DNA of 61,113 nucleotides from a bacterium (GTDB taxonomy: Bacteria; Verrucomicrobiota; Verrucomicrobiia; Limisphaerales; UBA11358). The notes beneath the pieces were generated by a model. It worked only from the letters and a program-made list of their open reading frames with translations. It did not search any database and had not been told where the DNA came from. Positions 1 to 61,113 of the stretch are shown here, one piece after another. How positions within the stretch are numbered: position 1 is the first letter of the stretch; the number at the start of each line of letters is the position of its first letter. The stretch covers positions 1-61,113 of the forward strand of contig JAKALA010000003.1 of NCBI GenBank assembly GCA_021813325.1, in the 5' to 3' direction. A program made the translations under genes and the position numbers.

Positions 1-2
1 GC

Positions 3-113
3 TGGAACACGCGCCATGACACCGATGGCCAGCGTTTGCAAAGGTTTATCGGATGGATCGCAGGCAAACGCTTAACCTATCGCCACGTCTCCCAACCTTT
101 ATGCGTTCGTTAA
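3..113 (+). CDS. C-terminal end of a gene cut by the window edge
   Basis: One forward frame is open from the window edge to a TAA at 111-113 and gives 36 residues ending RHVSQPLCVR. The composition (Trp, Arg and hydrophobic residues) is compatible with a real C-terminus. It stops shortly before the hairpin at 132-154, as expected for a gene converging on efp. No family can be named from so short a piece. The frame could be fortuitous. Confidence 0.35.
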   Translation, partial: WNTRHDTDGQRLQRFIGWIAGKRLTYRHVSQPLCVR

Positions 114-131
114 GTATACAAGCCCGACAAA

Positions 132-154
132 AAAGCCCGCTCATGGCGGGCTTT
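132..154 (-). terminator. Rho-independent terminator of efp
   Basis: A perfect 9-bp inverted repeat (aaagcccgc / gcgggcttt) with a 5-nt loop lies just after the efp stop codon. Read on the minus strand it is followed by a run of T. A gene entering from the left on the plus strand could share it. Confidence 0.8.
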
Positions 155-176
155 GTAAATTTGCAACAAAACCCGA

Positions 177-734
177 TCAGGCGCGCTCCATGTATTTGCC
201 GGTGCGGGTGTCCACCCGGATCTTTTCTCCGGTCTTGATGAACAAGGGCGCTTGAATCGAGATGCCGGTTTCCAAGGTGATGGGCTTTTGAACGTTGTTG
301 GCGGAATCGCCGCGAATGCCTTCCGGGGCGTTGGTGACGGTCAGGATGACGCTGGAGGGAATCTCCACGCTCACGGCTTTTTCTTCCACAAAGGTCACGG
401 TGACCTGGCCGTTTTCCACCAAATAATCCTTGGCCTCGCCCACCAGTTCGGCGTTCAAAGTGACGGTTTCATACGTCTCGGGATCAGTGAAGACGTAGTC
501 TTGGCCGTCTTTGTAGCTGTATTCCATCTTCGTGGTGATCATGGGCACCGGCTCGACTTTTTCCGTGGAACTGAAACGGACGTCGGCGGATTTGCCGGTG
601 CGGATGCTGCGCAGCGTGGCTTGCACGAAAGCACGCAGGTTGCCGGGCGTCCGGTGTTGCATGTCCAAAACCACGCAAATATCACCATTGTAATTAATTG
701 CCATGCCGCGGCGAAGATCACTTGCTGTTGCCAT
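177..734 (-). CDS. efp: Elongation factor P
   Basis: EF-P binds ribosomes stalled on polyproline stretches and promotes peptide-bond formation. The 185-residue product has the family's usual length and three-domain layout: KOW-like N-terminal domain, central OB domain, and a C-terminal OB domain ending near KIRVDTRTGKYMERA. The start MATASDLRRG at 734 is chosen because it matches family N-termini; the frame stays open upstream without homology. Odd point: the loop that carries the modified Lys34 in E. coli reads TPGNLRAF here, so the tip residue is Asn32, neither Lys (EpmA/B type) nor Arg (EarP type). The gene is divergent from nrdR. Confidence 0.95.
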   Translation of the reverse strand: MATASDLRRGMAINYNGDICVVLDMQHRTPGNLRAFVQATLRSIRTGKSADVRFSSTEKVEPVPMITTKMEYSYKDGQDYVFTDPETYETVTLNAELVGEAKDYLVENGQVTVTFVEEKAVSVEIPSSVILTVTNAPEGIRGDSANNVQKPITLETGISIQAPLFIKTGEKIRVDTRTGKYMERA

Positions 735-772
735 AAAATAATTTTGTTGTCTTCTCGAAAAATGAGTTGCCC

Positions 773-800
773 AGCATAACTGCAAAGAGGCCAAACGCAA
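773..800 (-). promoter_or_regulatory. Possible sigma70-type promoter of efp
   Basis: On the minus strand a TTGCGT hexamer is followed after 16 nt by TATGCT, placed about 40 nt upstream of the efp start codon. Both hexamers match the sigma70 consensus only partly, so this is a candidate. Confidence 0.3.
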
Positions 801-885
801 GGCGGTTTTTAATACTTGGCGGCATTCCTTGACGCCCCAAACCTTTGTGTGATAAAAAAAGCCACCCACAATTAGCAGTGGTTTT

Positions 886-1341
886 ATGCGTTGTCCAAAA
901 TGCGGTTCCCAGGAAGACAGGGTGATTGATTCACGCGCCTCCCGTGAAGGCGCGACCATTCGCCGCCGCCGCGAATGTGCCCAATGCCAGCATCGGTTTA
1001 CCACCTACGAAGAGTTGGAGCACGAAGGACTTATGGTGCTCAAACGCGATGGCCGGCACGAGGAATTTTCCCGCGAAAAACTGCTTTCCGGCATTCGCAA
1101 AGCGTGCCAAAAACGCCCGGTCTCCCCCAAAGCCATGGACGAACTGGTGGATCACATCGTCGCCACCGTCACCGCCAAGTATGAGACAGAAGTGCCCGGC
1201 GAAGTCATCGGCACTTTGGTGATGGATGGTTTGCGCGAAATTGATTCGGTGGCCTACGTTCGCTTTGCCAGTGTTTACCGGCGCTTTCAAGAAGCCACGG
1301 ATTTTGTCAACGAAGTCAACAAACTGGAGGCCATGCAATGA
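886..1341 (+). CDS. nrdR: Transcriptional repressor NrdR
   Basis: NrdR represses ribonucleotide reductase genes in response to dATP/ATP. The 151-residue protein has the standard length. The N-terminal zinc ribbon has Cys3, Cys6, Cys31 and Cys34 (MRCPKCG ... CAQCQHRF), and an ATP-cone follows from about residue 48 (LMVLKRDGRHEEFSREKL) to the conserved VAYVRFASVYRRF. The stop codon overlaps the start of the next gene in an ATGA, so the two are probably translationally coupled. No NrdR box is obvious nearby and no ribonucleotide reductase gene lies in the window. Confidence 0.95.
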   Translation: MRCPKCGSQEDRVIDSRASREGATIRRRRECAQCQHRFTTYEELEHEGLMVLKRDGRHEEFSREKLLSGIRKACQKRPVSPKAMDELVDHIVATVTAKYETEVPGEVIGTLVMDGLREIDSVAYVRFASVYRRFQEATDFVNEVNKLEAMQ

Positions 1342-1895
1342 TCGCTTTGCATACGGAATGTCTGACGTTCGTGCTCGCCAATGGAGAAAGCATCCCGTGT
1401 TCCCCCGAAATGATTTCGGTGGAAATCATGGGCGAAGCGCATCACGAGCTGGATCCCGAATTGCTCCGGCACGCCGCCGCCAGCGTGTTCCATTATTTCA
1501 AGGCCGAACTGGACCGGGAAACCGTGACCGTGAGCGAATTTTCGCGGGCCTTGGAACGGGCGCTCGGACACTTGGGCTACACCATTCACGCCGGCGGTCC
1601 CGGCTCCCGCACCGGCGAAATCAATGACTCCGACCTGATTCAGCTTGTGCAGGAAGCGGGCGACAGCCGCGAATTATTGTTTTTTCCGCGGCTGCGGGAC
1701 GAACTGCGCCTGCAACTCCGCCAATCACCACGCCTGGTCCGCTTTCGCGGCTTGCGCGGTTGCGTCAAGCAACTGGCGGGCGTCCGCCGCTGGAACTCGC
1801 ATTGCGAAGTGTTGCAGGATCAGATCGTGGACTTCTTGCGCGGCTGCCTCACAGCGGAACCCAATCAGCGCCCGTGCGCGCTCGTGGTGGAATAA
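1338..1895 (+). CDS. Unknown protein co-translated with NrdR
   Basis: 185 residues, starting inside the nrdR stop codon (ATGA overlap). It has no signal peptide or membrane segment and looks soluble and mixed alpha/beta: a beta-rich first 35 residues, a helical stretch around 40-75 (LRHAAASVFHYFKAEL ... FSRALERALGHLG), then an Arg-rich C-terminal third. I do not recognise the family. The tight coupling suggests a role linked to NrdR or deoxynucleotide control, but that rests on context alone. Confidence 0.75.
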   Translation: MIALHTECLTFVLANGESIPCSPEMISVEIMGEAHHELDPELLRHAAASVFHYFKAELDRETVTVSEFSRALERALGHLGYTIHAGGPGSRTGEINDSDLIQLVQEAGDSRELLFFPRLRDELRLQLRQSPRLVRFRGLRGCVKQLAGVRRWNSHCEVLQDQIVDFLRGCLTAEPNQRPCALVVE

Positions 1896-1966
1896 TCTCC
1901 GCAAAATCTGCCCGCGAACATTGCGCTGGGAAGTTATCCGATTTAAAGTGGCCGGGCTTTGCTCCC

Positions 1967-2308
1967 ATGAAAACCTTGTTTGAAAAAATCGTGGCGCGCG
2001 AAATCCCCGCGCAAATCGTGTTTGAAGACGACCTGGTTTTGGCCATTCGCGATATCAATCCGCAGGCGCCCGCGCACATTCTGATTTTCCCAAAGAAACC
2101 GGTGCCGCGCATTGCCGAAGCCACGCCGGAAGATCACAAATTACTCGGCCACCTGCTGCTCAAGGCGGCAGAAGTGGCAGATAAAATGGGCTTGAAAACA
2201 TCCGGCTACCGGCTGGTGATTAATAATGGCGCGGACGGCGGCGAAACCGTGCCGCACCTCCACTGCCATATTTTGGGCGGACGCCACCTAGCCTGGCCGC
2301 CCGGTTGA
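1967..2308 (+). CDS. HIT-family (HINT-type) nucleotide-binding protein
   Basis: HIT proteins hydrolyse purine nucleotide phosphoramidates and related mixed anhydrides. The 113-residue product has the normal HINT length. It starts MKTLFEKIVAREIPA, continues with a typical DINPQAPAHILIFPK strand, and ends with the histidine triad HLHCHILGG near residues 95-103. The frame is open upstream, but this ATG matches the family start. It converges with pyrE, leaving 5 bp between the stop codons. Confidence 0.93.
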   Translation: MKTLFEKIVAREIPAQIVFEDDLVLAIRDINPQAPAHILIFPKKPVPRIAEATPEDHKLLGHLLLKAAEVADKMGLKTSGYRLVINNGADGGETVPHLHCHILGGRHLAWPPG

Positions 2309-2313
2309 TTGGC

Positions 2314-2880
2314 TTATTTGCTTCCGGGTTTTACGGCCGGCATGTTCTGAAGATCCGGTGGTAATTGATTGGGATCAAACGTCTCCACCTGCAACGCTAT
2401 CAGGCTTGCCGCCGGCACGCCCAGATTAACGGTGCCGTTGGAACGGTCCACCACCATGGCCACCCCCACGACCGCGCCATGGTTGGCCCGCACGATGTCG
2501 ATGGTTTCCTGCACCCGCCCGCCTTTGGTGACGACGTCTTCCACGACCAGGATTTTTTCTCCCGGCGCGATTTTAAATCCGCGGCGCAGGACCAATTTGC
2601 CTTCTTCCTTTTCAACAAAAATGAAGCGCGCGCCGAGCTGCCGCGCGACTTCCTGTCCGATGACCAGCCCCCCCATCGCGGGCGCCACCACGGTGACCGC
2701 CCCGAGCGGTTTGACCTTGGCGGCGAGCGCGGCGCCGAGTTTTTCCACCGCCGGCATCTGCTGGAGCGCCAGCGCGCATTGGAAAAATTGCCGGCTGTGC
2801 AAACCGCTGCGCAGAATGAAATGGCCTTCGAGCAGGGCGCCGCTGTCGCGGAAAATTTGGAGAACTTCGTCTTGTGTCAT
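2314..2880 (-). CDS. pyrE: Orotate phosphoribosyltransferase
   Basis: Converts orotate and PRPP to orotidine 5'-phosphate in de novo pyrimidine synthesis. The 188-residue protein has the type-I PRTase fold, with the PRPP-binding motif ILVVEDVVTKGGRV at about residues 109-122 and the flexible-loop region EKEEGKLVLRRGF before it. The N-terminus (MTQDEVLQIFRDSGALLEGHF) resembles PyrE proteins that recognise the substrate through LLEGHFxLxSGLHS. It is convergent with the HIT gene and stands apart from other pyrimidine genes. Confidence 0.93.
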   Translation of the reverse strand: MTQDEVLQIFRDSGALLEGHFILRSGLHSRQFFQCALALQQMPAVEKLGAALAAKVKPLGAVTVVAPAMGGLVIGQEVARQLGARFIFVEKEEGKLVLRRGFKIAPGEKILVVEDVVTKGGRVQETIDIVRANHGAVVGVAMVVDRSNGTVNLGVPAASLIALQVETFDPNQLPPDLQNMPAVKPGSK

Positions 2881-2983
2881 GGGCGCAAAGATTAAATCAA
2901 CTCTTGCCGCAAAGCCACTGAGAACACGGTGGCCTAAAAAATTTCGCTCTGCGTCTCCGCGTCTCTGCGGTTAAACTTCCGCC

Positions 2984-3637
2984 GTGCCGAAGTGGATCAA
3001 GTTCATCATCGCGCTGTTGCTGTTGCCGGTTTGCGCCGGAGCCGCCCGGGCTTTGTGGCTGGTGCTGCGGGCGGGATACGGCGCGGACACCGTCTGGGTT
3101 CCTCTGGTCGCGGGAGCGGCGTGCTGGGTGGTGATTTTCCTCATGCTGCCCAAGCCGATGTGGGTTTATGTGTTTGGACACGAGCTGACGCACGCGTTGT
3201 GGACCTGGCTGTTCGGCGGCCAGGTGAAGAAGATGAAAATCACCTCCCAGGGCGGGCATGTGATTATTTCCAAAACCAATTTTCTGATCGCTTTGGCGCC
3301 TTATTTTTTCCCGCTGTATGCCGTTTTGGTCATTGGGTTGTTCGCTTTGGGCAACTTGATTTGGAACTGGCACGGTTGTCTGGTCTGGTTTCACCTGCTC
3401 GTGGGCGCGGCGTATGCCTTTCACATAACGCTTACGTTACACGTTTTGCGAACGCACCAATCCGACATTACCGGACAAGGTTATTGGTTCTCCGGCGTGG
3501 TGATTTTTTTGGGCAATGTTGGCGTATTGATGCTGGGGGTTCCTTTGTTGACCTCACGCGTCGGCGTGTTGAACGCCCTGGGCTGGTGGGCGGAAAGCAC
3601 GGGAATGATCTTGCACTGGTTGCAACGGGTGATTTGA
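2984..3637 (+). CDS. M50-like membrane protein (putative site-2 type metallopeptidase)
   Basis: 217 residues with about six hydrophobic segments. The second is followed by GHELTHALW at about residues 65-73, a match to the HExxH zinc motif of M50-type intramembrane peptidases. An Asn/Asp-containing segment near the end (GNVGVLMLGVP) could complete a zinc site, but the usual LDG motif is not obvious, so proteolytic activity is uncertain. The start is a GTG at 2984. The short gaps to neighbours give no functional clue. Confidence 0.75.
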   Translation: MPKWIKFIIALLLLPVCAGAARALWLVLRAGYGADTVWVPLVAGAACWVVIFLMLPKPMWVYVFGHELTHALWTWLFGGQVKKMKITSQGGHVIISKTNFLIALAPYFFPLYAVLVIGLFALGNLIWNWHGCLVWFHLLVGAAYAFHITLTLHVLRTHQSDITGQGYWFSGVVIFLGNVGVLMLGVPLLTSRVGVLNALGWWAESTGMILHWLQRVI

Positions 3638-3702
3638 CCCGCAAAATGTCAGCAATTCTGTCTTGAAATGGGACCGGTTTTAGATTCATCCTCACGGCAG
3701 TT

Positions 3703-4167
3703 ATGGATTTAGCCGACATCTTGGGACGAGAACAAATCGTCCCCGAACTCAAAGCCGCCAATCGCTGGGAAGCCATTGATGAACTCATTAGCAACTTGGT
3801 AGCCACCGGCAAAATCCAGGCCGCCGATCGCGACGCCGTCACGGCCGCCGTCAAAAAGCGCGAGACCTCCATGTCCACCGGCATCGGTTTTGGCATCGGG
3901 ATTCCCCACGCCTCCACCGACTTGATCTACGAGGTCGTCGGGGCGCTCGGACGCTCCTCCAAAGGAGTGAACTTTGATGCGCTCGACAATCAGCCGGTGA
4001 AGCTCGTCATGCTTTTTCTCGTTCCCCAAGGTCAGTTTCAGAAACATCTCCACACCCTCGCCAATATCGCCAAGCTCCTGCACAAGGCGGATTTTCGTGA
4101 AGCCCTTGAAAAGGCCTCCAACGCCGAATCCATGCTGGCGGTGATCAAGGAACACGGGAAGAAGTAA
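3703..4167 (+). CDS. PTS EIIA-Ntr-like domain protein
   Basis: A single-domain EIIA type-2 (fructose/nitrogen class) protein of 154 residues, the usual PtsN length. The phospho-acceptor His is in IGIPHAST at about residue 69, and the family's VKLVMLFLVP and HLHTLANIAKLL segments follow. Such proteins are regulatory phosphate carriers, not sugar importers. It lies 50 bp upstream of argS on the same strand. No EI or HPr gene is in the window. Confidence 0.9.
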   Translation: MDLADILGREQIVPELKAANRWEAIDELISNLVATGKIQAADRDAVTAAVKKRETSMSTGIGFGIGIPHASTDLIYEVVGALGRSSKGVNFDALDNQPVKLVMLFLVPQGQFQKHLHTLANIAKLLHKADFREALEKASNAESMLAVIKEHGKK

Positions 4168-4268
4168 TGGGGTTACAAGTTGTCGGTGGCAGGTTTCCCG
4201 CGCGATGAGGCGAAAACTTGGCTAACAAAATCGGTAACTTTCAACCTTCAACCTGTAACTTAGCCTCC

Positions 4269-6029
4269 GTGTTGCCTCACAAACAAATCGAATCCGCCCT
4301 GCAAGCTGCCGTTCGGGGCGCGCTGTCAGACGCCGACGTCTCTGCTGTTTTAGTTCGTCCCTGCGATCCGAAATTTGGCGATTACCAAAGCAACGCCCTG
4401 ATGTCGCTGGCCAAAGCGCGCAAGCTGAATCCGCGCCAGCTCGCCATCGATGTGCTGGCCAAACTGGAGGTCTCAGCCGTGTGCGAAAAGGTGGAAATCG
4501 CCGGCGCGGGCTTTCTGAATTTCCGGCTGAAAGATGCGGCTCTGACCGAGACGCTCCAGTCTGCGGCGAATGGCGCGCACTTGTTTTTTGACAAGGCCGA
4601 CCGACCCAAAACCGTGGTGGTTGATTTCAGTTCACCCAATGTCGCCAAGCCGATGCACGTTGGCCACATCCGTTCCACCGGCATTGGCGACGCGCTGCAA
4701 CGCACGCTGCGCCTGCTTGGCCACCAGGTGATTTCGGATAATCACATCGGCGATTGGGGCACGCAGTTCGGGAAGTTGCTGCTCGGCTGGAAACAAATTT
4801 TGAATCGCGCCGAACTCGAACGTGACGCCATCGCCGAACTGGAACGCCTTTACAAAGTCATTAATACTGACTGCGACGCCAATCCGGCACGGCTCGAAGA
4901 AGCCAAATCCGAACTGGTGAAACTCCAAGCTGGCGATGCGGGGAATACCGCCATCTGGAAAGAAATGATCGCCCTGTCGCAAAAGCAGTTCGATACGATT
5001 TATGGTCGGCTCGGCGTGCAGTTTGATTTTACGCTCGGCGAAAGTTTCTACAATCCGTGGCTGGGTGCCGTGGTCGCTGATTTGCTGACGCGTGGCATTG
5101 CCCGCGAAAGCGAGGGCGCGGTGGGCGTGTTCAGCGATGGCTCAGTGCCGCCGAAAGAGGATGTCTTTCTCGTCAATCGCGACGGCGAATGGGTTCCCGA
5201 TCCCGCGCTCGTGCGCAAGAGCGACGGTGGCTTCAACTACACGACCACGGATTTGGCCACGATTGATTACCGGCTCAAAACCTGGTCGCCGGATGAAATT
5301 GTTTACGTTGTGGATGACCGCCAGTCCAGTCACTTCAAAAAGTTGTTTGCCACCTTTGCCCGCTGGCAGCCGGACGCGGCCAAGAAAGTGAAGTTGGTTC
5401 ACGTCGGTTTCGGCAAAATCATGGGCGATGATGGCAAGCCGTTCAAAACCCGCAGCGGCGACACTGTAAAGCTGGGCGATTTGCTGGACGAAGCCGAGGA
5501 ACGGGCCTTGAAAATTGTGGCCGAAAAGAGTCCTGAGCTGCCTGAAACGCAGCGGCAGGAAATCGCCCGTGTCATTGGCTTGGGCGCGGTGAAATATGCC
5601 GATCTGCTTCCCAACCGCCAGAGTGATTACATTTTCAGTTGGAACAAAATGCTCGCGCTGCAAGGCAACACCGCGCCGTATCTGCAATATGCCTATGCGC
5701 GCATCAAAAGCATTTTCCGAAAAGCCGAAACGGGAAATCTGAAGGCGGAAATCAAGCTGGCCGCAAACGAAGAACTGACGCTTGCCAAACATCTGCTTAA
5801 TTTTGGCCTGACGCTGGAAGCCGTGGCCGAAGAGCTGCGTCCGAATTACCTCTGCAATTATCTCTTCGAACTCGCCGGCAAGTTCACTTCGTTTTACGAA
5901 AACTGCCCCGTGCTCAAAGCCGGGGATGAAGCCACGCGAAACGCCCGTTTGGCGCTGTGTGGATTGACCGCGCAGGTTTTGAAGCAAGGACTGGAAGCAT
6001 TGGGAATTGAAGTCGTCGAACAGATGTGA
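4269..6029 (+). CDS. argS: Arginyl-tRNA synthetase
   Basis: Class I aminoacyl-tRNA synthetase charging tRNA-Arg. It has the N-terminal Add1 domain (MLPHKQIESALQ), the signature SSPNVAKPMHVGHIRST containing the HIGH-type HVGH, the catalytic Rossmann fold with DNHIGDWGTQFG, and a C-terminal anticodon-binding domain beginning near YAYARIKSIFRKAE. About 586 residues from the chosen GTG at 4269. A TTG further upstream (4218) stays in frame but adds 17 residues of unlikely composition. It may be transcribed with the EIIA gene. Confidence 0.95.
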   Translation: MLPHKQIESALQAAVRGALSDADVSAVLVRPCDPKFGDYQSNALMSLAKARKLNPRQLAIDVLAKLEVSAVCEKVEIAGAGFLNFRLKDAALTETLQSAANGAHLFFDKADRPKTVVVDFSSPNVAKPMHVGHIRSTGIGDALQRTLRLLGHQVISDNHIGDWGTQFGKLLLGWKQILNRAELERDAIAELERLYKVINTDCDANPARLEEAKSELVKLQAGDAGNTAIWKEMIALSQKQFDTIYGRLGVQFDFTLGESFYNPWLGAVVADLLTRGIARESEGAVGVFSDGSVPPKEDVFLVNRDGEWVPDPALVRKSDGGFNYTTTDLATIDYRLKTWSPDEIVYVVDDRQSSHFKKLFATFARWQPDAAKKVKLVHVGFGKIMGDDGKPFKTRSGDTVKLGDLLDEAEERALKIVAEKSPELPETQRQEIARVIGLGAVKYADLLPNRQSDYIFSWNKMLALQGNTAPYLQYAYARIKSIFRKAETGNLKAEIKLAANEELTLAKHLLNFGLTLEAVAEELRPNYLCNYLFELAGKFTSFYENCPVLKAGDEATRNARLALCGLTAQVLKQGLEALGIEVVEQM

Positions 6030-6428
6030 CCTGCCACCGATTTGTTTGCCATCGGGACGCCTTGGAACGGCGCTTAACTCAAAGCCCGCAATGGGATAAC
6101 CCGCGCGAAAGGAAAAATCAAAACGGCCGCCACTTTGCCCGCGCGGGTTCATCCAGCGGTTAAACCACCGTTCTTCTCCAAGTCCACTTCTGTTCGCCGG
6201 TTTCGCGGTTTCACAGGCGGAGCTCAGGATTAAGCCGGAATTTGATTTCCGCAAGTCATCCGTCACCGAGAAAATCGGTTATTATCAAAAAGCGACAAAT
6301 CGCATTGGATTTGCAAATTTCGCTAATTTTCCTTGAAACCCGGTGCGCACCCCTCTAATAATAATTATGAAAGATAAGCGTGTCGCGTCAAAACGCTTGC
6401 TCAGAAGGCAAACATCCCATAGCGCAAA
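6030..6428. other. Intergenic region, no gene seen
   Basis: About 400 bp between argS and the first PEP-CTERM gene. Short frames exist on both strands, but none has a family resemblance. The last 150 bp before 6429 are AT-rich and presumably hold the promoter of the PEP-CTERM gene; no convincing -35/-10 pair was found. Confidence 0.4.
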
Positions 6429-7235
6429 ATGAAAAAACCACCCTTCTCTACTATTATCGCCTTTGTTCTTGGGGCAACCGTTCTTCAATCCGCCCGCGCC
6501 AATCTGCTGCTCTCAGATAGCTTCAACAGCTACGCTAATGGCAATTTGGTTGGTCAGGGTAATTGGTCCCAGACGGGATCCTATGCCACTTCTCCAGTTC
6601 AGGTGAACAACGGCGTGGTTTATCTGGGAAACAGCGGTCAGGATGTTTATGATCCGTTTAACACGCCGGTAACATTGGCCGATGGGCAGAGCCTTTACTT
6701 CGGGCTGGTCATCAACGTTTCCGCCGCTCAAGGCGCAGGCGATTATTTCATGCATTTCACGGCCAATGCCGGTAACTCCTCGCAGTTTTACGATCGATTG
6801 TTCGTGCAGGCTGCGACGGGAGGTTATGTGCTCGGTTTGGAGGGAACCGCCGGAGGCGGGGCTACGATAACTTATGGCACGACGGTTTTGAGCTTGAACA
6901 CCAGCTATAACATTGTTCTCGCCTACAATTATTCCTCCCTCACTCCGAGCAATTCCGTGGACGCGGTTTACGTCAACCCCACCGATCCTTCGGTCGCAAA
7001 CAACACGGCTTACCTGAGCGCGGCTTGGGGATCGGCCAACCCGGATACCAATCAAATTGGGGCCGTCAATTTCCGGCAAGGTTCTACTTCCTCGGCGCCC
7101 ACCCTGACTGTGGATAATTTGACCGTGAGCACCCAGTTCAGTGACGTGGCAACCGCCGCGCCCGAACCTTCCACCTTGGCGCTGATGGGATTGGGCGGTT
7201 TGGCGGGATTGTTCGCCTGGCGCCGGAAACGCTGA
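6429..7235 (+). CDS. PEP-CTERM sorted surface/secreted protein
   Basis: 268 residues with an N-terminal signal peptide (MKKPPFSTIIAFVLGATVLQSARA). The beta-rich secreted body has a SDSFNSYANGNLVGQGNW opening typical of concanavalin-like PEP-CTERM proteins. The C-terminal sorting signal is complete: Pro-Glu-Pro-Ser-Thr (residues 246-250), a hydrophobic segment and RRKR. Such proteins are recognised by exosortase, which is not encoded in this window. The substrate and role of the body domain are unknown. Confidence 0.9.
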   Translation: MKKPPFSTIIAFVLGATVLQSARANLLLSDSFNSYANGNLVGQGNWSQTGSYATSPVQVNNGVVYLGNSGQDVYDPFNTPVTLADGQSLYFGLVINVSAAQGAGDYFMHFTANAGNSSQFYDRLFVQAATGGYVLGLEGTAGGGATITYGTTVLSLNTSYNIVLAYNYSSLTPSNSVDAVYVNPTDPSVANNTAYLSAAWGSANPDTNQIGAVNFRQGSTSSAPTLTVDNLTVSTQFSDVATAAPEPSTLALMGLGGLAGLFAWRRKR

Positions 7236-7338
7236 TAACTGGGTTCGGCAGCATCAACCTGCACGTTATGTGGGCATGCTCTTAGCCGGAAGGATGCAGT
7301 TGAAAAGGAGCCACCGCTTGGGGATTAATTGGTGGTAG

Positions 7339-7530
7339 ATGAAAACAACCCCATCGTGGGGCGCGCGCCTGGTTCACCAAACGGTGGCTGGGGAATTTGA
7401 AATCAAAGGCGCGGGCAAAGCAATCACGATCGGGTTCACCGATCAGTGGCTCAGTTCGCATGCGGGCAGCGCGACGGGCTGGTTGCGGCCGTTGGACTGG
7501 CGCCGGCAACTGGCCGCCGCATTGCCGTAG
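7339..7530 (+). pseudogene. Possible transposase N-terminal fragment
   Basis: A 63-residue frame starts MKTTPSWGARLVHQTVAGEF and contains FTDQWLSSHAG and WLRPLDWRRQLAAALP. The style resembles the N-terminus of DDE transposases of the IS1380 type, but this is recall of general appearance, not an alignment. It stops just before the truncated ATPase fragment, consistent with an insertion that removed the 5' part of that gene. Confidence 0.35.
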
Positions 7531-7559
7531 CCGTTGCCGTGTCCAACATCGCTCATTGG

Positions 7560-7874
7560 TCGGCTCGCCGGTCCACGTTGCTGGCTATCGAAGAGCCGAA
7601 AAATGGCCTCCATCCCCACCTCTCAAAACATCTTGTTGACCTACTGCGCACCGCCTCGGAAACGCGCCAGGTCCTCGTGACTACTCACAACCCGGATTTC
7701 ATTGATGAACTGGAGCCGGAAGAAGTGATCCTGTGTGATAAAAAAGACGGGTTCACCATGATTCGGCAAGCGTCGGAAATTAACGAGATTAAGTCATTCC
7801 GAAAAAGTTTCCGCCTTGGCGAACTCTGGGAGGAATCCCATGACCATCGGCGTCGGGGTCGAAGGACCCTCTGA
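7560..7874 (+). pseudogene. C-terminal fragment of an AAA-family (OLD/AAA_21-like) ATPase
   Basis: The frame is open from 7446, but recognisable homology begins near 7575 with TLLAIEEPKNGLHPHL (Walker B plus D-loop region), followed by RQVLVTTHNPDFIDEL (H-loop). These are hallmarks of the C-terminal half of AAA_21/AAA_15 ATPases found in OLD-type and PARIS-type defence proteins. The Walker A half is missing. The 3' end overlaps the start of the TOPRIM-like gene at 7840, as in intact two-gene systems. The fragment cannot encode a working ATPase. Confidence 0.75.
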
Positions 7875-8466
7875 TTTTCAGTTTTGGAACAAGGTTTTTC
7901 CCAAGTATTTCGGGGCTGCCGGTTCGACATTCGCAACATGAAGAAACCGTGATAAGCTCATCCGTGGGTCACCCAAACTTCTCGACACTTTCCGTGATTG
8001 TCATTATTCGGCAGGCTTCATTCTGGTTGATCTGGATGATGATCCATGTCTGAACGGCATTTTGGGACTATTTGAAGAAGCCATCAGGACGGCAGCTCGT
8101 CTCCCGGACAAAAACACCCGATTTATCCATGTTTACATCGCCATTAAAAAGATTGAATCATGGTATCTTGCCGACGATGTTGCCATCAAGGCCGTGATAC
8201 CGAATTGCGAGTGGACCGCGCCGGCCGATACAAGTTCAGTTGCCAAGGGCAAAGTCCGTTCATTGGTCAAAAACCATTTGGAAAAGAATGCCGGCTTTAA
8301 CGAAATTGATTTTGCAAAATCAATCGCACCAAAGTTCGATCCCAGCCGTGCCCAGCCCCATTCGGCATCGTTCCGATATTTTGGGGGATGGATGGAAATC
8401 AAAGCCCGAGGCCGTTGCCCCATTCCATGCCTCCAAAAATCAAAAACTGGAACTGACGTGGATTAG
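7840..8466 (+). pseudogene. Frameshifted DUF4276/TOPRIM-like partner of the ATPase
   Basis: The reading starts MTIGVGVEGPSDFQFW at 7840 after a GGAGG, with the conserved VEGxSD Glu. It leaves frame near 7910, continues as RFDIRNMK in another frame, then shifts again near 7948. It goes on as KLLDTFRDCHYSAGFILVDL with an Asp-rich DLDDD, and as KKIESWYLADD to about 8400. The Glu, DxDD and IESWYLAD pattern is that of TOPRIM-like DUF4276 proteins. At least two frameshifts make it a pseudogene. The pair was probably a TOPRIM/ATPase anti-phage module. Confidence 0.7.
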
Positions 8467-8588
8467 CAAGAAAAACCGGCCATGGTTGGCGAGCAGAATC
8501 CAACTTTGGTTTCGACGTGACGCGGAGAGCGTTTCTCCCCCGTTCCCAAGGGGGCGAGGAGGCGGAATATCTGGCAGCCGACGCGAAT

Positions 8589-9122
8589 TCACATCGTGAG
8601 TTGTTTTGGGTCGATCTTTTCCAACGTCCATTTCTGCTCATCGGAATTTTGCCATTCGCTAATTACGATTCGGGCGCCGTATTCACCGGCGACTTTCGTT
8701 GCAGTCAAGACCTTGTTTGTCTGGCGATCGGTGATCTTGTAGCGGCCATCATCTAATTTTGTAAACTGCCAGACCGGCGCATCCGCCCCGTCTTTAGCCA
8801 ATGGAATCTGGGTGACGAATTGCCGGGGCGAATTGGTGCTCGCACAAAAGGTTTTGGAAGTAAAAAGATTGCGGAGATGAAAACCGTCGGCGCCAGCCGG
8901 TTGCAACCGCCACGTCATACATTTCCACGGCTGGGCTGAATACAGAACGATCGGCGTGCCGGTGGCGCTGTTCGCGTCCTTGGGGCGCAACAAATCACCA
9001 TATTTCACGTTGCGGATTTGATATGTGGTGGCCTCTGGCACCTGGCCGGCGGCAGCAGCCAAGACACCGGCTCCGCCACAAAACACGGCCATGGCAACGA
9101 CGAGGAAAATTTTTGTTTTCAT
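8589..9122 (-). CDS. Secreted ricin-type beta-trefoil lectin-like protein
   Basis: 177 residues from MKTKIFLVVAM at 9122; the frame extends upstream into the end of the GH43 gene, but the signal peptide fixes this start. After a cleavable signal (ends near VLAAAAG), the body has repeated Gln-Trp-type motifs (WKCMTWRLQP, APVWQFTKL, EQKWTLEKI) spaced as in RICIN/RicinB_lectin_2 domains. It is probably a carbohydrate-binding protein. It follows the GH43 gene by 22 bp and is probably in its operon. Confidence 0.8.
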   Translation of the reverse strand: MKTKIFLVVAMAVFCGGAGVLAAAAGQVPEATTYQIRNVKYGDLLRPKDANSATGTPIVLYSAQPWKCMTWRLQPAGADGFHLRNLFTSKTFCASTNSPRQFVTQIPLAKDGADAPVWQFTKLDDGRYKITDRQTNKVLTATKVAGEYGARIVISEWQNSDEQKWTLEKIDPKQLTM

Positions 9123-9144
9123 GCGTTTTGATCGGTTGAGTTTT

Positions 9145-10761
9145 TCAAGGCTCCAAAGGTTTGATGGAGAATGAATCAAATCGGCCTTGCGCCTCCGCCA
9201 CGCCACCGACCGTCAAAGCCACGCGCACACCGCGATCCCACGGCGGCAAATCTTTCGCCTCGGCCGGCGGGCCGCACGGAATCCATTTTTCACCATTGGT
9301 GCTGACTGCCAGTTGAAAATCACAGCCGTGCCTGGCCGTGAGTTGCAGGTAAAGTTTTTCGGCGACAGGCGCGGGTTGCTGCGCCAGAATCCGGCTGGCT
9401 CCTTTTTCGCGGTGCCAGGTGATGATCTGACCGTCGCCATAGGCAATGCCCAGGGCATTCTGCCAATCACCAAAAGCGCAAAGCCCGACGGTGGCGCCCG
9501 GTTTGAGACCCCGGGTGTCGATGACCGTGGTGGCCACGTAATCCGCCCTGGTGGTGGAACGCGCCAGCACCGCCGCCGCCATGTTGGCGCCGTGACTGGG
9601 CGAAGAGAGCCGCAGTTCCCCATCTTTGAGGCGATAAACCGGCTCGTGATGTTGCGGCCACTGCCAGCCGCTTTCCAGATTGGCGCTGTTGAAATCGTCG
9701 GCATAGCTCACGCCGAACACCTTTTGGGTGACGCCCAATGGCGACGGTGCCTGCTGGCTGGGGCCGTTGTTGTCATTGATGGTCGGCCAGCCGTTGGCTT
9801 GAAATTTGACTTCATCCAACATGCCTTCGCGACCGGTGAAAATGGAGCCGGTCGCGGAATACGCGTGATACAGCAGCCAATAGCGGCCTTCAGGGTCGGT
9901 GATCACGGTTCCGTGACCGGGACATTTCCATGCGTCGTTGGCCGCCAAAATGGGGTTCATGGGATTCTTCTCCCACGGGCCAAGCAGCGAATGTGACCGC
10001 GCCACGCCCAATGCGTAATGGCAGCCGGTGCCGCAACAGCCATTGCCGGAATAAAACAGATAAAACCAGTCACCGTGGCGAATGATGCAGGGGCCTTCCA
10101 CCACGCCGCCTTCCCATTTGGTGTCGTTGTGGATGAGTTCGTGTTTTTCGCCCACGAGCTGGGTGCCGTCGTCATTCAACGGCTGCGCCCAGATGGGCGT
10201 AGGCTTTTGCTGGCTGTTGCCGTCTTCTTTCCACACCAGATAACGCACCCCATTTGTATCCGTCACAGGAAACGGGTCGATTGAGCCGTCTGCCTGCGCG
10301 ATAATGGGGCCGTGATCAATGTAGGGACCACCCGGTTTCTCCGCTGTAGCCACGGCCACCGACAATAATCCATTCCGCTGGCGCGCCACGTAATAAACAT
10401 AGAAGCGTCCTTTGAATTCGGAAATTTCCGGCGCCCAAAAATCATCCGTCGCCCAGCCGGGACGATGCGGCAATACCGAGCCGGTCAGTTCCCAATTCAC
10501 CAAGTCAGTGGAATGCAGCAGCGGGAAAATCGGCCCCCAGGCGGACGCCGTGGATGACGCCCAATAGTCGTTGCCGACGCGAATGATGGACGGATCGGGA
10601 TGATCCCCGGCGATCACCGGGTTTCGGTAAAGCACCTCGGCTGTGGCCGCCGGAACCGAAACGGCCAGAACCAGTCCGGTCAGGATTGCGGCGGCGCCGA
10701 AGGTTCGTTTCGCGCCGCGAAGACGCGTTTTGGAAAAGGGTGGTGAACAGAACAGATTCAT
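9145..10761 (-). CDS. Secreted glycoside hydrolase family 43 with C-terminal beta-sandwich domain
   Basis: GH43 enzymes are mostly arabinofuranosidases, xylosidases or arabinanases with a five-bladed beta-propeller. Signal peptide at the N-terminus (ending about VPAATA). The catalytic domain opens with NPVIAGDHPDPSI, giving the catalytic base Asp, then SIDPFPVTD with the pKa-modulating Asp, and VVEGPCII with the acid Glu. The C-terminal ~190 residues (YADDFNSANLESGWQW onward) resemble a GH43 C2/DUF1349 concanavalin-like domain. I use the ATG at 10761, giving 538 residues; a second ATG lies at 10779. The substrate cannot be deduced. Confidence 0.9.
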   Translation of the reverse strand: MNLFCSPPFSKTRLRGAKRTFGAAAILTGLVLAVSVPAATAEVLYRNPVIAGDHPDPSIIRVGNDYWASSTASAWGPIFPLLHSTDLVNWELTGSVLPHRPGWATDDFWAPEISEFKGRFYVYYVARQRNGLLSVAVATAEKPGGPYIDHGPIIAQADGSIDPFPVTDTNGVRYLVWKEDGNSQQKPTPIWAQPLNDDGTQLVGEKHELIHNDTKWEGGVVEGPCIIRHGDWFYLFYSGNGCCGTGCHYALGVARSHSLLGPWEKNPMNPILAANDAWKCPGHGTVITDPEGRYWLLYHAYSATGSIFTGREGMLDEVKFQANGWPTINDNNGPSQQAPSPLGVTQKVFGVSYADDFNSANLESGWQWPQHHEPVYRLKDGELRLSSPSHGANMAAAVLARSTTRADYVATTVIDTRGLKPGATVGLCAFGDWQNALGIAYGDGQIITWHREKGASRILAQQPAPVAEKLYLQLTARHGCDFQLAVSTNGEKWIPCGPPAEAKDLPPWDRGVRVALTVGGVAEAQGRFDSFSIKPLEP

Positions 10762-10972
10762 ATTGTCATTCAAAATCATCTACGAATGGAGGGCATGATA
10801 GGCCAAAAGGTTTCACGTGAACATGACATGAAATGGCCACAAGCCGGCCCCGCGAACTTTGGCTTGAACCGCGTAACGGATGAGCGCCACAACCCCGGAA
10901 ACGCGATCAATGGAATCCGCCGCCGGAGACGCGAATTTCCACGGGTGAGGTTTTCGGCAGAACGCGCGGTCT

Positions 10973-11127
10973 TATGGTCGAACGTCGGCCCATTTAATGG
11001 CCGGAAACCATGCGATAAAAGCGTTGAGCGCCAGCGGCCAGTTCGTATCGGTAAAGGCGCGGAGGCCGTTGCGGATGGTGTTCGTGCTCCAATCGACCCA
11101 GCCGACCGCAAAGCTGACCGCGCCGGG
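10973..11127 (-). pseudogene. Short coding remnant of unknown origin
   Basis: A third minus-strand frame, between in-frame stops, reads PGAVSFAVGWVDWSTNTI ... and ends AWFPAIKWADVRP before TAA at 10973-10975. The hydrophobic, Trp-rich composition looks like real protein. It directly follows the truncated end of the gene above, so the two may be parts of one decayed locus or a junction between two. Confidence 0.3.
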
Positions 11128-11891
11128 TTAGCTTTGCCCGCCAGTCATTAAGTTTGTGGCCTTTTCGATTGGGCGCCGAGAATTGCCTCGGTCGGTTCTG
11201 TTTGCCCCAGCGCCTGAAATAATTCGCTATTTCGTCGTTGGCGAACGCTCCCCAATTGATTGCCACCACCGTCACCTCGCGGCCACTGGCCCAATACCAT
11301 GCGGGTTTGATTTCGGGACACTTGAGTTTTCCCATCCATCAGATTCAACGTTCCCTCGCGCAATTTGGGATTTTCGCGCTGGACTGTTTGCCTTGCCGCC
11401 TCGGTCTCTGCCTGCCGAGCCAGTGTCCACTCACGGATGTCTTGAGCGTCCAAGGAAACACCCCGCTCAAACGGCACCAGGGGAATTTTGGTCACATCGC
11501 TGCCAATGCACTTCCGATACGCCCGCTCTGGCATTCTCAAAGCCTGCCAAGGCTTGGGGAATGACCCCGTCTGCCGATGAACCTCGCCAGCCTGCAATCG
11601 CGGAGCATCATCCAGAACCCCTTCTGGTGGACAAAAAATTCCCCGGACAATCACTTCCGAGGGATAGCCAATGGACTGGATGGTTTCGATATCCTTGCCC
11701 ACATACTTGTGGAGTTCGGTCTTCACCATGGTCTTCCATTGGGGATCAAGACAACGGCGACGCACATCGTCGATGAAAACCGATTCTCGTGCATATTCCC
11801 AATAGCAACAGGCCACCAGTTCATCCTCCGGCACTTCGTCAAAATTCCATTCGTGCCGGTTCAATTCTGCGATCTGCTTGGCCCTTGGCAT
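11128..11891 (-). pseudogene. Frameshifted unknown protein downstream of the MmeI-like gene
   Basis: The frame starts MPRAKQIAELNRHEWNFDEV at 11891, overlapping the MmeI-like operon with no gap. It continues through a conserved-looking RMPERAYRKCIGSDVTKIPLV to about 11330. There the natural continuation (VTVVAINWGAFANDEIANYF ... LNDWRAKL) moves to another minus frame. Beyond about 11130 neither frame looks natural. The original protein was thus probably 270 residues or more and is now frameshifted and truncated. I do not know its function. Confidence 0.6.
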
Positions 11892-14804
11892 TTAAACGGT
11901 CGGCTTGATGCAATCCTCCGTCACCAGCTTTTGTAGGTCAGGATAAATTTTTGGCACGCCGGGGGCGGTGACGGGTTCGCCGCGCTCGATCTTGGCGGCG
12001 ACTTCCAGGTTCAGGGCGAGGAGTTGGGCCAGCAAATCCTTCTTGGCGCTGAAGCCGTAGGCGGCGAGCACGGCGGCGTCCAGCGCGGCGTGGGCGTCCT
12101 TGAGCGGATTGGCGCCGGGCAATTCGAGCGTGCGATAGAGGGCGCGCAAGCCGCCTTTCAGATTTTGCAACGCCTCGGCGCGCACGCGGCGCACCTCCCG
12201 CGCGGCGGCGGCCACGGCGTCAATCTGCTTTACCGTCGCCGCCGGCGGCCACGGGAAGGTGTTCCAAACTGCTTCACCGAAACGATAATCCGATTTTAAT
12301 TTCGAGCAGGTTGTCTGAAACCAATGCCAATGTATATCGGATGACAAAACTCCAAAGCTGTAGTCGTCTGCGAGGGTGAACACCTGGAGCAAATTGCTCG
12401 GTCGCACTTCTGAACTGACAAAGACGAAGATGGGGCGTTTGCTGACAAGGGAAATGACGAGGTAACGCGGCAACTTCCTGATGAGGGACACCAGTTCTGG
12501 GCGACCAAATGAGAGCTGCCACCAGCGCGATAAAAAAGCTCTGTGGTGAGGACGCACGTTGCCGTCCTTATCAACACCCTCCTTCGCTTTGCGTTCGCGG
12601 TCGGGCAGAACTTTAGTTTTCACCCAATCGAAAGCACCACTGTAAACAGCAGCTTCGAGTTGGTTCTTCGTCTCGAAGTCCAAGACGAAGCGATCCGGTA
12701 TTCCTCCAGTTAACATTTCGTCCCCGTTGAGGTAGGGAAAGATCACACTGGCAGACGTCGTATCTTTCGTAACAATTGCGGCTCTTTGCTCATCTGTGAG
12801 AAGAAATCCTTTGTGACCGAGCATCTGTCCGTTAAATGAAAGCGGCGGCTCAAGATTGCACTGGAGCGTTTTTGCACCTGTCACGTCTGTTTCGTCTGAC
12901 AAAGCTGCATTGATTACATCGCACTCGCGGCAATCGAGTTCGTAATCTGTGACTGCCTGGCCGCTGCGTTTGCGGAGCTTTTTTGCGCCTGCAGTTGGCG
13001 CGACCTTGAACCACAGCTTGCGCGTCTTCGGAAGAAGCATTGCATCCTGTGTCTTCGCCCAATTGGCTATTGAAACATGAACTTTGGCTTCGCCCGACCA
13101 CGGCTGATTGTCCACAGCTTCCACAATCGTTCCGTCTTTCACGACATGGTCGAGTCCGCCCACGCGCGATTGGTTGTTGCGGATGTTTTGCGTGCCGACG
13201 AGTCCAGCGCGTCCGGCAACTGGATCGGCGGCGGTGCAAGCGGCTAGATGGTCGTGCGCTTTACGAATCCAATAGACGCAGTAATCCGCCATGCCCGGCA
13301 CTTCGGCATAAGCTTTGCGCAACGTGTTCACATAGTCCGGGCCACGTTCTGGTTTCAGAAGCTTTGCGCCAAGGAACGGCGGATTGCCGATGATGACATC
13401 GGCCTTGGGCCATGGCGCGGGCAAACCTTCGGGCGTGAGCAGCGCGTCGGCGGCAATGAAATTCTGGTCAAGGTTGTCGAGCGGCAGGGCTTTTTCGGTG
13501 ATGTGCAGTTCGTCAATGGCCAGTTTGCGGCCGATCATCATGGTGACTTTGGCGATCTCTACGGCAAAGGGCAGGATGTCCAGCCCGTAAAAGTTTTGCG
13601 CGCTGAGGAAGCTGAACGGCATCTGGGCGGCCTGCTTGGCGTCGGTCTTGAATTCGGCGCGCAGGCGTTCGAAGATGCGGGCCTCCAGCCGTTTCATTTC
13701 GCGATAGGCGATGTAGAGGAAGTTGCCGGAGCCGCAGGCGGGATCGAGCACGCGGTAATCGTGCATGCGGTGGAGAAGTTCATTCAGCCGGGTGCGCGTT
13801 TTGGCGCCTTCAATCTGTTCCCGCCACGGTTCCACGATGGTGGGCCCGACAATTTTCATGATGTCGGACGGATGCGTGAAGTGCGCGCCAAAGGCGTGCC
13901 GCTCCTTTTCATCCATGGAATGCTGGAAGAGGGTGCCGAAGACTTCGGGCTGCACCTTGGACCAGTCAAATTTGGCGCATTGGCGGAGCAGGACGAGTTC
14001 CTGATCGTGCAATTCCAGCCGGGCCGGGTCGCGGAACAGGCCGCCGTTGAAATAGCTGACGCCCTTGAACCGGCCGCCGGACTTGGGCGGGTTGGTGTTC
14101 ATGGCCTCGAACAGTCCGCCGATGAGGTCGTAGGCGCTGGCGGGCGTGCTGCAATCTTCCAAGATCTGGGTGACGAAATATTTGGGCAGCAGGTCAATGT
14201 CCTCGGCGAACAGGGCGACGAGCATTTGGAGGATGAACCGCTGGGCATCCGGCTGGGGCACGCCGCGTTTCACCAGCTTGCGGAAACATTCGGCGAGGCA
14301 ATCGGCGGCTTCGCGGGTGACTTTCTCGCGGTCGTTCTCGAAATGCGGATGGGGATTGCCGGGGGCGAGGAAGGCAAGCGGGCCCCAGCGCCCGGGCAGA
14401 TCTTTCAGCGCGAGGGTGTCCTTGGGCGTGTCGAGGTCGGTGTCGAAATCATAGACGCGGAATTCGTCGAAGTTGCAGAGCACGACGTAGCGCGGGCGGT
14501 TGGGCACGAGGCGCGTCCAGTAATCGAACGCCTGGCGATAATGTTTCTGGAGATTTTCGCCGCGCTTTTTCATTTCGATCAGCACGACGGGTTTCCAGAC
14601 GTAATCGGCAAAGGCGGTGCCGCCGCCGTCTTCCTTATCCTTGCGGATGCGAAATTCCGTGGTGCCGCCCACATCCAGACAACCCGGCTGGCCGAAGGCT
14701 TGGAAGAGACGATCCAAGAAGATTTGCGCCTGGCCTTTTTCGTCGCCGGTGATGTGTTTCCCGCACCAGGCGACGAATTCAACAAGTTTGGTCCCGTCCG
14801 GCAT
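11892..14804 (-). CDS. MmeI-like (type IIL/IIG) fused restriction endonuclease-methyltransferase
   Basis: A single polypeptide that methylates and cuts foreign DNA. It has 970 residues, close to MmeI family size. The N-terminal nuclease site is visible as FADYVWKPVVLIEMKK: Asp67 ... Glu77-Met-Lys79, a PD-(D/E)xK core. The gamma-class N6-adenine methyltransferase domain carries motif I LDPACGSGNFLYIAY (about residue 352) and motif IV IIGNPPFLG (about 471). A target-recognition domain and helical C-terminus follow. The start MPDGTKLVEFVAWCGKH at 14804 is chosen because the frame further upstream is antisense to the IS4 transposase fragment. The gene looks intact. Confidence 0.88.
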   Translation of the reverse strand: MPDGTKLVEFVAWCGKHITGDEKGQAQIFLDRLFQAFGQPGCLDVGGTTEFRIRKDKEDGGGTAFADYVWKPVVLIEMKKRGENLQKHYRQAFDYWTRLVPNRPRYVVLCNFDEFRVYDFDTDLDTPKDTLALKDLPGRWGPLAFLAPGNPHPHFENDREKVTREAADCLAECFRKLVKRGVPQPDAQRFILQMLVALFAEDIDLLPKYFVTQILEDCSTPASAYDLIGGLFEAMNTNPPKSGGRFKGVSYFNGGLFRDPARLELHDQELVLLRQCAKFDWSKVQPEVFGTLFQHSMDEKERHAFGAHFTHPSDIMKIVGPTIVEPWREQIEGAKTRTRLNELLHRMHDYRVLDPACGSGNFLYIAYREMKRLEARIFERLRAEFKTDAKQAAQMPFSFLSAQNFYGLDILPFAVEIAKVTMMIGRKLAIDELHITEKALPLDNLDQNFIAADALLTPEGLPAPWPKADVIIGNPPFLGAKLLKPERGPDYVNTLRKAYAEVPGMADYCVYWIRKAHDHLAACTAADPVAGRAGLVGTQNIRNNQSRVGGLDHVVKDGTIVEAVDNQPWSGEAKVHVSIANWAKTQDAMLLPKTRKLWFKVAPTAGAKKLRKRSGQAVTDYELDCRECDVINAALSDETDVTGAKTLQCNLEPPLSFNGQMLGHKGFLLTDEQRAAIVTKDTTSASVIFPYLNGDEMLTGGIPDRFVLDFETKNQLEAAVYSGAFDWVKTKVLPDRERKAKEGVDKDGNVRPHHRAFLSRWWQLSFGRPELVSLIRKLPRYLVISLVSKRPIFVFVSSEVRPSNLLQVFTLADDYSFGVLSSDIHWHWFQTTCSKLKSDYRFGEAVWNTFPWPPAATVKQIDAVAAAAREVRRVRAEALQNLKGGLRALYRTLELPGANPLKDAHAALDAAVLAAYGFSAKKDLLAQLLALNLEVAAKIERGEPVTAPGVPKIYPDLQKLVTEDCIKPTV

Positions 14805-14830
14805 GGGCGGAAGCTTAAATGCGGAATCTG

Positions 14831-15647
14831 ATGCCGGCAAGTGGAAGCGCACAGAGCTTTGGACTCCACGACCATCGATTTGTCGCTCACACTCTTTCCG
14901 TGGGCCGACTTCCGCCGCACCAAGGCGGGTATCAAACTGCACACCCAAGTCGATTTGCGCGGCCCGATTCCCACCTGCCTTCACATCACGGGTGCCCGCC
15001 AGCACGACGTGCGCTGGCTCGACGAACTGGTCTTCGAACCGGGAGCCTTTTATGTGATCGATCACGGTTACCTGGATTTCAAGCGGCTGGACTTGATCGC
15101 CCGTGCCGGTGCGTTCTTTGTCACGCGGGCCAAAGACAACCTGCGCTTTTCCCGCCTGCGCTCGCTGCCGGTGCCTGCCGCCGCCGGGCGCAGCGATCAG
15201 ATTGGCCGACCCACTTTGGCCCAAGCGCGAGCGGCCTTCCCGTCGCGCTTGCGAAGAGTTGGTTACTTCGACGCCCAGACCCAACGGCGTTTGATCTTTC
15301 TGACCAACCAACTCGAAATCCCGGCGCTGACGGTGGCACTGCTTTACCGTCTGCGCTGGCGCATCGAGTTGTTCTTTCGTTGGATCAAAGGCCACTTGCG
15401 AATCAAGCATGACTACGGAACCAGTCCCACCGCCGTGAAAACCCAAATCTGGATTGCCATCGCCGGCTACCTGATGGTCGCCATCCTGCACAAGTAGTTG
15501 AACCTGCCCGGAACATTGCACAGAACTTTGCAACTTCTGAGCGTTCACCCTTTTGAGAAAGTGCCTTTGCATGAGCTGTTTACAGCATCAGAGTTCAAAA
15601 TGCCGCCAACCAACAGCGACAACCAATTATTGTTGTTGGACTTATGA
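14831..15647 (+). mobile_element. IS4-family transposase remnant (5' truncated, nonsense-broken)
   Basis: The frame begins abruptly at the first catalytic segment, ALDSTTIDLSLTLFPWADFR. It continues with FYVIDHGYLDFKRLDL (second Asp) and RLRWRIELFFRWIKGHLRIK (YREK-type Glu region). An in-frame TAG at 15495-15497 interrupts it. The same frame then continues with typical C-terminal residues (FEKVPLHELFTASEFK ... NQLLLLDL) to TGA at 15645-15647. The N-terminal ~130 residues and left end are missing at the boundary with the MmeI-like gene. No terminal inverted repeat was identified. Confidence 0.88.
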
Positions 15648-15752
15648 GCGGACGCGCGTGCCGCCAACTATTAAAAATTGGGGCGTTTTCCCGCTGGTTG
15701 ATCCAATGGACTAGAAAGGGGTTGCGAACCACAACTGGGAACATTTTTTTGA

Positions 15753-15772
15753 TGACGCGACGAGTTGCGTCA
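15753..15772. promoter_or_regulatory. Inverted repeat upstream of the LutA-like gene
   Basis: TGACGC and GCGTCA are separated by 8 nt, 24 nt before the start codon of the LutA-like gene. A related ACGTCAC lies just downstream. It could be an operator or a leader hairpin; it lacks a T-run. Confidence 0.35.
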
Positions 15773-15795
15773 GGAAAAATACCACGTCACAACTC

Positions 15796-16512
15796 ATGAC
15801 TATCACGTTGTTCATCCCGTGCTTCGTGGACGCGCTGTATCCGCGCGCCGGCATCAGCATGGTGGAAATCCTCGAACGCCTCGGGCATGGCGTCATGTGC
15901 CCGGAGGACATCGCCTGCTGCGGCCAGCCGCCGTTCAATTCCGGTTATCATGACGAAGCCCGCGCCATCGCCACGCCCGTGCTGGAAAAACTAAAAGACG
16001 CCGAGGCTGTGGTCATCGGCTCCGGATCCTGCGGCGCCATGGTCAAAAAGTTTTATCCCGAGCTGTTCGCCGGCACACGTCATGAAACTGCCGCCAAAGA
16101 ACTTTCCACCAAGACCTGGGAATTTTCGGATTTTCTGGTCAGCAAACTGGGCGTGACCGATCTCGGTGCGACGTTTCCGCACAAGGTTACCTTTCACGAC
16201 GGCTGCCACGGCCTGCGCGAACTGGGCATTCACAAACAGCCGCGAGCGTTGTTGTCCCGCGTCGCCGGATTGGAATTGGTGGAAATGAGCGAAGTTTCCT
16301 GCTGCGGGTTCGGCGGCACATTTGCCGCGAAATTCCCGATGATTTCCACCGCCATGGGCGAAGTAAAGTGCGCCACCGCCACCGAAACCGGCGCGGAATA
16401 CATTGTCTCCAACGATTCGAGCTGCCTGATGCACATCCAAGGGTTGCTCTCGCGTCAGGGCAAGCTGATCAAGACCCTTCATCTCGCCGAAGTCTTAAAC
16501 ACAAAACGATAA
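15796..16512 (+). CDS. LutA/YkgE-like CCG-domain (Fe-S) oxidoreductase subunit
   Basis: 238 residues, the size of LutA, with two cysteine-rich CCG domains: ACCGQPPFNSGY near residue 41 and SCCGFGGTFAAKFP near 170, plus HDGCHGLRELG between them. These domains bind an Fe-S cluster in heterodisulfide reductase-type and lactate-utilisation enzymes. LutB and LutC are absent next to it. Instead it lies upstream of PduS/PduT-like genes, so a role as electron-transfer partner there is a reasonable inference. Confidence 0.85.
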   Translation: MTITLFIPCFVDALYPRAGISMVEILERLGHGVMCPEDIACCGQPPFNSGYHDEARAIATPVLEKLKDAEAVVIGSGSCGAMVKKFYPELFAGTRHETAAKELSTKTWEFSDFLVSKLGVTDLGATFPHKVTFHDGCHGLRELGIHKQPRALLSRVAGLELVEMSEVSCCGFGGTFAAKFPMISTAMGEVKCATATETGAEYIVSNDSSCLMHIQGLLSRQGKLIKTLHLAEVLNTKR

Positions 16513-16608
16513 AACCGCAGATGGACACAGATAAAGCCGGCGGATAAAGACTTCTCACTTCAACCGGTGACGCAGTGACTCGTTGGTGCGGCACACGAAG
16601 TCCACAAT

Positions 16609-16914
16609 GTGCTTGGTTTTGGGTTTCTCGAAAAGGTCTATCAGCGCGCCATGCAGACCGAATTAAAACTGCGTGGGATTAAAGCCGAGCTGGAGCCAAA
16701 AATTCAGGTTCAGTTCACAGGTGTGATCGTGGGGGATTACGCAGCGGATTTGTTGGTGGCTGATAAAATTATCGTCGAGCTAAAGACCGACGCTGTTTAT
16801 CAAACGACGCATGAAGCCCAGTTGTTGAATGAGCTGCGCGGCACCGGTTTCAGGCTGGGATATTTGATCAACTTTGGCCGTGAGCGCGTGGAATATAAAC
16901 GAATGGTCTTTTGA
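16609..16914 (+). CDS. GxxExxY family protein, N-terminus possibly lost
   Basis: 101 residues from the GTG at 16609, starting at the family's GFGFLEKVY signature and including AADLLVADKIIVELKT and GYLINFGRERVEYKRMV. The function of GxxExxY proteins is not known; the fold is thought to be nuclease-like. In-frame codons just upstream encode LVGAAHEVHN, which is part of the conserved family N-terminus, but a TGA at about 16574 cuts them off. The gene may therefore be 5' damaged or may use a shortened start. Confidence 0.7.
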   Translation: MLGFGFLEKVYQRAMQTELKLRGIKAELEPKIQVQFTGVIVGDYAADLLVADKIIVELKTDAVYQTTHEAQLLNELRGTGFRLGYLINFGRERVEYKRMVF

Positions 16915-16967
16915 AAAATCTGTGTTTTATTTATGTTCATCTGTGGCCAAGAAAAATTAAATTTAAC

Positions 16968-18281
16968 ATGAAGCTCGCAGACAAAGTCAGGCTGGCCGGC
17001 GTCGTGGGCGCGGGCGGTGGTGGTTTTCCCACGCACGTCAAGCTCGGGGCCAAGGCGGAAGTCGTCATCGCCAACGGTGCCGAATGCGAGCCGCTTTTGC
17101 ACAAGGACGCCGTCACGATGGAAGAAAGCGCCGCCGAAATGGTGCGCGGCATGCAACTCGCCATCGAAGCCGTTGGCGCGCGCGAAGGCGTTGTCGGTGT
17201 AAAAGCGAAGAAAAAGCGCGCGGTGGAAGCCGCCCAAGCCGCGTGCAAGGGCACCAACGTCCGCGTGCAATTACTGGGCGATTATTATCCCGCCGGCGAC
17301 GAATACGACCTGGTTTACAATGTCACCGGCAAATTGATTCCGCCCGGGGGCATTCCCATCGCGGTCGGCGCGGTGGTCAACAACGTGGAGACATTTGTGA
17401 ACATTGCTCGCGCAAATGTCGGCGTGCCGCTTACGCACAAAATGCTCACCATTGCTGGCGCGGTGAAATCGCCCTGCACGTTGCGTGTGCCCATTGGCAC
17501 CACGTTCCGGCAATGCGTCGAAGCCGCCGGCGGACTGGACACGAACGATCCGGTCCTGTGCATCGGCGGTTTGATGATGGGCAGCACGTCTGACGATCTC
17601 GATTTGCCGGTTACCAAGACCACCACCGGCATCATCATTTTGCCGCGCACCCATCACACCATCGAGCGCAAGCTCAAGCCGGCCAAGCAGCAGGCCGCCA
17701 TCGGCAAATCCGCGTGCGATCAATGCCGCTATTGCACGGAATTCTGCCCGCGATTTTTGCTGGGTTATGCTGTCGAGCCGCATCAGGTCATGCGCACGCT
17801 CGCCTTCACCGGCGCCGGCGAAGATTATTTCAGCCAATGGGCGGCGATGTGTTGTTCCTGCGGTTTGTGCACGCTCTATTCCTGCCCGGAAGAATTGTTC
17901 CCGAAAGAAGCTTGCGACGATGCCAAAGCGGTCATGCGCGCCAAGCAGATCAAGTGGACCGGCCCGATGAATCCCAAAGTTCACGCCATGGCGGATGGCC
18001 GCCGCGTGCCGATCAAGACACTCGCGAAAAAACTGCACGTGCTCGATTACGATCTGCCCGCCCCGTATCTGCGTCAGGACATTTCACCTGGCCGCTTGGT
18101 GTTGCCGCTCAAGCAAAGCGCTGGCACGCCTTGCCTTGCCAAGGTGAATGCCGGTGACCGCGTGGGCGCCGGACAGGTCATTGGTGAGCCTGCGCCAAAT
18201 GCGCTGGGCGCGATTTTGCACGCGCCCATGGCTGGCGCGGTGCGTGAAGTGAACGAGAAACAAATCATTTTGGAGAGATAA
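16968..18281 (+). CDS. PduS-like / RnfC-type iron-sulfur flavoprotein
   Basis: 437 residues, the length of PduS, the corrinoid reductase of propanediol-degrading microcompartments. It has the glycine-rich FMN/NADH-binding start AGVVGAGGGGFPTHVKL (about residues 10-26), the RnfC-type ANGAECEPLL, an SLBB segment, and two 4Fe-4S motifs: CDQCRYCTEFCPR (about 245) and CCSCGLCTLYSCPEELF (about 292). The start is the ATG at 16968 matching family N-termini; earlier in-frame codons are spacer. It is followed by the shell-protein gene after 4 bp, as in pduS-pduT. Confidence 0.9.
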   Translation: MKLADKVRLAGVVGAGGGGFPTHVKLGAKAEVVIANGAECEPLLHKDAVTMEESAAEMVRGMQLAIEAVGAREGVVGVKAKKKRAVEAAQAACKGTNVRVQLLGDYYPAGDEYDLVYNVTGKLIPPGGIPIAVGAVVNNVETFVNIARANVGVPLTHKMLTIAGAVKSPCTLRVPIGTTFRQCVEAAGGLDTNDPVLCIGGLMMGSTSDDLDLPVTKTTTGIIILPRTHHTIERKLKPAKQQAAIGKSACDQCRYCTEFCPRFLLGYAVEPHQVMRTLAFTGAGEDYFSQWAAMCCSCGLCTLYSCPEELFPKEACDDAKAVMRAKQIKWTGPMNPKVHAMADGRRVPIKTLAKKLHVLDYDLPAPYLRQDISPGRLVLPLKQSAGTPCLAKVNAGDRVGAGQVIGEPAPNALGAILHAPMAGAVREVNEKQIILER

Positions 18282-18285
18282 TTTT

Positions 18286-18837
18286 ATGGCCGATAAATCT
18301 GTAGGATTGATTGAACTGTCAAGCATTGCCGCCGGTTTCATGGTGGCCGACACGATGCTTAAAGCCGGCAATGTGCGCCTGATTTTGTCGCGCTCAATTT
18401 GCTCCGGCAAATACATGGTGCTGATTGGCGGCGATACGGCGGCGGTGACTTCCGCGGTCGATGCGGGCTGCGAAGCGGCGGGCGGTTGTTTGATCGACAG
18501 CTTTGTCATTCCCAATTTGCATCCGGATGTCTTTGTGGCACTGGGCCGCACCCAGCCGGCGGAGCCGAATGGCGCATTGGGCGTCATCGAGTCATTCAAC
18601 GTGGCCACGCTCATTCAAGCCGCTGACGCGGTGGCGAAAACTTCGGATGTGCAATTGCTCGAAGTCCGCCTAGCCATGGCGATGGGCGGGAAAGCCTTTT
18701 GCTCCATGACCGGCGATGTGTCATCCGTGCAGGCGGGCGTGGCATCCGGACGGAAGGTGCTGGCCGATGCGGGGGTGCTGGTGAATGCCGTGGTGATTTC
18801 GCGCCCGCACCCGGATGTGTATCGCGAAGTGATTTGA
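18286..18837 (+). CDS. PduT-like tandem-BMC shell protein
   Basis: 183 residues with two BMC domains: SVGLIELSSIAAGFMVADTM at the start and ALGVIESFNVATLIQAADAV at about residue 97. This is a BMC-T protein that forms pseudohexameric trimers in microcompartment shells. Cys39 in SRSICSGKYM corresponds by position to the PduT pore cysteine that holds a 4Fe-4S cluster. A good GGAG lies 11 nt upstream of the ATG. Together with the PduS-like protein it could carry electrons across a shell. No other shell gene is in the window. Confidence 0.92.
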   Translation: MADKSVGLIELSSIAAGFMVADTMLKAGNVRLILSRSICSGKYMVLIGGDTAAVTSAVDAGCEAAGGCLIDSFVIPNLHPDVFVALGRTQPAEPNGALGVIESFNVATLIQAADAVAKTSDVQLLEVRLAMAMGGKAFCSMTGDVSSVQAGVASGRKVLADAGVLVNAVVISRPHPDVYREVI

Positions 18838-18892
18838 TTGCCGCCGGTGAGAGCGCTTGTCGCGCCGTGGCGTTTGCAGCAGAATCCGGTTC

Positions 18893-20362
18893 ATGCGACC
18901 GCGAACTTTCAGCAAAATTTTCCCGCCGTTGCTTTGCCTCCCGGTTTGGGCGGGGTTGTTGCTCGGTCTAGGCGGAAATTGTTTATCCGCGAAAGACACG
19001 CCGGTGGAGGATACCAACAGCCTTCCGCAGATGGATTGGCGGATGGAGGCGACGAATCATCTCGGGCAATGGATTTGGGATACAAACGCTTTTGACAAGC
19101 AAACGGTGCGGCTCTGGAAATCTTTCGAGGTGCCTTCCGGCAGACCGGTCGCCCGCGCGACGTTGCGGCTGACGGCGGACAACGGCTATACGCTGTTTTT
19201 GGATGGCGAGGAAATCGGGCGCGGCAGCGATTGGCGGACGGTGTCGGAATATGACATCACCCAGTTGCTGCCCCCTGGACGGCATGTGCTGGGGGTGGAA
19301 GCGTTCAACGACCGGCTGGAAGGCGGCTTGATTTTTGGGATGACCATGGAGCAGCCGGGGCATGATGAAATGCAACTGTTATCCGATGACAATTGGTGGA
19401 TCGTGCCTGCCAATGGAAAAAATCCCCGCGCGTGGCCCGCTAAGGTGCAGCCCGGCTGGCACCACGCGATCGTGGTGGGATCGTTTCAAACGCCGCCGTG
19501 GGTGGATTGGCCCCGGGGCTTGGCCAAGGTGCCGCCCCTGCAGCCGGTGCAAATGCATTTCTGGCAGCGTGGCTGGTTTCAATTGTCGCTGCTGGGGCTT
19601 TGCCTTTCCGCGCTGCTGTTTTCCCTGCGCTTGACCATGCAATTGACGGCGCAGTCCAAGGCGCAACAGGTTTTGCACGTGGAGCGAATTCGCATTGCCC
19701 GCGACATCCATGACGATCTCGGCGCGCAATTGACGCAATTGCTTCTGTTGGGCGAAGTGGCTCAACGCGAACAACCGGCGAACTCCGCGGCGCGCGGGCA
19801 GTTTTCCCAAATCTGCGATCGCGCCCGCGAGCTGGCCCACGCCATGGATGAAGTCGTCTGGGCGGTGAACGCGCGGCGCGACACGGTGCGCGACTTCAGC
19901 AGCTACGTATGCAAATACGCCCAAATGTTTTTGAACGCCACCAGCATCCGCTGCCGGCTGGATGTGGAGCCGGAGCTGCCGGCCCTGGCGTTTGATCTGC
20001 CGGTGCGCCGGAATTTGTTTCTGGCGGTCAAGGAAGCGTTGAACAACGCGGCCAAATATTCCCAGGCCAAGGAACTGTATGTCCGCATCTTTTTGCGGGA
20101 ACGGACCCTGTCGGTGGCGGTGGAAGATGATGGCTGCGGCTTTGATCCGGAAGCTGCCGGGGCCGGTCGGAACGGGCTGGCCAACATGCGCCAGCGCATG
20201 CAGGAGATTGGCGGGACGTTTCAAGTGTCCAGCCAGCCGGGTGATGGCTGTCTGGTGGTGTTTACGGTGCCGGTGCTTCCGGCGCGCCGCCGGTGGTTCC
20301 GCCGGAGCCAGCCAGAAACTATTTCCGGTTTTCCGGAAGAACCGGGACGGCAAAATTTATGA
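18893..20362 (+). CDS. NarL-type sensor histidine kinase with rhamnosidase-like sensor domain
   Basis: 489 residues from the ATG at 18893. Signal-anchor region first, then a periplasmic domain of about 180 residues with QWIWDTNAF, VRLWKSFEVP, LRLTADNGYTLFLDGEEIG and HVLGVEAFND. This matches the N-terminal beta-sandwich found in alpha-L-rhamnosidases. One transmembrane segment follows (WFQLSLLGLCLSALLFSL), then HisKA_3 with ERIRIARDIHDDLGAQL (phospho-His) and a HATPase_c domain (VKEALNNAAKYS, DDGCGFDPE, GLANMRQRM). The stop overlaps the response regulator start (ATGA). It probably senses a plant- or algal-type glycan. Confidence 0.88.
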   Translation: MRPRTFSKIFPPLLCLPVWAGLLLGLGGNCLSAKDTPVEDTNSLPQMDWRMEATNHLGQWIWDTNAFDKQTVRLWKSFEVPSGRPVARATLRLTADNGYTLFLDGEEIGRGSDWRTVSEYDITQLLPPGRHVLGVEAFNDRLEGGLIFGMTMEQPGHDEMQLLSDDNWWIVPANGKNPRAWPAKVQPGWHHAIVVGSFQTPPWVDWPRGLAKVPPLQPVQMHFWQRGWFQLSLLGLCLSALLFSLRLTMQLTAQSKAQQVLHVERIRIARDIHDDLGAQLTQLLLLGEVAQREQPANSAARGQFSQICDRARELAHAMDEVVWAVNARRDTVRDFSSYVCKYAQMFLNATSIRCRLDVEPELPALAFDLPVRRNLFLAVKEALNNAAKYSQAKELYVRIFLRERTLSVAVEDDGCGFDPEAAGAGRNGLANMRQRMQEIGGTFQVSSQPGDGCLVVFTVPVLPARRRWFRRSQPETISGFPEEPGRQNL

Positions 20363-21036
20363 ATTCAGTTAAAACAAACTTGGCCGCAACGTCAGGCTCC
20401 CGGCCTTTGGTCAAGGTGGCCCTGGTGGAAGACAAACCCGGAGTGCGCGACAGTTGGGTCAAACTGATCGATTCGCTGGACGGCTTTGTTTGCGTGCAAA
20501 CCTGCGTATCAGGCGAAGATGCCTTGCGGGTGATTCCGGCCATCAAGCCGGATGTGGTGTTGATGGATATTTTCCTGCCGCGCATGTCCGGCATTGAATG
20601 CACGGCGCGGTTGAAGTCGGAATTGCCCAAACTTCAGATTCTCATGCTGACGGCCGTGGAGGATGACGAACTGGTGTTCATGGCGTTGCAGGCCGGCGCG
20701 GACGGCTATTTGTTGAAACGCACCAAGCCGGAAGATTTGAAGGCGGCGATGCTGGATGTTTTGGGTGGCGGCGCGCCGATGACCAGCGAAATCGCCCGCC
20801 GCGTGGTGGAGTCGTTTCGCCGGGCCGGCAAACCGGCCAAGCTGGACGTGCGGCTCAGCGCGCGGGAGGAGGAGGTGCTGATTCTGCTTTCCAAAGGCTA
20901 TTCCAACAAGGAAATCGCCAGCCAATTGAGCATTGGCGTGGAAACGGTCAGCAGCCATCTGAAGCACATCTACGAAAAATTGCATGTGCGGTCGCGGGCG
21001 GAGGCGGTGGCGCGCTATATGACGGGAAAAGCGTAA
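20359..21036 (+). CDS. NarL/FixJ-family response regulator
   Basis: 225 residues, translationally coupled to the kinase through an ATGA overlap. The receiver domain has the acidic pair (ALVEDKPG), the phospho-acceptor Asp in VVLMDIFLPRMSG and the Lys in GYLLKRTKPEDL. The C-terminal LuxR-type helix-turn-helix runs LSAREEEVLILLSKGYSNKE ... TVSSHLKHIYEKLHVRSRAE. Likely targets are the surface genes immediately downstream, two of which carry a shared 17-bp site. Confidence 0.93.
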   Translation: MNSVKTNLAATSGSRPLVKVALVEDKPGVRDSWVKLIDSLDGFVCVQTCVSGEDALRVIPAIKPDVVLMDIFLPRMSGIECTARLKSELPKLQILMLTAVEDDELVFMALQAGADGYLLKRTKPEDLKAAMLDVLGGGAPMTSEIARRVVESFRRAGKPAKLDVRLSAREEEVLILLSKGYSNKEIASQLSIGVETVSSHLKHIYEKLHVRSRAEAVARYMTGKA

Positions 21037-21065
21037 CGTCGCGGATGCTGAATGCGGGGTTAGCA

Positions 21066-21082
21066 TCCCATGATTGGGGGAT
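21066..21082 (+). promoter_or_regulatory. Shared 17-bp site, copy 1 (upstream of PEP-CTERM gene)
   Basis: TCCCATGATTGGGGGAT, 52 bp before the start codon at 21135. It is an interrupted inverted repeat (CATCCC ... GGGATG in the wider context). It matches the copy at 22261 in 16 of 17 positions. It is a candidate binding site for the adjacent LuxR-type regulator. Confidence 0.5.
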
Positions 21083-21134
21083 GTTTTAGGCCTCAACCGC
21101 TTTGATACTTCTTTGCACAACCCCATCACAAAAA

Positions 21135-22151
21135 ATGAATCAACTACGTTCCAGTTTAAAACGTTCCCACGCCCTTTTATCCAGCCTCGCCTTGACTGCC
21201 GCGCTCGGCCTGCCTGCCGTTTCCCAGGCGCAGGTAGTGCTGACGGCCAATGATTCACTGGGCACCAGTTCGTTCAATTCGGCCGGTGGCTGGAGTCCGG
21301 CGGGCGTGCCAACTGCCGGGAGCACCTATTCCACGATGGGCTATTTGTTGCGGTCGCCCACCGCTGCGGGGAATTACACTTTTGCCGGCGATTCGTTGAC
21401 CGTGGGCGGCGGGTCGGGCGGCGGCACTTATTCCACCAGCACGGCGAACAACAACGCGCTGATTTTTAAAGCCAACAACGTGAATCTCACGGTGAATAAT
21501 TTGATCTTGGACGGTTCGCAGATTCGGGACGGACTTTCAGACAACAACACGGTTTCTTTAAACGGCAATCTCCAGGTTGCCGCCAATGGCGGGGCATTTA
21601 TGAATCAATGCCTGATTACCATCAACTCGGTCATCAGCGGCTCTGGTAACATCTACATCGGCGATAACGGCAACGGCAGCGCCGGACGGGCCACCATTTT
21701 CACGTCGGCGGCCAACACCTTCGCGGGCAACATCATTTTTAACAACACCCATGCCAGCGCGGGCTACAGCCGGCTGACTTTGGCGGGTGGCAGCCTGATG
21801 AATTTCATGATTGGCGCCAACGGCATTAACAATGGCATTTCAGGCATTGGAACCCTGACGTTGGATGGCAGCTTCAAAATCGATCTGACGGGGGCCGCGA
21901 CCACCATCGGCGATTCCTGGACGCTGGTGGATCAGTCTGCGGCGACGGTTTCCTATGGCAGCACCTTTAGCGTGAACGGTTTTACCGACCTGGGGGGCGG
22001 CCTTTGGGAAACGACCGTCAATGGCGCGCTTTACGAGTATAACACGGCCAGCGGCCTGCTCTCTGTGGTTCCCGTCCCCGAACCGTCGTCCATCGCCCTG
22101 ATCGGCATGGGGATCGCCGGCATCATTGCCGGTGTCCGCCGCAAAAAATAA
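21135..22151 (+). CDS. PEP-CTERM surface protein
   Basis: 338 residues from the ATG at 21135; the upstream in-frame extension is not needed. Signal peptide MNQLRSSLKR ... PAVSQA, then a Gly/Asn/Thr/Ser-rich parallel-beta-like body with a segment resembling autotransporter-associated strands (NTFAGNIIFNN, LTLAGGSL). The C-terminus has VPEPSSIALIGMG, a hydrophobic stretch and RRKK, a full exosortase sorting signal. A strong terminator follows. Its role is probably as an extracellular matrix or surface component; a specific function cannot be given. Confidence 0.9.
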   Translation: MNQLRSSLKRSHALLSSLALTAALGLPAVSQAQVVLTANDSLGTSSFNSAGGWSPAGVPTAGSTYSTMGYLLRSPTAAGNYTFAGDSLTVGGGSGGGTYSTSTANNNALIFKANNVNLTVNNLILDGSQIRDGLSDNNTVSLNGNLQVAANGGAFMNQCLITINSVISGSGNIYIGDNGNGSAGRATIFTSAANTFAGNIIFNNTHASAGYSRLTLAGGSLMNFMIGANGINNGISGIGTLTLDGSFKIDLTGAATTIGDSWTLVDQSAATVSYGSTFSVNGFTDLGGGLWETTVNGALYEYNTASGLLSVVPVPEPSSIALIGMGIAGIIAGVRRKK

Positions 22152-22180
22152 ACTCAACTTTCGCGATATTTCCCCACACC

Positions 22181-22208
22181 ACCGCCGCCCTCAAAGCGGC
22201 GGTTTTTC
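22181..22208 (+). terminator. Rho-independent terminator after PEP-CTERM gene
   Basis: An 8-bp perfect stem (accgccgc / gcggcggt) with a 7-nt loop, followed by TTTTTCTTTTT. It separates the PEP-CTERM gene from the large surface-protein gene. Confidence 0.85.
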
Positions 22209-22260
22209 TTTTTGCCCCGGCGGCGGATGCCGACGAAAGAATCCGCATTTTTGCAAAGCC

Positions 22261-22277
22261 TCCCGTGATTGGGGGAT
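22261..22277 (+). promoter_or_regulatory. Shared 17-bp site, copy 2 (upstream of giant surface protein)
   Basis: TCCCGTGATTGGGGGAT, 70 bp before the ATG at 22348, differing from the copy at 21066 by one base. Both copies lie at similar distances from their genes and in the same orientation, which supports a regulatory role. Confidence 0.5.
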
Positions 22278-22347
22278 AGAGCTTGCCGCCGGGAAAATGC
22301 TAGGTTTTACCTTCACCAAATAAAAACCCCAATTGTTGTTCGTGCTT

Positions 22348-25300
22348 ATGAAAAACCTGAAACTCCTCGGAGGGCTGCTGATGGCCGTGTTGCTGTCGGC
22401 GGACGCGGATGCCAACCTGGTCGGACCCTACACGCCCGATGCCCATACGCTTTTCCTGCTTCACTTTGATGAAACCGCCGGCGGCTCGGTCACCACCAAC
22501 GTGGGCCTCAAAGCCGGAAATTTTTATACCGTCACCAACACCACTTCCGGCAACGGTTTGTCGGCTCCGCCGCCCGTGACGACGCTGCTTGGCAATGCCG
22601 GCTACTCCGGTTTTGGCCGCGCGTTTTCCGGCACCAACACCGACGGATCATTCAACGGCCTGGCCGGATTCGACGGCAACAACAACGGCGCGTATGACGC
22701 CGACGTGCAGGGCGGCCCCGCCAGCGCGGATGCGATTGCCCTGACCAATTTGAACATCGGGTTGGGCGGCGCCACACCGTTCACGATTGAAGCGTTGATT
22801 TGCCCGACCAGCCTCAGCGCGAATCAGGAAATTTTGTGTTCCGATGACTACAACGGCACGCGCGGATTTCAATTCAAGATCACCAGCGCCGGCCAGTTGC
22901 AGTTTAACTTGATCCCCATCAGCGGCGGCAGCGTCGGCTTCCCCATTCCCACCACCGGCACCCACAAATTTGTGGCCGGAAGCTGGTATCACGTGGCGGC
23001 CGTCTATAACGGAACCGCGTTGAGTTTGTATTGGACGCAACTGGACCCGACCAACAACGTGGCCAACCTGCTGGGTTCGGTGAACGTGGCTTACACCTCG
23101 TCCTCACCCGCCGCGCCGCTGGTGATTGGCGGGGAAAACCGCGGCAGCGATCAGGAAAGTTTCCGTGGTTTGATTGACGAAGTGCGCATCAGCAGCGCGG
23201 CGCGGGCGGCCAATGGGATGCAGTTTTATTCGCCCACGGTGACCATCTCACCCAACCCGGCCTCGCAGAACGTGGATTACGGCCAATCCGTAACGTTTTC
23301 GGTGAATGCCGCGAGCCTGACCACGCTGGGCTATCAATGGCGTTTTAACGGCGCACCGATTCCCGGCGCGTCGGCTTTCGACACCAATGCTTCGAGCTAC
23401 ACCATCCCCGCCGTGACCCCGGCGGATGCCGGCTCTTATGATTGTGTGGTGACCAACATCAGCGGCAACGCTTCCACCAGTTCGCCGGCCATTCTGGTGG
23501 TGGGCGCGGCCAATTATCTGGTCCATCGCTACAGTTTTACCACGGACACTTCGGACAGCGTGGGCGGCGCCACCGGCACCAATTTTGGCGGCGCTTCTGT
23601 GAGCGGCGGACAGCTTGTTTTGGACGGCGCGTCGGGCAGCTACATGCAATTGCCTGGCGGCTTGTTCCAAGGTTTTCAGGCAGCCACCTTTGATTTTTGG
23701 GCCACGTTCGGGGTCAGCAGCGGCGATAACGCCCACGTATTTGATTTCGGCAACACCAATGGCGTGGCCTTGGGTGTGGCCGGGCAGCCGAACAATTATC
23801 TCTATTTCTCGCCGCATTCCGGCACGGTGAACCGGCTGACGGCCACGCCGGGCACGAGCGAATTTGAACAGACGGCTTCGTCCGCCGGCGTGCTCGATCA
23901 ACAGTCTGTGCATGTGACGTGCGTGATGGATCCCCCGCACGCGACGCTGGCCATTTACACCAACGGCGTGCTGGAAACGCTGCAGACCAATTATTCCGTT
24001 CCGTTCCTGTCGTTGAGCGATCAACTGGCCTACATCGGCCGGTCCTTGTGGTCGGAACTTCATTCTGATGCCTATCTGGCCGCCAACATTGATGAGTTCC
24101 GCATTTACAGCGGCGCGCTCAGCCCCAACAGCATTTTGCAAAGCGAAATTCTCGGCCCCGACAGTCTGCCGACTGACGGCCCGGTTCAATTGATCGCCCA
24201 GCCGGCGGACACTTCCATCCCGCAAGGTTTTCAGGTGACTTTGAGCGGCTTGGCTGCCGGCCGCGCTCCTTTTTCCTATCAATGGTTTGAGCAAGGCGCG
24301 CTGATTCCGGGGGCCACGAACCGTTCCTACACCTTCACGGCGGCGACCAGCCAGAACGGGCACCAATTCCAGCTCGTGGTCACCAACACGGTCGGCGGCG
24401 TGGATTATGTGGCCGCCAGCACCAACGCCACGCTGACCGTGCTGAATCCGCCCACCATCGCGTGGCTGGGCGGCGCCGGCAGCACGTGGGACACCAACGC
24501 GTTGAACTGGACCAACAGCATCAGCAAATCCGTGGTGGCGTTTCAAGCGTTCGACCAGGTGCTGTTTGACGATCGCGGCATTTCCCAGTCGTCGGTGGAC
24601 CTGCAGGCGGCCTTGAATCCGCTCACGTTGACGGTGGATTCCACTGTGAATTACACGCTGACCTCTTATGGCCCGAACGGTTCGCTCACCGGGCCGGGAA
24701 TCCTCGTCAAGAACAACTCCGGCACGCTGGTGCTTGATGTGGACAACGGCATGAGCGGGCCGGTGATCATTTCCAGCGGGGTGTTGCAGATTGGCAATTT
24801 TGACGCCTACGGTTCGCTCGGAACCGGATCGGTGACCAACAGTGCCAAACTGTCTTTTTCCCGGCTCGACAACGCTTTGGTGGTGCCGAATGAAATCCAC
24901 GGTTCCGGCAGCGTGAGCTACGACGGCGGCGGCACGGTGACCGTTTCCGGCACGAACGATTACACCGGCGGCACGCTGGTCAATTTGGGCATCGTCAACG
25001 TGCAAAACGCCTTCGGCCTGGGCGTCAGCAATACCGTGGCGACCGTGTCCAGCAGCGGCCAGATCTACGTCACGGCCAATGTGAATGTCTCCAAGCTGCT
25101 CACGCTAAACGGTAGCGGAATTGATGGCAATGGCAGCCTCCGCAAAGGCGGCGCCGGCCTCACCGTTTTGGACGCGCCCGTGAGCCTGGCCAGCGATGCG
25201 GCGATCAGCGTGGACGGCGGCGCGACCTTGAGCTTGAGCAACATTGTTTCCGGCAGTGCGGCCCTTTACGCGAACGGCAGCGGCACACTGGCGCTGAACC

Positions 25301-26451
25301 AGGCCGACAGCTACACCGGCGGCACGTTTGTCTCCGGGCCGGTGGTGAACGTGAATTCCAGCGGCGCGCTGGGCAATGGCCTGGTGACCTTCACCGGCGC
25401 CGGACGCCTCGTTTTGGGCGATGGCGTGACGCTTGCCAACCGGATGATTGCTTCAACCGTTTCACCGGGCGTGGCCACCGGCTTGATCATGGTCAACGAC
25501 AATACCAACGGGACGATTACGACCGTGAGCGGCCCGCTGGAATTCGATGTCACCGCCGCCAATGGCGGCAATTTTATGGGCCCCAACACCTCCGGCTATC
25601 TCAACATCACCGGCGGCATCACCAATCAGGCGACCGGCGTGGTCAGCTCGCGCAACGGACGCGTGCGGCTGTCCGGCGGCGGCGATTACACGAGCTTCGT
25701 GCTCAATCAAGGCACGCTTTCCCTCGGCGCGAACAATGGCCTTTCAACCAAGACCGCCCTGCAAATTGGCAGCTCCGGCGCCGCCACGTTTGATCTGAAC
25801 GGATACAACCAAACGCTGACGGGGCTGACCGATGGCGCCACCAATCCCAAGCTGGTGACCAACAGCGCCTCCGCGTTGGGCACGTTGACGCTGAATTTGA
25901 CGGCGGACAACACCTTCAGCGGAACCATCGCCGGGCCGCTCGCTTTGGTTCAAGGCGGCGGATTCGGCTTGAACCTTTCCGGCACCAACGCTTATACCGG
26001 GAACACCACCGTGAACGCCGGCTGGCTGGAACTGGCGCAACCCACGTTGGCGCGCAATTCCACGCTGACCCTGGCCAGCGGCACTTATGTGCAACTGGAT
26101 TTCTCGGCCACCAACCAGATCGCGGGCCTGGTGCTCAATGGCGTCAGCCAGCCCGCCGGATTATACCACGCCGGCAACACGCCCTACGTTGCCGGTGTCG
26201 GCAGCTTGCTCGTGGCTTCGCCGGTGGCCAGCAATCCAACCAACCTCGTGGCAACCGTCCGCGGCAACAACCTGGTCCTGAGCTGGCCGGCCGATCACAC
26301 GGGCTGGCTGCTCCAGGTGCAAACCAACTCGCTGGCCAACGGTCTGGGCACCAACTGGGTGGATGTCACCGGATCGGATTCGGTGAATTCCATGACCAAT
26401 GCGGTGAATCCCGCCAATGGCGCCGTGTTCTACCGCATGATCCTGCGTTAG
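22348..26451 (+). CDS. Giant LamG/Ig-like/autotransporter-repeat surface protein
   Basis: 1367 residues from the ATG MKNLKLLGGLL. A signal peptide is followed by a LamG/concanavalin-like domain (about 20-290, HFDETAGGS ... GLIDEVRISSAARA), an Ig-like domain (about 300-390, YQWRFNGAPIPGAS, DAGSYDCVVTNISG), a second LamG domain (about 390-600), a second Ig-like domain (about 615-700), and several autotransporter-associated beta-strand repeats (GSTWDTNALNW, GTLVLDVDN, LTLNLTADNTFSGTI). It ends in a ~65-residue module with SWPADHTGWLLQVQTN. It has no autotransporter barrel and no PEP-CTERM tail. It probably binds or displays glycans at the cell surface. Confidence 0.88.
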   Translation: MKNLKLLGGLLMAVLLSADADANLVGPYTPDAHTLFLLHFDETAGGSVTTNVGLKAGNFYTVTNTTSGNGLSAPPPVTTLLGNAGYSGFGRAFSGTNTDGSFNGLAGFDGNNNGAYDADVQGGPASADAIALTNLNIGLGGATPFTIEALICPTSLSANQEILCSDDYNGTRGFQFKITSAGQLQFNLIPISGGSVGFPIPTTGTHKFVAGSWYHVAAVYNGTALSLYWTQLDPTNNVANLLGSVNVAYTSSSPAAPLVIGGENRGSDQESFRGLIDEVRISSAARAANGMQFYSPTVTISPNPASQNVDYGQSVTFSVNAASLTTLGYQWRFNGAPIPGASAFDTNASSYTIPAVTPADAGSYDCVVTNISGNASTSSPAILVVGAANYLVHRYSFTTDTSDSVGGATGTNFGGASVSGGQLVLDGASGSYMQLPGGLFQGFQAATFDFWATFGVSSGDNAHVFDFGNTNGVALGVAGQPNNYLYFSPHSGTVNRLTATPGTSEFEQTASSAGVLDQQSVHVTCVMDPPHATLAIYTNGVLETLQTNYSVPFLSLSDQLAYIGRSLWSELHSDAYLAANIDEFRIYSGALSPNSILQSEILGPDSLPTDGPVQLIAQPADTSIPQGFQVTLSGLAAGRAPFSYQWFEQGALIPGATNRSYTFTAATSQNGHQFQLVVTNTVGGVDYVAASTNATLTVLNPPTIAWLGGAGSTWDTNALNWTNSISKSVVAFQAFDQVLFDDRGISQSSVDLQAALNPLTLTVDSTVNYTLTSYGPNGSLTGPGILVKNNSGTLVLDVDNGMSGPVIISSGVLQIGNFDAYGSLGTGSVTNSAKLSFSRLDNALVVPNEIHGSGSVSYDGGGTVTVSGTNDYTGGTLVNLGIVNVQNAFGLGVSNTVATVSSSGQIYVTANVNVSKLLTLNGSGIDGNGSLRKGGAGLTVLDAPVSLASDAAISVDGGATLSLSNIVSGSAALYANGSGTLALNQADSYTGGTFVSGPVVNVNSSGALGNGLVTFTGAGRLVLGDGVTLANRMIASTVSPGVATGLIMVNDNTNGTITTVSGPLEFDVTAANGGNFMGPNTSGYLNITGGITNQATGVVSSRNGRVRLSGGGDYTSFVLNQGTLSLGANNGLSTKTALQIGSSGAATFDLNGYNQTLTGLTDGATNPKLVTNSASALGTLTLNLTADNTFSGTIAGPLALVQGGGFGLNLSGTNAYTGNTTVNAGWLELAQPTLARNSTLTLASGTYVQLDFSATNQIAGLVLNGVSQPAGLYHAGNTPYVAGVGSLLVASPVASNPTNLVATVRGNNLVLSWPADHTGWLLQVQTNSLANGLGTNWVDVTGSDSVNSMTNAVNPANGAVFYRMILR

Positions 26452-26475
26452 GCTTGAACCCAATTCCATTTCCAA

Positions 26476-26514
26476 CGGGCGGGGCCTGGGGCTTCGCCCG
26501 GTGGCTGTTTTTTT
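26476..26514 (+). terminator. Probable terminator after the giant surface-protein gene
   Basis: CGGGCG and CGCCCG (stem extendable by CCA/TGG with bulges) enclose a GC-rich loop and are followed by a run of seven T. It ends only 14 nt before the prepilin start codon, so downstream expression needs read-through or a promoter inside the preceding gene. Confidence 0.6.
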
Positions 26515-26528
26515 GAAGTTTAATAACA

Positions 26529-27314
26529 ATGAAACAACGTATTCGTCACCGGTCATCCCCGGGCTTTACCTTGATTGAACTCCTCGTCGTCATCGCCATT
26601 ATCGCGATTCTGGCGGCCATGCTTCTGCCCGCGCTCGCCAGCGCCAAAGAGCGGGCCAAGCGGATTTCCTGCATGAACAATCTCCGCCAGGTTGGCGTGG
26701 CCAGCATCATGTATGCGGGTGACAACCGGGATGTTTTGATTCCGGCCGGCATGGTGAACGGTTCCACCGAACCGAATCACCCGTTCGAACTGGACACCGG
26801 CAGTCTGGAAACGTGGGCCTCGGTCGGACTAAAAGTGACCACCAACGGCCTCCCAAATTCGTGGTCCTGTCCCAACCGTCCGGGGCTGGCCAGCTTCAAC
26901 CCCGCGAACGGCGGACAATGGACGCTGGGCTACCAATATTTCGCCGGGTTCAAAACCTGGAAAAACAACCTCGGCGCCGTGCCGGCGGCCAGTCCGGTCA
27001 AGACGGCCTTGTCCAAGCCGTATTGGATGCTGGCCAGCGATGTGGTGCTCAACCGCACCGGCATTGGCTGGGCGAGCCAGGGCGGCGAGGTCTCTCCCAG
27101 CGGCTACTCCAATTTGCCCGCGCACCGGAACAAAAACGGATTGCCATCCGGCGGCAATGAAGTGTTCATCGACGGTTCCGCGCGCTGGGTGAAGGCGGCG
27201 GACATGGTCTATGTCACGTATGGCTGGGACGCCACCAAACAGTTTTATTTTTACCAGGAAAACCTGACCGCAGTCTTCGGCAAAAATGTCAGCGCACTGA
27301 CCAAAATAAAATAG
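26529..27314 (+). CDS. Verrucomicrobia-type prepilin-like (H-X9-DG style) protein
   Basis: 261 residues with a class III signal peptide: positively charged start, then [20 protein letters not shown], with cleavage expected after the Gly and Glu at +5. The [20 protein letters not shown] segment and the C-terminal [16 protein letters not shown] follow the pattern of the many solitary prepilin-like proteins of Planctomycetes and Verrucomicrobia. No pilus assembly or type II secretion genes are nearby. Its place within a polysaccharide operon suggests a secreted or surface-displayed accessory protein. Confidence 0.88.
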
Positions 27315-27381
27315 CCCGTTCCCGGCTTATGACTTCATGCAAATTCCCGGCGCGCGCGGCTTCCAAGGAGTTCAGGTCCTG

Positions 27382-30252
27382 ATGTCGCAAAGGCGCCTAA
27401 ATTTTTCGGTCGTTGCACTCGGCCTCCTCCTGACGATCTCGGGAATCTTTGTTTCCAAGGCGCCGGCTCAAACCAGCTCGCCGCAGATCTATTTGCAGTG
27501 CCTCACCAACTTTGAGACCTACGCCGAAACCATCTGGCACACCAGCGGCACCATTCCCGATGCCGGCTACTGGGGCGATGGCGGCAGCACCGGCAACGGC
27601 GGCATTCGCGGCAACAGCGGCATTGCCGTGGCCTATGCGGTGTTGTGCATTGCCCTTCCGGATGATCCCAAATTTGCCACGCGCCTGAGCCGGGTGCGGC
27701 AGGCGTTGAATTACGATTACAACACCCATTTCACGGGGGCCTACAACACGACCAGCGGCAATAAATGGGGCTGGAACGGCGCCAGCGGTGACTGGCAAAC
27801 GCCCATGTGGAGCGGCTCCATGGGCCTGGCGTGCGTGCTGGTGCAAAGTAATCTGCCCGCCGTCACGGTGGATGGCGTGCGCCGCGTGGTGGCCAGCGAA
27901 GCCGATCATCGCGCCGGCATCGCGCCGGCATCCGGTCATGTTTCCGACACCAAAGCCGAGGAAAACGCCTGGCAGGGAAATATCCTGGCTCTGGCCGCCG
28001 CCTGGATGAGCACCAGTAACAATGCGGCCACCTGGCTCACCGCCGCCAAAAAATATCTGGTCAACACCTACACCCTGACTGACACGGCCAACGATCCCTT
28101 CGCTGCGTGGGATGCCACCGTGACGCTTTACAATGATTACGCCCTGGAAAATCACGGGTTCTATCATCCGACGTATGAAATGGTCGCCGGCATGTCAGCG
28201 GGCGATTCGTTGCTGATGGCGCAACTGGCCAATCCGACCGTTGCGGCCGAATTGCAGCCATTTGCCGAGCACAACGTCATGGCCGTTTGGACCAATAATC
28301 TCAGCGGCATGGTCATGGATTCCGGCGACTTTGCGTATCCTGCGGGTTTGGATTGGGAACTGCACGATTACGAGCAGTGCAGTTTCATCGCCTGGATGGC
28401 GGCCCACTTCGATGATCCGGTGGCGCGTTGGACCGATAATCGGCTGGCGCAACTCACGCGCTTTCGCCAGCAGATCAATGCCAACGGCCAGTTGGTTGGG
28501 CCGAGCGGCGGTGGATTTTATCGTGAAGCCGTCGAAGCGAGACGTGTGGCGATCGCCTGGCTGCAATGGGCCAATGCGGATTTTCCCAGTGGTCCGGTGG
28601 CGGCCCCGGAAACCGCTCTGCAAAATTTAACGGATGTAGCCATTCTTAGCAGCCGGGGCACGAATAGTTTTGTTTCGATCAGCTATGGCCCGCAAACGAA
28701 TGGTTCTTCCGCCCGGATTCTGGCGACCATTGAACCGCTGGCGTCTGGCTTTCCCTCCAACACGATTGTCACGACGCCGCGGTTGCCGGGCATCATCGGC
28801 ATGGGGGCCATGGGCGCGCCCACGGCAGGACGTCTGATAAACTTGATTCCGTCCGCGAACGGCTTTTTCGCCGAACTGCAATTAACCAATGGCGCGAATG
28901 GCACCACGGAAGTCTATTTCAATGCCACGGGCGATGCCGTCGGCATCATCGAAGTGCCGCAGCCTGCGAGCGGCGTGGCGGACAGTTCGGCGGCAAGCTT
29001 CGCGATCGGCATCGAAAATGATCCGCTGTGCGGCGGTGTCCGGCGATTGGATTGGGACAATCAGTTTGTCATGATCACCAATCGATCCAGGACAACGCGA
29101 AATATTACCAATGACTGGATTTCGGTCGGCGGAAATTACGGTGTCGCGTTTGGTCCCGACGGTTATCTCAGTTACGCGGCGGCGGCGAGTTACAATCGCC
29201 TGGGGGCGGCGGAAGACACGCTGGCATTCGTGCCGGCCAGTTCGCTGGCTCCGCGTTACGCCGTCTTCTTTCCGGGGAAAAGCACTTTGGAAACCTCCAA
29301 TCTGGCGAGCCGGGTTACTTGGAATGTGTATGGCACGAACGCGCTACTTTCGTTTCCTGGCCCGGACGGCAACGCGGTTACGATGTCGGCGCTGGTGCCG
29401 GTGACGCCGGCGTTTCCGGCCTATCAATTGGAATGCTCCAATGTCATCGCCTCGTCATCGCAAGCGAGCTATCCACCCACCAATGCCGTGGACAACAACC
29501 GTTCGACCTTCTGGGTTTCCACCGGCACGCAGGCCGGCCAGGGGCCGACGCCGGCGCATCCCGAATGGCTGCTGGTCACGCTGCCTCGGTTGTGCGCGGT
29601 GTCTGAATTTCAAGTGGTGCCGCGCACGGCCAATGGCGGCTATGGGCCGGCGGAGTTGCAGTTGTGGCTGAACGGCGTCCCGGTCAGCACCAACAGCATG
29701 ACCGCCACGGGCACCCTGGATGTGAAATTCCCTGTGCCGGTTTATGCCACCAACGCCGAACTTTACATCACGGGTTCCTATTATCAGGGCAAATCGACCA
29801 ACCCGCAGAATGTGCAGGTGGTGGAGTTTGATCTGTTTGAACGGGCGCAGCCGGGGACGTTCGCGGACTGGCAATTGCAGCACTTTGACGCCGCACAAAT
29901 CGCGAACGCGGACATTGCAGCGGCCAATGCCGATCCCGACGGCGATGGCGTGCCCAACTTGCTGGAATTTGCCGTGGGCGGAAACCCGCTCGCGCCGGAC
30001 GCCACGAACGCGGTTGTGGCGGGAAAATTGGCCGCGGGAAATCAATTTGACTTTGAGTTTCAAGAACGCCATGCACTGGTCAATGTCGTTCGTCAGTTTG
30101 AAGTTTCCGATGATTTGATTCATTGGACGGAATCCGCTCCGGCCAGCGTCACTCAAATCCAGGATTTGGGCGACCATTCCCGGTGGCGGGCAACATTTCC
30201 GGTCAATGGAGTCGCGCAGTATTTCCGTGTCCGTTATGATTTGTCCCGTTAG
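27382..30252 (+). CDS. Secreted putative alpha-helical-toroid carbohydrate enzyme with discoidin domain
   Basis: 956 residues from the ATG at 27382, preceded by AAGGAG at 11 nt; an in-frame ATG lies at 27337. Signal peptide ending near APAQ. Residues about 20-420 are helix-rich with repeated aromatic residues and the block YALENHGFYHPTYEM, suggesting an (alpha/alpha)-barrel lyase or hydrolase; I cannot assign a CAZy family. A beta-rich section follows, then an F5/8-type C domain (about 690-815, STFWVSTGTQAGQGP, HPEWLLVTL), a calcium-type NADPDGDGVPNLLEFAVG repeat and a C-terminal beta module. The next gene starts 1 bp after its stop. Confidence 0.7.
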   Translation: MSQRRLNFSVVALGLLLTISGIFVSKAPAQTSSPQIYLQCLTNFETYAETIWHTSGTIPDAGYWGDGGSTGNGGIRGNSGIAVAYAVLCIALPDDPKFATRLSRVRQALNYDYNTHFTGAYNTTSGNKWGWNGASGDWQTPMWSGSMGLACVLVQSNLPAVTVDGVRRVVASEADHRAGIAPASGHVSDTKAEENAWQGNILALAAAWMSTSNNAATWLTAAKKYLVNTYTLTDTANDPFAAWDATVTLYNDYALENHGFYHPTYEMVAGMSAGDSLLMAQLANPTVAAELQPFAEHNVMAVWTNNLSGMVMDSGDFAYPAGLDWELHDYEQCSFIAWMAAHFDDPVARWTDNRLAQLTRFRQQINANGQLVGPSGGGFYREAVEARRVAIAWLQWANADFPSGPVAAPETALQNLTDVAILSSRGTNSFVSISYGPQTNGSSARILATIEPLASGFPSNTIVTTPRLPGIIGMGAMGAPTAGRLINLIPSANGFFAELQLTNGANGTTEVYFNATGDAVGIIEVPQPASGVADSSAASFAIGIENDPLCGGVRRLDWDNQFVMITNRSRTTRNITNDWISVGGNYGVAFGPDGYLSYAAAASYNRLGAAEDTLAFVPASSLAPRYAVFFPGKSTLETSNLASRVTWNVYGTNALLSFPGPDGNAVTMSALVPVTPAFPAYQLECSNVIASSSQASYPPTNAVDNNRSTFWVSTGTQAGQGPTPAHPEWLLVTLPRLCAVSEFQVVPRTANGGYGPAELQLWLNGVPVSTNSMTATGTLDVKFPVPVYATNAELYITGSYYQGKSTNPQNVQVVEFDLFERAQPGTFADWQLQHFDAAQIANADIAAANADPDGDGVPNLLEFAVGGNPLAPDATNAVVAGKLAAGNQFDFEFQERHALVNVVRQFEVSDDLIHWTESAPASVTQIQDLGDHSRWRATFPVNGVAQYFRVRYDLSR

Positions 30253-30253
30253 C

Positions 30254-33200
30254 ATGAATTTTTCAAAACACTTCAATTTTTGGTTGGCGCTCGCGCTGAT
30301 TTGTCTGTGGCCACGGCTGGTGGAGGCCCAGGCAGTCATCATTACGAATGGCGTGCAGACTTATGCCTCGCTGACCAATACCGTCGTCACGCTCACCGGA
30401 CGCAGTGAATTGCACGTGACGGCGACGAATAATCCTTATCCCGGCTGCGTCATCAATTTGAATTCCTCGGACGCCTGGCTGCTGTTGCCGGGCATCAAAC
30501 CTTCCGTGGTGGCGGCATCTTATCTAAGCCCGGTGCGGGTGAATGGCGCGCTCGCGGTGGCGGACAGCAATGTGCGCGTGGTGCAATACGGCGCCGGCAC
30601 GGTGATCATTCCGCAACCGCCGTCGTTCCAGCCCTTGCAGGTTTTCAGCAAGCCGTATTTCAACGGAACCACGGCGCAATACAGCCAATACGTTTATTAC
30701 ACCGGCGCCGGATTGGGCGCGATGGATTTGAACATCAGCTCCTTCCGATTGAAACGCGGCTACATGGCCGTGTTCGCGCAGAACACCAGCGGCAGCGGCA
30801 TCAGCAAATGTTACGTGGCCCAGGATGGAGATTTGGAAATCAGCGTATTACCGTCCGCACTCGACCACAAGGTGCGCTTTATTTACGTGACACCCTGGCG
30901 CTGGGTGAGCAAAAAGGGCATTGCCGGCAACATCGAAGGCCCTTTGAACGTGCAGTGGAAATACGACTGGAACCTGGACCAAAATTCCTCGCGTGACACC
31001 GAGTATGTGGCCATTCGCCAGTTACGCTGGTGGCCGGGGTTGTCACAGGACTGGAAATCGCGCGGGGTCAACACGGTGCTCGGCTACAACGAGCCGGATA
31101 AATCCGATCAAGCCAATATCCTGGTCGGCGACGCCATCTGGTCGTGGCCGGATTTATTGGCGACCGGTTTGCGCGTAGGCTCGCCCGCAGTGTCGGATGG
31201 CGGACGCAGCAGTTGGCTTTATCCGTTCATGCAACAGGCGGACGCGGCTGGATTGCGCGTCGATTTTGTCGCCGTTCATTACTACTGGTGTTACAACCCC
31301 GCGGATCCGAATGGCGCGGCCACGCAGATGTATAACTTTCTGCTCGATACCTACAATCAAGTGCATCGTCCGCTTTGGGTGACCGAATGGAACAACGGCG
31401 CCAACTGGACGGGCTGCGGCGCTCCGACCTACGCCCAGCAGCAGGCGGCGGTTTCGGCCATGATCAACATGCTGGAAACCACGCCGTTCGTGGAACGCTA
31501 CGCGATTTACAACTGGGTGGAAGATGTGCGCCGGGTGGAATGGGATGACGGCTCGCTCACGGATGCCGGCGTGACGTATCGCGACAAGGTTTCGTCGCTG
31601 TCCTATCGCCAGGAACTGCCGGACAATGGAACGCGCAGTCTGGCCCAATATTCTTTCACCACCAACACGCTCGACAGCTCCGGTTATGGCAACAACGGCC
31701 TCGCGGTCGGCGCGCCCGCCTACACCAATGGACCGAATGTGCGGGCCATTGTATTGGATGGCGCCAACAGCTATGTGCAACTCCCGGCGAACATCGCCGG
31801 CAGCAATGCGTTTTCTTTTGCGGCCTGGGTGAAGTGGGACGGCGGCGGCAACTGGCAGCGCATTTTCGATCTCGGCAACAGCACTTCGCAATATCTGTTT
31901 CTCACGCCTTGCTCCGGCGGCGGCACGCTGCGGTTTGCGATCAAAAATGGCGGCAGCGAACAGATTGTGGAAACCTCGAAGCTCGTTTCCAACCAATGGG
32001 AGCACGTGTGCATCACTTTGAATGGCAGCACCGCCAAACTCTACACCAATGGCATACTGGCCAATGCTTCGAGCAATTTTACGATCGCGCCCTCCAGCTT
32101 TGCGCCCATGTTCAATTATCTGGGTCGCAGCCAGTTCAGCGCCGACCCGCTGTTCAGCGGCAGTTTGAGCGACGTGCAAATTGCCGATTACGAATTCACG
32201 CCAACTCAAATTGCCGCGATGCTGACGAATTTGCCGCCAGAGTTTTCCACCAATCAAATGGTTCGAAGCCAGGGGACGCAGGGATCAGTGTATTCGGATA
32301 GCATTGCTGGCACGGCCAGCGATCCGGATGCAGGTGACACCCTCACTTACAGCAAGGCCGTCGGGCCGGATTGGCTGGTTGTCAGTCCGTCCGGCGCGTT
32401 GAGCGGCACTCCGGGAGCGACCGATGGCGGCACGAATTATTTCACGGTGCGCGTCACGGACAAGGCGGGAGCCAGCGCTTACGCGTTGCTGAACATTTAT
32501 GTTCCGGCGGTTTTCAACAGCGGCTATTGGAATTACAATGTGGACGGCCTATGGAGCAACACCAATTTATGGGGTGGCAGGATTCTCGCGGATGGCGCGG
32601 GTAACACAGCTGATTTCAGCCGGATCAATCCTACTGTAAACCGCGTCGTCACGGTGGATTCGGTTCGCACTATTGGCACGCTCAGATTTGGCGACACCTC
32701 CGGTTCACAGGCGTGGACATTGACCTCCACTGGCGGCGGCATTTTGACATTGGACAGCGGGACCAGCACAGCTCCCAGCCTTGCCGTGACCAACACGGCC
32801 ACGATTGCCGCCTCGCTTTCAGGCACGAACGGTTTCACCAAAACCGGCCCGGGCACACTGGTCTTGAGCGGGGCCAATTCGCTTTCGGGAACGATTTATC
32901 TGGACAACGCCTTGACGACGGCGACGAGCGAAGGCGCGTTGTGCATTGCCAGCAGCGCGGCCATCGCGGCAGTCGCTTCGCCGATTTCCATTCGCGATAA
33001 CAACAGCGCCAGTTCCACGTTGCAGTTGGACGGCTCGTTGGATGACGTGGTGGTTCCGCAGGCGATCTCGCTCAATGGCCGCAACAGTTCGGTGGTTTCC
33101 ATTGAAAATATTGCCGGCACCAACATGCTTTCCGGCGGCCTCTCCATCAACGTGGGTGGGGGCAACTACTGGATTCAGTCCGACAGCGGAAAGTTGACTT

Positions 33201-34027
33201 TGGGCGGAGTGCTTTCTTCCGCCGCGACAGGCACACGCACCATTACGTTCATGGGCGACGGCGATATCGCTGTGAGCGGTGGCATTGCCAATGGCAGCGC
33301 CAGCACGGTCAATGTGGCCAAATCCGGCAGCGGCGCCTTGACGCTGGCGGCTTACAATGGTTATTCCGGCACCACGACGCTGTCTGGCGGCCGACTGATA
33401 GTGGACGGAGTTTGCAGCAATGTGGTCGTCAACGCCGGAACTTTAGGCGGACGCGGCTTGATCCGGGGGGCAATGACGATTCCCTCAGGCGCCGTGCTGT
33501 CGCCCGGATCGCCGGTTGGTCAGTTAGCGTGCTATGGCGGAGTCACGCTGCAAAGTGGCAGCACAAGTCTGTTTGAACTGGATAAAACCAACGGCGTTTT
33601 TGATCAGCTGCGCGTGGTGGGACCGCTGGCATTTGGCGGCACACTTCAAATCACGAATATTTCCACACCGCTCACGGGCGGAGAAAGCTACAAGCTCTTC
33701 AGCGCTGCGAGCTATTCGGGTAATTTTTCAGCGATCACCGGTTCGCCGGGACCGGGTGTGGGCTGGCAGTTCAATGCGGTCAACGGCGTGCTCACCGTGT
33801 TTTCCACCGTGCCGGCCAATCTCGTTTCAACCGTCACCGGTGACACCCTCAAAATTTTCTGGCCAGCCGATCATCTCGGATGGGTGCTGCAGGTTCAAAC
33901 TAATGAAGTCGGAGCCGGTCTCGGCACCAACTGGATTACGCTGCCCGGCACCAGCAGCCTGACCGAATACGACGTGCCATTGAGTGCCGGCAACGGCTCG
34001 GTGTTTTATCGCCTCATTCACGAATGA
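30254..34027 (+). CDS. GH128-like glucanase fused to LamG, cadherin-like and autotransporter-repeat domains
   Basis: 1257 residues from the ATG at 30254. Signal peptide ending VEAQA, an N-terminal beta domain, then a glycosyl hydrolase catalytic core of GH128 type (about 220-430). The core has TVLGYNEPDKSDQANI (acid/base Glu), VDFVAVHYYW and RPLWVTEWN (nucleophile Glu); GH128 enzymes are endo-beta-1,3-glucanases. Next come LamG (about 470-650), a cadherin-like/He_PIG segment (GDTLTYSKAVGPDWL), autotransporter-associated repeats (GTLVLSGANSLSGTI) and a final FWPADHLGWVLQVQTN module shared with the protein at 22348. The stop overlaps the next start (ATGA). Confidence 0.85.
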   Translation: MNFSKHFNFWLALALICLWPRLVEAQAVIITNGVQTYASLTNTVVTLTGRSELHVTATNNPYPGCVINLNSSDAWLLLPGIKPSVVAASYLSPVRVNGALAVADSNVRVVQYGAGTVIIPQPPSFQPLQVFSKPYFNGTTAQYSQYVYYTGAGLGAMDLNISSFRLKRGYMAVFAQNTSGSGISKCYVAQDGDLEISVLPSALDHKVRFIYVTPWRWVSKKGIAGNIEGPLNVQWKYDWNLDQNSSRDTEYVAIRQLRWWPGLSQDWKSRGVNTVLGYNEPDKSDQANILVGDAIWSWPDLLATGLRVGSPAVSDGGRSSWLYPFMQQADAAGLRVDFVAVHYYWCYNPADPNGAATQMYNFLLDTYNQVHRPLWVTEWNNGANWTGCGAPTYAQQQAAVSAMINMLETTPFVERYAIYNWVEDVRRVEWDDGSLTDAGVTYRDKVSSLSYRQELPDNGTRSLAQYSFTTNTLDSSGYGNNGLAVGAPAYTNGPNVRAIVLDGANSYVQLPANIAGSNAFSFAAWVKWDGGGNWQRIFDLGNSTSQYLFLTPCSGGGTLRFAIKNGGSEQIVETSKLVSNQWEHVCITLNGSTAKLYTNGILANASSNFTIAPSSFAPMFNYLGRSQFSADPLFSGSLSDVQIADYEFTPTQIAAMLTNLPPEFSTNQMVRSQGTQGSVYSDSIAGTASDPDAGDTLTYSKAVGPDWLVVSPSGALSGTPGATDGGTNYFTVRVTDKAGASAYALLNIYVPAVFNSGYWNYNVDGLWSNTNLWGGRILADGAGNTADFSRINPTVNRVVTVDSVRTIGTLRFGDTSGSQAWTLTSTGGGILTLDSGTSTAPSLAVTNTATIAASLSGTNGFTKTGPGTLVLSGANSLSGTIYLDNALTTATSEGALCIASSAAIAAVASPISIRDNNSASSTLQLDGSLDDVVVPQAISLNGRNSSVVSIENIAGTNMLSGGLSINVGGGNYWIQSDSGKLTLGGVLSSAATGTRTITFMGDGDIAVSGGIANGSASTVNVAKSGSGALTLAAYNGYSGTTTLSGGRLIVDGVCSNVVVNAGTLGGRGLIRGAMTIPSGAVLSPGSPVGQLACYGGVTLQSGSTSLFELDKTNGVFDQLRVVGPLAFGGTLQITNISTPLTGGESYKLFSAASYSGNFSAITGSPGPGVGWQFNAVNGVLTVFSTVPANLVSTVTGDTLKIFWPADHLGWVLQVQTNEVGAGLGTNWITLPGTSSLTEYDVPLSAGNGSVFYRLIHE

Positions 34028-37000
34028 AAAGAAACCTTCTCTTAATCCTGTTTTGCGGGGCCATCGGCGCCGGCATGTTGGTGGCGAAAGCCCAGTCGCT
34101 GGAAGCGGGCTGGGACAATCCGCCGAACGAAGCCCGCTTGCGCGCGTATTGGTGGTGGCTCAATGGCAACGTCACCAAGCAGTCGATCACCCGCGATCTT
34201 GAACAAATGCACGCCAAAGGTTTTGGCGGGGCCTTGTTGTGCGACGCCAATGGCGCGGCGCAGGACGGCAACGCCCCGGTGCCGCACGGGCCAACATTTT
34301 TCACCGCGGAATGGCGGGAGCTTTACAAGCACACGCTGCGCGAGGCGGATCGGTTGGGCATGGTCATCGGATTAAACATCCAAAGCGGGTGGAATTTGGG
34401 CGGACCCATGGTGACCAAAGAAGATGCCGCCAAGAAGTATGTGTGGAGCGAGACGCAAATTGTCGGCGGGTCGCATCTGGAGATCAAGTTGCTGGAACCA
34501 CCGGGCCGGGATGATTTTTACCACGACGAAGTCGTTTTGGCTTATCGCTTGAAAACAATTTTGAAAAACGGGGTCACCCTTACCGCCAGTTCCAGCCAGC
34601 CCGGACATCCAGCGCGGGATGCTTACGATGGTCATGCTGACACATTTTGGGTTTCCAGCGGCACGCACCCCGGCCAGGGTCCGTCCCGCCAACATCCCGA
34701 ATGGCTGCAACTCAACTTCAATGAGCCGGCCATGGTTTCGCAGTTGAATATTCAAGGCCGGCAAGGTTACGGGCCACGCGAATGTGAACTGCAAATCAGC
34801 ACTGATGGCAAACGCTTCCGGACGGTGAAGTCGTTTACGCTGCCGGATGGCGACATGACGAACATTGTCTTTGCCCCGGCGAACGCGAGTGCCCTGCGCA
34901 TTTTATTTTTGAGCGCTTTGGATCCGAATTATCCCCGTTCGCCGCGTAACGTGCAGGTGGCGGAATTGCAGTTACCGGAACTGGCCGGCAAATTGGCGAC
35001 GAACCATCCACACTTACAAAACTGGAAGCAAAAGGCGTTGCAGGAATCGCTCCAGCCGTTTTCCGCGCCGGATTCCTCCCCCCTGTTTGCGGAACTGCCG
35101 GCGACGCCTGGTGAAGAAGATGCCGACACCAGCGGAGTGGTTGACCTCAGCAAAAATCTGCTGCCGGATGGCACCTTGAGCTGGGACGCGCCCGCCGGCG
35201 CATGGCAGGTTCTACGGTTCGGTTACACGATTGGCGACCATGCGTATGTTTCGACCTGTAGCGACGGCTGGCAGGGATATGCCATCGACGTTTACAGCGC
35301 CAAGGCGTTTCAAGATTACTGGGATCAAATTGTGGAACCGCTCATCGCCGATGCCGGCCCGCTGGCGGGAAAAACGTTGAAATATCTGCATACGGACAGT
35401 TGGGAAGTCGAGTTGGCCAACTGGACGCCCAAGCTGCGCGCGGAATTCCTCAAACGTCACGGTTACGACATGACGCCGTGGATGCCGGTGCTGGCCGGCC
35501 GCATAGTGAACAGCCGCGAGGCGAGCGACCGTTTCCTATTTGATTACCGCAAAACGCTCGGTGATCTGGCGATTGACGATCACTATCGGCTGTTTCGCGA
35601 CAACGCCCACAAGCATGGTTTGTTGATTCATCCCGAGTCCGGAGGTCCCCATGCGGTGCCCATTGACGCCCAGCGTTGTCTCGGCTGGGACGACGCCCCG
35701 ATGAGCGAATTTTGGGCGTGGTCCTGGACGCATCGCATCGGTGATCCGAACCGCTTTTTTGTAAAGCAACCCGCCAGCGCCGCGCATACTTACGGGCACA
35801 AGCTGGTGCTCGCCGAGGGCTTCACCACGATTGGACCGCACTGGCAGTCGAGAATCTGGAACAACCTCAAGCCCAGTTTTGACAAGGCGTTGTGCGAAGG
35901 TTTGAACCAGTTGGTGTGGCACGCCTTTGTCTGCTCGCCGGAAAGCGCGGGCATGCCCGGCCAGCAATACTTTGCCGGCACGCATTTGAATCCAAATGTG
36001 ACTTGGTGGAACATGTCCGCGCCGTTCTTCAGCTATATCAACCGCTGCCAGTGGATGCTGCAACAAGGCCATTTCGCCGCCGACGTGCTGTATTACTATG
36101 GCGATCATGTGCCCAATTTCGCGCAGCTCAAGGCTTCTGATCCGGCGCGCATTTTGCCGGGTTACGACTATGACGTGATTTCGGCGGAAGCGTTGATTGA
36201 GCGCGCAAGCGTCAAGGACGGCCGGATTGTTTTGCCGGACGGCATGAATTATCGCCTGCTGGTGCTGCCGGATCGCACGGAAATTTCGCTGTCGGTGTTG
36301 AAGAAAATCAAGACGCTCGTTGCGGCCGGGGCCACGGTCATCGGCCCCCAACCGGTGCGCGGTGAAACGCTCGGCAACCAGGCCTCCACGGATGCCGAAG
36401 TCATAAAACTGGCGGATGAACTGTGGGGCGGCAAGGTGAGCTCCGGCCGCGTCATCGCGAATAAGCCCGCGCGCGAAGTGCTGCGGGCGGACGGCGTGAA
36501 ACCCGATTGTGAATTTCAAACCACCGGCGGTGATTTTGATTACCTCCACCGCACGGATGGCAACACGGAAATTTATTTTGTGATGAACCGTTCCACCAAT
36601 GCCGTAGCCGTAAATTGCGCCTTTCGCGTGAGCGGGCAGGCGCCGGAGCTGTGGAATCCGGTCACGGGCCGGCATCAGTTTGCCGGGGCCTATCATGAAG
36701 CGAACGGCCGCACCGTGGTGCCGCTCGCATTCACGCCGTGCGGTTCATGGTTCGTGGTTTTCCGCGAACCGGCTTCGGGTCATCCGGGCACGGCCCGCGC
36801 CAACGAAGCAGCCATGAAACCGTTCGCGACCCTCTCAGGTCCGTGGACGGTGCATTTCGATCCGAAGTGGGGCGGCCCGGAAACCGCGCAATTCGACACG
36901 CTGGTGAGCTGGACCGTTCGCCCGGAGCCGGGAATCAAGTTCTACTCGGGCACGGCGACCTATGAGAAGACGTTTGACCTGCCAGCTTCGGCGATCAGCC

Positions 37001-37314
37001 ATCCGCAATCGCCCATTTACCTGGATTTGGGCGACGTGCGCGAACTGGCGGAGGTGAAGGTGAATGGCAAATCCTGCGGCATTGTCTGGTGCCCGCCCTG
37101 GCGATTGGATGTGACGGACGCTGTGATTCCGGGCGAAAACAAACTGCAAATTGATGTCGTGAATTTCTGGCCCAATCGCATCATCGGCGACGCCAGCCTG
37201 CCCGCGGCTCAACGCTTCACCCGCACCAACATTCGCAAACTGACGGCGCAAACTCCATTGGAGCCATCCGGACTTTTCGGGCCGGTGCAACTTATGCAAA
37301 ACGCCGCTCCGTAA
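34024..37314 (+). CDS. GH106 alpha-L-rhamnosidase with inserted discoidin domain
   Basis: 1096 residues, translationally coupled to the GH128 gene. Signal peptide ending VAKAQS, then the GH106 opening WDNPPNEARLRAYWWWLNG and VTKQSITRDLEQMHAKGFGG. A discoidin-like F5/8 domain (about 186-319, DTFWVSSGTHPGQGP, HPEWLQLNF) is inserted. The catalytic barrel continues with YLHTDSWEVELANWTPKL, APMSEFWAW and ETWQ-type segments, and the C-terminus has GH2-like sugar-binding folds (FYSGTATYEKTF, LDLGDVRELAEVKVNG, WPNRIIGDASLP). It should release terminal alpha-linked rhamnose outside the cytoplasm. Confidence 0.88.
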   Translation: MKRNLLLILFCGAIGAGMLVAKAQSLEAGWDNPPNEARLRAYWWWLNGNVTKQSITRDLEQMHAKGFGGALLCDANGAAQDGNAPVPHGPTFFTAEWRELYKHTLREADRLGMVIGLNIQSGWNLGGPMVTKEDAAKKYVWSETQIVGGSHLEIKLLEPPGRDDFYHDEVVLAYRLKTILKNGVTLTASSSQPGHPARDAYDGHADTFWVSSGTHPGQGPSRQHPEWLQLNFNEPAMVSQLNIQGRQGYGPRECELQISTDGKRFRTVKSFTLPDGDMTNIVFAPANASALRILFLSALDPNYPRSPRNVQVAELQLPELAGKLATNHPHLQNWKQKALQESLQPFSAPDSSPLFAELPATPGEEDADTSGVVDLSKNLLPDGTLSWDAPAGAWQVLRFGYTIGDHAYVSTCSDGWQGYAIDVYSAKAFQDYWDQIVEPLIADAGPLAGKTLKYLHTDSWEVELANWTPKLRAEFLKRHGYDMTPWMPVLAGRIVNSREASDRFLFDYRKTLGDLAIDDHYRLFRDNAHKHGLLIHPESGGPHAVPIDAQRCLGWDDAPMSEFWAWSWTHRIGDPNRFFVKQPASAAHTYGHKLVLAEGFTTIGPHWQSRIWNNLKPSFDKALCEGLNQLVWHAFVCSPESAGMPGQQYFAGTHLNPNVTWWNMSAPFFSYINRCQWMLQQGHFAADVLYYYGDHVPNFAQLKASDPARILPGYDYDVISAEALIERASVKDGRIVLPDGMNYRLLVLPDRTEISLSVLKKIKTLVAAGATVIGPQPVRGETLGNQASTDAEVIKLADELWGGKVSSGRVIANKPAREVLRADGVKPDCEFQTTGGDFDYLHRTDGNTEIYFVMNRSTNAVAVNCAFRVSGQAPELWNPVTGRHQFAGAYHEANGRTVVPLAFTPCGSWFVVFREPASGHPGTARANEAAMKPFATLSGPWTVHFDPKWGGPETAQFDTLVSWTVRPEPGIKFYSGTATYEKTFDLPASAISHPQSPIYLDLGDVRELAEVKVNGKSCGIVWCPPWRLDVTDAVIPGENKLQIDVVNFWPNRIIGDASLPAAQRFTRTNIRKLTAQTPLEPSGLFGPVQLMQNAAP

Positions 37315-37354
37315 CGGCAAAAGGTGGACTTTGAAATTGCAAACGCTATTGTTC

Positions 37355-37371
37355 GGGGATGAAACATCCCC
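37355..37371. promoter_or_regulatory. Inverted repeat over the start codon of the second GH106 gene
   Basis: GGGGATG and CATCCCC form a perfect 7-bp stem with an AAA loop, and the ATG start codon lies in the left arm. In mRNA this hairpin would sequester the start. It may be a translational control element or chance in GC-rich DNA. Confidence 0.4.
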
Positions 37372-40300
37372 CCATCGTTTTATGGCTTGCTGTCCTTCTG
37401 GGTTTTTTCGCCACGGGCAAAGCTGATTCGCTGGAAACTGGATTTGCTCATCCGCCGGCAAATGGCCGTCCCTGGGTCTATTGGTTTTGGAACAATGCCA
37501 ACGTGACCAGCAATGGCATCACGGCGGATCTGGAGGCCATGCAGCGGGTGGGCGTGGGGGGTGTCCTGATTATGGATGTGCTGGAGCGCTTCGCGCCACC
37601 GCGCGGCACGGCGGAATTCATGAATCCCGAATGGCAGCACCTGTTTCAATTTTCCGTTCAAGAAGCCGCGCGCCTGGGGCTGGAAATCAATATGAACAAC
37701 GGCCCCGGCTGGACCGGCAGCAGCGGCCCGTGGATCACGCCGGCATTATCCATGCAGCGGCTGGTGTGGACGAATCTTACGCTGACCGGTCCGACCAATT
37801 TTTCAGCGGTGCTGCCGCGTCCCGATTTGAGCGGACGGCATCACGACTCGTTTGATTCGCAAATTAAGTTCGATGATTATTACGCCGACATTGGCGTGCT
37901 GGCCATTCCGGTGAAAACCAATGGCGAAGTTTCGATTGATGAAGTGGTAAACTTGACTGCGAAGCTTCAACCTGATGGGAAACTTTCCTGGTCGGTCCCG
38001 CCCGGCAAATGGGTGCTCCAACGGATCGGTCACACGCCGACGGGTTCATCGACGCGCCCGCCGGTTGCCGGCGGCAATGGCTTGGAATGCGACAAACTGA
38101 GCCGGGCCGCCTTGGATGCGCATTTTGCCGGCATGATGGGAAAACTCATCCAAACGGCGGGGCCGCTGGCGGGCAAATCGCTTGTGGCCACGCATATCGA
38201 CAGTTGGGAAGTGGGCACGCAAAACTGGACGCCGCTGTTGCGTTCTGAATTCAAGAAGCGACGCGGTTACGATCCGTTGCCCTGGCTGCCAAGCCTTACG
38301 GAGAGTGACTCTTCAAAGTTAAATTTTGATCCCGCGCAGGCGGCGCGTTTTCGCTGGGATTTTGATCAAACCATTGCTGAACTACTGGCTGAAAATTATT
38401 CCGGACACATGGCGGAACTGGCGCATCAGCACGGGATGCGCTATTCGGTGGAAGGCTACAACCTGCCGTTCGGCGACGAATTTACCTACACCGCCCGCGC
38501 CGATGAACCCATGTCGGAATTTTGGACCGCGACCGGCTACGGCCAAAATGAAACCTGGCAGAAGGCGCGGGAAATGGCGTCCGTGGCGCATGTTTACGGG
38601 CATGCCGTGGTGGGCGCCGAAGCGTTCACTTCCGGCGATCAAGAACTTTGGAAACTCACCCCCAGAGACATCAAAGCGCTCGGCGATTATGAATTTTCGC
38701 AGGGCATCAACCGTTTTGTCATTCATCGCTACGCGCATCAGCCATATTTGGATCGCGCCCCGGGCGCCACGATGGGACCGTGGGGATTGCATTACGAGCG
38801 AACCCAAACGTGGTGGGAAATGGCCGGCGCGTGGCATGCATATTTGGCCCGTTGCCAGTTCATGTTGCGCCAGGGAAAATTCGTGGCGGACCTGCTTTAT
38901 TTGCGTCCGCAACAGCCAAATCAAACCTACTTCACGCCGAATCCGCCCGTGCCCGCCGGCTATCGTTACGACGAAATCAGCGCCGAAGCCTTGCTCCGGC
39001 GGGTTTATGTCAAAAACCGCCGGTTGGGGTTGCCCGATGGCATGAGTTACCGCGTGCTGGTTTTGCCGGATGAAAAAACGATGACGCCGGAGCTGTTGGC
39101 CAAGATTCATGAACTTGTCCAATCCGGAGCCACAGTGATCGCCAATGCGGCGGCGCCTGCGGCTTCACCCAGCCGGCAACATTTTCCAGCCTGTGACCAA
39201 ACCGTGGCGCGGTTGGGGCGCGAGATTTGGGGAAAATGCGATGGCGCGAATATCACGGAACATCGGCTGGGCAAAGGCCGCTTGATTTGGGGGCAACCCG
39301 TGGACATGGTTTTAAAGAGGGACGGCATCCAGCCAGATTTCATTTCGGATGCAAAGTTAAACTGGATTCATCGGCATGCTGACGGTGCCGAAGTTTACTT
39401 TGTGGCCAATCCATCCGACGTGGCGGTTCAATCGCTTTGCGCGTTTCGCGTAAAAAATTTGCGCCCGGAAATATGGAATCCGGACAGCGGCAGGATTTCA
39501 AAACTGGCCGTTTACCAGCCCACTTCCGAAGGAATTACCATCCCGTTGCGCCTGGAACCGAGCGGTTCGGCCTTTATCGTCTTCCGAAAATCCGCGTCTG
39601 GTTGTGATCCGGTCGTAAAATTCCTTCGCAATGGACAACCGTTGCCGGCGCCATTGCCGCCCCCGGATACAATTACGATTCAAAGCGCCATTTACGGTGT
39701 GCCGGGTGATTTGAAGCGTTCTCGCGATGTGCGCAGCCAGGTCCAGACCATGGTTGACGCGGGGGAGACGATGTTTCAAGTGGCTGAACTCGCCAGGCAG
39801 GGCGACCCCGCTTATGGAATTGTGAAGACGTTGACCGTGGAATATTTGCTCGGCGATCAAAATCGGAAAGCGCAGGGACAAGATCCAGACACGGTCGCGT
39901 TGCGGCCAGTCACGTCGGCACCGGAATCCCCGGCTGAATTGGTCTGCGATGCCTTGGGCAAAAGTCGGCTGCTTGCGCGTGAGCCAGGACACTACGAATG
40001 GATCACCGCGTCGGGTAAAACCAACCGGGAAGATATTGAATCCGTGGCCGCGCCAGTTGAACTCGCCGGCCCGTGGCGGTTGAATTTTCCTCCGCACTGG
40101 GGCGCGCCGGCTAGCATCACGTTGACGAACTTGATGGATTGGATCAACTGCGCTGACGATGGCGTGAAACACTTTTCGGGAACGGCGACCTATGTCAAAA
40201 CCTTTGATCTGCCGGCGGAATCGCTCAAAGCCTTTGGCCAAAACGTTTGTCTGGATCTGGGCAGGGTCGAGGTTATGGCGCAGGTAAAACTAAACGGGCA

Positions 40301-40538
40301 AAATCTGGGCATCGCCTGGAAGCCGCCGTATCGTGTGGAGGTGGGTTCAGCTTTGCATGCAGGCCCGAATGTGCTGGAGGTGGAGGTGGCTAATTTGTGG
40401 CCGAATCGGATGATCGGCGATGCCGCTTTGCCGGTGGGGAAACGGTTCACGTGGAGTTCATTTGAGCCCTTCAATCCATCGACACCACTATTGTCATCGG
40501 GTTTGTTGGGGCCGGTGCAATTGGTGCCCGGAGAATAA
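37359..40538 (+). CDS. Second GH106 alpha-L-rhamnosidase
   Basis: 1059 residues with signal peptide MKHPPIVLWLAVLLGFFATGK. The GH106 start FAHPPANGRPWVYWFWNNA and ITADLEAMQRVGVGGVLIMD is followed directly by the barrel without the discoidin insertion seen in the neighbour. THIDSWEVGTQNWTPLL, DEPMSEFWTATGYGQNETW and EAFTSGDQELWKLTP are conserved-looking active-site segments. The C-terminus again has GH2-like domains (HFSGTATYVKTFDLP, CLDLGRVEVMAQVKLNG, WPNRMIGDAALP). The two paralogues differ enough to suggest different linkages. Confidence 0.88.
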   Translation: MKHPPIVLWLAVLLGFFATGKADSLETGFAHPPANGRPWVYWFWNNANVTSNGITADLEAMQRVGVGGVLIMDVLERFAPPRGTAEFMNPEWQHLFQFSVQEAARLGLEINMNNGPGWTGSSGPWITPALSMQRLVWTNLTLTGPTNFSAVLPRPDLSGRHHDSFDSQIKFDDYYADIGVLAIPVKTNGEVSIDEVVNLTAKLQPDGKLSWSVPPGKWVLQRIGHTPTGSSTRPPVAGGNGLECDKLSRAALDAHFAGMMGKLIQTAGPLAGKSLVATHIDSWEVGTQNWTPLLRSEFKKRRGYDPLPWLPSLTESDSSKLNFDPAQAARFRWDFDQTIAELLAENYSGHMAELAHQHGMRYSVEGYNLPFGDEFTYTARADEPMSEFWTATGYGQNETWQKAREMASVAHVYGHAVVGAEAFTSGDQELWKLTPRDIKALGDYEFSQGINRFVIHRYAHQPYLDRAPGATMGPWGLHYERTQTWWEMAGAWHAYLARCQFMLRQGKFVADLLYLRPQQPNQTYFTPNPPVPAGYRYDEISAEALLRRVYVKNRRLGLPDGMSYRVLVLPDEKTMTPELLAKIHELVQSGATVIANAAAPAASPSRQHFPACDQTVARLGREIWGKCDGANITEHRLGKGRLIWGQPVDMVLKRDGIQPDFISDAKLNWIHRHADGAEVYFVANPSDVAVQSLCAFRVKNLRPEIWNPDSGRISKLAVYQPTSEGITIPLRLEPSGSAFIVFRKSASGCDPVVKFLRNGQPLPAPLPPPDTITIQSAIYGVPGDLKRSRDVRSQVQTMVDAGETMFQVAELARQGDPAYGIVKTLTVEYLLGDQNRKAQGQDPDTVALRPVTSAPESPAELVCDALGKSRLLAREPGHYEWITASGKTNREDIESVAAPVELAGPWRLNFPPHWGAPASITLTNLMDWINCADDGVKHFSGTATYVKTFDLPAESLKAFGQNVCLDLGRVEVMAQVKLNGQNLGIAWKPPYRVEVGSALHAGPNVLEVEVANLWPNRMIGDAALPVGKRFTWSSFEPFNPSTPLLSSGLLGPVQLVPGE

Positions 40539-40553
40539 TCCTCGGCGTTCAGT

Positions 40554-41456
40554 TTACGCCCGCCCTAAGAGCGTTAAGACAATGCCGACAAGAATGCCCA
40601 ATACGGCGGGCAATTTCTTCCAGCCATTGGCTTCGCGAAAAAAATAAAGTCCGCCGGCGAAGGCGACCAGCGTGCTGGCGCGCCGCAGGCTCATCACGAT
40701 GGCAACCAGGGCATCCGGATGCTGCAGGGCACTGAAATAAAGGTAATCTGCCACGAGCAAGGCGAGCGCGATAAACGGAATGCTCCAGCGCCAGCTAAAT
40801 TCATTGCGTTTCCAGAGCCGCAATTTCCAGCCCAGCGCAAACGGGCCAAAGAATGCGAGCAGGTAAATCGAGAACCAGCATTGCACCGTCGGCACGGAAA
40901 AATGGAGCGAGCCAAGGAGATATTTGTCGTAGAGCGCACTGCATGCGCCAAAGACATTGCCCATGATGAGAAACCAGAACCAGCGGTTGCGATGAAAATG
41001 GATTCCTTCCTTGACGCCGACCAGGGAAAGCCCGACGAACGATGCAAGCGTGGTCAAAATGCCGATGGTTTCCAAAAGTGTCGGCCGTTCGCCCAAAAAA
41101 ATGATCGCGCCGAACAACGTCAGCAGCGGGCTGGTGGCGCGAATGGGCGCGCCCAAGGACAGCGGCAGATGTTTGAGCGCGTAGTAGGTGCCGATCCATG
41201 AAGCCGACACGATTCCGGATTTGAGCATCAACTGGAGATGTTGTTTGGCGGTAAGCGAATCGGTCACCAGGCCGGGTGGCAACAGACCAGGGCGAAGCGC
41301 ATCCACGGTGAGCAGGACCGTCCAAACCAGCGCGCCCGTCAGCGTGCTGAAAAACAGGACCGGCGTCACGGCATTGGCCCGCACCGCATATTTGGTGCAG
41401 AGGTCGTAAAGGCCGAGGAAAAACGCCGACAACAAAATGGCAACCACCCAGTTCAT
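40554..41456 (-). CDS. EamA-family (DMT) permease
   Basis: 300 residues from MNWVVAILLSAFFLGLYDLC with about ten transmembrane segments in two EamA halves (APIRATSPLLTLFGAIIFLG in the first, MSLRRASTLVAFAGGLYFF in the second). Drug/metabolite transporters of this kind move small metabolites; the substrate cannot be predicted. It converges with the GH106 gene. It is followed upstream by the radical SAM gene on the same strand, 68 bp apart. Confidence 0.85.
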   Translation of the reverse strand: MNWVVAILLSAFFLGLYDLCTKYAVRANAVTPVLFFSTLTGALVWTVLLTVDALRPGLLPPGLVTDSLTAKQHLQLMLKSGIVSASWIGTYYALKHLPLSLGAPIRATSPLLTLFGAIIFLGERPTLLETIGILTTLASFVGLSLVGVKEGIHFHRNRWFWFLIMGNVFGACSALYDKYLLGSLHFSVPTVQCWFSIYLLAFFGPFALGWKLRLWKRNEFSWRWSIPFIALALLVADYLYFSALQHPDALVAIVMSLRRASTLVAFAGGLYFFREANGWKKLPAVLGILVGIVLTLLGRA

Positions 41457-41524
41457 CAAAAGCTGATAGATTACACTTCTGGCGGGCGAAAGCGAACATT
41501 TCGGAATCCCAAAACCGAGGGTTT

Positions 41525-43048
41525 TCAGACGGCCAGATGGCGGGCCTGGCGTTTCGGCAGGGAACAATCACGCTCGCGGGCCACCTGCCATTGTTTCGGC
41601 GGCAGATATTCCTTGAGGAAATTGGGCGCGTCGCGACGGCCGGTTCGCTGGCAATCCAGCCAGAACGCATGGGCGACGGTTTTTGAATCAAGCCTTTGCT
41701 CCCGGGTCAGAAATTCAAACACCAGCTCCATCAGGCGCATCAACGCAATACTGTCCGTGCGCTTGAGACGCTCATACAGCCAGTCGTTGAGCTTCAAGAA
41801 GCTGGCAAAGGGCGATTGGTCTGGCCAGATGAGAGGCAGCACTTCCACAAAATTACCGCTGTTGCCGATCAAGTCCCAATACTTGGCAAACCGGCGCAGG
41901 CGTTGCAGGGTGGCGAAATCGATCAGCTTGTTTTGCAAAATCTCATATGGCGGATGCGCACTATAAGCCATCTGCCATTCCGCATCGTGGCGAATGATCG
42001 GGGTGCCGCGAAGCCGTTTGAGAATGCCAACCTGGATTTCCTGCGGACCGAGCGCAAGCAAACGGTCAAAGCCCGCGGCAAAGCTTTCGACGGTTTCACC
42101 CGGCAGCCCGACAATCAAATCGGCATGGATATGCACACGCGTTTCGTGCTTGAGAAAGTGCAAGTTATCAGCCATTCGATCGTAGTTTTGCCGCCGGCTG
42201 ATCAGCGAGCCAACTTCGGGATTGAAGGTTTGAATGCCGACTTCGAATTGAAGGGCGCCGGCGGGAAACCGGGCGATGATTTCGCGCAGTTCGGCGGGCA
42301 GGCGGTCGGGAATCATTTCAAAATGATAGAAATTTCCCGGCTGATGCCTTTCGAGAAAGAATTCCAAAATGGCTTTGCTGACCCCGATGTTGAGGTTGAA
42401 GGTGCGATCCACAAACTTGAATTGCTTCAAGCCGCGATCCAATAGCCGTTGCATGGCGCTGAGAAATGGCTCCAACGAAACTTGCCTGACCGGAATTGCG
42501 AGGGATGAAAGGCAAAATTCACAGGTAAACGGACAGCCGCGTGAGGCTTCGACATACACGATGCGATGCGCAATGTCGGCGTCGGTATAAAAGTCATACG
42601 GCAGGGCGAGCTGGGAGAAGTCCGGCAGTTCGGCCGGGATGATCTTGCCCGGCGGGACATTCTCCAGCAGCGCGCGACAAATTTCGGCAAATTTCAAATC
42701 GGCTTCGCCCGTGATCACATGATCGGCTAGGGCGACGACAGGCTGGGTTTCGGTTTCGTAGCTGACTTCCGGTCCGCCGAGGATGATTTTGATTTCTGGC
42801 CGCACCCGCTTGATGGTGGCGATCACTTCGGCGGTTTCCGTCACGTTCCAGATATAGACGCCGAAACCAATAATTTTGGAGTTCCTAGCCAGCAACGATT
42901 CGGCAATGTCCAGCGGACGCAGGTTGATATCAAACTCGGCAATGACGGCGCGGGGCTGCAAATCGCCCAGGTTGGCGAAGAGATAACGCAGGCCGAACGC
43001 GGCGTGGATGAATTTCGCGTTGAGCGTGGTGAGCACAATGTCCGGCAT
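41525..43048 (-). CDS. B12-binding radical SAM protein (DUF4080 type)
   Basis: 507 residues from [20 protein letters not shown]. The N-terminal cobalamin-binding Rossmann domain includes [18 protein letters not shown] and [10 protein letters not shown]. The radical SAM core has [13 protein letters not shown] (Cx3Cx2C, about residue 175), [11 protein letters not shown] and [12 protein letters not shown], and a DUF4080-like C-terminal region follows. The reaction is not known for this subgroup. The upstream in-frame extension to 43213 lacks homology, so the ATG at 43048 is used. Confidence 0.88.
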
Positions 43049-43170
43049 GGCTTTTAGAATATCAGTTGGCCGATGCCGGCAAAGGCGAAATCCCCGCGGA
43101 CAGCGGCAAAGATTCTGTGTGACGCTTGGGGGGTGGCTTGGTCTAAACACCGATCCGAGATGAAATTCTT

Positions 43171-43199
43171 TTGACGCGTTTGGGCAAACACGATAAATC
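43171..43199 (+). promoter_or_regulatory. Sigma70-type promoter of the export operon
   Basis: TTGACG (43171-43176) and TAAATC (43194-43199) are separated by exactly 17 nt in the divergent gap between the radical SAM gene and the TolC-like gene, about 110 nt before the latter's start codon. Confidence 0.45.
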
Positions 43200-43316
43200 A
43201 ATGCGATCCACATTTCGTTTGCTCGACCGCAACTTGTCAGCGATGACGGAGTTTAAAACAGGCAAAGCAGCGCTGGCGTGGTTTCACCGGGGATTTTTTC
43301 CGCGGACAGTAAACGA

Positions 43317-44987
43317 ATGACAAGAGTCGGACAAATCTGCTTTGGTTGGGGATTGCTGCTGGTTTTCACACTGACCGGCTGCACGGCGGCGCATTATCGC
43401 AAGTCAGCCGACGCGGCGGCTTACGGGGCCATCAAGGGGAAAACCCCGCTGGTCAAGGATATGGACCCGGATTTTACGATTGAGCAGACCAACACATTGC
43501 ATCTGGAAAATCTGCCGGTGGTGACCAATGTCGCGGACTATCTGGGCACCAACGAGGAATCGGCGCCGTGCGCGGTGCAATTGAGCCTGAAAGCGGCCTT
43601 GAAAATCGCCGTGCAACAGAGTCGCGACTATCAGTCGCACAAGGAAAACCTTTATCTCGCGGCCTTGGATTTATCGCTGGCGCGGCATCAATTCACGCCG
43701 ATATTTTCCCTGGGCGGACAGGCGGCCTATAATTCTGCCGCCACGCAAGACGCGACCCTGAGCGATCATCTGGTGGAAGAAAACAGCGTCTCGGCAAGCG
43801 GTTCGGCGGGGGAGAGCTGGCTCATCCGCGACCTGGGCAAGATCACCTCGGCGTTTACGGTCGATTTTTTGCGGTTTGTGAACGGAGATCCGCGGCTGGC
43901 CACGTCCTCCAAGTTGAGCGCCACCTTTGTGCGTCCGCTGTGGCAGAACGCGGCGTTTAAAGGCGACATGGAAAATCTCACCCAGGCGGAGCGCGATCTG
44001 TTGTATGCGCTGCGGGATTTCACCCAATACCGCAAGGATTTCACCGTGGGCGTCGCGACCTCCTACTACAACGTGCTGGGCAACCGGGACATGGCGCGGA
44101 ACAGTTATCTGAACCTGCAAGCCTCGCGCAAAAACGCCGAGCGCACCCGCGCGCTGGCGGAGGAGGGACGCGTGGCCGGAACGGATCTGGGACGCCAGGA
44201 GCAACAGGAATTGTCGGCGGAAAGTTCCTGGATCAACGCCGTGCGCAACTACAAGCAATCTCTGGATAATTTCAAACTGCAACTGGGTTTGAAAGTGGAT
44301 GCCAACATCGTGCTGGATGACCAGGAACTGACGGATTTGAAAATTCAAAGCCCCGATCTCACGGTCGATGAATCGGTCAAACTGGCGCTGGCGTCCCGGT
44401 TGGATTACATGACCGACAAAGACCGTCTGGACGATTCGGTGCGCAAGGTGGGCCTGTCGGAAAGCATGCTCCGGCCGCAAGTGAATCTGGTCGCGAACGG
44501 TGAAATTGACAGCAATCCAAACCGGGCCTCGGTGGTGCCGGAACCGCGCCGTTACTCCTGGAATGCGGGCTTGGATGTGGACACCGGTTTGGACCGCACG
44601 TCCGAGCGCAATGCGTATCGCGCCGCCCTCATTTCGCGGAACCGCGCCGCCCGCACGGTGGAACAGGCGGAGGATCAAATCAAACTCGAAGTGCGCGACG
44701 GTTGGCGCACGCTGGACCAGGCCAAGCGCAATTATGAAATCAGCGAGGTGGGCGTGCGCATCGCCGAGCGCCGGGTGGAGGAGCAAAACCTGCTCGCCGA
44801 GTGGGGCCGCTCCAAAGCGCAGGACCAGGTGGACGCGCAGAATGCGTTGATCGATTCCAAAAACCAACTGACCCAGGCGCTGGTGACGCACACGATTGCC
44901 CGGCTGCAATTCTGGAATCATCTGGGAATTCTTTACATCAAACCCGACGGCCAGTGGAAGGAGATGGAAAATGCACATGTCAACTAA
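43317..44987 (+). CDS. TolC-family outer-membrane efflux lipoprotein
   Basis: 556 residues from the ATG at 43317 with a lipoprotein signal (LLLVFTLTGC). It contains two OEP repeats with long amphipathic helices (SLKAALKIAVQQSRDYQSH, SVKLALASRLDYMTDKD, EQAEDQIKLEVRDGWRTL), as in TolC-like channels. First gene of a four-gene operon whose second gene begins inside its 3' end. The channel would form the outer-membrane exit of the tripartite exporter. Confidence 0.9.
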   Translation: MTRVGQICFGWGLLLVFTLTGCTAAHYRKSADAAAYGAIKGKTPLVKDMDPDFTIEQTNTLHLENLPVVTNVADYLGTNEESAPCAVQLSLKAALKIAVQQSRDYQSHKENLYLAALDLSLARHQFTPIFSLGGQAAYNSAATQDATLSDHLVEENSVSASGSAGESWLIRDLGKITSAFTVDFLRFVNGDPRLATSSKLSATFVRPLWQNAAFKGDMENLTQAERDLLYALRDFTQYRKDFTVGVATSYYNVLGNRDMARNSYLNLQASRKNAERTRALAEEGRVAGTDLGRQEQQELSAESSWINAVRNYKQSLDNFKLQLGLKVDANIVLDDQELTDLKIQSPDLTVDESVKLALASRLDYMTDKDRLDDSVRKVGLSESMLRPQVNLVANGEIDSNPNRASVVPEPRRYSWNAGLDVDTGLDRTSERNAYRAALISRNRAARTVEQAEDQIKLEVRDGWRTLDQAKRNYEISEVGVRIAERRVEEQNLLAEWGRSKAQDQVDAQNALIDSKNQLTQALVTHTIARLQFWNHLGILYIKPDGQWKEMENAHVN

Positions 44988-46974
44988 TTGGATGCAACGG
45001 CTTTGCCGGCAGCCGCGCTGGCGGTTAATCGCCGGCGCGGTGGTGATTTTACTGCTCGCCGGCTGGTGGCTGACGCGCGGCGGCGCCGCCGCCGCCAAGA
45101 TTCCGACCTTTGCCGCGCGGCGCGGCGCGCTGGACATCACGGTTCTGGAAGGCGGCAGTTTGCAGGCGCTGGAATCGCAGGAGGTGAAGTGCGAAGTGCG
45201 CGTGGGTTATCAAGGCACCAAGATTTTACGGATTGTCGATGAGGGCTACCTCGTGACCGAGGACGATGTGAAAAACGGCAAGGTGCTGGTGGAACTGGAT
45301 TCATCGGATCTGGAAAAACAGATCGCCCAGCAGGAAATCGAGTATCAGCAGGCCGTGGCCAGCCTGATCGACGCGCAGCAGAATTATGAAATCCAGGTCA
45401 ACCAGAACGGAAGCGACATCAAGGCCGCCGAGCAAAAGGCGCGATTCGCCCGGATGGATTTCGACAAATATCTGGGCGTGACCGTGACGGAAAAAATCAT
45501 CAAGGATTACGGCCTTGATCGAATCCTGACCAACCCCAACAACGTCAGCATTGAACAAAGCACTTTGGCCGCCGAGGCCAGCCTGGAAGCCATGTCCACC
45601 AATTCCTCCGGCTTGACGAATGCCACCCCCAATCCGATGGAGACGGCCAATACCAACCAGCCGTCAGCCGTTCCGAACGGTCCGTCCAATGCCATTCCGG
45701 CGCCGGCGGCGGCGGTGAAAAATGTCGCCCATTCCAATGCTCCGGCGGCGGATGCCGGCGTGCCATCCGCGCCGGTCGCCCAGATCCCGGATCTGGTGAA
45801 CGACCAGGCGGCCGCCTTTCCGAGCGGGCTGATTGATTTTTCCCAGTATGCCAACATTGATGTGTTGGGCGACGGCGAAGCCAAACAAAAGTTGCGTCAA
45901 TTTGAAGATGATTTGCAGACCGCTCAAAAGGAGCTGGGCCAGGCGCGCGCCACCTTGGAAGGCACCCGGCGTTTATATGACAAACAGTTCGTGGCCAAGA
46001 CGGAATTGGATCGGGATCAGCTTTCACAAGACAGCGCGGAATTGAAGGTGCAGAGCGCCGAGACGGATCGGGCCTTGTTTTTGAAATACGATTTCCCCAA
46101 AACCGCCGAGCAGTCGCTTTCCACTTATACCGAGGCGGTGCGCGAACTGGACAAGGCCCGGCGCCTGGCCATTTCCAAGCTGGCCCAGGCCCAGGCCAAA
46201 CTGAAATCGGCGCAGGGGCAATATGAAGTCCAGACCCGGCAGCGTCAGGATTTGCACGATCAACTGGACAAATGCACCATTCGCGCGCAAAAAAGCGGCC
46301 TGGTGGTTTATGGCGGCGGCGACAATAATTTTTATTACGGCAACCAGGAGCCGATTCGCGAAGGCGCCACGGTGCGCGAACGTCAGGCCATCATCACGAT
46401 TCCGGATATGACGCGCATGTCCGTGAATGTCAAAATCCACGAAAGCTACATCCAGAAAATCAAGAAGGGGCAAAAGGCGCGGATCACGGTGGACGCCTTC
46501 CCGGACAAGATTTTGGAAGGCGAAGTGACCAAGGTGGGCGTCTTGCCTGATTCCCAAAACCGTTGGATGAATCCCGATTTGAAGGTTTACAACACGACCA
46601 TTGCGATCAACGGCACCTATGACTGGGTCAAACCGGGCATGAGCGCCAAGGTGGAAATCCTGGTGGACCACCTGTCAGACGTGGTTTATGTCCCCGTGCA
46701 GGCGGTGTCGCCCGACGCCGGCGAACAGGTCTGTTACGTCGCCACGGCATTCAAACCCGAGCGGCGGGTGGTGGCAGTCGGCCAGTTCAACGACGAATTC
46801 ATCGAAATCAAAAAGGGTCTGAAAGAAGGGGAGCGCGTCTTGTTGCGGCTGCCGGACGGCGTGGAACAAGGCGGCTCCGAAAACGATGCGGGTTTTCCCA
46901 CAGCCAAGCCGGCAGAAAAATCCGCCGCGCCTGCCGCGCCGGCGAAATCAAAAACGTCCACCAGCAACGTTTGA
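44971..46974 (+). CDS. MacA/HlyD-like periplasmic adaptor with unusual insertion
   Basis: 667 residues, much longer than MacA (about 370). The start at 44971 has AAGGAG 7 nt upstream and overlaps the TolC gene. One N-terminal membrane anchor (WRLIAGAVVILLLAGWWL), a biotinyl-lipoyl half, and a coiled-coil hairpin that is interrupted at about residues 195-290 by an Ala/Pro/Asn/Thr-rich low-complexity stretch. The helix then resumes (EAKQKLRQFEDDLQTAQKEL), and beta-barrel and membrane-proximal domains follow (DMTRMSVNVKIHES, VKPGMSAKVEILVDHL). It would bridge the MacB-type pump to the TolC-like channel. Confidence 0.88.
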   Translation: MHMSTNWMQRLCRQPRWRLIAGAVVILLLAGWWLTRGGAAAAKIPTFAARRGALDITVLEGGSLQALESQEVKCEVRVGYQGTKILRIVDEGYLVTEDDVKNGKVLVELDSSDLEKQIAQQEIEYQQAVASLIDAQQNYEIQVNQNGSDIKAAEQKARFARMDFDKYLGVTVTEKIIKDYGLDRILTNPNNVSIEQSTLAAEASLEAMSTNSSGLTNATPNPMETANTNQPSAVPNGPSNAIPAPAAAVKNVAHSNAPAADAGVPSAPVAQIPDLVNDQAAAFPSGLIDFSQYANIDVLGDGEAKQKLRQFEDDLQTAQKELGQARATLEGTRRLYDKQFVAKTELDRDQLSQDSAELKVQSAETDRALFLKYDFPKTAEQSLSTYTEAVRELDKARRLAISKLAQAQAKLKSAQGQYEVQTRQRQDLHDQLDKCTIRAQKSGLVVYGGGDNNFYYGNQEPIREGATVRERQAIITIPDMTRMSVNVKIHESYIQKIKKGQKARITVDAFPDKILEGEVTKVGVLPDSQNRWMNPDLKVYNTTIAINGTYDWVKPGMSAKVEILVDHLSDVVYVPVQAVSPDAGEQVCYVATAFKPERRVVAVGQFNDEFIEIKKGLKEGERVLLRLPDGVEQGGSENDAGFPTAKPAEKSAAPAAPAKSKTSTSNV

Positions 46975-46989
46975 CGGACATTTTTCTGC

Positions 46990-47676
46990 ATGGCTTCCTC
47001 CATCGTCCAATTTGACAACGTCCGCAAAACCTACCAGATGGGACCGGTGACGGTTGAGGCCTTGCGCGGCGTATCGTTCGACATCAAGGCGGGGGAATAT
47101 GTCAGCATCATGGGGCCGTCCGGCTGCGGCAAATCCACGCTGCTGAATCTGCTCGGCTGTCTCGACCGGCCCAGCACCGGCCGCTATTTGCTGGGCGGCG
47201 AGGATGTGTCGGGGATGGATGACGATTCCCTTTCCGCCATTCGCGGCGCGCGCCTGGGCTTCATCTTTCAGTCCTACAATCTCATTCAACAACTGACGGT
47301 GATCGAGAACATCGAAATTCCGCTCTATTATCAAGACCGGCCCGAAGCCGAGTGCCGTGAAATTGCCCACCGGCTGGCGGCGCGGGTCGGACTGGATCAT
47401 CGCCTGGCGCACAAGCCGTTCGAACTTTCCGGCGGCCAGCAACAGCGCGTGGCCATTGCGCGCGCGCTGGTCAATGATCCTCTGGTCATTCTCGCCGACG
47501 AACCCACCGGCAATCTGGATTCCTCCTCCGGCGTGGACATCATGAAAATCTTCGACGAACTCCACGCCCAGGGCAAAACGCTGATTCTCGTCACGCACGA
47601 TCCTGGCGTGGGCAAACGCGCCCAACGCACCATCCGGCTGCGGGACGGCCATATTGAAAGCGATGTCCGAAACTAA
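46990..47676 (+). CDS. ABC transporter ATPase (MacB/LolD type)
   Basis: 228 residues with Walker [11 protein letters not shown]-loop FIFQSYNLI, signature [15 protein letters not shown], Walker [14 protein letters not shown] and H-loop VTHD. The size and the [19 protein letters not shown] opening place it with the MacB/LolD group. It begins 15 bp after the adaptor gene and its stop overlaps the permease start. It powers the exporter. Confidence 0.95.
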
Positions 47677-48997
47677 AGTCCAATCCGGCCTGCGGAAATT
47701 CCTGCATGAACTCACGCTGGCGCAGCTGCAACGCGCCATGCGCCTGGGCTTTCGCAGCCTCTGGCAGCATCGCTTGCGTTCACTGTTGACGGTGCTGGGC
47801 ATTGTTTTCGGGGTTTGTTCCGTGATCGCCATGCTGGCGATTGGCGAAGGCGCCAGCTACGAGGCGCAGGAGCAGATCAAAAGTCTCGGCAGCCAGAACA
47901 TCATCATTCGCAGCGTCAAACCGCCGGATGACCAAAAGGCATCGCAGGGCAGCCAGAGTTACGTGTTGCAATACGGCGTTACTTACACGGATGCCGATCA
48001 GATCCAGGCGACCATTCCCGGCGTGATGGTCACCTTGCCCGTGCGTGACATTCATGATTACGTCTGGAACATCAGCCGCCGGGTGGATTGCGACATCGTG
48101 GGCACCGTGCCCTGGTATACGAGCATGCGCAACTATCGCGTGGCCCGCGGACGTTTCTTCACCGAGAACGACATGGCGGCCCGGTCGAGTGTTTGTGTGT
48201 TGGGCGCGGAGATGGTGCCATCGCTGTTTCCGCTGGAGTCTCCGCTGGGCAAACACGTCCGCGTGGGCGGCGATTATTATCAGGTCATCGGCGTCATGGA
48301 GACGCGCGGACACGATGCGACGCCGGCGGACGCCACCGCGTCCAAAGACAAGCCCGCCGCTTTCCGCATGTTTGTCCCGCTCGAAACCATCAAGATGCGC
48401 TACGGCGAAATCCTGATGCGCCGCCGCAGTGGCAGCTTTGAGGCGGAGCGCGTGCAACTCCACGAATTAACCGTCAAGGTGGATTCGCTGGACAAGGTGA
48501 CGACCGTGGCGGAAGCCATTAAAACCGTCATGGAACACAACCATAAGAAGAAAGATTACCAGATCGATGTGCCGTTGGAGATGCTGCGGCGGGCGGAGCG
48601 CACCAAGCAAATCTTCAACATCGTGCTCGGCTCGATCGCGGCCATTTCGCTGTTGGTGGGCGGCATCGGCATCATGAACATCATGCTGGCGAGCGTGACC
48701 GAACGCACGCGGGAGATTGGCATTCGCCGCGCGCTGGGCGCCCGGCGACGCGATATTGTGACTCAGTTCCTGATCGAAACAGTCATGTTGTCCGGCATCG
48801 GCGGCATCATGGGGGTTTTGCTTGGCGTGACCATTCCTTTTGTGGTGTCGCATTTTGCGGGCATGAGAACGATCATCACGCTGTGGTCGCCGCTGCTGGC
48901 ATTTACGATTTCCGGTTTGGTCGGGGTGGTGTTTGGAATTTACCCGGCCATTCGCGCCGCCAACATGGATCCGGTGGAAGCCCTGCGGCACGAATAA
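47663..48997 (+). CDS. MacB-type ABC transporter permease
   Basis: 444 residues from the ATG at 47663, overlapping the ATPase gene by 14 nt. First membrane segment [19 protein letters not shown], a large MacB_PCD periplasmic domain (about 60-290), then three C-terminal FtsX-type segments ([58 protein letters not shown]). Mechanotransmission exporters of this kind move peptides, lipoproteins or macrolides; the substrate is unknown here. Confidence 0.95.
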
Positions 48998-49042
48998 ATT
49001 TGAGCGGCTTCGGCAAATTATTAGTGTTAGGCTGCTCGCGCG

Positions 49043-49384
49043 ATGAGTTCACGAAGCCAAATTTTGATTATAGTTGGCGCTTCGTTTCTGGCAGGCTGTG
49101 TCGTTCAGCCTCAGCCAAAGCCGGCAGTCAATTCGGAGCGTGATGCTTTGGTGATTGGCATGAAACAAGCCGATGCGCTTTCTCGCTTGCATGATTCTGG
49201 AGCTATTGGAGTTCCAAAAGATGTCTTTCCCTCAGCCAGCGGTTGGACGGTTGGGGGCGGCAGTGAGTGCTTGTTTTTGAGTTTTACGAACGGAATTTTA
49301 TCAAGCATTTCAGTCGAGACGGATAGTGACAAGCCGAAGATATATCGGCACTTTTATACTACGAACAGCTACAGTTTACGTTGA
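49043..49384 (+). CDS. Small lipoprotein of unknown function
   Basis: 113 residues with a lipobox at the end of the signal (LIIVGASFLAGC). The rest is short and soluble (VIGMKQADALSRLHDSGAIG, GGGSECLFLSFTNGILSSIS), resembling the small BLIP/SmpA-like fold by pattern only. It lies after the export operon but is separated by 45 bp. Its 3' end overlaps a broken gene on the other strand. Confidence 0.65.
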   Translation: MSSRSQILIIVGASFLAGCVVQPQPKPAVNSERDALVIGMKQADALSRLHDSGAIGVPKDVFPSASGWTVGGGSECLFLSFTNGILSSISVETDSDKPKIYRHFYTTNSYSLR

Positions 49385-49612
49385 ACGGCCTCGCGCTGTA
49401 TAGGTGACAATTTCTTCTTTCAGCGATCTTAACGCTCGAATATAAGCTGTCAGCTTATATTCCTCCGCATCGGCGATGGCCGCATCAATTTCGCGGCCTC
49501 GCTCGAATCAAGGAAGTGCAAAATTTTCAATCCCATACAAAATCTCTGGCTGAAGGCTTGTAGCTGACTGTTCATCGGTCACAGCCCACCATCTGTCCTT
49601 TGGTGGCGTCAT
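49376..49612 (-). pseudogene. Small gene interrupted by an in-frame TGA
   Basis: On the minus strand a frame starting MTPPKDRWWAVTDEQ at 49612 runs 34 codons to a TGA at 49508-49510. The same frame then continues for 43 codons (FERGREIDAAIADAEEY ... LKEEIVTYTARGRST) to TAA at 49376-49378. Both halves look like genuine protein, so this is most simply a 78-residue gene with one nonsense mutation. I do not know the family. A 23-bp palindrome (49439-49461) lies within the second half. Confidence 0.5.
49439..49461. repeat. Perfect 11-bp inverted repeat
   Basis: AATATAAGCTG and CAGCTTATATT are separated by one T. The sequence overlaps codons of the broken minus-strand gene, so it may be coding coincidence, but a perfect 23-bp palindrome is rare by chance. 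Confidence 0.6.
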
Positions 49613-49917
49613 CAAAAATCCAATCCGGCGAAAAACGGTGCAAGCCATGTCGGAAAAAGGTTTGCCTGAAACAACCCGTCCGAACTTCTCCTGCGCTTCA
49701 CTCCAATATATATGCCAAACCCGATGCTAAACTGTGCATGACGTTTGTCATTCCAACTGCTCTTCTGAAAAACCAACCCATCGAAACCATGCGTGAAAGG
49801 CCCGCAAATGCCAGCCAACGCCGCTTGAAATCAATTTTGTCGCAACAGAGCCAGAAGTTAAACTGTCAATGTATCGCGGCGCGTCCATAGTCGCCACCCT
49901 GATCCATGCGGATCAGT
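49613..49917. other. Region with no supported gene
   Basis: About 300 bp between the broken small gene and ribBA. Short frames occur on both strands (for example 49600-49890 on the plus strand), but none has recognisable motifs. Composition is less GC-rich than the surroundings, consistent with decayed or foreign DNA. Confidence 0.35.
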
Positions 49918-51117
49918 TCAAAGCAGATGCCCCATTTTGTCGCGTTTGGTTTTCAGGTAGCGGGCGTTGTGCGGATTGGCCTGCACCCGGATGGGAACCT
50001 GTTCAACGATCTTCAACCCGTAGCCTTCCAAGCCGACCAATTTTTTGGGATTGTTGGTGAGCAGCCGAATTTTTTTCAAGCCCAGGTCGCAGAGAATTTG
50101 CGCGCCCAGGCCGTATTCGCGGAGGTCCATGGCGTAGCCAAGTTTCTCATTGGCCTCCACGGTGTCGTAGCCCTGTTCCTGCAATTTGTAGGCCTGAATT
50201 TTCGGCCCGAGGCCGATGCCGCGCCCTTCCTGGCGCATGTAGAGCAACACGCCGCAGCCCGCCTCGGCAATCTGGCGCATGGCGAGGTGCAGTTGCGGTC
50301 CGCAATCGCAGCGGCGCGATCCGAAGACGTCGCCGGTCAGGCATTCGCTATGCACCCGGACCAGCACATCCTTTTTTCCGGCCACGTTGCCGCGCACCAA
50401 GGCCACATGGTTTTGGCCATCCAGTTTGGAGCGATACAGGTGCAGGTTGAAATCGCCATAATCGGTGGGCATTTGCACCACTTCCACCGGCTCCACCAAT
50501 TTTTCGCGGGTGCGGCGAAATTCAATCAGGGCGGCGATGGAACAAAGCTTCAGCTTGTGTTTCCGGGCGAATTTCAGCAGATGCGGCAGACGGGCCATGG
50601 TGCCGTCATCGTTCATGATTTCGCAAATGACGGCGATGGGCCGGCAGCCGGCGATCCGGGCCAGGTCCACGGCGGCTTCCGTGTGGCCGGAGCGCTGGAG
50701 CACGCCGCCGGGCTTGGCGCACAAGGGAAAGATGTGGCCGGGCTGCACCAGATCTTCCGGCACCGCCGCTGGCTCGGCCATGACGCGCACGGCCTCCGCG
50801 CGGTCGGCGGCGCTGATGCCGGTGGTGACGCTGCGGGCCGCATCCACGCTGACCTGGAAATCGGTTTTGAAGGTTTCGCGGTTCTGGCGGACCATGCGTT
50901 CGATGCCGAGTTGCTGGAGCCGTTCGGCCACCGTGGGCACACACACCAGTCCGCGCGCATTCCGCACCATGAAATTGATGGCCTTGGGGGTCACAAACTG
51001 GGCGGCCATGACCAGATCCCCTTCGTTCTCACGGTTTTCATCGTCGGTGACGATGACCATTTTGCCCTTACGGATGTCGGTTAAAACCGATTCAATGGAA
51101 TCAAACTTGGTATTCAT
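49918..51117 (-). CDS. ribBA: Bifunctional RibBA (DHBP synthase / GTP cyclohydrolase II)
   Basis: Makes both riboflavin precursors. 399 residues from MNTKFDSIESVLTDIRKGK. The N-terminal RibB domain has VIVTDDENRENEGDLVMAA and HTEAAVDLARIAG. The C-terminal RibA domain has the zinc ligands in HSECLTGDVFGSRRCDCG and the catalytic GVLLYMRQEGRGIGL. Upstream in-frame codons to 51183 are not family-like. No FMN riboswitch is visible upstream, and other riboflavin genes are not adjacent. Confidence 0.95.
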   Translation of the reverse strand: MNTKFDSIESVLTDIRKGKMVIVTDDENRENEGDLVMAAQFVTPKAINFMVRNARGLVCVPTVAERLQQLGIERMVRQNRETFKTDFQVSVDAARSVTTGISAADRAEAVRVMAEPAAVPEDLVQPGHIFPLCAKPGGVLQRSGHTEAAVDLARIAGCRPIAVICEIMNDDGTMARLPHLLKFARKHKLKLCSIAALIEFRRTREKLVEPVEVVQMPTDYGDFNLHLYRSKLDGQNHVALVRGNVAGKKDVLVRVHSECLTGDVFGSRRCDCGPQLHLAMRQIAEAGCGVLLYMRQEGRGIGLGPKIQAYKLQEQGYDTVEANEKLGYAMDLREYGLGAQILCDLGLKKIRLLTNNPKKLVGLEGYGLKIVEQVPIRVQANPHNARYLKTKRDKMGHLL

Positions 51118-51249
51118 CTGCTGCGGTAAGCTACTTGTTTGGGGGCGAAATGTCACATCATTCGTGGGTTTTAAAGCGTTCAATCAATTTAGCTTGGGCG
51201 CATCTTGACACTGCCCCTGATTCTGCTTTGTTGGAATAATTTTCGACTT

Positions 51250-51567
51250 TCACCGATGCTTCGGCGCGAAGTCAATCGCTTTGGGGCGGGCTTGATGACG
51301 GCGGGACCTGGCCGCCAGCATTTCTGCCGGGGCGCGCGAGCGACGGGGCAGATAAATTTCGAGCACTTCCACAATGTCGCGCACACTCAACAGCGGCCTG
51401 CTTTCGGCTTGGGCGATGCGTTCCTTGAGGGTAAAGATCAGCGCCAGACAGACCAAGGCTATGTGGTGGAGCCAGCCTGTCCACCCGCGCACTTCATAGT
51501 CAGCCATGTTCAGTTTGTTCTTGGCATCCTGGAACGCCCGTTCGCTCCAGAAGCGCTGGGTTTGCAT
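51250..51567 (-). mobile_element. IS701/IS4-like transposase C-terminal fragment
   Basis: About 105 residues on the minus strand, with QRFWSERAFQDAKNKLNM and RGWTGWLHHIALVCLALI, the Glu-containing C-terminal region of IS701-type DDE transposases. It ends with a natural stop at 51250. The larger N-terminal part is absent, as the frame further upstream lacks homology. Confidence 0.75.
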
Positions 51568-51624
51568 ATAATACCAATTACAGTTTGAGATTGCCTGATC
51601 TGGGAATGAAGGCAGAGAGGGGAG

Positions 51625-52170
51625 ATGCCGAAGCGATCCCACTTGAAACGGCCTGATTTGGCGCAGACCGTGGCGGTCGAGTTGCGAACTGGCCGGGATG
51701 TTAAAAGCCAGCGGGCAGTTCACCGCCGAACAAATCGCCGGGCCGCCGGGCATCAGCCGCCGCCGGTTTTTCAACTGGATGATCCGCAAATGCTGGACGT
51801 TGCGCGGCGGCCGTCCGTGTCGTATTGGACGAAATATGAATGGGGTCACCTCTACTCGGCTGGAAGTGGACCGGCAAAATGCGGCGGAGTTTTTATGCCT
51901 GCCGGAAGTGAGTCCGGAAATCAGCAGGTTGTTTCTCCAGCACTTGGCGGCGGGCGCTCCGAACGCGGAACACATCGCGATCTGGGATCCGGCAGGCTTC
52001 ATCCCAAGCCGGAGCGGCACGCCGTGCCGCCGCGGGTGCATCCGGCGTCGTTGCCGCCGTATAGCCCGGAACTCAATCCGACGGAAGCCCGCAATGACGT
52101 GATCAAGGACCGGATCGGCAACCCGCTCTGGGCAACCATCCCCGATTTGGAGCAAGCCGTCGCGCGATGA
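51625..52170 (+). mobile_element. Degraded IS630-family transposase remnant
   Basis: Pieces in two forward frames match an IS630-type transposase: an N-terminal helix-turn-helix (FTAEQIAGPPGISRRRFF, near 51710), a middle DDE-like segment (HIAIWDPAGFIPS, near 51975), and in another frame the C-terminal LPPYSPELNPTEARNDVIKD near 52050. Frameshifts and deletions leave no intact protein. It directly abuts the IS701-like fragment. Confidence 0.7.
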
Positions 52171-52527
52171 AAACTGTTGGCGCGGGCGGCCAGGTTTTGT
52201 CGCGGTGTAGTCTTGTTGCCATGAGTTCGCACAAAATTGTTCCGCCCGTTCCGGCGGACACCGCACGGGGTCGCCACTCTCCTTGACTGAAAGTTGATCC
52301 GCAGGTAAGTCCAAACCCACACGCCAGCAACGCTTCCTTCGCCAACTGGGCGTTGAAGTCCAATCTGATTTCCAACCCGCGGCGGTCTGACAACCAACAT
52401 CCAAGTTTTCGTGGCCGCCGGGATTTTGGGTTCAGAGAAGGCCGCAGCTTGAAACAATTCTTCTCCAAAACGCGCCGCTGGATTTTCCGCCCCTGGCCCC
52501 AAGTCCGGTTTAAATGGGTTCGGCAAT
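52171..52527. other. Region with no supported gene
   Basis: About 350 bp between transposase debris and hisF. Overlapping minus-strand frames are open, but none resembles a known family and the codon pattern is irregular. It is probably part of the insertion-sequence graveyard. Confidence 0.4.
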
Positions 52528-53331
52528 TTACAACCTCACCGGAATATTTTTCTCCGCCAAAAATTTCTTTACCTCGCCGACGGTGTAGGTGCCGAAATGA
52601 AAAATACTCGCGGCGAGGACGGCGTCGGCTTTGCCTTCGAGCAGCACGTCGGCCATGTGTTCCAGTTTGCCTGCGCCACCGCTGGCCACCACCGGCACGC
52701 CGACGGACTCGCTGATGCGGCGGGTGATGACGAGGTCAAACCCGGCTTTGGTGCCATCGGCATCAATCGAGTTGAGCACGATTTCGCCGGCGCCGAGTGC
52801 GACAGCTTTTTTAGCCCATTCCACGGCATCAAGGCCGGTGTCTTTGCGCCCGCCGTGAGAAAAGACACGCCAGCCAGGAGAACTGACCGGCAAGATGCCG
52901 GCCCCACTCATTTTCTTGGCGTCAATCGAGACGACGATGCACTGGCTGCCGAATTTTTCCGCGCCTTGGCGGATCAATTCGGGATTGGCGATGGCGCTGG
53001 AATTGATGGAAATTTTATCCGCGCCGGCCCGCAGCATCGTGAACATGTCATCCACGGACTTGATGCCGCCGCCGACGGTCAGCGGCATGAAGCACTGATC
53101 GGCGGCGCGTTCGATGACGTCCACCATGGTGCTGCGACCATGCGCCGTGGCGGTGATGTCGAAAAAGACCATTTCGTCCGCGCCCTGTTCGTTGTAGCGC
53201 AGGGCGAGTTCCACGGGGTCGCCGACGTTGCGCAGGCCGCCCTGTTCGGCGACGCCAAATTGAACGCCGCGGGTGACTTTGCCGGCATGAACGTCAAGAC
53301 ACGGAATGACACGTTTTGCAATCACAGCCAC
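52528..53331 (-). CDS. hisF: Imidazole glycerol phosphate synthase cyclase subunit
   Basis: With HisH, converts PRFAR to imidazole glycerol phosphate in histidine synthesis. It is a TIM barrel of 267 residues, with catalytic Asp in CLDVHAGKV (residue 13) and in VVSIDAKK (residue 137), phosphate-binding LTVGGGI and [11 protein letters not shown]. It is about 13 residues longer than usual because residues 141-153 ([13 protein letters not shown]) are inserted after strand 5, just before the conserved HGGRKDTG. That segment is encoded by a palindromic repeat element. Other his genes are not adjacent. Confidence 0.95.
52878..52912. repeat. REP-like palindromic element inserted in frame in hisF
   Basis: The stem CCGGC-AAGAT-GCCGG (52887-52901) forms the core of an element translated on the minus strand as AGILPV and on the plus strand as RQDAGPT. 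Such peptide strings recur in Verrucomicrobia and Planctomycetes proteomes as translated dispersed repeats. It coincides with the extra loop of HisF. Confidence 0.65.
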
Positions 53332-53435
53332 ATTAAAGACCGGCGGCGGCGGGATGGAAACTTTTTTTGGTTTTTAGCGTCCATATAATTGTCTTTAAAC
53401 GCCTTGATGGGGCGGTAAAATCACATTTAGTTCGT

Positions 53436-54149
53436 ATGCAAAAACAAGTCATCTCAATGCTGTCAGCCGGTTTGGCCCTGCTTCTGGCGGGTTGCCAATA
53501 TCCCAACGGCATGCAAAACAATACGGCTTCCGGCGCTTTGATCGGCGGGGGCATGGGGGCTGTGACCGGGGCGGCGGTTGGCGGCGGTCGGCACGGCGGG
53601 GAAGATGCGCTGTTGGGGGCTGCCATGGGAGCGGTGGCCGGCGGCTTGATCGGAAATTCCCTGGATCAGCAGCAGCAGGCGCGGCTGCAAGCGCAAGCTC
53701 CGCAAACCTATGCGCGGGTGGATCAAGGCCAGCCGGTGACGGTTTCAGATGTCATGGCTTTGGCGCGGGCAGGCGTTAGCAATGATGTGATCATCGCTCA
53801 AATTCAATCCGCCCACGCGGTTTTCCGGCTCAGTTCCTCAGACATTATTGAGCTGCGAAATACGGGCGTAAGCAATTCGGTGATCAGCTACATGATCAAT
53901 ACGCCCAACACGGTAGGAGCCAATGCGCAAATTGTTCCGCAACAGCCTCCGCCAGTGCCCACGCAGACGGTCGTGGTTTCTCCCGGCCCAGACTACATCT
54001 GGGTTTCCGGCGAATGGGTGTGGACCGACCGGTGGATCTGGCACGCGGGTTATTGGTCGCATCCACCACATGGATATACGATATGGGTGGGCGGCCGATA
54101 CTGGCGCGACGGACGAGGCTGGCATTATAATCACGGACACTGGCGCTGA
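53436..54149 (+). CDS. Glycine-zipper lipoprotein with C-terminal aromatic repeats
   Basis: 237 residues from MQKQVISMLSAGLALLLAGC, a lipoprotein signal. A glycine-zipper (2TM type) region follows (GALIGGGMGAVTGAAVGGG, LGAAMGAVAGGLIGNSLDQ), then a helical segment (VSDVMALARAGVSNDVIIAQ) and Trp/Tyr-Gly repeats (YIWVSGEWVWTDRWIW, HPPHGYTIWVGGRYWRDG) of the YXWGXW kind. It is probably an outer-membrane or periplasmic structural lipoprotein; its precise role is unknown. Confidence 0.82.
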   Translation: MQKQVISMLSAGLALLLAGCQYPNGMQNNTASGALIGGGMGAVTGAAVGGGRHGGEDALLGAAMGAVAGGLIGNSLDQQQQARLQAQAPQTYARVDQGQPVTVSDVMALARAGVSNDVIIAQIQSAHAVFRLSSSDIIELRNTGVSNSVISYMINTPNTVGANAQIVPQQPPPVPTQTVVVSPGPDYIWVSGEWVWTDRWIWHAGYWSHPPHGYTIWVGGRYWRDGRGWHYNHGHWR

Positions 54150-54374
54150 ACCCCGCTTTTTGAGAAAAGTGGATGCGGCCGAGTTAATGTCAGTGCATTC
54201 ATGGGATTACCGTCTGCGAGCGGCTCCTGAACCTTGCGGGGCCGGAGACCTTCTTGCCAGACAGAGATCTCGCGCCAGTCTCAACGCCGGCCCGTCAATG
54301 CCACGAATGGGCCTCGCTTAGTTATCCGAAAATCATTCGACGCCGCCAGGGAATTCCCGATAATTTTAATCGCC

Positions 54375-54884
54375 TTAAAGCTCTTTTAACTCATTACGCA
54401 GGGGAGCAAAATCCGAATCTTCCAGGGCCAGCGTCTTAATTTCATCTTTGCCGCCCAGTTCAAAGGCTTGCCGGAGCCATAGCAGCGATGCTTCGCGCCG
54501 GCCCAACTGCGAACAGTAACAGGCCAGGTTGTAACGGATGAGCCAGCGGCTGGGAAATTTCTCCGCCGCCGGCAACAAGGCGTCAAACGCTTCCTGGGTT
54601 CGACGCAATTCGTGCAACGCGAAACTGCGATGCACCCACACAAAATCCAGCCGCGGCATCTGCTGGATCAATGCCTCGGTGACGGACAGCAATGTTTCCC
54701 ATTTTTGAGCGGCATGATAAACCTCGCATTTTGCAAGCAATACTGCGGGATGCTCCTGCATGGCCGGGGAAATTTGGATCAATTCATTTTCCGCCGAATC
54801 CAAATCACCCAAGCCCAGCCAGCCGGACGCCGCCTTCAAATGAAAGCGATCCGTCTGATCCAAGGGTTTGTTGCGGAAGTTCAC
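54375..54884 (-). CDS. Tetratricopeptide repeat protein
   Basis: 169 residues, entirely helical, with at least three TPR-like units (FHLKAASGWLGLGDLDSAEN, AVLLAKCEVYHAAQKWETLL, LIRYNLACYCSQLGRREASL). No signal peptide, so a cytoplasmic scaffold is likely. It is transcribed away from the glycine-zipper gene and is 38 bp downstream of the Nif3-like gene on the same strand. Confidence 0.8.
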   Translation of the reverse strand: MNFRNKPLDQTDRFHLKAASGWLGLGDLDSAENELIQISPAMQEHPAVLLAKCEVYHAAQKWETLLSVTEALIQQMPRLDFVWVHRSFALHELRRTQEAFDALLPAAEKFPSRWLIRYNLACYCSQLGRREASLLWLRQAFELGGKDEIKTLALEDSDFAPLRNELKEL

Positions 54885-54922
54885 AAATTGATGGAGCGCG
54901 GCGAACGCTCAATGAAACCAGT

Positions 54923-55684
54923 TTAAAGCCCCGTGGGGTGATCCAGAAACCGCCAGGGCACTTTGAATTTTCGCGATAATTCCGCCGCCAAGGCTTTCAC
55001 GCCAAACGTTTCGGTGGCGTAATGTCCGCCATAAAACACGTTCACACCCAATTCCTCGGCCAGAGCGTAAGTCCAATGCGGACCTTCGCCGGTGATAAAA
55101 GTATCCACACCTTCAGCCACGGCCTGGGCGAGTTCGGCCCCGGCTCCGCCGGTGACAATGCCAATTCGCTCGCAAATCTCGCCGCCCCCCGGCAACACAT
55201 TGGGCTTGATGCCAAGAACCGTTTCCAATCGTCTGGCCAGTTCCTGGCGGGAAATTTTCTGGCGCGCCTTTAATCCGATGTTTTGCCCGTGGCTGAAAAA
55301 GAACGGTTTCAATCGTTTGAGTTTCAAGGCCGCCGTGAGTTGGGCGTTGTTGCCGAGCACGGGATGCAAATCCAGCGGCAAGTGCGAACTGTAAACGGCC
55401 AGATCGTTTGCCAGCAGCAACCGCAGCAGCTCATATCGTTTGCCCGTCCAAGGATGCGCCTTGGACCAAAACAGGCCGTGATGAACCAATAACAAATCGG
55501 CCTTGGCGGCCATGGCCAGCTTTACGGTGGCCAGGCTGGCATCCACCGCGGCGGCAACGCGCGTTACCGTGCCGGAATTTTCGACCTGTAATCCGTTCGC
55601 GGCCCCGTTGTAGTCGCCCACGTCGCGGGTGCGGAGAACGCGATCACAATGTTGAACGAGTTTGGCAAGCGAGGCTTTCGGCAT
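54923..55684 (-). CDS. Nif3-like dinuclear metal centre protein
   Basis: 253 residues from MPKASLAKLVQHCDRVL; a TTG lies 18 nt upstream. Nif3/YbgI family features are present: NGLQVENSG near the N-terminus, metal-binding LLLVHHGLFW and SSHLPLDLHPVLG, and the C-terminal GEGPHWTYALAEELG and GGHYATETFGV. The family is assigned to GTP cyclohydrolase-like or unknown metal-dependent hydrolase activity. Confidence 0.92.
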   Translation of the reverse strand: MPKASLAKLVQHCDRVLRTRDVGDYNGAANGLQVENSGTVTRVAAAVDASLATVKLAMAAKADLLLVHHGLFWSKAHPWTGKRYELLRLLLANDLAVYSSHLPLDLHPVLGNNAQLTAALKLKRLKPFFFSHGQNIGLKARQKISRQELARRLETVLGIKPNVLPGGGEICERIGIVTGGAGAELAQAVAEGVDTFITGEGPHWTYALAEELGVNVFYGGHYATETFGVKALAAELSRKFKVPWRFLDHPTGL

Positions 55685-55726
55685 GGCGCGATAAAAGACC
55701 AATCGCCGCCAAACCGCAAGGCGGAA

Positions 55727-56008
55727 TCAAGAGTGAAATCCGGATGGCTTTTGCACAAACACGGCGGTGTCGTTTCCAGCCGTCACGCCAAACGGCAGAA
55801 TCACGGCCTGGCACAACGTCTGGTTGACATTGAACGGCTGGCCGTAGAGCAGGTAGCCGGCCTTGAGCTTGCGATTCACCTTTTCGGCGAAATGATGATA
55901 GCTCGCGTGGTAATCGTCTTCGGTGCTCGTGATGATCAGGTATTCCGCGATACCTTTCGACACCAAGTCAGTTGGAATTGTAGAGTGGGGCATAGGGTTC
56001 ACGGGCAA
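55727..56008 (-). CDS. DUF1737-like small protein
   Basis: 93 residues; the start may also be the ATG at 55993. EYLIITSTEDDYHASYHHFA and LKAGYLLYGQPFNVNQTLCQ match the short beta-alpha pattern of DUF1737 proteins. Function unknown; it is cytoplasmic by composition. It is divergent from the TonB-like gene. Confidence 0.7.
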   Translation of the reverse strand: MPVNPMPHSTIPTDLVSKGIAEYLIITSTEDDYHASYHHFAEKVNRKLKAGYLLYGQPFNVNQTLCQAVILPFGVTAGNDTAVFVQKPSGFHS

Positions 56009-56085
56009 TGTAGCATTCGACCGCTTGAGGCCAAATAAAATCTAGCAGTTGCCCCGTGTTCGGACGTGCGGCAAAATAGATAGTC

Positions 56086-57054
56086 ATGATTCGTCCGCGC
56101 ACCGAATTCGCCACGCTGCGTTTCAGCCGTCTTGATAAAGAACGGCTGCTCCTGGCCTTGGCGTTTTCGTTGCTGGCGCACCTGGCCATTTGGGGCGGCT
56201 ACGAAGCCGGGAAAAAGACCGGCCTATGGAAAAAAGTTCACGGGCCGCAATGGAAGCTGTTTCAAAAACCGTCGCCGCAACCGCTGGTCAAAAAGGTGGA
56301 TCCCACCGTTTTCATCGAAGTCACCGATCCCGCCGCCGAGGCGCCGAAGCAGGCGAAATATTATTCCGACAAAAATTCCCGGGCCGCCAATCCCGACACC
56401 AAACACGACACCGCCCAGCCCAAAATCAACGGCCAGCAGACCTACATGGCCAAAACCGAGAACACGCAGCGGCCCGCCAAAACCGAGCCGGCGCCGCCCA
56501 CCGAACCGCCCAAAGCCGTCGTGACCAAAACGGCGCGACCGTCGCTGGCCAATACGCTGAATCCGGGGTTGGGCGAAAAGGACAAGGCCCAGCTCATGGA
56601 AAAGCCGCCGGAGAAAACCACCGCCCAGCAACGCCCGCGCTCATTGAAGGAAGCCCGCGAGCAGCAGGAACACCTGATCGTGGGGCAGCAAATGCACCAG
56701 GAAGGCGGAGTAAAACATCATGCGCTGACCTCAACGCTGGACGCCATGTCCACGCCGTTTGGCGCTTACGACCGGAAAATCATCGAAGCCATTCAACAGC
56801 GTTGGTATGACCTGCTGGACAGCCAGCAGTTTGCGTCGGATCGCACCGGCAAAGTCACCGTTTACTTTCATTTGAACTCGGACGGCACGGTTACCGAGGC
56901 CAACATCACCAGCAACACCGTTGGGTCGCTTTTGAGCTATGTCTGCCAGGCGGCCATTGAACAGGCCGCGCCGTTCGAACCCTGGCCGGCCGACATGCGC
57001 CGCATGATCGGGTCGAATTTCCGGGAAATCACCTTCACGTTCTATTACTATTGA
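56086..57054 (+). CDS. TonB-like energy transducer
   Basis: 322 residues: a cytoplasmic start, one membrane anchor (LLLALAFSLLAHLAIWGGY), a long Pro/Lys/Thr/Gln-rich periplasmic spacer (about 70-215) and a C-terminal TonB/TolA-like domain (IIEAIQQRWYDLLDSQQF, VTVYFHLNSDGTVTEANI). With the ExbB and ExbD genes downstream it would couple the proton gradient to the outer membrane. Confidence 0.85.
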   Translation: MIRPRTEFATLRFSRLDKERLLLALAFSLLAHLAIWGGYEAGKKTGLWKKVHGPQWKLFQKPSPQPLVKKVDPTVFIEVTDPAAEAPKQAKYYSDKNSRAANPDTKHDTAQPKINGQQTYMAKTENTQRPAKTEPAPPTEPPKAVVTKTARPSLANTLNPGLGEKDKAQLMEKPPEKTTAQQRPRSLKEAREQQEHLIVGQQMHQEGGVKHHALTSTLDAMSTPFGAYDRKIIEAIQQRWYDLLDSQQFASDRTGKVTVYFHLNSDGTVTEANITSNTVGSLLSYVCQAAIEQAAPFEPWPADMRRMIGSNFREITFTFYYY

Positions 57055-57078
57055 TTAGACTGTCATCGCAAAATTGAT

Positions 57079-57669
57079 ATGGAAAACGCTGTTTATCTGC
57101 TGCTCATTGCCACTTCCGTGGTGTGCGTGGGCGTTATTGGCTGGCGCGCCTGGATGTTGCAATGGAACAAAGTCGTGCCGCCGACCTTAACCGAAGCCCT
57201 GACGGAATGCCGCACCGCCGAGGATTTAAAAATCGTCCGCCGGCTTTGCGATGAAAATCCCTCGCCGCTGGGGCGCCTGATTCGCCTGACTTCCGATCGG
57301 CTGGAATTGCCGAAAGAAGAAAACATGGATTCATTGGAAACCGCCGCCCGCCATGAAGTGGTTCACCTGGAACGCGGTTTGGTGGTGCTGGAGGTCATCG
57401 TTGGCATCGCTCCGTTGCTGGGTCTGGTGGGCACCATCGCCGGCATGATGACCGTGTTTGGCGACCTGGGCCAAACCGGCCTGAACGACGCCGCGAAGCT
57501 CGCGCAAGGCATCGCGCTGATTTTGCGCGCCACGCTGGCCGGCCTGCTCATCGCCATTCCGTCCCTGATTTTCTGGAGTTATTTCAGCAAAAAAGTCGAA
57601 GTGCTGGCGGTTGAAATGGAAACCATCTGCGACGAATTCATCCGCCGCCAATATCGCGACCGGAAATGA
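57079..57669 (+). CDS. ExbB/TolQ-family proton channel protein
   Basis: 196 residues with three membrane segments; the MotA/TolQ/ExbB core is LEVIVGIAPLLGLVGTIAGM and TLAGLLIAIPSLIFWSYFSK. Second gene of the TonB-like operon, 24 bp after it and 30 bp before the ExbD gene. Confidence 0.93.
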   Translation: MENAVYLLLIATSVVCVGVIGWRAWMLQWNKVVPPTLTEALTECRTAEDLKIVRRLCDENPSPLGRLIRLTSDRLELPKEENMDSLETAARHEVVHLERGLVVLEVIVGIAPLLGLVGTIAGMMTVFGDLGQTGLNDAAKLAQGIALILRATLAGLLIAIPSLIFWSYFSKKVEVLAVEMETICDEFIRRQYRDRK

Positions 57670-57699
57670 TTTCAGCATCCGCTTTCACCTGAATTAACC

Positions 57700-58125
57700 A
57701 TGCGTTTCCTCGTTCGCAAACGCCGCGCCGCGCCCGCTGTCATCATCGTGGCCTTGATTGACGTGCTGGTGGTGCTGCTTATTTTTCTGATGGTGACCAC
57801 CACCTTCAGGCAGCAGCCGACTTTGAAGCTGGCGCTGCCGGAATCGACGCAGGCCAAAAAATCCGGCGCCGAGGAGCATTCCCCGCTGATCGTGAACATC
57901 GATGCCCAAGGCGGCTTGCGCTTTGGCGAAGACAACATGCCTTTAACGACGGATCAGTTGCGGCAACAGTTGCTGGCCCTGGCCGCCAAAAACCCCGATA
58001 GCAAACTGGCCATCCGCGCGGACAAAAACGCGCCCTGGGGAAAAGTGATCAGCGTCATGGACATTGCCAAGGAAACCAGCATCAAGACCGTCAGCGCCTT
58101 TGCCAAGGACGCGGCCAAACCGTGA
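57700..58125 (+). CDS. ExbD/TolR-family protein
   Basis: 141 residues with one N-terminal membrane segment containing the conserved Asp (IIVALIDVLVVLLIFLMVTT) and a small periplasmic domain ending in ISVMDIAKETSIKTVSAFAK. It forms the stator with the ExbB-like protein. Confidence 0.93.
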   Translation: MRFLVRKRRAAPAVIIVALIDVLVVLLIFLMVTTTFRQQPTLKLALPESTQAKKSGAEEHSPLIVNIDAQGGLRFGEDNMPLTTDQLRQQLLALAAKNPDSKLAIRADKNAPWGKVISVMDIAKETSIKTVSAFAKDAAKP

Positions 58126-58233
58126 TGACTGAAAGCATCGCCCGTGTCCCAGCGACTGGCAATGACTCCCCGCGCCATTTCACTCTAAAACCGAGGTTGA
58201 CAGCGCTCCCGATCAAGCCGATCTGAACCGCAG

Positions 58234-58266
58234 AAAAAAAGCCGAAGCCGGACAACCGGCTTCGGC
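58234..58266 (-). terminator. Rho-independent terminator of asd
   Basis: A perfect 11-bp stem (gccgaagccgg / ccggcttcggc) with a 4-nt loop. On the minus strand it is followed by seven T. It also lies downstream of the ExbD gene. Confidence 0.9.
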
Positions 58267-58297
58267 CAGAAGGATTTGGTGATGTCGGGCAGGCGGA

Positions 58298-59302
58298 TTA
58301 CTTCACCAGCACTTCGGCAATTTGCACCGCGTTCAAGGCCGCGCCCTTGAGCAACTGATCGCCGCTGACCCAGAAGCAAAGTCCGTTGTCCAGCGCGCAA
58401 TCCAGGCGCAAGCGGCCCACTTCGCAGTTGTATTTTTCCGAAGTGAACAGCGGCATCGGATATTTCTTGTTTTCCGGTTCGTCCACCACATCGAGGCCGG
58501 GCGCCTTTTTCAAAACCTCGCGGGCGGCTTCCACGGTCACCGGCTTTTCAAATTCCGCGCTCACCGCGATGGAATGCGAGCGATACACCGGCACGCGCAC
58601 ACAGGTGACGCTGGCCCGGAAATGCGGATGATGCATGATCTTGCGGCCTTCATTTTCCATCTTCATTTCCTCCTTGGTGTAGCCCGTGGGCAAAAACGAA
58701 TCCACATGTGGCAACACGTTGAAGGCAATCTGGTGTGGATAGACTTCCTTGGTCACCGGCTGTTTGTGAACGATCTGTTCCACCTGGCGTTCCAATTCCT
58801 CAATGGCCTTGGCGCCGGTGCCGGAAACCGCCTGATAGCTGGCGGCAAAAATGCGCTTCACACCAAACGCCTGGTGCAACGGATACAACGCCATCAGCGT
58901 GATGGCCGTGGTGCAATTGGGATTGGCAATGATGCCTTTGTGTTTCTTGACGTCTTCCGCGTTGATCTCTGGCACCACCAGCGGCACCTCGGGGTCCTGC
59001 CGGAAAGCGCTGGAATTATCCACCACCACGCAGCCCGCCTTGGCGGCGGTGGGCGCAAATTCCTTCGAAATGCCGCCGCCGGCGCTGAACAGCGCGATGT
59101 CGATGCCCGCGAACGAATCTTTGGTCAGTTCCGTAACGGTGATCGCCTGTCCTTTGAAGGTCAACTTCTTCCCCACCGAACGGGCGGAGGCGAGCAAGGT
59201 CAGCTTGCCCACGGGAAAATTCCTTTTTTCAAGGGTTTTGATCATCTCGATGCCAACTGCGCCAGTGGCACCGACAATTGCGATGTGCGGGTTACGGTTC
59301 AT
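58298..59302 (-). CDS. asd: Aspartate-semialdehyde dehydrogenase
   Basis: Reduces aspartyl phosphate to the semialdehyde for lysine/DAP, threonine and methionine synthesis. 334 residues: nucleotide-binding IVGATGAVGIEMIKTLEKR, catalytic Cys in GIIANPNCTTAITLMALYP, and the His-containing HFRASVTCVRVPVYRSHS region. Standard length, single gene with its own terminator. Confidence 0.96.
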   Translation of the reverse strand: MNRNPHIAIVGATGAVGIEMIKTLEKRNFPVGKLTLLASARSVGKKLTFKGQAITVTELTKDSFAGIDIALFSAGGGISKEFAPTAAKAGCVVVDNSSAFRQDPEVPLVVPEINAEDVKKHKGIIANPNCTTAITLMALYPLHQAFGVKRIFAASYQAVSGTGAKAIEELERQVEQIVHKQPVTKEVYPHQIAFNVLPHVDSFLPTGYTKEEMKMENEGRKIMHHPHFRASVTCVRVPVYRSHSIAVSAEFEKPVTVEAAREVLKKAPGLDVVDEPENKKYPMPLFTSEKYNCEVGRLRLDCALDNGLCFWVSGDQLLKGAALNAVQIAEVLVK

Positions 59303-59314
59303 AAATGGCCGGGT

Positions 59315-59342
59315 ATTTTAACAGAGAAAACGCCCCCGTCAA
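59315..59342 (-). promoter_or_regulatory. Sigma70-type promoter of asd
   Basis: On the minus strand TTGACG is followed after 16 nt by TAAAAT. The predicted transcription start lies only about six nucleotides before the ATG at 59302, implying a very short leader without a ribosome-binding site. Confidence 0.45.
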
Positions 59343-59438
59343 TCGCGCTAAAATTCAACCAACCAAAATAAATTTGATTTCCGATTGACCGGCAACGCGT
59401 GTTCTGTCGAAATGGTAGAACATCCTATTTTAGTTTAG

Positions 59439-61113
59439 ATGGCGAGAACTTCATTAAAAAACGGCAACGGCGGAACGCGCCCCGGCGCGAGTAAATACGA
59501 TGCTCACCACAAGGTTTTGGCCCAGACCTACGGGGCCTTTGCCGACCTGCGCCGCGAACTTTCCGACTCCAAAACCACGGTCAACGAGCGCGAAGAAATT
59601 TTGCGCGGCTTTTCCATCTGCCCCGATTCCCAGCGCGCCTGGCTGGCCCTTGAAGATTATTTCGAAAAGCTCTCCCTCTCGCGCCGCGATTTTCCCGCGA
59701 CCGACTGGTGGAGCAAAATGCTCGCGGCTTCGGGGAAAACCCGCCTGGAGGAACTGGCTTTTCTTTTTCTCCGCGCCAAGCGCTCCGTGCCGCCGGAATT
59801 GCAGTCCTACGCCAGCCTGGATCGCTTTGCCCGCGCGGAAGAAGCCGAGCAGGAATCACGGCTGGTCAAGGAATTGGAAAACTGGCTGTCGCCGCCCACG
59901 CCGTTGCACCTGGACACCCCGCGCGCCACGTTGCGCGTGATCTGCAATCCGCAGGCGGACGAGATGGAGCCGTCGCGCTTCCGTCTGGCGGTGCAGTTCC
60001 TCCTGTTGCGGCCGCGCACCGGCGAAAAAGCCCGTTCGCTTCACGACCTGGTTGATTTGGTGGTTCGCGCCGCGCATGAACAGGAATTGTTCACGCCGTG
60101 GGACTGGGAATTCATCCAATGGATTTACGACACCCATCGTGAACGCGCCGGCCATGAAACGACCCTGCTGCTTTCCGATGCGGAACTCCTCCAATGGCTG
60201 GCGCGTTGGGGCCACACCCGCCGGCTCGAATCCGCCGCCAACGGCCAGCCGATCCATTTTCACGGCAAAATCGTCGCGCTCACGCCGCATCTGGAAAATG
60301 GCGACAAGGAACTTTCCTTCACCCATCGCATCTCGCTCGCGGACGACTGCCATTATCCGGTGGGCGCCGCCAAATTTTTCAACCGCCAGTCGCCCATTGC
60401 GCTCGTCGGCAACGAATTTTTCCTGCTGCGGAATGCCCCGCCGGCCGGCGTGCTCAAACATCTGGCGCAAAAACCGTCGGTTCCGGTGCGGAAATTGAGC
60501 CATCGCCTGCTGTTGCATTTGCGCAAAACGCAGACGAATCACGGCGTCGATTGGGACCAACTTTGCGTGGCCCACGCCGCCGCCCCGCAGTTTGTTTTTG
60601 AATTGCTGGACGACACGGTGCAGTTGCGGTTGATGGCCAAAAGCACCCGCGACAAAAGCACCTGGGTTTGGAACAGCCACGAATGGGTTCCGCACAATCG
60701 CACCATCAAGCCGGGCGACAAGCCCGAGATTCTTGATGATCCGCGCCTCGATCCCGCCGTGCAATGGCTGCGCAAGCTCGACTGGTTCATGCAGGAGCCG
60801 GGATTGTGGATTGGCGACGCCAACGAAAATTTCCTCGGCGCGCTGGCCGAGGCCTGGTCCACCCGGCCAGCTGAAGCGGAGTTTCTCGGCAACGGATCCT
60901 TCCATCGTCTGTTCCTCACGCCGCGCGCTCTCAAACCGCGGCTCGTGGTAAAAGGCAGCGGCATCGATTGGCTCTCGGTATCCGCCGAGTGGGAAGCCGA
61001 AGGCATGAAACTTTCCAAGGCCGATTTGGAACGGCTTGCCGCCGCCACCAGCCGTTTCGTGAAGCTGCCCAACGCCGGCTGGGTGGAACTGGACGTCAAT
61101 GCTGTTCAAGGCG
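59439..61113 (+). CDS. SNF2-type helicase, N-terminal part (cut by window end)
   Basis: The frame from ATG 59439 (MARTSLKNGNGGTRPGASKY) stays open to the window edge, 558 codons. The seen part is the helicase-associated N-terminal region typical of large bacterial SNF2 proteins, with KGSGIDWLSVSAEWEAEG and the SRFVKLPNAGWVELD strand that usually precedes the ATPase domain. The motor domains would lie beyond the window. Such proteins remodel DNA-protein complexes; the exact role is unknown. Confidence 0.75.
   Translation, partial: MARTSLKNGNGGTRPGASKYDAHHKVLAQTYGAFADLRRELSDSKTTVNEREEILRGFSICPDSQRAWLALEDYFEKLSLSRRDFPATDWWSKMLAASGKTRLEELAFLFLRAKRSVPPELQSYASLDRFARAEEAEQESRLVKELENWLSPPTPLHLDTPRATLRVICNPQADEMEPSRFRLAVQFLLLRPRTGEKARSLHDLVDLVVRAAHEQELFTPWDWEFIQWIYDTHRERAGHETTLLLSDAELLQWLARWGHTRRLESAANGQPIHFHGKIVALTPHLENGDKELSFTHRISLADDCHYPVGAAKFFNRQSPIALVGNEFFLLRNAPPAGVLKHLAQKPSVPVRKLSHRLLLHLRKTQTNHGVDWDQLCVAHAAAPQFVFELLDDTVQLRLMAKSTRDKSTWVWNSHEWVPHNRTIKPGDKPEILDDPRLDPAVQWLRKLDWFMQEPGLWIGDANENFLGALAEAWSTRPAEAEFLGNGSFHRLFLTPRALKPRLVVKGSGIDWLSVSAEWEAEGMKLSKADLERLAAATSRFVKLPNAGWVELDVNAVQG

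Follow-up and report, generated by a model that had tools for sequence, protein, structure and literature searches.

The modules of carbohydrate-active enzymes are no strangers to signalling: the RsgI anti-sigma receptors of Clostridium thermocellum carry CBM3, PA14 and GH10 modules, and in them a CBM or GH module senses polysaccharide outside the cell and so governs the genes of hydrolases (PMC4711584). In hybrid two-component systems, a glycan-sensing membrane kinase controls hydrolase genes (PMC10766802), and L-fucose and L-rhamnose are degraded by loci of the PVM microcompartment type (PMC4207490). The CBM67 of Streptomyces avermitilis SaRha78A (3w5m/3w5n) is an accessory domain of an enzyme, whereas in the locus presented here a CBM67-type domain forms the ectodomain of a histidine kinase. 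The RsgI proteins are anti-sigma factors with other CBM families, while this system is a kinase/regulator pair, and it departs from the hybrid systems in having a separate kinase and regulator, a NarL-type regulator and a CBM67-type sensor.

The locus lies in a window of 61,113 nt, by which is meant the whole stretch analysed (contig JAKALA010000003.1, positions 1-61,113, assembly GCA_021813325.1), with genes called by a simple in-house script. A preliminary description had proposed a two-component system at 18893-21036, with a sensor resembling the N-terminal beta-sandwich of rhamnosidases and two GH106 rhamnosidases about 14 kb downstream. The open reading frames are where it placed them, their Pfam domains score over cut-off, and both GH106 genes were confirmed, at about 13 and 16 kb past the regulator. 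The features of the locus are as follows.

16911-18281, + strand: RnfC-like flavo-Fe-S protein, encoded before the shell protein; PduS-like in our reading
18286-18837, + strand: tandem-BMC shell protein, encoded immediately before the kinase (over cut-off for PF00936; in NCBIfam eut_PduT scores best, below its cut-off)
18893-20362, + strand: sensor histidine kinase, 489 aa from ATG, with N-terminal hydrophobic segment, CBM67-type periplasmic domain, transmembrane segment, HisKA_3 and HATPase_c
19064-19507, + strand: CBM67-type sensor core, kinase residues 58-205, alignment columns 22-169 (profile, fold and residue alignment)
19574-19639, + strand: second transmembrane segment, residues about 228-249 (hydrophobic stretch, read by eye from the translation)
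19682-19864, + strand: HisKA_3 dimerisation/phosphoacceptor domain, residues 264-324 (Pfam, over cut-off)
20009-20275, + strand: HATPase_c domain, residues 373-461 (Pfam, over cut-off)
20359-21036, + strand: NarL/LuxR-type response regulator, Response_reg and GerE (Pfam, both over cut-off)
21065-21082, + strand: operator candidate 1, ATCCCATGATTGGGGGAT, upstream of the PEP-CTERM gene (palindrome analysis)
21135-22151, + strand: PEP-CTERM protein gene, reading frame listed from TTG 21102
22181-22213, + strand: hairpin (22181-22203) and T tail resembling a terminator, after the PEP-CTERM gene and before operator candidate 2
22260-22277, + strand: operator candidate 2, CTCCCGTGATTGGGGGAT, upstream of the six-gene run (palindrome analysis)
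22348-26451, + strand: LamG/Ig/PATR-repeat protein, first gene of the run, reading frame listed from TTG 22333
26529-27314, + strand: prepilin-type N-methylation/DUF1559 protein
27337-30252, + strand: 971-aa protein with F5/8 type C as its sole recognised domain, conserved in the run of relatives
30206-34027, + strand: Glyco_hydro_cc, LamG and PATR protein (domain matches)
34024-37314, + strand: GH106 alpha-L-rhamnosidase with F5/8 type C domain (E 3.1e-177)
37359-40538, + strand: GH106 alpha-L-rhamnosidase (E 3.1e-193)

The kinase reads from the ATG at 18893 (an upstream TTG at 18857 is a possible alternative), and its TGA at 20360-20362 overlaps the likely ATG of the regulator at 20359 in an ATGA. 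A kinase with HisKA_3 and HATPase_c thus adjoins a regulator with Response_reg and GerE, the gene content of the HisKA_3/NarL class, and His 273, within IARDIHDDLG, is from its motif presumably the phospho-His. The label of hybrid two-component system was rejected because kinase and regulator are separate proteins. A tblastn search placed a regulator homologue next to 50 of 52 kinases; the exceptions are L043, at a contig end, and L064.

The sensor had no Pfam match over cut-off (Glyco_hydro_2_N, E 0.021), and as a single sequence it found the Pleurotus ostreatus lectin POL (E 8e-14) and the GH78 rhamnosidase 2okx (E 1.7e-4) with phmmer. A profile of 36 sensors, from 36 of 37 kinase-like frames chosen among the matches listed (L044, whose kinase was uncalled, was left out), matched in the PDB the same lectin at E 2e-28 and SaRha78A (3w5m) at a whole-sequence E of 1.1e-21, with residues 138-295 as the best stretch. 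This likeness to rhamnosidase and lectin domains is not chance. When the AF2 model of the sensor (pLDDT 88.7) was submitted to Foldseek, SaRha78A (3w5n/3w5m) took ranks 1-2 (E 4e-10 for the first), the lectin was also among the top matches, including 6kc2, an entry titled as a rhamnose complex, and structural comparison gave VIA Z 19-20 (19.1 included). In addition, all 36 sensors match the SaRha78A-type NCBIfam family rhamnosid_Stmyc with E no higher than 0.001; the match is partial and scores far short of the whole-protein cut-off, and the window's sensor covers profile positions 139-292. The likeness to a rhamnosidase beta-sandwich therefore stood, in sequence and in the fold search that the preliminary description had called for, while the family was refined to the CBM67 module rather than Pfam Bac_rhamnosid_N, a candidate rejected at 17 matches among the 36 sensors (E up to 0.1). 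A GH2-type domain was rejected as well: it matches 34 of the 36 sensors with E no higher than 0.1, and the window's sensor at E 0.0041, below cut-off. Based on kinship to the SaRha78A module (profile and NCBIfam) and on the jelly-roll beta-sandwich of the model (AF2, Foldseek, VIA), the periplasmic part of the kinase is a CBM67-type jelly-roll, the type of Ca-dependent rhamnose-binding module represented by domain D of SaRha78A.

The putative ligand residues of the kinase, D96, N97, W114 and N139, align with D179, N180, W203 and N228 of SaRha78A; we take D179/N180 to be its Ca/rhamnose contacts, and the agreement in contact residues concerns the identity of that aligned pair only. The D96 position is D in 35 of 36 sensors, the N97 position N in 33 and D in the other three, the W114 position W in 33, and the N139 position N in 35. 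POL (6kbj, 6kc2, 6t1d) shares the fold and gives the best sequence score, and its two repeats have a counterpart in the tandem sensor of kinase L096, but it is a soluble fungal lectin without a signalling part, with DD where the sensor has DN and with Phe or Tyr replacing W114.

The company that these kinases keep is often that of rhamnosidase genes. In eight genomes, GH78 or GH106 genes were found within 5 kb of 10 of 21 CBM67 kinases and of none of the 134 other HisKA_3 kinases listed, and within 20 kb of 14 of 21 as against 6 of 134; distances run between start coordinates, the statistics ignore contig ends and genome kinship, which makes the Fisher p-values no more than indicative, and the comparison draws on the best 150 of 184 HisKA_3 matches, of which 16 are the CBM67 kinases themselves and the 34 weakest went uncounted. 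The enrichment for which a neighbourhood check had been proposed was thus present, and neither of the outcomes named beforehand as refuting, an unrelated fold and homologues never near glycan genes, occurred. No GH78/GH106 gene was found within 20 kb of seven of the 21 kinases, three of them GH43-like fusions and some on short contigs. GH92, WbsX or GH127 genes take the neighbouring places at some loci, and specificity may therefore differ by clade.

Microcompartment genes of the fucose/rhamnose type abut four of the ten kinases of the window clade and none of the other 26 in the tree. The core microcompartment locus shares the kinase's contig (L135, contig bases 61000-80999), about 50 kb further along, and the contig holds, outside the two-component system itself, genes for shell proteins, a class II aldolase, a DeoR regulator, PduL and acetate kinase; the likeness to PVM loci, counting genes beside kinases or on the window contig, also takes in AldDH. 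No CBM67 kinase was found in the accessible part of the PVM microcompartment descriptions of PMC4207490, where "histidine kinase" occurs once, for a different locus type; the term is absent from the main texts of PMC8217296 and PMC8857213.

The most durable of the rival explanations, although we consider it unlikely, keeps the receptor and circuit and changes the sugar, to a galactose-type or another glycan end or to sugars that depend on the clade, with the rhamnosidases belonging to a broader programme for pectin or exopolysaccharide. PDB entries for POL, which shares the fold, name GalNAc and melibiose as well as rhamnose in their titles, so the fold leaves the sugar unfixed, and the GH92, WbsX and GH127 neighbours of other clade members fit such a view. 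Against it, the W114 and D/N pair match SaRha78A and not the lectin, and, within the window clade, GH106 genes belong to the run and microcompartment genes adjoin four kinases.

How a methylpentose sensor might reach its target genes is suggested by the sequence before them. The six-gene run (22348-40538) lies on one strand throughout, with gaps up to 77 bp and GH106 as its last two genes, and may form a single transcript. The candidate palindrome before it would be the link between the two-component system and the GH106 genes, a step beyond the preliminary description. This palindrome, MTCCC-N8-GGGAT (extended form AGCMTCCCnnnATTGGGGGAT), is exact in eight of nine regions, hand-picked from eight loci and including two from the window, and has one half-site change in the ninth; the window's two copies deviate from the pattern of relatives at two positions. 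In 60 draws of random segments, taken from whole loci and not from intergenic DNA only, the commonest dyad reached 3-5 of nine regions as against the observed eight, and ten column-shuffled matrices gave 0-10 matches as against 34 with the real matrix, training sites included. Among other window-clade loci, L039 lacks the site, a later search located one in L048, and L043 breaks off ahead of the regulator. L047 has CTCAC where MTCCC is expected.

Two scans of 16 genomes, with the first and second forms of the site, gave 12 and 15 sites (reversed-pattern control, 0), of which seven and seven had been seen previously and five and eight were new. All five of the former and seven of the latter lie within 12 kb of a CBM67 kinase or GH78/GH106 gene, a zone that by arithmetic covers at most about 16% of the genome for G007 and less for G020, G006, G032 and G025; the GH positions used were a hand-copied part of the lists, which could only understate nearness. 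In G020, the kinase-regulator pair is on C116, where no site was found, and homologues of the LamG/PATR, 971-aa and GH106 genes follow in order on C178 behind the genome's only first-form site. No first-form site was found in G035, which has a window-clade kinase on a 3-kb contig, and no second-form site in G026, G008, G014 and G019, which have CBM67 kinases. The microcompartment stretch L135 had no operator match at the score used. A looser palindrome, TC[AC]CC-N6-GG[GT]GA, occurred at 34 sites, 28 of them intergenic, in 870 kb that are about 11% intergenic (eight rearranged patterns: 0-12 sites, 0-7 intergenic); it does not match the window's own sites and had no intergenic copy in 33 of 52 loci.

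That the palindrome serves another regulator or a sigma factor, with the two-component system acting on other targets, is somewhat less likely than a change of sugar. The microcompartment loci have a DeoR regulator of their own; the tie of the palindrome to the NarL-type regulator is a prediction. On the other side, the site stands after the regulator gene in most window-clade loci, and the first form was not found in five of five searched relatives without a window-clade kinase among the matches listed (G001, G003, G005, G018, G021). Half-sites vary between clades alongside the regulator's recognition helix, a suggestive observation that carries no statistic. Sensor domains can lose ligand binding, and L055 has H at both the D96 and N139 positions, yet a CBM67-like domain that binds no sugar and acts as a structural or dimerisation ectodomain, or as the place where a sugar-receiving binding protein docks, is improbable, since these positions are kept in all other sensors and lost jointly in one, as expected of a functional site.

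The kinase family itself is varied. A scan of genome contigs found the kinase part in 46 of 49 loci (L108 aligns only to residue 312; L121 and L122 have no kinase); its one peptide pattern begins with DN, and the scan is therefore silent on the conservation of the D/N residues. Kinases missed by the gene-calling script (L044, L094, L101, L105, L118, L120) were recovered with tblastn, and some regulators were missed too. The sensor tree has 12 non-kinase copies, not all annotated as enzymes, and omits six minus-strand copies (L029-L034) as well as L035 and L036, which gave no match at cut-off. CBM67 occurs alone, in tandem (one locus), behind an F5/8C and GH43-like part (five genomes) or behind a full WbsX-family domain (one genome). 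For the F5/8C and GH43-like part, the AF2 model (pLDDT 38.8) went unused, and a PDB profile search at E up to 0.001 gave F5/8C-type stretches and a weak GH32 match over 46 residues; the GH43 kinship therefore rests on Pfam for L052, where BT_3657-like_N is over cut-off and Glyco_hydro_43 below it. The motifs RDP, DAT and EGP (D279, D395, E442), putatively catalytic, are invariant in five of five GH43-like fusions.

Taken together, we give a probability of roughly 70% to the reading of a methylpentose-glycan sensor kinase controlling a rhamnosidase operon. The kinase would be an inner-membrane receptor for rhamnose-bearing oligosaccharides, its periplasmic domain binding terminal L-rhamnose via a Ca2+ ion that D96 and N97 hold, N139 being close to the site. 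Binding would alter the autokinase activity of the dimer through the transmembrane helix, phosphate would pass from H273 to the NarL-type regulator, and the regulator would bind the extended site before two transcription units, the PEP-CTERM gene and the six-gene run, with activation as the presumed sign of control. Freed rhamnose would be broken down via the fucose/rhamnose-type microcompartment, encoded beside the kinase and further along the contig. The bacterium, to judge from its genes and the modelled sensor, probably detects rhamnose-containing sugars via a membrane sensor whose outer part is the kind of sugar-binding module that rhamnosidases carry, and probably turns such enzymes on by way of a recognisable DNA site, the candidate operator.

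To our knowledge, polysaccharide sensing in the degraders among the Verrucomicrobia is poorly known. Here one can name a concrete receptor, its likely ligand class and the residues that probably contact the ligand, the regulator paired with it, a DNA site and the genes predicted as targets, and sensing and regulon are therefore testable with purified parts; the sensor module also offers a new part for rhamnose reporters. Extracellular glycan breakdown would be tied to a microcompartment that handles the lactaldehyde from methylpentoses. It is about an even bet that the Limisphaerales (Verrucomicrobia subdivision 3) possess a whole receptor family, made from carbohydrate-active modules on one kinase type, each with a NarL-type regulator and a clade-specific palindromic operator before rhamnosidase or other glycan genes, in which the window clade links an extracellular rhamnosidase operon to a methylpentose microcompartment. 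If so, this family would hold the place that hybrid two-component systems have elsewhere, and in the fused kinases the enzyme domain may expose the ligand that CBM67 then reports.

The preliminary description had placed a two-component system here, and both of its reading frames are indeed present with all four Pfam domains over cut-off: the kinase has HisKA_3 and HATPase_c, and the regulator has Response_reg and GerE.

ATG 18893 (or TTG 18857) to 20362, + strand: sensor histidine kinase
20359 (likely ATG) to 21036, + strand: response regulator

The pair is joined by an ATGA coupling, in which the likely regulator ATG (20359) shares bases with the TGA that ends the kinase (20360-20362). Two hydrophobic segments were read by eye in the kinase, one N-terminal and a second at about residues 228-249, and the domain of about 190 residues between them drew a weak Glyco_hydro_2_N match in Pfam (E 0.021, below cut-off).

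On sequence profiles and a predicted structure, this sensor is a CBM67-type domain. Searched alone against the PDB, it matched a Pleurotus ostreatus lectin (E 8e-14) and the GH78 rhamnosidase 2okx (1.7e-4), and a profile built from 36 related kinase sensors matched the lectin at 2e-28 and SaRha78A, a GH78 rhamnosidase of Streptomyces avermitilis, at 1.1e-21. The best stretch of SaRha78A was residues 138-295, which we take to be its CBM67 module. The AF2 model of the sensor (pLDDT 88.7, pTM 0.84) returned SaRha78A as its first two Foldseek matches, with lectin entries next, including 6kc2, titled as a rhamnose complex, and VIA-align gave Z of 19-20 for both SaRha78A and the lectin. An NCBIfam model of the SaRha78A type matched 36/36 sensors in part, at E up to 0.001. 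The likeness to the N-terminal beta-sandwich of rhamnosidases, first proposed from the sequence alone, was upheld by both profile and fold.

Residues D179 and N180 of SaRha78A, which reportedly bind Ca2+ and rhamnose, align with D96 and N97 of the kinase, and W203 and N228 with W114 and N139 (SaRha78A numbers were counted from the printed alignment, those of the kinase checked on its translation). Among the 36 sensors, the D96 position holds D in 35 and H in one, N97 holds N in 33 and D in three, W114 holds W in 33 and N139 holds N in 35 and H in one; the remaining three at W114 have Ala, and are the GH43-like fusions of that set. D96 and N139 are missing from one and the same sensor, L055 (G029:C103), and because it has His at both positions its sequence suggests a binding site that has been changed or lost. 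At the L055 locus, a loose palindrome flanks the kinase-regulator pair on both sides.

Among 59 genomes (its own and 58 relatives), the sensor query matched 48, a figure to which non-kinase copies, in frames about 1000 aa long, also contribute. A scan of genome contigs gave 49 sensor loci, labeled as Verrucomicrobia (subdivision 3, Limisphaerales, Pedosphaera, Verrucomicrobiales and two Methylacidimicrobium) with the rest being two titled plain "bacterium" and three Planctomycetes MAGs. A kinase part follows the sensor in 46/49 loci, and a regulator homologue adjoins 50 of the 52 kinases checked; L118, from a Planctomycetaceae MAG, has sensor, kinase part and regulator. In a tree of 48 domains, the 36 kinase sensors grouped apart from 12 non-kinase copies with support of 89/94, which falls short of the tool's star level; these copies occur in other, mostly longer frames, and the tree does not include six further copies of this kind. 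Several kinases of the family carry additional domains:

L096:9143-11335: tandem-CBM67 histidine kinase
L052:7454-10267: kinase, F5/8C + GH43-like part before CBM67
L058:9260-12049: the same architecture
L059:3592-6381: the same architecture
L087:8438-11245: the same architecture
L089:8453-11245: the same architecture
L067:3868-7038: histidine kinase, full-length WbsX-family domain (E 5.8e-49) before CBM67

The two CBM67 domains of the L096 kinase (730 aa) recall the two-repeat Pleurotus lectin, and all five GH43-like fusions conserve the RDP, DAT and EGP motifs without exception. At L112 and L114 (the latter also L072), WbsX-like genes lie near the kinase as separate genes.

That homologues would be found near glycan-degrading genes was also borne out. 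In eight genomes, 21 CBM67 kinases were compared with 134 other HisKA_3 kinases among the matches listed, a set from which the 34 weakest HisKA_3 matches are absent, and a GH78 or GH106 gene lay within 5 kb of 10/21 versus 0/134, within 10 kb of 11/21 versus 3/134, and within 20 kb of 14/21 versus 6/134. The first downstream same-strand genes of at least 150 aa (n = 39, from 52 loci) included LamG_3 (14), PATR (12) and GH78 (four), and the first upstream genes (n = 31) included GH78 (four), GH106 (three), WbsX (two) and BMC (two).

The gene directly upstream of the window kinase encodes a microcompartment protein, and is itself preceded by that for an RnfC-like protein.

18286-18837: tandem-BMC shell protein (PF00936, 7.7e-44; the top-scoring NCBIfam model, eut_PduT, does not reach its cut-off)

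Genes of this kind also adjoin the kinase at L040 (BMC-H and PduL facing DeoR, RnfC-like, tandem BMC, kinase, regulator), L043 (PduL facing DeoR, then kinase) and L045 (AldDH, BMC-P, small ORF, aldolase, kinase, regulator). Microcompartment genes abut 4/10 kinases of the window clade, the tree group to which the window kinase belongs, and 0/26 of the other tree kinases in fetched stretches of 3-20 kb. About 50 kb further along the window's contig is a core microcompartment locus (DeoR, PduL, BMC-H, acetate kinase, BMC-P, AldDH, class II aldolase), and loci of this type break down L-fucose and L-rhamnose, according to passages of PMC4207490, PMC8857213 and PMC5615132. A cysteine-rich (CCG) protein encoded near the microcompartment genes (15796-16512, +) resembles, below cut-off, the C-terminal part of the quinone L-lactate dehydrogenase LdhH; lactate is a product of the neighboring microcompartment pathway.

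A palindrome, AGCMTCCCnnnATTGGGGGAT, is common to nine regions from eight window-clade loci, which were hand-picked as lying 3' of the regulator gene or ahead of the unit that follows, with CTCAC in the first half at L047 and one spacer change at L045. The most frequent dyad occurred in 8/9 regions, versus 3-5/9 for the most frequent one in 60 random draws; outside the nine, the palindrome was present at L048 and was not found at L039, a window-clade locus. The window has two copies:

21065-21082: operator candidate 1, upstream of a PEP-CTERM gene
22260-22277: operator candidate 2, upstream of a run of six genes

Throughout the 4.28-Mb genome, MTCCCNTNTTTGGGGGAT at up to one mismatch occurs only at these two sites, and at two mismatches there are ten others (two for the reversed control). 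A stricter pattern with three mismatches recovered the same two sites in the window alone versus 0.24 expected, and 1/100 shuffles yielded two. Across 16 genomes, 12 sites fitted MTCCCNTATTTGGGGGAT with one mismatch or none (reversed control 0), and the form of a second clade, ATCMCCTGTTTCGGKGAT, gave 15 in another 16 genomes (control 0). All 12 sites of the first, window-clade form and 14/15 second-form sites lie within 12 kb of a CBM67 kinase or GH78/GH106 gene (5/5 and 7/8 with previously seen sites excluded), the exception, on G007:C308, being 24 kb from a GH78. No first-form site was found in five relatives lacking a window-clade kinase among the matches listed, nor in G035, whose window-clade kinase is on a 3-kb contig, and no second-form site in G026, G008, G014 or G019, which have other CBM67 kinases. 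Regulators with CHH or SHH in the recognition helix tend to pair with ATCCC half-sites, and those with CSH often with at least one ATCAC half-site; window-clade regulators have GSH or SSH. Comparison of His regulators (L049, L050, L053, L057, L065, L102) versus Ser regulators (L060, L070, L096, L110, L119) is no more than suggestive of His going with ATCCC and Ser with ATCAC, L053 being mixed.

Candidate 2 precedes six same-strand genes (22348-40538) that overlap or lie no more than 77 bp apart, the last two of which are GH106, and between it and the PEP-CTERM gene is a terminator-like hairpin (22181-22203) with a T tail, such hairpins being only slightly enriched in this region (39 versus 29.9, sd 5.3). 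At neither candidate was a promoter of the sigma-70 type reported. A 971-aa protein (27337-30252, +), with F5/8C as its sole recognized domain and homologues about 57-70% identical in relatives' loci, is perhaps an undescribed enzyme. The window also encodes a GH43 enzyme with a GH43_C2 domain outside the six-gene run (9145-10779, -), an MmeI-type restriction-modification protein (11892-15572, -) and a B12-binding radical SAM protein with DUF4080 (41525-43213, -). In the relative G020, a window-clade kinase and regulator are on one contig (C116), with neither run genes nor site, and homologues of three run genes (LamG/PATR, 971-aa and GH106) are, in that order, on another (C178), with no CBM67 kinase there among the matches listed. 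The only first-form site of G020 is about 0.1 kb before the first of these homologues, and this arrangement favors a candidate site that belongs to the operon and would act in trans.

RsgI anti-sigma factors already provide examples of CBM or GH modules that sense polysaccharides (PMC4711584), and glycan-sensing kinases are known from hybrid two-component systems (PMC10766802). The CBM67-kinase combination was not found described in the portions of open-licence papers covered by a literature search, which does not imply its absence from print. The sugar sensed is the least certain step of the proposed mechanism, since the same fold in the lectin takes GalNAc and melibiose (titles of Foldseek matches). 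A circuit from sensor to operator is likely, in which we infer the binding, the metal, the direction of control and the transcript structure: a rhamnose-bearing oligosaccharide would enter the periplasm and be bound, together with Ca2+, by the CBM67 domain, and the kinase would then phosphorylate the regulator, which would act at the two window palindromes.
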